A DNA stretch of 29,636 nucleotides. It comes from a virus. Under the pieces are notes generated by a model. That model worked only from the letters and a program-made list of their open reading frames with translations, did not search any database and was not told the DNA's origin. A program made the translations under genes and the position numbers. The stretch spans positions 1 through 29,636 of the IMG/VR virus record IMGVR_UViG_3300030105_000149; one strand, written 5' to 3'. The first letter of the stretch is position 1; every line of letters begins with the position of its first letter. Shown in pieces: positions 1 to 29,636 of this stretch.

Positions 1-17
1 TAAATGAAAGACAATAG
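1..17 (+). CDS. 3' tip of small membrane protein gene (partial)
   Basis: The first 17 bases are identical to the last codons of the 59-aa membrane protein gene at 28498-28677: codons for Asn, Glu, Arg and Gln, then TAG at 15-17. Its start lies off the left edge and is visible only in the right-hand copy. It overlaps the start of the next gene out of frame. Confidence 0.6.
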
Positions 18-210
18 AATACCTAGCTACTACATAGGTACTAATGGATATGAAGCTAGAAAAGTTGTAGACGGCTTTGAATTATCTTACAATGTCGGCA
101 CGGCTGTTACTTACTTACTCAGAGCAGAAAGGAAACATAAGAGTCCTATTGAGTGCATACAGAAAGCAATCAATCATTTAGAGTTTGAACTTGATAAACT
201 AAAGAAGTGA
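4..210 (+). CDS. DUF3310-like small protein
   Basis: This 68-aa protein resembles the DUF3310 family, which is common in phages and sometimes annotated as nucleotide-kinase-associated; its biochemical role is not established. The signs are an N-terminal IPSYY segment, a central GTAVTYLLRAERK stretch matching the family's 'GNAvKYlxRaxrK' core, and a C-terminal KAINHLEFEL helix. An almost identical copy (two base differences) lies at 28664-28870. The stop codon overlaps the GTG start of the downstream methyltransferase, so the two are translationally coupled. The reading frame opens inside the end of the membrane protein gene upstream. The family call is from memory of its motifs; the function is unknown. 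Confidence 0.7.
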   Translation: MKDNRIPSYYIGTNGYEARKVVDGFELSYNVGTAVTYLLRAERKHKSPIECIQKAINHLEFELDKLKK

Positions 211-935
211 CAGACTTACGACTTGGCGATTGCTTAGAAGTAATGAAGTCTATACCTTCAGGAAGTATTGATGCTATCATAACCGACACTCCTTACGGAA
301 CAACCGCCTGCAAGTGGGATTCTGTAATTGATTTTGAGTTAATGTGGGAACAACTAAATAGAATCATTAAACCAAATGGGGCTATTGTTTTGTTTGGTAG
401 TGAACCTTTCAGTAGTGCTTTAAGAATGAGCAATATAAAGAATTATAAATACGACTGGATATGGGATAAGAAAATACCAAGCGGAATGTGTAATGCTAAG
501 ATAATGCCAATGCGACAGTCCGAAATTATAAGCGTATTCATTAAAGGTAGGAACTTTTACTATCCGCAAATGACACTTAGGGATAAACCCATTTTAAGTG
601 GTGGCAATAAAGATAGTTTAAGCGGTGGAAATAAAGGTATTAAAGGCGAATTTAAAAAGACATACACTAACAAATATCCTACAACCCATTTAGTTTTTGA
701 TAAAATAAGAAGAGGGAGTTTACACCCAACACAAAAACCCGTTGCTTTAATGGAATACCTAATCAAAACCTACACTAACAAAAATGAAACGGTATTAGAC
801 TTTACAATGGGTAGTGGAAGCACAGGAGTTGCAGCAAAGAATCTTAACAGAAACTTTATAGGAATAGAAAAAGACGAAAACTATTTTAAGATTGCAGAAC
901 AAAGAATAAAAGAAACCGAATATAAATTATTTTAA
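207..935 (+). CDS. DNA N6-adenine/N4-cytosine methyltransferase, allele A
   Basis: This 242-aa protein is a beta-type amino-methyltransferase of the N6_N4_Mtase family, which transfers methyl from S-adenosylmethionine to an exocyclic base amino group. Catalytic motif IV is at residues 27-30, HPTQKP at 173-178 and the SAM-binding LDFTMGSGS at 197-205; this order is normal for the family. Motif IV reads D-T-P-Y rather than D-P-P-Y as in the copy at 28867. Residues 1-84 and about 173-242 match that copy closely, while 85-172 (the likely target-recognition part) are unrelated. The start is GTG overlapping the previous stop; the other copy uses ATG at the same place. The likely role is protection of phage DNA from host restriction. 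Specificity cannot be read from sequence. Confidence 0.9.
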   Translation: MTDLRLGDCLEVMKSIPSGSIDAIITDTPYGTTACKWDSVIDFELMWEQLNRIIKPNGAIVLFGSEPFSSALRMSNIKNYKYDWIWDKKIPSGMCNAKIMPMRQSEIISVFIKGRNFYYPQMTLRDKPILSGGNKDSLSGGNKGIKGEFKKTYTNKYPTTHLVFDKIRRGSLHPTQKPVALMEYLIKTYTNKNETVLDFTMGSGSTGVAAKNLNRNFIGIEKDENYFKIAEQRIKETEYKLF

Positions 936-936
936 T

Positions 937-1188
937 ATGACACTATATACTTGCGAATGTAATAAGACTAAAGAAATAGGGAAGGCTACAATAGTACACA
1001 GAGATGGTAAATGGGTAACTAAGGAAGCGGTCTGTGAATGCGGTAAGTGGATGGATTGCGAGCCAACTGAAGGAATGCCAAGTCTTAAAAGAACAGAACC
1101 AAGCCTAAGTAAGAACAGAGATAAGCTATGGGCAGGAGCTAAAGAAAAGCTAGTAGGCGAAAGGGGAATCAATGAATCTTTTGATTAA
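937..1188 (+). CDS. Small zinc-ribbon-like protein
   Basis: This 83-aa protein is unrecognised beyond its cysteine pattern. A CEC pair near residues 6-8 and a second CECG group around 33-36 flank a short beta-like stretch, giving the spacing of a zinc ribbon. The C-terminal half is charged and lacks a fold I recognise. It begins one base after the methyltransferase stop and its own stop shares an adenine with the ATG of the C5 methyltransferase. It therefore sits in one transcript between two modification genes and might be an accessory to them. The same start is seen at the right edge of the window. Confidence 0.65.
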   Translation: MTLYTCECNKTKEIGKATIVHRDGKWVTKEAVCECGKWMDCEPTEGMPSLKRTEPSLSKNRDKLWAGAKEKLVGERGINESFD

Positions 1189-2270
1189 TGAAAGAACATA
1201 AATATAAATATGAATGGACGTTAAAAGACGCTAACTTTACAAAAGATAAAGGTACTGTGTTTAGTTGTTTTGCTTGTGGTGGTGGTTCTACAATGGGTTA
1301 TAAGTTAGCAGGATTTGATGTATTAGGTTGTAACGAAATAGACCCAAAAATGATTGAAGCCTATAAAGTTAATCACGAACCTAAGTACGCTTATTTAGAA
1401 CCTATACAAACTTTTAAACTTAGAAAAGATTTACCTAAAGAATTATACAATTTAGATATATTAGACGGCTCTCCACCTTGTAGCAGTTTTTCAATGGCAG
1501 GAAATAGGGAAAAAGATTGGGGAAAAGAAAAGAAATTTAGAGAAGGGCAAGCTGAACAGGTTTTAGATAACTTATTTTTTGACTTTATAGACTTAGCAAA
1601 AGAATTACAACCTAAAGTAATAGTTGCTGAAAATGTAAGTGGATTAATGATGGGTACAGCTAAAGAATATGTGAAACGTATTTATAAAGAATTTAAAGAA
1701 GCTGGTTATCAATTAAGAATTGAACCCTATTTACTAGACGCTAGTAAAATGGGTGTACCTCAAAGACGTAAAAGAGTGTTTTTTGTAGCTTTACGGAATG
1801 ATTTAGCACCTAATTTTATGGAACAAGTAGATATGTTTCAAGAAGCACCTAAATTAGATTTGAATTTTAATGAAAAAGAAATTTTTTGGGATAAATTTGA
1901 AGATAAAAAAGATATAACACCAACCCTAACAAGTGATAGAGCTTTGTTTTTATGGGAGGGAATAAAACAAGGTCAAACATTTGCTGACCACCCCGATAGT
2001 AATTCGGGTTTTGGAGCTTATAAGTTAGAAAGAAACAGGGCGCTTCCAACAATTACAAGCGTTTTTCGTCCAAATTCGGGTACTGGATTATTACACCCAG
2101 AAATCCCTAGAATATTAAATAAATACGAATATTGTTGCGGTGGAAGTTACCCACAAGATTATAATTTTTTAAGCAATAAATATGGTTACTTAATAGGAAT
2201 GAGTGTACCACCAGTAATGACAGCACAAATAGCAAGTAGGATTTACGAGCAATGGTTAAGTAAGATATGA
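1188..2270 (+). CDS. C5-cytosine DNA methyltransferase (Dcm family)
   Basis: This 360-aa enzyme makes 5-methylcytosine using S-adenosylmethionine. Motif I is the FACGGGSTMG loop at residues 28-37, the catalytic motif IV is GSPPCSSFS with the nucleophile Cys98, motif VI is ENV at 148-150, and motif VIII is QRRKR at 192-196. The target-recognition region follows, and a late conserved segment near the C-terminus (IGMSVPP) fits motif X. The length is normal for the family and all key residues are present, so it should be active. It overlaps the neighbouring genes by 1-4 bases. No cognate restriction enzyme is nearby, so it is an orphan enzyme, probably anti-restriction. Confidence 0.95.
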   Translation: MKEHKYKYEWTLKDANFTKDKGTVFSCFACGGGSTMGYKLAGFDVLGCNEIDPKMIEAYKVNHEPKYAYLEPIQTFKLRKDLPKELYNLDILDGSPPCSSFSMAGNREKDWGKEKKFREGQAEQVLDNLFFDFIDLAKELQPKVIVAENVSGLMMGTAKEYVKRIYKEFKEAGYQLRIEPYLLDASKMGVPQRRKRVFFVALRNDLAPNFMEQVDMFQEAPKLDLNFNEKEIFWDKFEDKKDITPTLTSDRALFLWEGIKQGQTFADHPDSNSGFGAYKLERNRALPTITSVFRPNSGTGLLHPEIPRILNKYEYCCGGSYPQDYNFLSNKYGYLIGMSVPPVMTAQIASRIYEQWLSKI

Positions 2271-2650
2271 AGTTTGTAATAAAAGACAATAGAGATAAGC
2301 AAAGCCTATTCAGTTACCTAAAGGAATTAGATAACGACTACATAGTTAGTGTAAAGAAACAAAGAAACACAAGAAGCAATATGCAGAATAGTTACTATTG
2401 GAAATGTATCGTTCAAGGACTAGCAGAAGAACTAGGATATTTCCCTGATGAAATGCACGATGTACTAAGAGCTAAGTTCTTATCTGAATATGAAATGATA
2501 AGTATTAACGATAACCAAATAGCATTAAATAAAATAGGAAGTACAACAGCTTTAAACACTAAAGCCTTTGAAGTATATACAGAACAAATAAGAATATGGG
2601 CTATAACTGACTTAGGCATAAGACTTATGCTGCCAAATGAATACGAGTAA
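2267..2650 (+). CDS. ninB: NinB-like recombination protein
   Basis: This 127-aa protein resembles the phage lambda NinB (Orf) family, which binds single-stranded DNA and helps load recombination proteins. What I see is an RSNMQNSYYW segment around residues 36-45, then a helix ending in ELGYFPDEMHDVLR, which is the part typical of the family, and a C-terminal region with charged helices. It starts with ATGA overlap on the methyltransferase stop and ends 15 bases before the terminase gene, separated by one copy of the repeated TTCTATTATATA element. It is therefore probably the last gene of the early transcript rather than a late gene. The family call is by motif only. Confidence 0.6.
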   Translation: MKFVIKDNRDKQSLFSYLKELDNDYIVSVKKQRNTRSNMQNSYYWKCIVQGLAEELGYFPDEMHDVLRAKFLSEYEMISINDNQIALNKIGSTTALNTKAFEVYTEQIRIWAITDLGIRLMLPNEYE

Positions 2651-2651
2651 T

Positions 2652-2663
2652 TTCTATTATATA
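2652..2663 (+). promoter_or_regulatory. Repeated late element TTCTATTATATA, copy 1
   Basis: This is an exact 12-mer preceded by a further T and followed after two bases by the ATG of the small terminase gene at 2666. It is one of five identical copies, all before structural or packaging genes. With only two bases before the start codon there is no room for a ribosome-binding site. It could be a phage-specific promoter giving a leaderless or internally initiated mRNA, or an RNA-level signal. Function is inferred from recurrence and position. Confidence 0.65.
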
Positions 2664-2665
2664 AT

Positions 2666-3019
2666 ATGGAAACAGAACAAAAGAGGACACAGGAGGGCAA
2701 AAAGAAGCTACTAGCAGCACTAGAGATGTCACTAGGTATAGTAACTGAAGCTTGTGAGAAAGCGGAGATAACAAGAAGCAGACATTACGCTTGGATGCAA
2801 AGTGATGAAGAATACAAGAAAGCAGTTGATGACATTGATAGTAAGTTTATTGACTTTGCTGAAACAAGTTTAAAGAAACAAATCAAGGAAGGCAATACAA
2901 CAGCGACTACTTTTTTTCTAAGAACAAGAGGACGTAAGCGAGGATATAATGAGAAGCAAGAAATAGACTTAACTTCAGGAGATGAAAGAATTAAAATAAA
3001 TATAAATCTTGGTGATTAA
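2666..3019 (+). CDS. terS: Terminase small subunit
   Basis: This 117-aa protein should recognise phage DNA and hand it to the large terminase subunit for packaging. The N-terminal half is a helix-turn-helix (GIVTEACEKAEITRSRHYAW), typical of small terminases with a resolvase-like HTH. The second half is helical with a VDDIDSKFIDFAETSL stretch and the TTFFLRTRGRKRGY segment often seen near the end of these proteins. The last codons overlap the start of the large subunit by 11 bases. An ATG directly after the repeated element is the only good start. The identification rests on this pattern plus the neighbouring large subunit. Confidence 0.85.
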   Translation: METEQKRTQEGKKKLLAALEMSLGIVTEACEKAEITRSRHYAWMQSDEEYKKAVDDIDSKFIDFAETSLKKQIKEGNTTATTFFLRTRGRKRGYNEKQEIDLTSGDERIKININLGD

Positions 3020-4340
3020 ACCTGACTTATTAGAAATCAATCCTCAATTTACACCGAAACAAAAGGAATGCTTAAAGTATCTATTTGACGATAAGACTAA
3101 AGAGGTTTTATTTGGAGGAGCAGCAGGAGGAGGAAAGTCTTGGGTAGGTTGTAGTTACTTAATTACTATGTGCCTTCAATATCCTAAGACTAGATACTTG
3201 ATGGGAAGGTCAAAGTTAGACGCTTTAAAAAAGACTACACTAAATACATTTTTTGAAGTGTGTACTGAGTGGAACTTAAAAGCTATTAAGGATTACACGT
3301 TTAACGGCTCTAGTAATGTGATAACCTTTTACAATGGTTCTGAGATAATTCTTAAGGACTTATTCCTTTACCCTTCAGACAGGAACTTTGATAGCTTAGG
3401 TTCACTTGAAATAACAGGAGCTTTTATTGATGAAGCAAATCAGATAACTGAAAAGGCTAAAAATGTAGTAGCATCAAGACTTAGATACAAGCTAGACGAG
3501 AACGGCTTAATACCTAAGATGCTTATGACTTGTAATCCTGCAAAAAACTGGGTGTACTCAGAGTATTACAGACCTGCTCAAGACAATACAATAAAGCATT
3601 ACAGAAAGTTTATACAGTCTTTAGTGATAGATAACAACTACATCTCTAAGCACTATGAAACTCAGCTATCTCAATTAGATGAATTAAGTAAGCAAAGACT
3701 TCTATTTGGTAATTGGGAGTATGACGCAACAGCTGATAGCTTAATAGATTACAATTCTATTATGAGTATGTTCAGTCAGAAAGGAATAGAAGGTGATAAA
3801 TACATAACTTGTGATGTAGCACGATTTGGAAGCGATAAGACAGTTATAATGCTTTGGCAAGGGTTACACATTGGATACATAAGAACTATCCTTAAATCGG
3901 CTGTAAATGAGGTTGTGGACGAGATTAAGAAACTACAACAAGAGAATGAAGTAAATCTTAGGAATATCATAGTAGATGAGGACGGAGTCGGTGGTGGTGT
4001 AAAAGATTACTTAAGATGTCAAGGATTTACAAATAATGCTAGACCTATAAAAGGAGAGAACTATCAGAACCTAAAGACTCAATGCTATTACAAATTAGCA
4101 GACCAAATAAACAAAGGACAAATTGGAGTAAGTTGTTCAGATGTAAATGTTAAGAATTACATAACTGAGGAGCTAGAACAAGTCAGAACTAAGGACGCAG
4201 ATAAAGATAACAAACTACAAATAATTCCTAAAGATACAGTCAAGTCTATTTTAGGTCGTTCTCCTGATTATGCTGATGCTTTAGCTATGAGAATGTTTTA
4301 TGAGTTAGATAGTAACTTTGGAAGGTATTACGTGCAGTAA
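3009..4340 (+). CDS. terL: Terminase large subunit
   Basis: This 443-aa protein is the packaging motor, an ATPase plus endonuclease that acts at the prohead portal. The Walker A loop GGAAGGGKS is at residues 36-44 and the Walker B aspartate-glutamate pair is at 141-142 in GAFIDEANQ. The RNase H-like nuclease has acidic residues at Asp269 (CDVARFGSD), the D-E-D group at 323-325 and Asp420/Asp423 in SPDYADAL. The length is typical. The start is non-ATG: TTG at 3009 or GTG at 3012, both inside the terS end, so translation is probably coupled. The next gene lies 32 bases downstream behind another repeated element. Confidence 0.97.
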   Translation: MVIKPDLLEINPQFTPKQKECLKYLFDDKTKEVLFGGAAGGGKSWVGCSYLITMCLQYPKTRYLMGRSKLDALKKTTLNTFFEVCTEWNLKAIKDYTFNGSSNVITFYNGSEIILKDLFLYPSDRNFDSLGSLEITGAFIDEANQITEKAKNVVASRLRYKLDENGLIPKMLMTCNPAKNWVYSEYYRPAQDNTIKHYRKFIQSLVIDNNYISKHYETQLSQLDELSKQRLLFGNWEYDATADSLIDYNSIMSMFSQKGIEGDKYITCDVARFGSDKTVIMLWQGLHIGYIRTILKSAVNEVVDEIKKLQQENEVNLRNIIVDEDGVGGGVKDYLRCQGFTNNARPIKGENYQNLKTQCYYKLADQINKGQIGVSCSDVNVKNYITEELEQVRTKDADKDNKLQIIPKDTVKSILGRSPDYADALAMRMFYELDSNFGRYYVQ

Positions 4341-4356
4341 ACTAAAAACAACTAAT

Positions 4357-4368
4357 TTCTATTATATA
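4357..4368 (+). promoter_or_regulatory. Repeated late element TTCTATTATATA, copy 2
   Basis: This exact copy lies in the 32-base gap between terL and the tail chaperone gene and ends four bases before the ATG at 4373. Upstream bases AACAACTAAT resemble those before the copy at 14615. It probably starts or regulates the tail transcript. Inference only. Confidence 0.65.
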
Positions 4369-4372
4369 CTGT

Positions 4373-4972
4373 ATGAAAGTTAAAATTAAAAAACAAGGCA
4401 AAACAGAATCATTTAATCTTATTGATAGTTGGTCAGATGTAACTCTGGAAAAGTGGTTGCAACTTATTGATTTTGAAACAGGTACAAAGACTGAAGAAGC
4501 TACTGAAACAATAGCAGCGTTATCAGACGTTCCTAAGCAGTTAGTAAAGGAATTAGCCTTATCAGATGTTGCAGTTATAATGAGCAAGATAGCAGAACTT
4601 CAGTCTAAGCAAGATACAAAGCTAAAAAGGATAATTGAGATAAACGATATTGAGTACGGCTTTCATCCTGACTTGGATTCAATTACTCTGGGTGAGTATG
4701 CCGATATCGAGCAGTTTATTAAGAACGGAATAGAAACAAATCTTCCTGAACTAATGGCCGTTCTTTACAGGCCGATAAAAGAAAAGAAGAATGATATTTA
4801 TATTATTGATGCTTATGATGGGGATATTCGGATGCGGACGGAAGAAATGAAACAGATGTCAGCTGAACAGGTGCAAAGTGCGTTGGTTTTTTTTTACAAT
4901 TTCGCGAAAATATTGTCCGAGATTTTGCCATTGTATTTGATGGAGAAGCTGAAGGAAACGAAGACGCAATAG
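4373..4972 (+). CDS. Tail assembly chaperone (gpG-like), zero-frame product
   Basis: This 199-aa protein is the short product of a tail assembly chaperone pair like lambda gpG/gpGT, which coats the tape measure before the tube polymerises. Little in the sequence alone is diagnostic. The call comes from position (after terminase, before tail genes), the mixed alpha-helical acidic composition, and above all the overlapping -1 frame that continues to 5145 with a gpT-like domain. The slip site is the nine-T run at 4887-4895. After that site the zero frame adds about 25 residues ending LKETKTQ. The start directly follows the repeated element. Confidence 0.7.
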   Translation: MKVKIKKQGKTESFNLIDSWSDVTLEKWLQLIDFETGTKTEEATETIAALSDVPKQLVKELALSDVAVIMSKIAELQSKQDTKLKRIIEINDIEYGFHPDLDSITLGEYADIEQFIKNGIETNLPELMAVLYRPIKEKKNDIYIIDAYDGDIRMRTEEMKQMSAEQVQSALVFFYNFAKILSEILPLYLMEKLKETKTQ

Positions 4973-5145
4973 CAAGTGATGACTTTGCAAATAAATGGGG
5001 ATGGTTTGGCGTAATGCACAGATTGTGCGGAGAAAATATTAGTAATTTAGAAACAATTACAAAGCTAAGTCTTTTAGAATGTTTGACTTGGTTAAGTTAT
5101 GAAACAGATTTAAACTCACAAAATAAAGTTAAAAGAAATGGTTAA
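4373..5145 (+). CDS. Tail assembly chaperone gpGT-like -1 frameshift fusion
   Basis: Joining 4373-4894 to 4894-5145 by a -1 slip gives a 257-aa fusion. The heptamer T TTT TTT at 4888-4894 is in the right phase for X XXY YYZ slippage, inside a run of nine T. The -1 frame is open from there to the TAA at 5143-5145. It encodes a segment with FANKWGWFGVMHRL and LSLLECLTWLSYE, the aromatic and leucine pattern of the T part in chaperone fusions. It has no good start codon of its own and otherwise fills a 165-base gap between genes. The next gene overlaps its end by eight bases. Polymerase slippage on the T run is an alternative mechanism. Confidence 0.75.
4887..4895 (+). promoter_or_regulatory. Slippery T9 run for -1 frameshifting
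   Basis: Nine consecutive T follow GG and precede ACAA. In the zero frame the codons are GTT TTT TTT TAC, so a -1 slip of both tRNAs onto TTT TTT keeps perfect pairing. This is the transition between the short and long tail chaperones. I did not identify a downstream pseudoknot. Confidence 0.7.
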
Positions 5146-5686
5146 TAACAAGACATACAATAATGTAGTTAATACTTTACTTAGATTAGGCCAATATCAC
5201 GAACAAATTAGCACAACTTCAGTAGGTGATATTTATGACGTCAATCTTGAAAAGATGCAGAAGTTTCCATTACTTCACATAAACCCTACAAGCGTATCTA
5301 CAGGAGATAGTCAATTGACCTACTCGTTCCAAATATTCATAATGGATATGGTAACAGAAAAAGCTAATTGGACAGAGAACAATGACCAAGCAGATTTTCC
5401 TAAATTAGTAAAGACTTTAAGTAATGAGCAAGATGTATTTAATGAAACACTTCAAATATGTACTGACTTTATCGGAATGCTTAGACACAGTTCAAGACAA
5501 TCTTTAGAAGGAGTTAATGACATTAACGAACCTTTATACTTTACACAAGACCAATTTACAATAGAACCTTTTCAAGAGAGATTCGATAACTTATGCTGTG
5601 GTTGGGTATTCAATATTGGCGTCTTAGTTCAGAACGACTTTCAAACTTGTGAAATTCCTGTTCGCCCATTTGGAGCAGGTTACTAA
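5138..5686 (+). CDS. Putative tail terminator or completion protein
   Basis: This 182-aa protein has no motif I can name with certainty. The central beta-rich part (LLHINPTSVSTGDSQLTYSFQIFIMDM) and the end (CGWVFNIGVLVQND then CEIP) resemble small phage proteins that cap tails or join head and tail, which are often found beside the tail chaperone genes. It overlaps the frameshifted chaperone end by eight bases and is followed by a tiny frame. A structure-based comparison would decide between tail terminator and another connector. Confidence 0.4.
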   Translation: MVNNKTYNNVVNTLLRLGQYHEQISTTSVGDIYDVNLEKMQKFPLLHINPTSVSTGDSQLTYSFQIFIMDMVTEKANWTENNDQADFPKLVKTLSNEQDVFNETLQICTDFIGMLRHSSRQSLEGVNDINEPLYFTQDQFTIEPFQERFDNLCCGWVFNIGVLVQNDFQTCEIPVRPFGAGY

Positions 5687-5760
5687 TGTTCAAGTTCAAG
5701 ATATGGAAAATGATAATACAAATAGGATGGAAAAAATTTAAAATAACAATAAACTTATAA
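5686..5760 (+). CDS. Possible 24-aa peptide
   Basis: This small frame begins with a TAATG overlap on the previous stop and ends four bases before the next gene, filling the gap exactly. The peptide is rich in Lys, Ile and Trp (starting MFKFKIWKMI). Its fit between neighbours is the only support; it may be a non-functional frame. Confidence 0.3.
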   Translation: MFKFKIWKMIIQIGWKKFKITINL

Positions 5761-5764
5761 AATT

Positions 5765-6220
5765 ATGGCAGACTTAGTAACAACAATTAGCGAAACGGTC
5801 ACTTTAAACGGAAGTTTAAGGGGGTCGGTAAACTCAGTAACAACTACAGGAATCAATGACGTATTTGAAAGGATAGTAACTTGTGTTCATTCTCAGACTA
5901 CTACAATAGCAACATTTGCTGCAGCACCTTATACTTCAGTAGGAGCTATTGATGTAGATGATGTTAGATATGTACGGGTTACAAATTTAGATACAGAAGG
6001 AACAATAGAGTTAGCAGTTGTAACGACAGCATCTAATTATCAAGTAAGACTAACAGCAGGTACTTCACATATTTTAGCTAGAGCAAATGAGTCAGCTTTA
6101 GCTGAAGAAGATACAAGTCCTTCTTTTGGAACTATGGAGAATCTAGCATCTTTACAAGTAAGACCTGACGGAACTACTTACAATCCAAGAGTAGAAATAT
6201 TTGTAGGTGTAGCTGAGTAA
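5765..6220 (+). CDS. Unidentified beta-rich structural protein
   Basis: This 151-aa protein is rich in Thr, Val, Ser and Ala with few Lys, as expected for a virion protein. A middle segment DDVRYVRVTNLDTEGTIEL looks like paired beta strands, and the N-terminus contains a VTLNGSLRGSVN repeat-like stretch. It could be a tail tube, decoration or neck protein; nothing separates these. Its stop shares a base with the next ATG. The position between tail chaperone and baseplate genes favours a tail role. Confidence 0.45.
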   Translation: MADLVTTISETVTLNGSLRGSVNSVTTTGINDVFERIVTCVHSQTTTIATFAAAPYTSVGAIDVDDVRYVRVTNLDTEGTIELAVVTTASNYQVRLTAGTSHILARANESALAEEDTSPSFGTMENLASLQVRPDGTTYNPRVEIFVGVAE

Positions 6221-6756
6221 TGGACACAGCCAATATAGAAAGGTACTTGAATAGCTTTGGTAGGCAAGTAGTTGCTCAATCAAAAACTACTCTTAATTTT
6301 AAAAAAGGTGGGGATAGTAAGTTAGAAGAATCTATTAGCTTTAAAGTTATCAAAAAAGGTGAAAATTATACAGTACAATTCTATATGTCAAGCTATGGTC
6401 AGTTTGTAGATAAAGGGGTTTCAGGAACGCAAAAGAAAAGAACCTTTAAAGACTATAAAAGCAAAGTAATAAAAAGTCCTTATAGCTACAAGAATAGTAA
6501 AGGACATTCACAACCTCCTAGCAAGGCTTTGGATGGTTGGGCTGTAAAGAAAGGAATAGCACCAAGGGACGCAAAGGGAAGGTTTATGAAAAGAAAGACT
6601 TTGACATTCTTAATTGCTAGAAGTATAGGACGTAACGGAATACAAGGAATAAGCTTTTTTCAGAAACCTTTAGGATTAGGATTAAAACAGTTCGGCAAAG
6701 AATTACTAGGAAGCGTAAAAGAAGACATAATTAACAGTTTAATAACAGTAAAATAA
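6220..6756 (+). CDS. Putative neck/tail-joining protein (HK97 gp10-like)
   Basis: This 178-aa basic protein has a central YGQFVDKGVSGTQKKR segment followed by PPSKALDGWAVKKGIAPRD and a FLIARSIGRNGI helix. The 'Y-x-x-(Y/F)-V-(D/E)-x-G' core with a following 'P' and 'aR' region recalls HK97 gp10-like minor tail or head-tail joining proteins. The function would be to bridge portal or connector with tail. It overlaps the previous gene and runs directly into the following one. This is a resemblance, not a firm assignment. Confidence 0.45.
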   Translation: MDTANIERYLNSFGRQVVAQSKTTLNFKKGGDSKLEESISFKVIKKGENYTVQFYMSSYGQFVDKGVSGTQKKRTFKDYKSKVIKSPYSYKNSKGHSQPPSKALDGWAVKKGIAPRDAKGRFMKRKTLTFLIARSIGRNGIQGISFFQKPLGLGLKQFGKELLGSVKEDIINSLITVK

Positions 6757-8157
6757 ATGGCAACAATAATAGAACAACAACCGCTTTCTAATCCGGGAAC
6801 TTTTGATAAAGTTTTACCTGTAGGTCAAGAAATAATTTATACAGTTTCTAATTCTTCCGTAGTTTCTTCTTTCACAAATGTGAAGTTTATTGCAGAGGTT
6901 CGTATCAGCTCAGGGCTACCACCTAATCCAGCTACTTCAGATGACTTAGTAGGTACTTTTAAAACATCACCAAATAATGCAGGAGTAGGTATGTTTGACT
7001 TCAGACCTATTATTGAAAGCTTTGTAAATGCTGATAACTTAGCAAGGGAAGGAAGTAAGTATAAAACAGTAGTAAATACATCAAACTCTAATGTGCCTAT
7101 GCACTTAATAGATAGGTACTCAGGAAACATAAATACAATGCGTTGGTTTAATGTTAAGTTTATGGTTGAATATATAGACGCTTCAGGAAACCTAGTAACA
7201 AATTCTGAAGTGATTGCAGGATTAAGTATTATTTTTAATGGATACTTAAAATATACGGATGAATTACTTTTATCAGGAGTAAATTTTGGCTATAACTTGT
7301 ATTCTCATTTTAAATTAGACGGTTCAACTAAGAAATTCTTAACTAATGCACCGACAACTCAATACGCTAACTTAGAAGATTACGGAACAGTAGGAATGTT
7401 ACTACCTTCTGTTGCTGAAGGAATAGAAATTATTTATTTTGATTCATCAGGTGGTGTTTTAGGTCAAGAGCAAATTAACTTTACTGTAGCGAATGGCGGC
7501 TTTGTTTATCCACAAGCCAATATACAAGCATTCTCAGCATACTTTGGCTGTTTCCCTGCTAATTTACAAGGTAGTAGTACAATGTTTCAAGGGTTTGTAA
7601 GTGCAGGTACTATTCAGGGTGGTCATTATAATTTCGCTGTTTTAAATGACACAGGACAAGCTGTTTCATCAACCTATACAATAAACCTTAACTGTCCTAC
7701 ACTTAAAGGATATGAACCTATTAGGCTAACTTGGTTAAATCAATGGGGTGCTTGGGATTATTATACTTTTACAATGAAGTCTACTAAAACAATATCAACT
7801 AAAGGAAGTACATATCAACAACTTCAGGGAACTTGGAATAAGTCTTCTTATAAAATAGACAGCTTTAAGGGAGGTAAAAAAGCCTTCAGAGTAAACGCTA
7901 CAGAAAAGATTAAGATGAACACAGACTTTGTTAGCGAATCAGAATCAGAATGGTTTGAAGACCTTATAAACAGTCCTGAAGTATATATATTAGAAGGCTT
8001 CCAAGACGAAGTTAATAATTCAGCTTTAAATAAATATGTAACACCTGTTAGGCTAACAACTTCAAGCTACACTAAAAAGACTGTAGCAAACGATAAACTT
8101 ATGCAATACACTTTTGAAGTAGAAAAGAGTAAAACATTAAGAACACAATCAGTATAA
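6757..8157 (+). CDS. Putative baseplate or distal tail protein
   Basis: This 466-aa protein lacks named motifs. It is beta-rich and begins with a segment (about residues 25-100) resembling a fibronectin-like strand pattern, including FDFRPIIESFV. The C-terminal 80 residues include SESEWFEDLINSPEVYILE and a ...PVRLTTSSYTKKT... stretch that read like a tail hub or distal tail fold. The gene follows the neck-like protein by one base and overlaps the next by one base, so it belongs to the tail operon. I have seen similar proteins beside the tape measure in flavobacterial phages, always without a known function. Confidence 0.4.
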   Translation: MATIIEQQPLSNPGTFDKVLPVGQEIIYTVSNSSVVSSFTNVKFIAEVRISSGLPPNPATSDDLVGTFKTSPNNAGVGMFDFRPIIESFVNADNLAREGSKYKTVVNTSNSNVPMHLIDRYSGNINTMRWFNVKFMVEYIDASGNLVTNSEVIAGLSIIFNGYLKYTDELLLSGVNFGYNLYSHFKLDGSTKKFLTNAPTTQYANLEDYGTVGMLLPSVAEGIEIIYFDSSGGVLGQEQINFTVANGGFVYPQANIQAFSAYFGCFPANLQGSSTMFQGFVSAGTIQGGHYNFAVLNDTGQAVSSTYTINLNCPTLKGYEPIRLTWLNQWGAWDYYTFTMKSTKTISTKGSTYQQLQGTWNKSSYKIDSFKGGKKAFRVNATEKIKMNTDFVSESESEWFEDLINSPEVYILEGFQDEVNNSALNKYVTPVRLTTSSYTKKTVANDKLMQYTFEVEKSKTLRTQSV

Positions 8158-10892
8158 TGAGTATACAACTAATAGTATATCCACAGAACTATGACGGAGA
8201 TTACAATGCAATTTCAAGTTCACCTACTGAATTTCTTGTTAATGGTATTAACTTTAATAATTTAAATAACACAGGAACTTATACAAGTAGTGTAAGTGTT
8301 CCTTATGTAGATACGCTTACAAATGCACCTCCTACTATTAGCAATACTTGGTATAGGTTCAGAAATAACACAGCAGGAACACCTGATTACCCTTCAGTAG
8401 TTGCAGGGGATTTAGTTTTAAAAACTACAGCAGGATCAACAGGAAGTAGGTCAGGTATTTATCAAAAGCTTTCTAATTTAACAATAGGAGCACAATACAC
8501 TATTACAATAAATCTTAGTGTAGGTACTACAGGACTTATTCTTACTAAAATAGCAAACGGAACGACACTCTATGCTCAAGTAAATTCTTCAGCAAATACT
8601 ACCCAAGTAACCTTGAATTTTAATGCTCAATCTACAGATAGTACTATAATGATTGTTTATTATAATACTATAATCGGTACAGCTACAATTACAGACATTT
8701 CAATACAACCTGTTATCGGTGCAATACCTTCAGGAGCTACTAATGTTTTAGATAATGGTCAAGTTCTTTGCGACCTCTATGAAGATGAAGACATCCCATT
8801 AAGTCTTAGTGTTGATGACTTTAAAAATGTAGCAGAAAAAGTACAATCATATTCTAAGGCTTTTAATCTTCCTGCAACAAAAAGAAATAATAAAATCTTT
8901 GATAATATATTTGAGATTACAAGAAGTAATGACGGTGTAATATTTAATCCTTATAAGAAAACAAAATGCGTTTTAAAGCAAGACGGATTTATTCTATTTG
9001 AAGGATATTTAAGAATGTTAGATGTAACAGATAAGGAAGGAGAAACAAGTTACAATGTAAACCTTTATTCAGAAGTTGTAGCCTTAGCTGATGTTTTAGG
9101 TGATAGAGTTTTTATGGATTTAGGGTTTGAAGAACTAGAACACGATTATAATAGGACACAGATTCAGAATAGTTGGAATGCAGGAATAATTTATCCGAAC
9201 CCAAGTACATCAGGATTCAGAGATGCTAATACAGTAAAATACCCTTTTGTAGATTGGACACATCAAATTGCAGTAGGAGGTTCAGCAGCAGCAGCAGCAG
9301 CCGCAGGTCGCCCAGAACTACTACTTTTAGAAACAGCTTTCAGACCTTTTATAAATATCAAGTATTTAATTGACAGAATATTTGCAAACATTCCTTTTAC
9401 TTATGAAAGCGTGTTCTTTGATTCAGATGACTTCAAGAAACTTTTTATGGACTTCAATTGGGGTGCTGAAGAAAATGGTGCACAACCTTATGCTGATAAT
9501 TATTTACTTCAAGGCGATAACATTTCAAGTGATTATTTTATAAATGAAAGCTCGTATACAGCAGCTTCAAAATTAAGATTCAACTTAACTGTTAGTGGAA
9601 ATAACGACTATTGGAATAATACGAGCTATAAATATATATCTCCTGTAAATAATCTTGAAGTAGACTGTGAATATTACATTAAATTAGAAAGTGACGCAAC
9701 TGTTTCTACTTATTCTAATAATTTAAGGATAGCAAAATTTGATGGTTCCAATAATCACTTAGAAACGCTTGCTGTTAATAATGATAGTATTGTAGCAAAT
9801 GGTAATAAGTTTCTTCAGGGAACTTTCTCTACAGTATTACAGGCTAATGAATATATACAGGCACAAAGTTATTCATTAACAGCTGATAAAATTAGAATGA
9901 GTAATGACTCTATTGGGGGTTATGGTAGTTGGTTGGAATTTGATTCTACAAATGAAGGAAGTCTAGTATCTAATTTACTAACTAGAACAAGAGGCGAACT
10001 AGGTCAATGGGATTTTATAAAAGGATTGGTGACTATGTTTAATTTAGTTACTTTACCTGATGAAGATAATCCTAACAATATAAAGTTTGAACCTTATTCA
10101 GATGTATTTGTAAATAGTACTGATAGTATTCAGTTAGATTGGACTGAAAAGATAGACGTATCAGAAATGAAACTTACTCCTTTAGCTGATTTGAATAAAA
10201 AAACTATTTTTAAGTTTGTTGAAGATGAGGATGATTTTTCATTTAATCAGTATAAAAATGATGTAGGCGGTCATTTATATGGAAGTCAAAAGTTTAACGC
10301 AGGAAATGAATTTAATATATTAGAAGGAACGGAAGAAATTGTAGCAGAACCTTTTGCAGCTACAATAGTCAAGCCTTTAATGTCACAATACTCTGAATTT
10401 ATAACTCCTGCAGTTTATTCTATGAATGATGACGGAGTTTCTGAGGCTTTTGAAAACAGTCCTAGAATTATGTTTAATAATGGAGTAAAAGATACAGGAA
10501 CTTCTTATTATATACCTGCTCAAAATGGTGTGTCTGATGACCAACAAACAGACTTCTTGCAGTTTAGTCATTTATCAGATGTACCTACTATACAAGCAAC
10601 TTCTTCTGTAGCAGGTTCAAGAGATTTTCATTTTGGGATTTGCCAACTTATGTCAAATGTAGGTGCTCCTGTTCCTGCTAACTTGTTTAACTTATATTGG
10701 CTTCCGTACTATTCAGAACTTTACAATCCGAATACTAGAATTATGACTATCAAAGTAAACCTTAGTCCTGCCGATATCAATAGATTCAGGTTCAATGATA
10801 CCGTATATCTAAAGAACAGAGTATTTAGAGTAAACAAAATAGACTACAAACCTAACGACTTAGCGAAAGTTGAATTTATACTTATACCATAA
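8157..10892 (+). CDS. Large tail hub/adhesion protein with beta-sandwich inserts
   Basis: This 911-aa protein is the largest in the genome. A baseplate-type core is suggested by VQSYSKAFNLPATKRN and the following LKQDGFILFEGYL segment around residues 222-290. Residues about 55-190 look like a carbohydrate-binding beta sandwich (SGIYQKLSNLTIGAQYTITI, ending ATITDISIQP), and about 455-610 like a second. A run of seven alanines sits at 377-383. The C-terminus is again beta-rich (NRFRFNDTVYLKNRVFRVNKI). The likely role is host attachment at the tail tip. The domain calls come from strand pattern only. Confidence 0.5.
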   Translation: MSIQLIVYPQNYDGDYNAISSSPTEFLVNGINFNNLNNTGTYTSSVSVPYVDTLTNAPPTISNTWYRFRNNTAGTPDYPSVVAGDLVLKTTAGSTGSRSGIYQKLSNLTIGAQYTITINLSVGTTGLILTKIANGTTLYAQVNSSANTTQVTLNFNAQSTDSTIMIVYYNTIIGTATITDISIQPVIGAIPSGATNVLDNGQVLCDLYEDEDIPLSLSVDDFKNVAEKVQSYSKAFNLPATKRNNKIFDNIFEITRSNDGVIFNPYKKTKCVLKQDGFILFEGYLRMLDVTDKEGETSYNVNLYSEVVALADVLGDRVFMDLGFEELEHDYNRTQIQNSWNAGIIYPNPSTSGFRDANTVKYPFVDWTHQIAVGGSAAAAAAAGRPELLLLETAFRPFINIKYLIDRIFANIPFTYESVFFDSDDFKKLFMDFNWGAEENGAQPYADNYLLQGDNISSDYFINESSYTAASKLRFNLTVSGNNDYWNNTSYKYISPVNNLEVDCEYYIKLESDATVSTYSNNLRIAKFDGSNNHLETLAVNNDSIVANGNKFLQGTFSTVLQANEYIQAQSYSLTADKIRMSNDSIGGYGSWLEFDSTNEGSLVSNLLTRTRGELGQWDFIKGLVTMFNLVTLPDEDNPNNIKFEPYSDVFVNSTDSIQLDWTEKIDVSEMKLTPLADLNKKTIFKFVEDEDDFSFNQYKNDVGGHLYGSQKFNAGNEFNILEGTEEIVAEPFAATIVKPLMSQYSEFITPAVYSMNDDGVSEAFENSPRIMFNNGVKDTGTSYYIPAQNGVSDDQQTDFLQFSHLSDVPTIQATSSVAGSRDFHFGICQLMSNVGAPVPANLFNLYWLPYYSELYNPNTRIMTIKVNLSPADINRFRFNDTVYLKNRVFRVNKIDYKPNDLAKVEFILIP
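9285..9305 (+). repeat. GCA trinucleotide run encoding seven alanines
   Basis: Five GCA codons are followed by GCC and GCA inside the large tail protein, giving residues 377-383 all alanine between GGS and GRP. It is probably a linker. Such runs can change length by replication slippage without breaking the frame. Confidence 0.85.
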
Positions 10893-11749
10893 TGTCTAAA
10901 ATAACTACAATACCATACATAACAGGATTTGCTGTAAAACCTTTAACTACTTCAGGAATAGGGATTGTAACCTTTACTGACGGAACAAATGAAGTAACAC
11001 CGAACCAATTACAATGTGAAGCGTATGGGTATACCTACAATAAAGCTTTAGGAACTTGTAAAGCGTTTACGTACAATACAAATCTTAATACAGCTATTGC
11101 AAATGAGAATAACAAGACTTACGGGGTAGGAAACTCAACAGAAACAGGTACAAACTTTACCTTAGTAATGGGAGAAAGTAATACTGTTAGAGGTTTGTCA
11201 AGAAATAACATTATAGTAGGAAACCAAAACGAAATTGCAAACGGCGTCAACAATGCTAACGTATACGGTACTTTAGGACAGGCTACAGCTGATAACTCTA
11301 TTGTCTTAGGTGGTAACGCTTCTGATGACAATTTAGCTGAAAGACAAAGCATTCATTTAATGTATGGGCAACAAACTACTAGTGCTGCTACAGTAGATTC
11401 TAATTTAAATAATACAGCAGCAAGTTATTTTGTAATTCCTGATAATACTATTATTTATTTTCACGCAACTTGTTTAGCTGTTAGAGTTGGTGGTACAAGT
11501 GCTTCAGGCGCACCTGGAGATTATTTAAGTCTTATAGAAAGAGGGGTTATAATTAACAAGTCAGGAGTTTTAAGTATTCAAAGAGAACGAGATGTTATTA
11601 AGTCTTCAGGAACGACTTCAGGGTGGGTTTCTACAGCTGCTATTTCAAGTGGTAATTTCACAATAAGAGTAAGGGGTGCAAACAATATGACGTTAGAATG
11701 GGCTTGTGATATTAAATTAACACAAATTAAAACAGGAGTAACTTTATAA
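10892..11749 (+). CDS. Putative tail fibre with YadA-like repeats
   Basis: This 285-aa protein has a region at about residues 88-150 with repeated N-x-I-x-x-G-N-x-N patterns (SRNNIIVGNQNEIANGV and NANVYG). This is the left-handed beta-roll signature seen in trimeric adhesin heads. The C-terminal half is a beta-rich domain (residues about 170-285) that may bind a receptor. It follows the large tail protein with a one-base overlap and precedes the tape measure by ten bases. The role of fibre or receptor-binding protein is inferred from pattern and place. Confidence 0.5.
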   Translation: MSKITTIPYITGFAVKPLTTSGIGIVTFTDGTNEVTPNQLQCEAYGYTYNKALGTCKAFTYNTNLNTAIANENNKTYGVGNSTETGTNFTLVMGESNTVRGLSRNNIIVGNQNEIANGVNNANVYGTLGQATADNSIVLGGNASDDNLAERQSIHLMYGQQTTSAATVDSNLNNTAASYFVIPDNTIIYFHATCLAVRVGGTSASGAPGDYLSLIERGVIINKSGVLSIQRERDVIKSSGTTSGWVSTAAISSGNFTIRVRGANNMTLEWACDIKLTQIKTGVTL

Positions 11750-11759
11750 AAATAAAATT

Positions 11760-13361
11760 ATGGCAAAGGAAGTATTAGAAATGGAAGTAAAGTCAAATAT
11801 TGGCGCTGTTACAAAAGACACTAAGAAACTAGCTCAAAGCACAGTTTCCGCTAAAAAAGGTTTTAAAGGAATGGGAACAGCCATTAAAGGTGTTGGAATG
11901 GCTATGAAAGCAGCAGGAATAGGATTGATTATAGCTTTATTTGTAGCACTTAAAGAAGCAGTTCAAAGGAATCAAAAGGCTATGGATTTAATGGAAACTG
12001 TACTAACTACTGTATCTACTACTTTCAATCAACTCGTTACCGTCCTTACAGATGTCGTTACTTGGGTTACTGAAAGCACAGATAGGTTCGACGCACTAGG
12101 AAAGGTATTAAAGAGTGTTATAACTCTAGCATTAACCCCTTTGCAACTTTCTTTTTATGGGCTTAAATTAGGAGTTCAAGAAGCGATGTTAGCTTGGGAA
12201 GATAGTTTCTTAGGTGGCGGAGATAAGGGTGTTATAGCTTCTTTAAAAGCTGATATATTAGAAACCAAAACTTCCTTATTTGATTTGAGTATTGCTGCAG
12301 TAGACGCAGGTAAGGATTTAGTAAATAATTTTAGTGAGGCAATAGATGAGGTAGGAGGTATATATGATAAGGTAGCTGCCGGTATTACTGACATCTCTCT
12401 GAAAGCTAATTATGAACAAGCACAAGCAACAATTGCAGCAGTTAAAGCAGCTAAATTTGCAGCAGCAGAATTTGCAAAGTTAAATGCAGAAAAATTAAGA
12501 GAAGCAGAATTATTTAGACAAATAAGAGATGACGAAACTAAGACTTTTGCAGAAAGGATCCAAGCTAATAAAGACTTAAAAAAATCTTTAGAAGAACAAC
12601 AGGAACTTCAGTCTAAACAAATACAGAAACAAATAACAGCAGCAGCGTTAGCAGTAGAGCAAAACGGAAATGATGAAAACAAGTTAGCGTTATTAGAAGC
12701 TCAAAACGCACAGCTTGAACTTGAAGAAACTATTACAGGACAGTTGTCAGAGCAAAAGACAAACGCCGTAGCTTTAGAGAAAGAACTATTAGCAACACAA
12801 AATGAATTAAGAGCAGAAGGACTTTCAGGATTAGAAAGGGAATTACAAGAACTTCAAGACGCTTATGACTTAAAACTAGAAATGGCTAGGAAGTCAGGAG
12901 TAGATACTACAGCTATTACCAAGGAATTTGAGAAACAAAAGACTCAAGTAGTACAAGCTAATCTAAATGAACAATTAGAAGCGTTTTCAGGGCTTGCAGG
13001 AGCATTAAGTGCTTTAGCAGGGGATAACAAAGATTTAGCCGTAGCAAGCGCAGTAATAGATACTTATGTAGGAGCAAATAAAGCCTTTGCACAAGGAGGA
13101 GTTGCAGGATTCGTAACAGGTGCAGCCGTAATTGCAGCAGGGTTAAATAATGTAAGGACTATATTAGCAACAGATGTTCCTGGTACTACAGGAGGTGACA
13201 ACCCACCGCCAGCTGCACCACCTGCACCTCAAATGATGTCAGGAGCTTTTGATATATCAGGAGGAGTAGCACCTGAACCGGTTGAAGCATTTGTTTTAAC
13301 CGATTCTATGACAAACAGTCAGAACCAATTAGCAAATATTAGAAGAAGAGCTACAATATAA
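11760..13361 (+). CDS. Tail tape measure protein
   Basis: This 533-aa protein fixes tail length and is thought to enter the host envelope during DNA ejection. The N-terminus carries a KKGFKGMGTAIKGVG segment followed by a strongly hydrophobic helix (AAGIGLIIALFVAL) near residues 52-66. Residues about 215-400 are alpha-helical coiled coil rich in Glu, Gln and Ala. A second hydrophobic Ala/Gly-rich stretch lies around 420-475, then a Pro-rich linker and an ending IRRRATI. It is short for this class. At roughly 1.5 angstrom per residue the tail would be about 80 nm, a family rule of thumb rather than a measurement. Confidence 0.85.
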   Translation: MAKEVLEMEVKSNIGAVTKDTKKLAQSTVSAKKGFKGMGTAIKGVGMAMKAAGIGLIIALFVALKEAVQRNQKAMDLMETVLTTVSTTFNQLVTVLTDVVTWVTESTDRFDALGKVLKSVITLALTPLQLSFYGLKLGVQEAMLAWEDSFLGGGDKGVIASLKADILETKTSLFDLSIAAVDAGKDLVNNFSEAIDEVGGIYDKVAAGITDISLKANYEQAQATIAAVKAAKFAAAEFAKLNAEKLREAELFRQIRDDETKTFAERIQANKDLKKSLEEQQELQSKQIQKQITAAALAVEQNGNDENKLALLEAQNAQLELEETITGQLSEQKTNAVALEKELLATQNELRAEGLSGLERELQELQDAYDLKLEMARKSGVDTTAITKEFEKQKTQVVQANLNEQLEAFSGLAGALSALAGDNKDLAVASAVIDTYVGANKAFAQGGVAGFVTGAAVIAAGLNNVRTILATDVPGTTGGDNPPPAAPPAPQMMSGAFDISGGVAPEPVEAFVLTDSMTNSQNQLANIRRRATI

Positions 13362-13381
13362 ATCAAATAAACTAACTTAAT

Positions 13382-13393
13382 TTCTATTATATA
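13382..13393 (+). promoter_or_regulatory. Repeated late element TTCTATTATATA, copy 3
   Basis: This exact copy lies in the 46-base gap between the tape measure and protease genes, 14 bases before the ATG at 13408. It marks the beginning of the head gene group. Bases AACTAACTTAAT before it resemble those at other copies. Confidence 0.65.
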
Positions 13394-13407
13394 AAAAAGA
13401 CTTTACT

Positions 13408-14592
13408 ATGCCTTGCGAAAAATGCGAAAACGGAAAATACAAATGGGGAAAGACAGGAAGCTGCACTTATGACTCAGTAGCTGAATGTGAAGAAGACAAT
13501 AAAGACTATTACGAAAAGACTACTTCTATTGTTGAACTAATAATTGCAGACGATAGTCAAGAGTTGGCAATTGACGCTATCAGTTTAGTTACAAGTCCTG
13601 CCATAGAGCAAGACTTTGTATTCTTTGGTAAAGAGAAAAACAACTTAACCTTTGCTAAAGTAGATGAGGAGAAAAGAATGTTAGTTAGTCCTGCTTTGAT
13701 TCCTAATAAAAATATTTTCAGACATAATCCTAATACGCAAGAAGACTACTATGTTTACTTTTCAAAAGAAACAGTCCGTAAAGCTTCTGAGTTGTATTTA
13801 AAACATAACAACCATCACAAAGCTACATATCAACACCAAGACAGAGTTTCAGGAATACTTACAGTTGAATCTTGGATTATTGAAGATACTAAATTAGATA
13901 AGTCTACTTTGTATGGCTACTCACTTCCTGTAGGAACTTGGATGGTTAAATTATCTATTTCAAATGATGAAATTTGGTCTAAGATAAAAAACGGAGAATT
14001 AAAAGGTCTTTCAATAGAAGGCTACTTTACTAATAAATTTGAACAAATGCAAAAGAAACAACCAACAACAGAACAAATACTAAGTGCTTTAAATGAATTA
14101 GTAAGAGAAGGTAAAGTTACTACAATGAGCAAAGCTAATAGAGTTGAATTAGGGCTAACGCAAGATGTAGAAAAGCTTATCCAACAGGCTAAAGATTTAA
14201 TGCCTGATTTGAAAAGAGATGTAGACGCTATTAAAGTTTCTGAAAAGAATATAACTCAAGCAGGAAAACAAATAGATAAAAGAGAAGGGGTATTAAAAAA
14301 AGCTGAAGATAATTACACAAAGTATTTTAGATTATTAGATACTGCTGAAGATAATAGGAATACAGCTAGAAGGGAACTTAAAGAAACTGAAGGAACTTTA
14401 GAAAGCAATAAGAAAAGTGTTGACTTTTACAATAAAAGATTAGACAAAACAAAAGGGAAAGCTTCTAAAACAAGAAGTAGTTTAGAAAAGAAATTAGATG
14501 ATTTAGAAAAAGCAGCAAAAAACTTAGACGTTAAAATACCTGCTACTAAAGAAGCTGCAAATATCTTAAAGAAATTGATACCATTATTGTAA
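13408..14592 (+). CDS. XkdF-like prohead protease with coiled-coil tail
   Basis: This 394-aa protein has three parts. Residues 1-30 hold cysteines 3, 6, 19 and 27, possibly binding zinc. Residues about 85-210 match the XkdF-like putative serine protease domain (Peptidase_S78_2): MLVSPALIPNKNIFR, YYVYFSKETVRKA, TYQHQ with His143, VESWIIED and GLSIEGYF with Ser202, the probable catalytic His and Ser. Residues about 215-394 form a long charged helix or coiled coil that could act as scaffold. It lies just before the scaffold and capsid genes, as expected for the capsid maturation protease. Confidence 0.75.
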   Translation: MPCEKCENGKYKWGKTGSCTYDSVAECEEDNKDYYEKTTSIVELIIADDSQELAIDAISLVTSPAIEQDFVFFGKEKNNLTFAKVDEEKRMLVSPALIPNKNIFRHNPNTQEDYYVYFSKETVRKASELYLKHNNHHKATYQHQDRVSGILTVESWIIEDTKLDKSTLYGYSLPVGTWMVKLSISNDEIWSKIKNGELKGLSIEGYFTNKFEQMQKKQPTTEQILSALNELVREGKVTTMSKANRVELGLTQDVEKLIQQAKDLMPDLKRDVDAIKVSEKNITQAGKQIDKREGVLKKAEDNYTKYFRLLDTAEDNRNTARRELKETEGTLESNKKSVDFYNKRLDKTKGKASKTRSSLEKKLDDLEKAAKNLDVKIPATKEAANILKKLIPLL

Positions 14593-14614
14593 AAACCAAA
14601 CAGAACAACAACTA

Positions 14615-14626
14615 TTCTATTATATA
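14615..14626 (+). promoter_or_regulatory. Repeated late element TTCTATTATATA, copy 4
   Basis: This exact copy sits in the 54-base gap before the scaffold candidate, 20 bases upstream of the ATG at 14647. It is preceded by AACAACTA, shared with copy 2. Confidence 0.65.
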
Positions 14627-14646
14627 TAGAACCTAAAAATTAAACT

Positions 14647-15309
14647 ATGGATTTAAAGAATCAAATATTAGTAGCACTTGGACTTGACAAAGAAGTGTCT
14701 TTAGCTTGGCAAGCAAAATCAGAAGACGGAACTATTTTCGTTTCAACAGCTGAAGAATTAACTGAAGGTGTGGACGTAAGCGTTCTTACTGAGGACGGAA
14801 CGACAATTTTATTACCCATCGGAACTTACAAGACAGATACAGGAGTAACTTTTGTTGTGAGTGAGGAAGGTATTGTGGATTCTGTAGCTGAAACGGAAAC
14901 GGAAGAAGTAGTAGAAGAAGAATTAGCTGAAGATGACGGCAAAGAAGCCGACGTTGCCGACTGGCAGGGAATGGAGAAAAGAATCCAGAACTTAGAAGAT
15001 GCTGTAGCTGATCTTAAAAGAGATAAAGACGGAGGTGATGACGAGGTTGAAGAAATGGCTGAAGAAGTAACAGAGCCTTCTACAAATCCTAAAACTATAA
15101 CTACAAAAGAAGTAGTTGAGTTCTCAGCAGAAGACGAATTAACAAAGTTAAAAGCTGAAAATGATAAATTAAAGACTGAATTAGCAGAATCTCCTGCATC
15201 AGCACCTTTAGATACAAACAAATTTAGCGCAGAGAAAAAAGCTGTATCTAAATTAGACTATTCAAAAATGAGTAAGAACGAGAAGTTTTTACATAACTTA
15301 TATAAATAA
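14647..15309 (+). CDS. Acidic scaffold candidate
   Basis: This 220-aa protein is very acidic in the middle (residues about 80-145, many Glu and Asp), with a coiled coil at MEKRIQNLEDAVADLKRD and another at LTKLKAENDKLKTEL. The end has KLDYSKMSKNEKFLHNLYK, a basic helix like those by which scaffolds hold the capsid protein. The gene lies between the protease and the major capsid gene, the usual scaffold position. No sequence family is recognisable to me. The opposite strand is open for 131 codons, but only as a mirror of the acidic codons. Confidence 0.55.
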   Translation: MDLKNQILVALGLDKEVSLAWQAKSEDGTIFVSTAEELTEGVDVSVLTEDGTTILLPIGTYKTDTGVTFVVSEEGIVDSVAETETEEVVEEELAEDDGKEADVADWQGMEKRIQNLEDAVADLKRDKDGGDDEVEEMAEEVTEPSTNPKTITTKEVVEFSAEDELTKLKAENDKLKTELAESPASAPLDTNKFSAEKKAVSKLDYSKMSKNEKFLHNLYK

Positions 15310-15330
15310 TAACTAAAAAAAACAAACAAA

Positions 15331-16257
15331 ATGGCGTTTACTACGACAAGCAATTTCGCAGGGAAGGCAGCTGGATTCTACATCTCAGCAGCTTTAAAAC
15401 AAGCAGTATCACTTGACTATTTAACTTCAATAGAAAATATCAAGTTCAAATCTAACATCCAAAAAATGGATGCAACAGTTTCACCTATTGCAGCAGCAAC
15501 GTGTGATTTCACAGGAGCAGGAACGCTTGCTTTAACTGAGAAGGTGTTAGAACCGGCTAATCTTCAAATTAACCTTGACTTATGTAAGGCAACTCTTTTA
15601 GATTCTTGGGAAGCGTTACAAATGAGAGCAGGAGCAGGCGCACCTCCTCCAGCATCTTTTGATGACTATGTAATCTCTTATATGGGAGATATTATCGGTC
15701 AAGCTACTGAAAATTCTATTTGGGCAGGTGTAGCGAATGCAGGTGGTGACTTTATCGGATTCACAGGAGCAGGAGCAGCAGGATGGTTAAGAAATGGAAA
15801 TGACGCAACAGTTGTACAAGCAGTTTTAACAGGTGGTGCAGGTGTAGCTCCAACTGATGCAACTATTATTGCTGATATTCAAGCAGGATTAAATGCAGTA
15901 CCGGCAGCAGTTATTGGTAAAGAAGATTTATATATCTACTTAAACCAAAAGAACTACCAATTATACATCCAAGCAATTTCTAAATTAGGTTACTTAAACG
16001 CTTACAATATGCAAGGTGATTACGTTCCAATGTTCAACGGAATCAAAGTAGCTGTAGTTAATGGATTACAAAATGCAGCAATCGTTATAGCTGAGAAATC
16101 AAATATGTTTTTCGGAACTGACCTTTTAAGTGACGCTACACGTATTAACTTGCTGGATATGAGCACGTTAGACGGAAGTGACAATATGAGAATGGTAGCT
16201 CGTTACTCAGCAGGAACTCAAACAGGAGTAGGAGCAGATATCGTACTTGTAGCTTAA
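15331..16257 (+). CDS. Major capsid protein (HK97-fold, putative)
   Basis: This 308-aa protein should form the capsid shell. It is Ala/Gly-rich, with an N-terminal arm, a segment DDYVISYMGDIIGQATENSIW resembling the spine-helix region, and an end with FNGIKVAVVNGLQNAAIVIAEKSNMFFGTDLL. That end is the usual 'P-domain strand then exposed loop' pattern of HK97-like capsid proteins. It follows protease and scaffold and precedes a hairpin. Its codon choice is more regular than that of its neighbours, as for a highly expressed gene. No other protein in the window fits better. Confidence 0.8.
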   Translation: MAFTTTSNFAGKAAGFYISAALKQAVSLDYLTSIENIKFKSNIQKMDATVSPIAAATCDFTGAGTLALTEKVLEPANLQINLDLCKATLLDSWEALQMRAGAGAPPPASFDDYVISYMGDIIGQATENSIWAGVANAGGDFIGFTGAGAAGWLRNGNDATVVQAVLTGGAGVAPTDATIIADIQAGLNAVPAAVIGKEDLYIYLNQKNYQLYIQAISKLGYLNAYNMQGDYVPMFNGIKVAVVNGLQNAAIVIAEKSNMFFGTDLLSDATRINLLDMSTLDGSDNMRMVARYSAGTQTGVGADIVLVA

Positions 16258-16271
16258 TAAATAAATAATAC

Positions 16272-16301
16272 GGAAGTGAGGGGGTAAAACCCTTCACTCC
16301 C
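16272..16301 (+). other. RNA hairpin after the capsid gene
   Basis: Bases 16275-16283 pair with 16290-16298 (nine pairs, one G-U) around a six-base loop, with two more G-C pairs outside one A-C mismatch. It is followed by a run of twelve A rather than T, so it is not a standard terminator on this strand. It may protect the capsid mRNA end or reduce read-through. Confidence 0.6.
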
Positions 16302-16324
16302 TTAACCTAAAAAAAAAAAATAAA

Positions 16325-16888
16325 ATGGCTTGTACAGCACTAACAAAAGGTAGGGGACTCGACTGTAATAGAATCAGTGGAGGAATCAAATTTATTTATT
16401 TTGCAGTTTACGACCAAGTAACCTCTATACCACAAACAGCAGGAGAAGTAACAGACATTGAAATGGGTTCTGATGTACTTTACAGATACACTATGCCTTT
16501 AGGTGTGGCTTCTGCAACCGACACAATCGTAGGTTCACGTGAAAACGGGACGATTTACTATACTCCAACTTGTAATATCATACTTAACAGACTTACGAAG
16601 GAAGACCAAAATCAGATGAAATTATTAGGCGCAACCAAAACAATCGTTTTCGCTCAATTAAATCAAACACTAGCTAATGGGCACGATGTTATAATTGCTT
16701 TAGGAACTACAAACGGAATGGAACTTAATGCAGGTACTATGGACTCAGGAGCAGCGTGGGGTGACCGTAATGGTTACACTCTTACTTTCGACGGAATGGA
16801 AGCTTTACCTTTTCCAATGGTAGCAGACTACACTACAGTACCATTTGATAATTCAGCATTTACAATGGGAACAATAGTTACATCTTAA
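16325..16888 (+). CDS. Putative major tail tube or decoration protein
   Basis: This 187-aa beta-rich protein follows the capsid gene and is closed by a strong terminator, which suggests a highly made virion component. It starts MACTALTKGRGLDC and has GGIKFIYFAVYD, a middle with GTIYYTPTCNIILNRLTKED, and an end with GDRNGYTLTFDGMEALPF. This alternation of strands with one helix fits a tail tube protein, which this genome should possess and which I cannot place elsewhere. A capsid decoration protein is the alternative. The call is by elimination and composition. Confidence 0.45.
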   Translation: MACTALTKGRGLDCNRISGGIKFIYFAVYDQVTSIPQTAGEVTDIEMGSDVLYRYTMPLGVASATDTIVGSRENGTIYYTPTCNIILNRLTKEDQNQMKLLGATKTIVFAQLNQTLANGHDVIIALGTTNGMELNAGTMDSGAAWGDRNGYTLTFDGMEALPFPMVADYTTVPFDNSAFTMGTIVTS

Positions 16889-16915
16889 TTTTCTTATCTG
16901 TTTTCTTATAATCTT

Positions 16916-16949
16916 AAAAGGGTAGCTTAATTGTTACCCTTTTTCTTTT
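16916..16949 (+). terminator. Rho-independent terminator
   Basis: Bases 16916-16926 pair with 16933-16943 (eleven pairs with one G-U) around a six-base TTAATT loop, followed by a T-rich tail to 16949. This is a typical intrinsic terminator, ending the capsid transcript just before the next repeated element at 16983. Confidence 0.85.
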
Positions 16950-16982
16950 AAAACACTACAGAACCAAATAGAAACAGACTTT

Positions 16983-16994
16983 TTCTATTATATA
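16983..16994 (+). promoter_or_regulatory. Repeated late element TTCTATTATATA, copy 5
   Basis: This exact copy ends two bases before the ATG at 16997 and lies 33 bases after a strong terminator. A terminator followed directly by this element is the best argument that it starts a new transcript. Confidence 0.7.
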
Positions 16995-16996
16995 GT

Positions 16997-17473
16997 ATGA
17001 TACAAGCAATTACTGAAACAAACATAATAGCTTACATAAGCACAGAAGATAATAGAATAGATACGTCAGTAGATTCTACACAGATTAGATACTTAGTTAA
17101 GTTTATCAATGACCTTGACGGTTCTATTGCTTATGCTTATCCTATTTCCTTAATATATAATAGATATACTGGAATGAGCTTTACGTATGCTATAAATCCT
17201 GATATGTATATAGGAGGTATAAATCTTTTACCTGCAGGACATTGGAAATATGAAGTTTATGAGGTAAGTTGGCTAGGAAGAGTTGCAGTTGCTTTAAACA
17301 CCGCTCCTGCTACTGAAACAGATGTTTTACCTATAGCTAATACAAACGGAATAGTAAAAGGAATAGTTACTAAAGGAATACTTAACTTAACTGAAAAAGC
17401 AGGAACAGAGCAAGTACAATACACACAGCATTCAGAACCTTCAGGTACTAATACAATTTATTACGGACAATAA
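16997..17473 (+). CDS. Unidentified structural protein
   Basis: This 158-aa protein has no motif I recognise. It is beta-rich, with IRYLVKFINDLDGSIAYAYP, LPAGHWKYEVYEVSW and an end VQYTQHSEPSGTNTIYYGQ. The combination of a G-x-W-x-Y-E-V-Y strand and an aromatic C-terminus suggests a virion surface or connector protein. It is the first gene after a terminator and a repeated element, and the portal gene follows nine bases later, so it is part of the portal transcript. Confidence 0.4.
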   Translation: MIQAITETNIIAYISTEDNRIDTSVDSTQIRYLVKFINDLDGSIAYAYPISLIYNRYTGMSFTYAINPDMYIGGINLLPAGHWKYEVYEVSWLGRVAVALNTAPATETDVLPIANTNGIVKGIVTKGILNLTEKAGTEQVQYTQHSEPSGTNTIYYGQ

Positions 17474-17482
17474 AAAATTAAA

Positions 17483-19468
17483 ATGGATAAAATAATTTCA
17501 GTTGATTTAAGCACAAGTACAGCACCTTTAGTACAAGAAGTACGAGGTAAAGACTACATTGAATACGGAGATGTAAACGGACAATGGAGAAATCTCTATC
17601 CTCAGTTTTTAATTGACCTTTACTATTCAAGCTCAATAACGGCTGCTATCGTAAATGCGACTAGCGAAATGATTAGTGCTGAAGACTTAGTTATAACAGA
17701 TGAAGATGATAGAGATGAGGAAGCAAGAGTAAAGCTTCAGAACTTTATGAATAATGCTAATGGTAATGAAACGCTTCACGAGGTATTAAAAAAGGTAGCA
17801 TTTGACTTTAAACTTCAGGGAGCTTTTGCTCTTAATATAGTATGGTCAAAAGACAGAACACAAATCGCTGAAATCTATCATATCCCTGTAGAAAAAATTA
17901 GATGCGAACGTCCTGATGAATTTGGAAAAACTAACGGCTACTATGTATCAGGAGATTGGTCAAATACAAGAAGTAACAAGCCTTATAGAGTTCCTGCTTT
18001 TAATGTCAATGACAGGACTTCACCAAATCAAATATTATACACAGGGCTTTACAGTCCTAATATGAATTCCTATTATACTCCTGATTACGTTAGTTGCAAC
18101 AATTGGGCTTTAATTGATTCTAAAGTTTCTGAGTTTCATTTGAATAATATATCTAACGGATTTACAGGTTCTTTTATGATTAGCTTTGCGAACGGTATAC
18201 CGACAGCAGAAGAAAGAAGACAGATAGAACAAAGCTTAGAGGCTAAATTTACATCAGAAAAAAATGCAGGAAAATTCGTTTTGACGTTCTCAGATGACAA
18301 GACAAGAGTACCTGAAATAACTTCTATTAGTCCTTCAGATTTGGACAAACAATTTTTAGCACTCCAAGAACTACTTACTAGCAACATCCTCTCAGGCCAT
18401 AGGGTGACTTCTAAGACACTTATGGGCTTGGATAGTGCTAATGGGTTCTCAAGCAATGCAGACGAGCTTTTAAATGCTTCTAATTTTTACCTCAATACTG
18501 TAGTAATGCCGTTCCAAAATCAAATCTTAAAAGTATTGCACAAGATATTTCAGGTAAATAATATGGATATGCCTGTTCAGTTTGTACAACTTAAACCAAT
18601 TACAATACAATTTGATTCTGCAACGATTAGAGATGTTATGACTCAGGACGAAATAAGAGAAGAAATTGGATTACCACCTTTAGAGGTTGAAGAAGAAACT
18701 CTAGACTTTGCTAAAGTTGGAATGATTGACGGCAAGCCTGTTTTTGATACTATAGAAGAAGCCTTAGCGAGTTCTAAGACTTTAGGGTGTGAAGGTTATC
18801 ACGAACACGAATATGAAGGGAGAACGGTTTATATGGCTTGTGAAGGTCATACTGAAGCTACTGAGCTTTCTAAGTTCATTGAAGAATTTGGAGAAGATAT
18901 GCCTGAAGATTGGGAATTAGTAGAAGAAGAAGTAGTAGACGGAGAACATAATGATTTTGACTTTGAAGAAACTTTAAATGAAATAGCAAATGAAAAGATT
19001 GAATTAGCTTCAACAGTTAGAGGAATACCTAGCCGTAAGTCTGAACAAGACGGAATCTCTAAAAAGTCTTTTGATTACTTTAGAGTAAGATATGTTTATG
19101 AAAAAGATGGTTTTCTTACTAATAAATCAGGCACGAGTAGAGATTTTTGTAGAAAAATGATGGGTGCTAAAAAGTTATATAGAAAAGAAGATATTATAAG
19201 AACAAAAAGCAACTCAGTAAATCCAGGATTTGGTCATAAGGGTAACAATTATAATTTATTTCTCTACAAAGGAGGTCCACAATGTTTCCATTTTTGGACT
19301 AGAAGAATTTTCAAAACTGTAATAGGTGAATCTAGGACTACTAAAATAGAAGATGCTGATTTAATTGGATATACTAAAGCAAGGTCAGAAGGATTTACAG
19401 CTAAGAAGAATGACAAGCTAGTAGCAATCCCACCAAGACGAATGAAAAATAACGGATATTACAACTAA
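17483..19468 (+). CDS. Portal protein with extra C-terminal domain
   Basis: This 661-aa protein should form the twelve-part ring through which DNA enters the head. Residues 1-400 are portal-like: LYPQFLIDLYYSSSITAAIVN near the start, VAFDFKLQGAFALNIVW and IYHIPVEKIR in the clip/wing, and a long helix around 290-370. Residues about 430-460 hold Cys436, His440, His442, Cys453 and His456, a possible metal site. Residues about 525-661 form a basic domain with DFCRKMM (Cys556) and GGPQCFHFWTRR (Cys601, His603). That last part is not a normal portal component and its function is unknown; it might be an injected or MuF-type domain. Confidence 0.75.
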   Translation: MDKIISVDLSTSTAPLVQEVRGKDYIEYGDVNGQWRNLYPQFLIDLYYSSSITAAIVNATSEMISAEDLVITDEDDRDEEARVKLQNFMNNANGNETLHEVLKKVAFDFKLQGAFALNIVWSKDRTQIAEIYHIPVEKIRCERPDEFGKTNGYYVSGDWSNTRSNKPYRVPAFNVNDRTSPNQILYTGLYSPNMNSYYTPDYVSCNNWALIDSKVSEFHLNNISNGFTGSFMISFANGIPTAEERRQIEQSLEAKFTSEKNAGKFVLTFSDDKTRVPEITSISPSDLDKQFLALQELLTSNILSGHRVTSKTLMGLDSANGFSSNADELLNASNFYLNTVVMPFQNQILKVLHKIFQVNNMDMPVQFVQLKPITIQFDSATIRDVMTQDEIREEIGLPPLEVEEETLDFAKVGMIDGKPVFDTIEEALASSKTLGCEGYHEHEYEGRTVYMACEGHTEATELSKFIEEFGEDMPEDWELVEEEVVDGEHNDFDFEETLNEIANEKIELASTVRGIPSRKSEQDGISKKSFDYFRVRYVYEKDGFLTNKSGTSRDFCRKMMGAKKLYRKEDIIRTKSNSVNPGFGHKGNNYNLFLYKGGPQCFHFWTRRIFKTVIGESRTTKIEDADLIGYTKARSEGFTAKKNDKLVAIPPRRMKNNGYYN

Positions 19469-19470
19469 TT

Positions 19471-20040
19471 ATGAGCTACATACTATTTATATCAGAAGCT
19501 AAACTAAAAGACTCTACAGCAATCAATTTAAATTGTGATGTTGACCTATTACTTCCGTTCGTACGTGAAGCACAGAAAATCTATGTGGAAACAGCTTTAG
19601 GCACAGACCTGAATCAAAAACTTAAAGACTTAATTGTAGCAGGTACTGTAGGTAATGTAGGTAATGAAGCCTACAAGACTTTACTAGACGATTACATAGG
19701 CGATATGCTCCCCTCGTATAGTCTTTATCACGCTTTTAATTATCTTAGGCACAAAGTAGAGAATGGAAATATCTATTCCAAAACATCAGAAACCGGAACG
19801 GCTTTAAGTACGGAAGAAGCTCAAAGCTTTAGGGAAGAAATTTTAAATACGGGAAGCTACTATCGTGAAAGGCTAATAGACTACATCCGTAATAATACAG
19901 CAAGTTTCCCTGAATATACGACCAATACGGGTGCTGACGTAAATCCTTCAAGAGAAAATTATTACAATAATATGAATCTTGAAAGACCTCAGCAGGGAAC
20001 TAAACTTACTTTGAGAAACTTTCTAAATGCTTCTGATTAA
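19471..20040 (+). CDS. Head-tail connector (DUF6712-like)
   Basis: This 189-aa protein lies directly after the portal. The N-terminal part (CDVDLLLPFVREAQKIYVETALGTDLNQKL) matches the 'A-x-x-x-Y-(I/V)-x-x-x-L-G' pattern of head completion or adaptor proteins and of DUF6712 in Bacteroidota phages. The middle has YIGDMLPSYSLYHAF, and the end is polar with ENYYNNMNLERP. The function would be to join the portal to the tail terminator. The connector call is by position and pattern. Confidence 0.6.
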   Translation: MSYILFISEAKLKDSTAINLNCDVDLLLPFVREAQKIYVETALGTDLNQKLKDLIVAGTVGNVGNEAYKTLLDDYIGDMLPSYSLYHAFNYLRHKVENGNIYSKTSETGTALSTEEAQSFREEILNTGSYYRERLIDYIRNNTASFPEYTTNTGADVNPSRENYYNNMNLERPQQGTKLTLRNFLNASD

Positions 20041-20190
20041 ATGAAGAAAAATTACAAGACAAAACCAATTAACATAACTAAATTAAAGACATACTTAAAA
20101 GATGCCAATAAAACAGATAGCAAAAGAAGTAGGGGAAGTGGTAGGAGTGAATGCAACAATACTAAGCGTAACTACATTCACAAATATTGA
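20041..20190 (+). CDS. Small basic protein, 49 aa
   Basis: This frame begins immediately after the connector stop. The product is rich in Lys, Arg, Thr and Asn (MKKNYKTKPINITKLKTYLK at the start) with no motif known to me. Its second half overlaps the holin-like gene at 20102 in another frame, so only one of the two may use that stretch. Confidence 0.4.
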   Translation: MKKNYKTKPINITKLKTYLKDANKTDSKRSRGSGRSECNNTKRNYIHKY

Positions 20191-20272
20191 GGTAGCTTTA
20201 AAGATACTATTGTTAGTTGTATCTATAATATATACTGTAGATAAGTGGTGGTTTCATAAAAAAAACAGATGA
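20102..20272 (+). CDS. Holin-like single-span membrane protein
   Basis: This 56-aa protein has a polar start (MPIKQIAKEVGEVVGVNA) and one strong membrane span at about residues 30-47 (VALKILLLVVSIIYTV), then DKWWFHKKNR, a charged cytoplasmic-type end. Small size, one span and a basic tail next to a peptidoglycan-directed gene fit a small holin. It overlaps the previous small gene by 89 bases in another frame and the next by an ATGA junction. Confidence 0.5.
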   Translation: MPIKQIAKEVGEVVGVNATILSVTTFTNIEVALKILLLVVSIIYTVDKWWFHKKNR

Positions 20273-20397
20273 AAAAAAGAAAACTAAACAGCTTGAATCC
20301 TAAGTACATAACTAAAATTACAGAAGATGTTAAAGTGCGTAAAGTTTTTATTAAAGAAGTTAAGGGAGTTAAAATCTATGCCACCTACTCAATCTAA
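20269..20397 (+). CDS. Small basic protein, 42 aa
   Basis: The ATG overlaps the stop of the holin-like gene (ATGA). The peptide is Lys-rich and beta-prone (ITKITEDVKVRKVFIKEVKG), with no recognisable family. The spacing supports translation; the function is unknown. Confidence 0.4.
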   Translation: MKKRKLNSLNPKYITKITEDVKVRKVFIKEVKGVKIYATYSI

Positions 20398-20809
20398 TTT
20401 GACTTCAATCAATCTACTTCTTATTAGAGATACATTCTCAGATAACTCTACAATAGGTGAGCTTTTTATAAATGGAGAAAGGTTTTGTGATACTTTAGAA
20501 AACCCGTGGATAAATAACAAGAAGAACGTAAGTTGTATTCCAAGAGGTGAATACAAAGTAAGACTTAGACTAGCAAGAGAATCAGCTACTAGGGATTATT
20601 TACATTTACTCGTGGAAGATGTAGAAAATAGAAGTTATATCTTATTCCATATAGGAAACACCCCTAAAGATACAAGCGGCTGCATTCTAGTAGGATTAGG
20701 CAGTCAACAGGACTTTGTTAGTAACTCTAGACTCGCTATGGACTTAGTTATGAAAGAAATACTTAATTTAGGCGGCACAAATATTAACTTAATAATCAAA
20801 AATAAATAA
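20378..20809 (+). CDS. DUF5675 protein, candidate lysis enzyme
   Basis: Counted from the ATG at 20378, this 143-aa protein matches the DUF5675 family. The signs are INLLLIRD near the start, TIGELFINGERFCDTLE at 25-41, CIPRGEYKV at 53-61, and a HIGNTPKDTSGC motif with His91 and Cys102. The His...Ser-Gly-Cys arrangement recalls L,D-transpeptidases (YkuD type), which act on peptidoglycan, but the catalytic role of DUF5675 is not proven. The gene lies between two holin-like genes, supporting a lysis role. An upstream ATG at 20327 would add 17 basic residues; I prefer 20378 because it leaves a shorter overlap and keeps the whole family core. Confidence 0.65.
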   Translation: MPPTQSNLTSINLLLIRDTFSDNSTIGELFINGERFCDTLENPWINNKKNVSCIPRGEYKVRLRLARESATRDYLHLLVEDVENRSYILFHIGNTPKDTSGCILVGLGSQQDFVSNSRLAMDLVMKEILNLGGTNINLIIKNK

Positions 20810-20811
20810 TT

Positions 20812-21006
20812 ATGAAAAAGTTTTTTCAAAAGTACCTTATCGGACAGATGTTAAAGTCTAAGAAATTTTGGTACGCAATCAGTTCAGTAGTAGTACCTGC
20901 TATTGTAACTTATTTAGGAGTAGACCAATCTACAGCTACAGAGTTATATCACGCTATTTTAGTTCTTATAGTAGGGCAAGGAATTGCTGATGTCGCTAAG
21001 AAATAA
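20812..21006 (+). CDS. Second holin-like membrane protein
   Basis: This 64-aa protein starts with a basic segment, then has hydrophobic stretches at about residues 19-37 (FWYAISSVVVPAIVTYLGV) and 45-60 (YHAILVLIVGQGIADV). The second pattern, IVGQGIAD, is familiar from holin-like proteins of marine and flavobacterial phages. It begins three bases after the DUF5675 gene and its end overlaps the phosphoesterase gene. Confidence 0.55.
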   Translation: MKKFFQKYLIGQMLKSKKFWYAISSVVVPAIVTYLGVDQSTATELYHAILVLIVGQGIADVAKK

Positions 21007-21715
21007 TAGATACAGATTAAAGCCTAACGAGTTAGCAGTCATTCAGGAAATGAGGAAGTCAGAGGTTAGAAACATTCTAGTCATTGGCGACTTGCACGAA
21101 CCTTTCTGTTTAGACGGCTATCTTGAGTGGTGTAAAGAACAATATAAAATCCATAATTGTAACCAAGTTATATTTATAGGCGATATTATTGATGCTCACG
21201 GATTCTCATATCACGAGCCAGATCCTGATGGTATGTCTTCAGGATTAGAACTTGAAACAGCTATTAAGAAAATTCAAAAGTGGTATGAAGCATTCCCTGA
21301 AGCAGACGTTATGATAGGTAATCACGATAGAATGGCTAGTCGTAAAGCTATGTCAGGAGGAATCCCAGCAGCTTGGATAAGGTCTTACAATGAAGTCTTA
21401 GGCACTCCTAATTGGAATTGGTGCGAATCAGTTATTTATGATGACGTACTTTACGAACACGGAGAAGGAGGACAAGCAGCAGCTAAGGCTAAGAACAATT
21501 TGATGTCTTCTGTTTGTGGTCATACTCATACCCTAGCTTACGTTCAATGGTTCGTAGGGAAACGCTTTAAAGTATTCGGAATGCAAGTTGGTTGTGGAGT
21601 GGATAGCTCAACTTATGCCGCAGCTTATGCTAAGAACTTTAAGAAACAAGCAATTTCTTGTAGTGTCGTTTTAAATAACGGAACTTTACCAATCAATCTT
21701 TTAATGCCTTTGTAG
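20990..21715 (+). CDS. Calcineurin-like metallophosphoesterase
   Basis: This 241-aa protein carries the full metal-binding set of the superfamily: GDLHEPF (Asp34, His36), GDIID (Asp65), GNHD (Asn111, His112), a later His157 in YEHGEGG, and GHTH (His178, His180). It should hydrolyse phosphate esters using two metal ions; the substrate is not evident, with nucleotides, nucleic acid or phosphoproteins all possible. The ATG at 20990 is preferred over a TTG at 20984. It overlaps the holin-like gene by 17 bases and ends the late region. Such enzymes are common in phages without a settled role. Confidence 0.9.
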   Translation: MSLRNNRYRLKPNELAVIQEMRKSEVRNILVIGDLHEPFCLDGYLEWCKEQYKIHNCNQVIFIGDIIDAHGFSYHEPDPDGMSSGLELETAIKKIQKWYEAFPEADVMIGNHDRMASRKAMSGGIPAAWIRSYNEVLGTPNWNWCESVIYDDVLYEHGEGGQAAAKAKNNLMSSVCGHTHTLAYVQWFVGKRFKVFGMQVGCGVDSSTYAAAYAKNFKKQAISCSVVLNNGTLPINLLMPL

Positions 21716-21767
21716 GTATACCCCTTTTCCGTTTTAGGCACTTTCTTTTCTTTTTAATACTAATATA

Positions 21768-21794
21768 CTAGACAAGCTATAACGTTTGTCCTAG
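21768..21794. repeat. Inverted repeat, possible operator
   Basis: CTAGACAA at 21768-21775 pairs with TTGTCCTAG at 21786-21794, with one unpaired C, around a ten-base centre. It stands 50 bases before the early promoter and is not followed by T, so it looks more like a protein-binding site than a terminator. Confidence 0.4.
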
Positions 21795-21843
21795 ATGTAA
21801 ACACCTTAATTGTTAATAACTTTGTAAATAAACTTGTTTATAA

Positions 21844-21874
21844 TTGTGTGATTAACTAAAAAGCTGTATATTTG
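21844..21874 (+). promoter_or_regulatory. Bacteroidota-type early promoter
   Basis: TTG at 21844-21846 and TATATTTG at 21867-21874 are separated by 20 bases, fitting the Bacteroidota consensus of TTG plus TAnnTTTG. Transcription would start near 21880, about 25 bases before the first early ATG. This would be read by the host housekeeping sigma factor right after infection. Confidence 0.7.
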
Positions 21875-21903
21875 CAGTATAATAATTAACTAAAAAAAAC
21901 ACT

Positions 21904-22011
21904 ATGAAAAATTTAATCAAAACACTTTTAGGAATAGCAGGACTTTACGGCTGCTTATATTTAATGCTAGGTACTCTTACCTTAGTAGAACTTTTTTTAG
22001 GACTAAGATAA
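21904..22011 (+). CDS. Small membrane peptide, 35 aa
   Basis: This is the first gene after the early promoter. It begins MKNLIKTLLG and is hydrophobic from about residue 8 to 33, with a Gly-rich centre (GIAGLYGCLYLMLG) and only one acidic residue, so it is a single-span membrane peptide. Its stop shares a base with the next ATG. An early-made membrane peptide could affect superinfection or host physiology, but nothing in the sequence shows this. Confidence 0.55.
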   Translation: MKNLIKTLLGIAGLYGCLYLMLGTLTLVELFLGLR

Positions 22012-22157
22012 TGAATGAAATGACAAAAATAATTGACGAACTGATAGAGATTAAGGATAAATATATTAAAGTATTAGAAGACTCAATAGAATTAAAAGAC
22101 GATTATATCAGACAACTAGAAAATAAATTAAAAAAAGAAAAAGAAAATGGTATTTAA
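22011..22157 (+). CDS. Small coiled-coil protein, 48 aa
   Basis: This is a charged, fully helical peptide with a repeated K-D-x-Y-I-x-x-L-E pattern (DKYIKVLED then DDYIRQLEN), giving a heptad-like coiled coil. It starts at a TAATG overlap with the membrane peptide and ends eleven bases inside the next gene. The function is unknown; it may pair with one of its small neighbours. Confidence 0.55.
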   Translation: MNEMTKIIDELIEIKDKYIKVLEDSIELKDDYIRQLENKLKKEKENGI

Positions 22158-22356
22158 ATTAAAAGAAGCAAACACTAAGCAGGAAGCTATTGTAAGCCTG
22201 CTAGATGTACAAACTAATAAACCTGAGCTATTACCTAACAATACAGCATTAACTGAGGATGGGCTTAATCTATTGCCTTTTCAATTGGTTAGAGATTTAT
22301 ACATAAAAGTAAAAGATACTTATTATAATTCACTTGACTTTAATAACAAATTTTAA
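22147..22356 (+). CDS. Hypothetical early protein, 69 aa
   Basis: I do not recognise this protein. It begins MVFKLKEANTKQEAIVSLLD and ends with an aromatic-rich helix (LVRDLYIKVKDTYYNSLDF). No cysteines or membrane span are present. It is tightly linked to the coiled-coil gene before and the next gene one base after. Confidence 0.6.
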   Translation: MVFKLKEANTKQEAIVSLLDVQTNKPELLPNNTALTEDGLNLLPFQLVRDLYIKVKDTYYNSLDFNNKF

Positions 22357-22357
22357 G

Positions 22358-22735
22358 ATGACAATACAAGACGCAGAATACCTAGAATTTTCTACTTATG
22401 TAGATTATAACAAAGATTACTTTTCAAAGTTTATGGGCTATCAATTAGACAACAAGAAAGTCTTAGCTGAAGAATGGTTGTTAAAACCTCAGTTCAGTCC
22501 TGTAAGCGTGAAAAATTATGATAGAAAATCAGGACACTTTAATAATGACTTAGTTGAAAGCAGCAGGTCGTTAATAGTAATAGGAACAGAACTTCAGGTA
22601 TATAGAAAATTTGAAGAAATGCTAAGGAATTATGGTTGGCAGCAGCAGGACAGTTGGGATCGAGAACTGAAGCCTGAATATTTAAAACACTATAAAGCAA
22701 ATAATAATTCACCAATAATAATAAATTTAATATGA
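22358..22735 (+). CDS. Hypothetical early protein, 125 aa
   Basis: The ATG at 22358, one base after the previous stop, is chosen over one at 22334 inside the previous gene. The protein is soluble and mixed in charge, with YFSKFMGYQLDN and LRNYGWQQQDSWDREL as its most distinctive parts. I see no known motif. It overlaps the next gene by four bases. Confidence 0.6.
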   Translation: MTIQDAEYLEFSTYVDYNKDYFSKFMGYQLDNKKVLAEEWLLKPQFSPVSVKNYDRKSGHFNNDLVESSRSLIVIGTELQVYRKFEEMLRNYGWQQQDSWDRELKPEYLKHYKANNNSPIIINLI

Positions 22736-22962
22736 CACCAATAGAAATGCCAATAGAAATTAAAGATGAGCTGATACACAAAAGAATGAATGATATCAAT
22801 ACATTCCAAGCTCACGAAAATGAAGTATATTTAAGAGGAACAGATGAATATGGAAAAGACTTTCAAATCTGTTTTGACTCTTATAACTTTTTAGAGTGGA
22901 TAGACCCAGAGCAACTCGAATACATAAAAGAACAATTAGTTAAATACATAAAAAGTAAATAA
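22732..22962 (+). CDS. Hypothetical early protein, 76 aa
   Basis: This small acidic protein begins with an ATGA overlap. The centre FQICFDSYNFLEWIDPEQLEY followed by IKEQLVKYIKSK suggests a strand then two helices. There is no known family. It is the last gene before a possible second promoter at 22969. Confidence 0.6.
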   Translation: MTPIEMPIEIKDELIHKRMNDINTFQAHENEVYLRGTDEYGKDFQICFDSYNFLEWIDPEQLEYIKEQLVKYIKSK

Positions 22963-22968
22963 ATTTAA

Positions 22969-22976
22969 TAGCTTTG
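22969..22976 (+). promoter_or_regulatory. Possible TAnnTTTG promoter element
   Basis: TAGCTTTG matches the Bacteroidota -7 element, 28 bases before the ATG at 23005, in the 42-base gap between two genes. No clear TTG lies at the expected distance upstream, so the promoter would be weak or need an activator. Confidence 0.45.
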
Positions 22977-23004
22977 CACAGAATTATAAACAAAAATAAA
23001 TAAT

Positions 23005-23391
23005 ATGAAAACAGAAATTTTAAAAGAAAAGTACATCAAGTATGGACTAACAAAAGAAGATATATTTAAACATCAGCATTTTTTAATCATTACACGATCA
23101 GGAATAGATAAGATACAGGCTTTAGAAGGAATTACTATTGACTATGATGTTATCAATTGCGAAAAGGACTTTTGTGTAGTTAAAGCCAATGCAACAAAAG
23201 GTGAAGCGTTTATTCAAACATTCGGCTCAGCATTAAAAGGAGCAGGATTTAAAGATGGAAACTGTAATACATTTTACGTAATGGAGATGGCAGAGAAAAG
23301 AGCTATGTCAAGAGCAGTCCTAAAGCTTACAGGGTTTTACGAACTCGGAGTATTTGGTGAGGACGAATCAGAAAGTTTTAAAAAACAATAA
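23005..23391 (+). CDS. Putative recombination-associated protein
   Basis: This 128-aa protein has the pattern often found beside phage SSB genes: CVVKANATKGEAFIQTFGSAL, then NTFYVMEMAEKRAMSRAVLKLTGFYELGVFGEDE at the end. The 'MAEKRAxxRA' helix with a following Gly-Tyr segment appears in several phage proteins annotated as single-strand annealing or DNA-binding recombination proteins. Its place directly before the SSB-like gene supports this. I cannot name a family, and a domain-level comparison is needed to separate it from an uncharacterised protein. Confidence 0.45.
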   Translation: MKTEILKEKYIKYGLTKEDIFKHQHFLIITRSGIDKIQALEGITIDYDVINCEKDFCVVKANATKGEAFIQTFGSALKGAGFKDGNCNTFYVMEMAEKRAMSRAVLKLTGFYELGVFGEDESESFKKQ

Positions 23392-23430
23392 TTTAATTAA
23401 AAAAGACCTGCAAAAACAGGCACAATAAAA

Positions 23431-23748
23431 ATGGAAGTAAAAGGAAAATTAGTAAAGAAGTTAGCTGTTGAATCAGGAGTTAGCAAATCAGGAAAAGAAT
23501 GGAGGAAACAATCTATCTTAATTGATACAGGAGGAGAATTTAATAATGAAGTAGCAGTAAGTGCATTTGGTGATGAAAAGCTAAAACAAATGGATAAATT
23601 AGAAGTCGGTATGGAAGTGAAAATCTTATGTAATGTTTATTCAAGAGAATATAACGGTAGATACTTTCATAATATAGATGGTTACCACTTTGCAATTATG
23701 GGGAGTGAAGCACCTGCCCCTGTTCAGTCTGATGATTTGCCTTTTTAA
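23431..23748 (+). CDS. DUF3127 OB-fold protein, SSB-like
   Basis: This 105-aa protein matches DUF3127, a Bacteroidota family: it starts MEVKGKLVKK, then SKSGKEWRKQSILIDT, a strand with VSAFGDEKLKQM, and VYSREYNGRYFHNIDGYHF. The length fits an OB fold. The last residues DDLPF copy the C-terminal tip by which bacterial SSB recruits partner enzymes. It therefore probably binds single-stranded DNA during replication and recombination. It follows the recombination-associated gene by 39 bases and nearly touches the DnaA-like gene. Confidence 0.8.
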   Translation: MEVKGKLVKKLAVESGVSKSGKEWRKQSILIDTGGEFNNEVAVSAFGDEKLKQMDKLEVGMEVKILCNVYSREYNGRYFHNIDGYHFAIMGSEAPAPVQSDDLPF

Positions 23749-23749
23749 G

Positions 23750-24265
23750 ATGACACAAGAAGATAACTTTAAAAACTTATGCAACCTGACAACATCTTTG
23801 TTGGGCTTGCGTAAGGGTTCTCTAGGCTACAAAAGTAGAAAACAAGAGCTTCAGGTAGCTAGAACTATTGCAAGTGTGATAGCTAGAATAGAATATGAAA
23901 TACCACACTCAACTATTGCTAAGGTAATAAATAGAGATAGAACTTTAATCTATCACTATGAAAAGAATCATAAGCATAATTATTCAACCTTTCCTAAATA
24001 TAGAGATACATTTAATAAAGTCTTTAATGCTTTTCAATCTATAGAAGATTCTAAAAAATCCTTCTTTGATTTGCAACAGCTTAATGATTACTTAAGAAAG
24101 AATGATGTTGTTAATAGTGCAAAGCACCAAGTATCAATAAGAATTAAATCAGGTGAAGTAGGTACTGACATTAAAGTTTCTTATAGGAACTTCTATAATC
24201 AATTAGAAAATGTTAAGTTAGCCCTCCAAAACTTCAAATATGAAATTGAGATAATTACCTTATGA
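23750..24265 (+). CDS. DnaA domain IV-like DNA-binding protein
   Basis: In this 171-aa protein, residues about 27-75 resemble the C-terminal DNA-binding domain of DnaA: YKSRKQELQVARTIASVIAR, then a helix-turn-helix and INRDRTLIYHYEKNH, where DnaA has the RDHSTVLHA signature. The ATPase domain is absent, and the remaining 95 residues are unrecognised. It might bind DnaA-box-like sites in the phage origin or interfere with host initiation. The ATG at 23750, one base after the SSB-like stop, is preferred to an upstream in-frame ATG at 23678 inside that gene. Confidence 0.7.
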   Translation: MTQEDNFKNLCNLTTSLLGLRKGSLGYKSRKQELQVARTIASVIARIEYEIPHSTIAKVINRDRTLIYHYEKNHKHNYSTFPKYRDTFNKVFNAFQSIEDSKKSFFDLQQLNDYLRKNDVVNSAKHQVSIRIKSGEVGTDIKVSYRNFYNQLENVKLALQNFKYEIEIITL

Positions 24266-24870
24266 AAGAAAAGCCTAACTACTATGCTATAATTCCTGCT
24301 GAAGTCAGATACAGTAAAGCCTTAATACCAAATGCTAAATTACTTTATGCAGAGATAACAGCTTTGTGTAATATGAATGGTAAATGCACGGCTTCTACTG
24401 AATACTTTTGCAGACTGTATGAAGTTAGTAGGGTTTCAGTTCAGAAGTGGTTAAAGAATTTAGAAGACAATAATCATATTAAGCGTGTTAATATATATAA
24501 ACAGGGTAGTAAAGAAATATTAACAAGGGTAATAACTTTGGTTAACACCCCTAGTAAAGAAAAGTTAATAGATAATACTAATATAAATATAACTAATACT
24601 AATCTTACAGATAGTAATAAAAAGGCTCTCTTTAAAAAACCTAGTTTAGTTGAAGTTAAAAATTATTGTATCTTACGCAAAAATAATATAGAAGCAGAAT
24701 CATTTATAGACTTCTATGAAAGCAAAGATTGGTTAATAGGTAAAAATAAAATGAAGGATTGGAAAGCCTGTGTTAGGACTTGGGAAAGTAGAGAAAAGAA
24801 GAAACCAAAAACAATGTCAAAAATAGATATGCAATTAAATGAATACTTAAAAGGAAAAGAATACTTATGA
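24262..24870 (+). CDS. Winged-helix replication initiator-like protein
   Basis: In this 202-aa protein, residues about 15-85 form a winged helix (NAKLLYAEITALCN, FCRLYEVSRVSVQKWLKNLEDN, HIKRVNIYK) like those of phage replication initiators. The C-terminal part has SFIDFYESKDWLIGKNKMKDWKACVRTWE, typical of phage O/DnaD-like initiators and of the domain that loads the helicase. The middle is a low-complexity Asn/Thr linker. It should bind the origin and recruit the host helicase. It overlaps both neighbours by four bases. Confidence 0.75.
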   Translation: MKEKPNYYAIIPAEVRYSKALIPNAKLLYAEITALCNMNGKCTASTEYFCRLYEVSRVSVQKWLKNLEDNNHIKRVNIYKQGSKEILTRVITLVNTPSKEKLIDNTNINITNTNLTDSNKKALFKKPSLVEVKNYCILRKNNIEAESFIDFYESKDWLIGKNKMKDWKACVRTWESREKKKPKTMSKIDMQLNEYLKGKEYL

Positions 24871-25238
24871 AATTATTAAAAAATGAAAACCTAAAAGAAC
24901 TTACTGAAAAAGTTTATGATTTACTTACTACAACCAAAATAGAAATAGGACATAATACAGATGGTAAAACCTTAGCAAGTCTAAGTAATATATTTGCAGC
25001 AGACTTAATAAAGGAAAAGCGTTTCGGTAATATGACTTGGAATCAAGTATTAGATGCCTTTCATATTGGCGTAAGATTCGGAAAGGATGAACCATTCTTA
25101 AACATCAGAACATTTTATAAATGGGTTTGGGCACATAAAAAAAATAATATAGATCCTGCAACTTATGAAGTACATACTTTGTATAAAGATCCAAAAGAAG
25201 TACCATATTATCAACCACCAATAAAACTATTAAAATGA
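24867..25238 (+). CDS. Replication-linked hypothetical protein, 123 aa
   Basis: This protein is helical in its first half and has the conserved-looking core FGNMTWNQVLDAFHIGVRFG followed by NIRTFYKWVWAHKK. I do not know the family, although similar proteins occur beside phage initiators in Bacteroidota. ATGA overlaps on both sides put it in the replication operon, so a helicase-loading or origin-linked job is conceivable but not shown. Confidence 0.6.
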   Translation: MKLLKNENLKELTEKVYDLLTTTKIEIGHNTDGKTLASLSNIFAADLIKEKRFGNMTWNQVLDAFHIGVRFGKDEPFLNIRTFYKWVWAHKKNNIDPATYEVHTLYKDPKEVPYYQPPIKLLK

Positions 25239-25369
25239 AAAAAGAAAAATTGTACGACCCTGAAAAGACAGGAAGTTTTATAATGATGTTCGGATTTAAG
25301 CAACCATCAGTTTACCGACCTAATAAGTGGGTATCAATTAGAAAGACTAAATTAACCAAAACTAAATAA
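25235..25369 (+). CDS. Small basic protein, 44 aa
   Basis: This frame opens with an ATGA overlap and ends one base before the next ATG. The product MKKEKLYDPEKTGSFIMMFG... is basic toward the end and has no known motif. The close fit between genes supports translation. Confidence 0.45.
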   Translation: MKKEKLYDPEKTGSFIMMFGFKQPSVYRPNKWVSIRKTKLTKTK

Positions 25370-25370
25370 A

Positions 25371-25526
25371 ATGAAAACAGAATTATCAAACATTAAAGAA
25401 GTAGACAAAGTAATAGAAGAAATATTAGAGCAAGAAGAAATTCAGTACACTTGCTGCAATAATGAAATAACAGATGATATCAAAGATGTAGGGCTTTGTC
25501 CTACTTGCTTAGAACATTTAGGATGA
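25371..25526 (+). CDS. Small zinc-ribbon-like protein, 51 aa
   Basis: This protein has an acidic helix (VDKVIEEILEQEE), then Cys28-Cys29 and a Cys43-Pro-Thr-Cys46 knuckle close to the C-terminus, so it may hold one zinc ion. It begins one base after the preceding stop and overlaps the following gene by four bases. The function is unknown. Confidence 0.55.
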   Translation: MKTELSNIKEVDKVIEEILEQEEIQYTCCNNEITDDIKDVGLCPTCLEHLG

Positions 25527-25828
25527 AAACAAAAGACAAAGTAAAGTATTGGTTAGATAGATATCCTAGTTTAAAAGATAATGACAATAGATTATGCTCT
25601 AATATTTGGTCATCAGAAATGGCAGAATTAGATTATGGGGATATAGTTATTCCTGCATTTGAATTTCTAAGACTATATTCTAATAATAAATTAACATCAG
25701 CACCAAGCATAAAACGAGCTAGGGCAAAACTTCAGGAAGAAGAACCTAAATACAGAGGGGAGAAATATAACCTAAGGAAAGGAATATTGCAAGACAAATG
25801 GAGAAAAGACTTAGGATATGAAAATTAG
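25523..25828 (+). CDS. Conserved phage protein, 101 aa, function unknown
   Basis: The ATG at 25523 (ATGA overlap) is chosen over a frame opening at 25496. The protein reads MKTKDKVKYWLDRYPSLKDND..., with an end SIKRARAKLQEEEPKYRGEKY that I recognise from many phages of Gram-positive bacteria and Bacteroidota, where it stays unassigned. It is helical and highly charged. It precedes the methyltransferase with an eleven-base overlap. Confidence 0.6.
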   Translation: MKTKDKVKYWLDRYPSLKDNDNRLCSNIWSSEMAELDYGDIVIPAFEFLRLYSNNKLTSAPSIKRARAKLQEEEPKYRGEKYNLRKGILQDKWRKDLGYEN

Positions 25829-26447
25829 TAACGAATGCAATATGAAGTTAATGTCAAGGTATGAAGACAATCATTTTGACTTAGCAATAGTAGACCCTCC
25901 TTATGGTATTGACTTAGCTAATATGAATATGGGTGCAGGAACGGGAAAAAAACACACAAAGATTGAGAATAGAAAGTGGAAGTCAAAAGATTGGGATAAA
26001 GAAACACCAACACAAGAATACTTTAATGAATTAAAAAGAGTTTCAAAAAACCAAATTATTTGGGGTGGCAATTACTTTGAGCTTGGTGTTTGTTATGGTT
26101 TTTGCATTTGGAATAAAGAAAGTCCTGAAGGTATGAGTTTTTCGGATTGCGAATTTGCTTGGCACTCATTTAAGAAAGTAGCTAAGATGTTTAGTTATTC
26201 TACATATAAAGGTAAAGGAGAAAAGATACATCCAACACAAAAGCCTGTTAAGCTTTATGAATGGCTTATAATGAATTATGCAAAAGAGGGAGATAAGATT
26301 TTAGATACTCACTTAGGCTCAGGCTCTATTGCTATTGCTTGTCATAATCTTAAATTTGATTTAACAGCTTGCGAATTAGATAAGGAATATTTTGATTCAG
26401 CAATGAAAAGAATAAAAATACACCAACAACAAATACAAATGTTTTAA
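25818..26447 (+). CDS. DNA N6-adenine/N4-cytosine methyltransferase, second locus
   Basis: This 209-aa protein of the N6_N4_Mtase family has an intact catalytic DPPY at residues 26-29, HPTQKP at 138-143 and the SAM-binding ILDTHLGSGS at 161-170. The order matches the enzyme at 207-935, but the rest of the sequence differs, so this is a separate enzyme with its own specificity. It probably protects phage DNA from host restriction or marks it for another process. It sits in the early operon and ends with a one-base overlap on the NinG-like gene. Confidence 0.9.
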   Translation: MKISNECNMKLMSRYEDNHFDLAIVDPPYGIDLANMNMGAGTGKKHTKIENRKWKSKDWDKETPTQEYFNELKRVSKNQIIWGGNYFELGVCYGFCIWNKESPEGMSFSDCEFAWHSFKKVAKMFSYSTYKGKGEKIHPTQKPVKLYEWLIMNYAKEGDKILDTHLGSGSIAIACHNLKFDLTACELDKEYFDSAMKRIKIHQQQIQMF

Positions 26448-26857
26448 TGAAAAAGACAGTAAGTAAATTAAAAAAAGAACTAGATAAGTGGTTCAGTCTT
26501 TATATAAGACTCAGGGAAGCTAACGAATACGGAATGATTCAATGCTTCACTTGTGGAATAGTCAGAGGGTATAAGGACGGAATGCAGAACGGTCATTTTC
26601 AAAGTAGGAAACATTTATCAACACGCTTTGATGAGGAAAATTGCCAAGTACAATGTGTAAAATGTAACGTCTATTCTTGGGGGGAACAATATAAATTTAG
26701 CCTAGCGTTAGACAAAAAATATGGAGAAGGAAAATCTGAAGAATTACAGGTTTTAGCTCGTACAACTTTAAAGATTTCGAGAGTAGAATATGAAGAAAAG
26801 ATAAGTTATTACAAATCACTTGTTAAAAACTTAAAAGAAGAAAAAGAAATTGAGTAA
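26447..26857 (+). CDS. ninG: NinG/Rap-like recombination nuclease
   Basis: This 136-aa protein matches the lambda NinG (Rap) family of Holliday-junction nucleases. A basic helical start is followed by IQCFTCG (Cys33, Cys36), GMQNGHFQSR with His50, HLSTRFDEENCQVQC and VKCN (Cys70, Cys73), a zinc-bound fold related to HNH enzymes. The C-terminus is a charged helix. It would cut branched DNA during recombination-dependent replication or packaging. Together with the NinB-like gene it forms a lambda-type recombination set, though the two genes lie far apart. Confidence 0.8.
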   Translation: MKKTVSKLKKELDKWFSLYIRLREANEYGMIQCFTCGIVRGYKDGMQNGHFQSRKHLSTRFDEENCQVQCVKCNVYSWGEQYKFSLALDKKYGEGKSEELQVLARTTLKISRVEYEEKISYYKSLVKNLKEEKEIE

Positions 26858-26874
26858 CATTTTTCATATCTTTG
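26850..26874 (+). promoter_or_regulatory. Host-type promoter close to a start codon
   Basis: TATCTTTG at 26867-26874 fits TAnnTTTG, with a TTG at 26850-26852 only 14 bases before it, a short spacing. The ATG of the next gene begins at 26879, where transcription would start, so the mRNA may be leaderless. Confidence 0.5.
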
Positions 26875-26878
26875 GCGT

Positions 26879-27235
26879 ATGACAGAACCAATTTATTCAA
26901 GTGCTGAACACAGAGCAATAATAGAAGCTTACTTAGAAATGTGTATGGAGTTTGCAAAAGAGCTGTCAACTAAAAGCAGGTACGAAGGATATTTAGAAGT
27001 TGTAGATGTAGTTTTGGAATACCATAACGGATATGGAACAGGATTAAAAGAGAATAACTATTGGGACTGGGTAATGATAATACCTATCAATGTTTCAGTA
27101 GCAACAAATGGATTCTTTGCAGGAATAGAAACTAAAGGAAATAGAGCAGTTATAAGGTCGTATAAACTAATACTAGAAGAAGTAGTACAGCAGGTTGCAG
27201 ACAAGATTGATAAAATGGAAGTTATAAATGACTGA
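26879..27235 (+). CDS. Hypothetical protein, 118 aa
   Basis: This protein has a helical start (EHRAIIEAYLEMCMEFAKEL), a beta-rich middle (YLEVVDVVLEYHNGYGTG, WVMIIPINVSVATNGFF) and a C-terminal helix. No family is known to me. It is the first gene of the transcript with the sigma-like gene and overlaps that gene by eight bases, so it may act with it. Confidence 0.6.
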   Translation: MTEPIYSSAEHRAIIEAYLEMCMEFAKELSTKSRYEGYLEVVDVVLEYHNGYGTGLKENNYWDWVMIIPINVSVATNGFFAGIETKGNRAVIRSYKLILEEVVQQVADKIDKMEVIND

Positions 27236-27797
27236 GGTATATTTAGAAATATCAAAGCTATCAGATAAGTTTAGGACTATGGCTTATGGTTTAACCTCTG
27301 ATGAGAATGAAGTTAATGAAGCAGTTCAGGAACTTATGATTTATCTACTTCAGATGAATCCTATAACTTTGAAAGCTATTTACGATAATGACGGAATAGA
27401 TGGGGTAACAAGATACGGAGCAGTAGCATTAAGGCGAGCATTAACAAGTCCTAGAAGTAATTACTATTATAAGTACAGAAAGTATTATACACATATTGAT
27501 AGCCTTACAAGCTCAATTACATATGATGTTGTAGATTCAGGCGAGATAATACCTTCTAAGCACCTTTACAACCTCCCTAATGAAGTAGTAGACAGTTACC
27601 AATGGACTAGCCTTGAAAAGATAGACGAAGCCTTAGAAAGCTTTACTTGGTATGATAGAAAAATATTTGAATTATACTATTATGAAGAAGGAAATACTTT
27701 AGATAGTTTAGCAGCAAAGACAGGAATAAGTAGAAACAGTTTATTCACTACAATAGACAAAGTAAGGGTACAGCTAAAAAATATGCTAAATGAATAA
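27228..27797 (+). CDS. Sigma-factor-like transcription regulator
   Basis: In this 189-aa protein, residues about 130-185 read as sigma region 4: LEKIDEALESFTWYDRKIFELYYYEEGNTLDSLAAKTGISRNSLF, ending in a recognition helix and DKVRVQLK. The N-terminal part (EVNEAVQELMIYLLQM, about 28-43) recalls sigma region 2 'D-x-x-Q-E' helices. It could redirect host RNA polymerase to phage promoters, and the repeated TTCTATTATATA element before late genes is the obvious candidate target. It shares a transcript with a cysteine-rich protein. The family resemblance is good; the regulatory role is inferred. Confidence 0.6.
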   Translation: MTEVYLEISKLSDKFRTMAYGLTSDENEVNEAVQELMIYLLQMNPITLKAIYDNDGIDGVTRYGAVALRRALTSPRSNYYYKYRKYYTHIDSLTSSITYDVVDSGEIIPSKHLYNLPNEVVDSYQWTSLEKIDEALESFTWYDRKIFELYYYEEGNTLDSLAAKTGISRNSLFTTIDKVRVQLKNMLNE

Positions 27798-28194
27798 GTT
27801 CTTTGTACCTCAGAAAGTTTATGAAGATAGGATAGCTATTTGTAAGGGTTGTGTTTACTATTCAAGTCTATTAGGAAATTGTAAAATTTGCACCTGCTTT
27901 ATGAAAGTGAAAGCACGAATAGCACCTATGGCTTGTCCTCAGAAATATTGGGATAAAACAACAGAGGTAGAAGTTAGAACAGATATACCTGAAGAAATAA
28001 TAGCAGAGATAATTGCTTTGTGGCCTGACTTAAAAACAGGAAGAGCTAAAGACCAAACGGCAAAAAAATCTATGATTGAGATATACAACGTATTGCATAA
28101 CACGAACTACTCAACAGGAACAAATTGCGGCTCTTGTATAGCAGCTTGCTTTGATGGAATAAAAAAGATATACAAAGAATACTCTAAGGACTAA
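27790..28194 (+). CDS. Cysteine-rich zinc-binding protein
   Basis: In this 134-aa protein, cysteines at 18, 21, 31, 34, 36 and 49 in the N-terminal third (AICKGCVYYSS, NCKICTCFMKVKAR, MACPQKYW) form a zinc-ribbon-like cluster often found in Bacteroidota phages without known function. The C-terminal part has HNTNYSTGTNCGSCIAAC, with three more cysteines, then a basic helix. It overlaps the sigma-like gene by eight bases and ends the early transcript, followed by a hairpin region. A role in transcription with its neighbour is possible. Confidence 0.65.
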   Translation: MNKFFVPQKVYEDRIAICKGCVYYSSLLGNCKICTCFMKVKARIAPMACPQKYWDKTTEVEVRTDIPEEIIAEIIALWPDLKTGRAKDQTAKKSMIEIYNVLHNTNYSTGTNCGSCIAACFDGIKKIYKEYSKD

Positions 28195-28321
28195 TAATAA
28201 TAAATATAGGGTAAGACCTACAAAAGCGTTTATTTCACCTAGAGTAGTAGAGGGGGGGTGTGGTTACCTCCCCAATACAATAAACTAAAACAATAGATAT
28301 GAATAAAAACATAGTAGTAAT
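28195..28321. other. Non-coding G-rich gap with hairpin
   Basis: This 127-base gap holds the G7 hairpin at 28252-28273, the stretch GGGTAAGACCT near 28209 and only an 11-codon frame from 28300. A packaging or replication signal, or an attenuated terminator, are candidates; I see no repeats that would mark an origin. Confidence 0.4.
28252..28273 (+). other. G-rich hairpin
   Basis: Seven G and a T at 28252-28259 pair with ACCTCCCC at 28266-28273 (eight pairs, one G-U) around GTGGTT. No T run follows, so termination would need another factor. It is the strongest G/C block in an AT-rich genome. Confidence 0.6.
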
Positions 28322-28501
28322 ATGGCCGAACTAGAAAGAACGTACAAGACAATTAAAAGTATATTGAAACATCACATTAAGAATAATGTAAAATCCTTAT
28401 GGACTTGGAAGGACGATAATTTTACCTGCATCTATGAGAATTATTCAGGGGATGACAGAATATATACAAGTAACCAACTTTTAAAACTAATAACAAAATG
28501 A
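28322..28501 (+). CDS. Hypothetical protein, 59 aa
   Basis: This small soluble protein begins MAELERTYKTIKSILKHHIK and has LWTWKDDNFTCIYENYSG in the centre. It overlaps the following gene by four bases (ATGA). No motif is known to me. The junction and codon use support it being real. Confidence 0.55.
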   Translation: MAELERTYKTIKSILKHHIKNNVKSLWTWKDDNFTCIYENYSGDDRIYTSNQLLKLITK

Positions 28502-28677
28502 TAATATTTACAGTACTTGGAATCATAACAGCAATTACATTTTTCCTAATTTGCCTTATGGCTATCTTAGAAGCAAAATCAAAAAGAATAAAGAAAGAAA
28601 AAATACTTTGGAATATGGATAAAGTAGAAACTAGAACAGGAGGACTAGAAAACGATAGGCTAAATGAAAGACAATAG
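28498..28677 (+). CDS. Single-span membrane protein, 59 aa
   Basis: Residues 1-25 form one hydrophobic span (MIIFTVLGIITAITFFLICL), followed by a basic, polar tail ending LNERQ. The type suggests an N-anchored inner membrane protein with the tail in the cytoplasm. It overlaps the DUF3310 gene by 14 bases out of frame. Its last codons recur at positions 1-17, as expected for a circular genome. Confidence 0.55.
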   Translation: MIIFTVLGIITAITFFLICLMAILEAKSKRIKKEKILWNMDKVETRTGGLENDRLNERQ

Positions 28678-28870
28678 AATACCTAGCTACTACATAGGTA
28701 CTAATGGATATGAAGCTAGAAAAGTTGTAGACGGCTTTGAATTATCTTACAATGTCGGGACGGCTGTTACTTACTTACTCAGAGCAGAAAGGAAACATAA
28801 GAGTCCTATTGAGTGCATACAGAAAGCAATCAATCATTTAGAGTTTGAACTTGATAAACTAAAGAAATGA
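28664..28870 (+). CDS. DUF3310-like small protein, right copy
   Basis: This gene encodes the same 68-aa protein as 4-210. The only base differences are G for C at 28759 (silent) and A for G in the last Lys codon, which also changes the next gene's start from GTG to ATG. The near identity contrasts with the strongly diverged gene just downstream. Confidence 0.7.
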   Translation: MKDNRIPSYYIGTNGYEARKVVDGFELSYNVGTAVTYLLRAERKHKSPIECIQKAINHLEFELDKLKK

Positions 28871-29613
28871 CAGACTTACGTCTTGGTGATTGCTTAGAAG
28901 TTATGAAGACTATTCCTGATGGAAGTATTGACGCTATTGTAACAGATCCACCATATGGAACAACAGCCTGTAAGTGGGATTCTGTAATTGATTTTGATTT
29001 AATGTGGGAACAACTCAATAGAATAATAAAACCTAATGGAGCAATAGTTTTATTTGGAAGTGAGCCTTTTAGTAGTGCTTTAAGAATTAGTAATATTAAA
29101 AACTATAAATATGACTGGAAATGGCAAAAAACAAAGCCAACTAATATGTTGAATGCTTCAATACAACCAATGAGAGATAGTGAAGATATTATGATTTTTT
29201 ACAAGAAACAATGTTTGTACAATCCACAAAAAAGTATAAATCCTAAAGGTGCAGAAAAAAGAGGGTTAAGTCCTTATAATAATTCAAATAGTGGAAAACA
29301 TACAGCAGGTGTTTCAAAAGTAAAAACAAGTAAGCATTATGAAGCCGATAAGTTACAACCAAGAACTATTATAAAATTTAAAAAAGACTATAAAGTTATT
29401 CACCCAACACAAAAACCTGTATTATTGATGGAATATCTTATAAAAACTTACACAAACGAAAATGAAACTGTATTGGATTTTACAATGGGTAGTGGAAGTA
29501 CTGGAGTGGCTGCAAAGAATCTTAACAGAAACTTTATAGGTATCGAGCAAGACGAAAACTATTTTAAGATTGCAGAACAAAGAATAAAAGAAACCGAATA
29601 TAAATTATTTTAA
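28867..29613 (+). CDS. DNA N6-adenine/N4-cytosine methyltransferase, allele B
   Basis: This 248-aa enzyme of the same family as 207-935 has a standard DPPY at residues 27-30, HPTQKP at 179-184 and LDFTMGSGS near 203-211. The first 84 and last 70 residues are close to allele A. The central part, from WKWQKTKPTNML through ADKLQPRTIIKF, is unrelated to it and probably recognises another DNA target. Bases in the shared 5' part differ mostly at silent sites. All catalytic motifs are intact, so this allele should be active. Confidence 0.9.
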   Translation: MTDLRLGDCLEVMKTIPDGSIDAIVTDPPYGTTACKWDSVIDFDLMWEQLNRIIKPNGAIVLFGSEPFSSALRISNIKNYKYDWKWQKTKPTNMLNASIQPMRDSEDIMIFYKKQCLYNPQKSINPKGAEKRGLSPYNNSNSGKHTAGVSKVKTSKHYEADKLQPRTIIKFKKDYKVIHPTQKPVLLMEYLIKTYTNENETVLDFTMGSGSTGVAAKNLNRNFIGIEQDENYFKIAEQRIKETEYKLF

Positions 29614-29614
29614 T

Positions 29615-29636
29615 ATGACACTATATACTTGCGAAT
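29615..29636 (+). CDS. Start of the zinc-ribbon-like gene (cut by window end)
   Basis: These 22 bases begin with ATG and are identical to the first bases of the gene at 937-1188 (MTLYTCE). This shows that allele B is followed by the same gene as allele A, which supports closure into a circle. Confidence 0.6.

Follow-up and report, generated by a model that had tools for sequence, protein, structure and literature searches.

The late and middle sigma factors of phages, such as T4 gp55 and SPO1 gp28, redirect the polymerase of the host. For the sigma factor gp36 of phage phiEco32, the motif tAATGTATAtA has been described, which lies 6 to 8 nt before the transcript start (PMC4281155), and 12-bp promoter elements have been predicted in phage 7-11 (PMC4331800). 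The housekeeping promoter of Bacteroidota, by comparison, consists of a TTTG and a TAnnTTTG element (-33/-7) (PMC6847099).

The window analyzed here, which comprises an entire 29,636-base IMG/VR record of a marine phage, carries five copies of a bipartite element in gaps before late genes. Judging from sequence patterns and a structural model, these elements very probably are late-gene core promoters that are read by a phage sigma factor together with the host core polymerase. From the TAnnTTTG boxes and, separately, from the closest named phages, we infer a Bacteroidota host.

A bipartite element before the late genes

The late region is ordered from the terminase subunit genes (TerS and TerL) through the head maturation protease to the portal, and the early region (22147-28194) contains genes for SSB, a replication initiator, a methylase, and NinG. 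The late-region features are as follows.

2633-2663, plus strand: candidate late promoter 1 (upstream half 2633-2641, 12-mer 2652-2663), before TerS; ATG at 2666, 2 nt on
2666-4340, plus strand: terminase small and large subunit genes, behind candidate late promoter 1
4338-4368, plus strand: candidate late promoter 2 (upstream half 4338-4346, 12-mer 4357-4368), before the ORF at 4373; ATG 4 nt on
From 4373, plus strand: late protein ORF, function unassigned, behind candidate late promoter 2
13363-13393, plus strand: candidate late promoter 3 (upstream half 13363-13371, 12-mer 13382-13393), before the head maturation protease; ATG 14 nt on
13408-14592, plus strand: head maturation protease-like gene, behind candidate late promoter 3
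14596-14626, plus strand: candidate late promoter 4 (upstream half 14596-14604, 12-mer 14615-14626), before the ORF at 14647; ATG 20 nt on
From 14647, plus strand: structural-region protein ORF, behind candidate late promoter 4
16916-16943, plus strand: intrinsic terminator-like hairpin, upstream of candidate late promoter 5
16964-16994, plus strand: candidate late promoter 5 (upstream half 16964-16972, 12-mer 16983-16994), before the ORF at 16997 and the portal gene; ATG 2 nt on
From 16997, plus strand: ORF directly upstream of the portal gene, behind candidate late promoter 5
17483-19468, plus strand: portal gene, within the unit behind candidate late promoter 5

A scan of both strands of the whole window for the 12-mer TTCTATTATATA returned exactly the five copies that the sequence-only reading had counted (2652, 4357, 13382, 14615, and 16983), all on the plus strand, with no exact match on the minus strand. 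It had also placed them before late genes and outside the early region, and indeed every copy lies within the gap upstream of a late-region ORF (2666, 4373, 13408, 14647, and 16997), and the early region holds no exact copy. The distances from the 12-mer to the ATG (2, 4, 14, 20, and 2 nt in site order) agree with its statement that three copies end 2 to 4 nt before an ATG, namely, those at 2652, 4357, and 16983, and the copy said to follow a terminator is the one at 16983, behind the hairpin. Chance clustering was rejected, as 0.01 copies would be expected in the window, and none of 100 shuffles reached five.

With two mismatches allowed, the 12-mer alone occurs in the window at chance level (18 found versus 14.9 expected), and the signal therefore resides in the exact, bipartite form. 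This full element is YMAAMYRRA-N10-TTCTATTATATA, with the 12-mer as its downstream half; all five sites and no other site in the window match it, and a search for the upstream half followed at the same spacing by a 12-mer with up to three mismatches found nothing else in the window. The shared upstream bases proposed earlier, AAC(A/T)ACT, have to be replaced accordingly by YMAAMYRRA at a fixed 10-nt spacing. For the upstream profile, sites were grouped by downstream protein family, and each independent upstream context was given one vote (n = 8), since the unweighted profile was dominated by two orthologous sites. Counting back from the 12-mer, all eight contexts have A at -17 and -16, T or C at -14, and A or G at -13 and -12. 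The nine upstream positions carry 9.6 bits, a figure flattered by their having been chosen with the profile already seen, compared with 3.6 ± 0.75 bits in randomly shifted alignments (maximum of 6.6 in 2000).

The element is highly conserved in relatives. Across some 250 related virus loci, it keeps an exact 12-mer upstream of ten unrelated gene families, and among 156 related loci this 12-mer is the most frequently repeated one; there, it has 245 forward and 7 reverse occurrences. In a larger set of relatives, 358 of 373 forward sites lie closely upstream of an ORF, the other 15 being cut by contig ends. Even in L162 and L163, whose sigma factors are only 60 to 65% identical to that of the window, the 12-mer is still exact and found at the corresponding genes. 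All 21 contigs of 26 to 32 kb carry three to five copies each on one strand, with one extra copy on the opposite strand in three of them, and the reversed pattern was found in none of the 21. Such few, highly conserved copies on one strand, confined to gaps before late genes, are a trait of late promoters served by a phage-encoded sigma.

Several further observations concern the relatives and the record. In one subgroup (L197, L201, L203-L206, L209, L216-L218, and L220), the 12-mer upstream of TerS is extended to the palindrome TTCTATTATATAATAGAA, and the element is therefore readable on both strands there. A palindromic operator was rejected, because 11 of the 19 reverse matches in relatives stem from this extension at a single site. 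At L162:12487, L205:12495, and similar loci, which have a different TerS, an inverted repeat (TTGATTAATCAA or ATTGAATAATCAAT) lies in the leader between element and ATG and might form a hairpin or serve as an operator of the terminase genes. Public genome bins labeled Pseudooceanicola and Euryarchaeota contain the phage contigs L162 and L163, which are probably misbinned phage DNA. The ends of the window (1-958 and 28661-29636) carry the same genes twice (nucleotide kinase-like and methylase) at an inexact identity of about 90 to 91%, reflecting either a true duplication or an assembly in which variants of one genome, circular or with terminal redundancy, were joined. Several DNA methylase genes (207-935, 1188-2270, 25818-26447, and 28867-29613) are present within this one small genome, and one of its methylase genes shares 86% DNA identity with Rhodobacteraceae phage LS06-2018-MD05, which suggests recent exchange.

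The phage sigma factor and its proposed role

The following features of the early region bear on how the element may be read.

21844-21874, plus strand: sequence resembling a host-type promoter (TTG...TATATTTG), at the head of the early region
26867-26874, plus strand: host-type TAnnTTTG box (TATCTTTG), 4 nt upstream of the first ORF in the sigma gene cluster
27228-27797, plus strand: phage ECF-type sigma-70 factor of 189 aa by family match and predicted fold, proposed reader of the late promoters

The TAnnTTTG box upstream of the sigma cluster is present in 86 of 87 unique upstream sequences and lies 2 to 4 nt from the ATG in 85 of these. No such box occurs in any of the five late gaps; the 12-mer had been described as unlike the host promoter, which holds, and a host-promoter reading of it was rejected on this ground. 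A scan with an E. coli-type sigma-70 promoter model stayed below its chance level. The absence of the box also bears on the idea that the element is a site for some other phage regulator, an activator or repressor acting with the host housekeeping holoenzyme. Further possible DNA-binding proteins are encoded by this phage, for example, at 23678-24265 (a weak DnaA-C/HTH match). However, such a regulator would work in gaps devoid of a host box, and the element ends 2 to 4 nt before the ATG at three sites, which leaves no room for a separate downstream core promoter. As its bipartite, non-palindromic, one-strand form is moreover that of a promoter, we consider a regulator site very unlikely.

The sigma gene, on which the proposed mechanism hinges and which was overlooked in the sequence-only reading, is located toward the end of the early region and encodes a divergent ECF type. 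All 28 members of the sigma family match the sigma70-ECF model TIGR02937 (best, 9.1e-14), although the window's own protein, at 26.6 bits, stays under the curated cut-off of 42.9. Its AlphaFold model is of moderate confidence (pLDDT of 71.6, with a flexible middle or unresolved linker), and a structure search with it returned sigma factors at nearly all top ranks. In the model, residues 122-189 superpose on sigmaE region 4 in complex with -35 DNA (2.1 Å over 67 residues) and residues 1-94 on Bartonella RpoE (3.8 Å over 82 residues). At this moderate confidence, the model has the ECF architecture, that is, regions 2 and 4 with a linker and neither region 1.1 nor region 3. In the family alignment, the C-terminal helix-turn-helix stretch is nearly invariant, as would be expected if the site read by it is invariant. 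No match to the sigma was obtained by tblastn against named phages or in a plasmid collection, and a sequence profile search of the PDB gave no real relative. The gene overlapping its 3' end (27790-28194) encodes a cysteine-rich protein with a weak match to DUF6171, possibly a sigma partner. The sigma family was found in 21 of 21 long contigs, all with the 12-mer; seven of these (L096, L130, L142, L148, L150, L154, and L161) were first retrieved via terminase similarity alone, and the co-occurrence is in part owed to common descent.

We propose a scenario in which host RNA polymerase with its housekeeping sigma would use TAnnTTTG promoters to transcribe the early region, including the one upstream of the gene cluster containing the phage ECF-type sigma. 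This sigma would then direct the host core polymerase to the five late promoters; the upstream half, YMAAMYRRA, would be read by its region 4, and the downstream half, TTCTATTATATA, would be read and opened by its region 2. RNA synthesis would start on a purine about 3 nt past the 12-mer, and at sites with the ATG 2 nt past the element, the AUG would form the very 5' end of the mRNA. The suggestion of a phage-specific late promoter, already made in the sequence-only reading, is well supported by the fixed-spacing bipartite form, its exact conservation before ten unrelated families, and a sigma-like gene in each long relative.

A different sigma and element in phage P12024S

The cultured Nonlabens phage P12024S, whose portal protein is related to that of the window phage, offers a parallel. 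It encodes a sigma-like protein (P12024S_33) at 20595-21074, shortly upstream of the terminase, with marginal similarity to the window sigma (24% over 45 residues). TTCTATTATATA is absent from P12024S; instead, AAAAC-N16/17-CGTTAA occurs six times on the forward strand and never on the reverse (0.025 expected), each copy being directly upstream of the ATG of an annotated gene, with CGTTAATA preceding the late-gene ATG. P12024S relatives with sigma factors 48 to 67% identical keep this element upstream of the corresponding genes and lack the 12-mer. Both phages thus have a small sigma gene near the terminase and a bipartite element 2 nt before late-gene ATGs, whereas both halves of the element and their spacing differ, as do the sigma factors, which are only marginally similar. 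Flavobacterium phage 11b, Cellulophaga phage phi10:1, and Polaribacter phage P12002L, which have related terminases, showed no detectable sigma and no 12-mer. Since the P12024S group pairs another sigma with another element and these three phages, in which no sigma was detected, are without the 12-mer, the element follows the sigma.

Bacteroidota possess many ECF sigma factors (PMC7366714), one of which might read the late promoter in place of the phage protein. Such a role is, however, very unlikely in our estimation, given that all 21 long relatives encode a sigma of their own, that sigma and element differ together between two unrelated phage groups, and that phages with no detectable sigma are devoid of the 12-mer as well.

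An RNA signal had been offered as the alternative to a promoter; it would be a processing site or a translation enhancer carried by mRNAs that begin farther upstream. That the element adjoins start codons would suit such a role, as would the fact that hosts in this phylum make no use of Shine-Dalgarno sequences (PMC6847099). The distance to the ATG, however, ranges from 2 to about 43 nt across families, which is ill-suited to a translation enhancer, and just five copies are present for about 40 genes. The upstream half furthermore keeps its fixed spacing even where the preceding gene extends into it, and in P12024S the element changes along with the sigma. We regard an RNA-level signal as very unlikely and favor a promoter read by the phage sigma.

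Predicted start sites and leaders, and comparison with known systems

In six families, the smallest distance between the 12-mer and the ATG is 2 nt. A purine nearly always occupies the third position past the 12-mer, including at sites where this position is not the A of the ATG. Under the simplest reading, transcription would begin at this purine, about 3 nt past the 12-mer. Codon-position variability in the three largest close-ATG families places the beginning of coding at that ATG, mostly without another nearby start codon. As the ATG is at least 2 nt from the element and coding begins there, the transcripts from 2652 and 16983 are probably leaderless. The earlier claim of leaderless mRNAs would accordingly apply, by geometry, to these two sites and nearly so to 4357, where we infer a 2-nt leader, but not to 13382 and 14615, where leaders of about 12 and 18 nt would be expected. 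In Flavobacterium johnsoniae, 87% of predicted transcripts have leaders of more than 10 nt (PMC6847099), and in Bacteroides thetaiotaomicron only about 3.7% of leaders are shorter than 10 nt (PMC7366714); leaderless late mRNAs would therefore be unusual for such hosts.

This opens the way for a broader proposition, the chances of its being right or wrong being about equal: a widely distributed group of marine Bacteroidota phages may use group-specific small sigma factors of their own to produce late mRNAs beginning with the AUG; promoter placement would then couple late transcription to leaderless translation in hosts with few leaderless mRNAs. The proposed sigma-promoter pair is specific and testable for a large group of uncultured marine phages, with a parallel pair in the cultured P12024S. 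Late operons could be read straight from sequence by means of the element, and the two groups form natural sets from which one could work out the sigma residues that determine promoter sequence. The question is also raised of how Bacteroidota ribosomes would start on leaderless late mRNAs.

We found no description of this element in the open-access papers searched, most subscription papers being outside that scope. With T4 gp55 and SPO1 gp28, the proposed system shares the principle of a phage sigma turning the host polymerase to late genes, while the proteins and elements are different. It is more closely paralleled by phiEco32 gp36 and its middle/late promoters (also by SU10 and, as predicted, by 7-11), where a small phage sigma likewise goes with few, nearly identical short late-gene elements. 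The phiEco32 system, however, has a host of another phylum and another motif sequence; in the window phage, the element includes an upstream half with constant spacing and at three sites ends 2 to 4 nt before the ATG, whereas the phiEco32 motif lies 6 to 8 nt before the start of an ordinary leader. The Bacteroidota housekeeping promoter also has two elements, the downstream one very close to the start (PMC6847099), but its sequence is unrelated to that of the late element. In conclusion, a phage sigma with few conserved late promoters is already known; here, a candidate pair of this kind is found for a different host phylum, with a bipartite element that lies nearer to the start codon.
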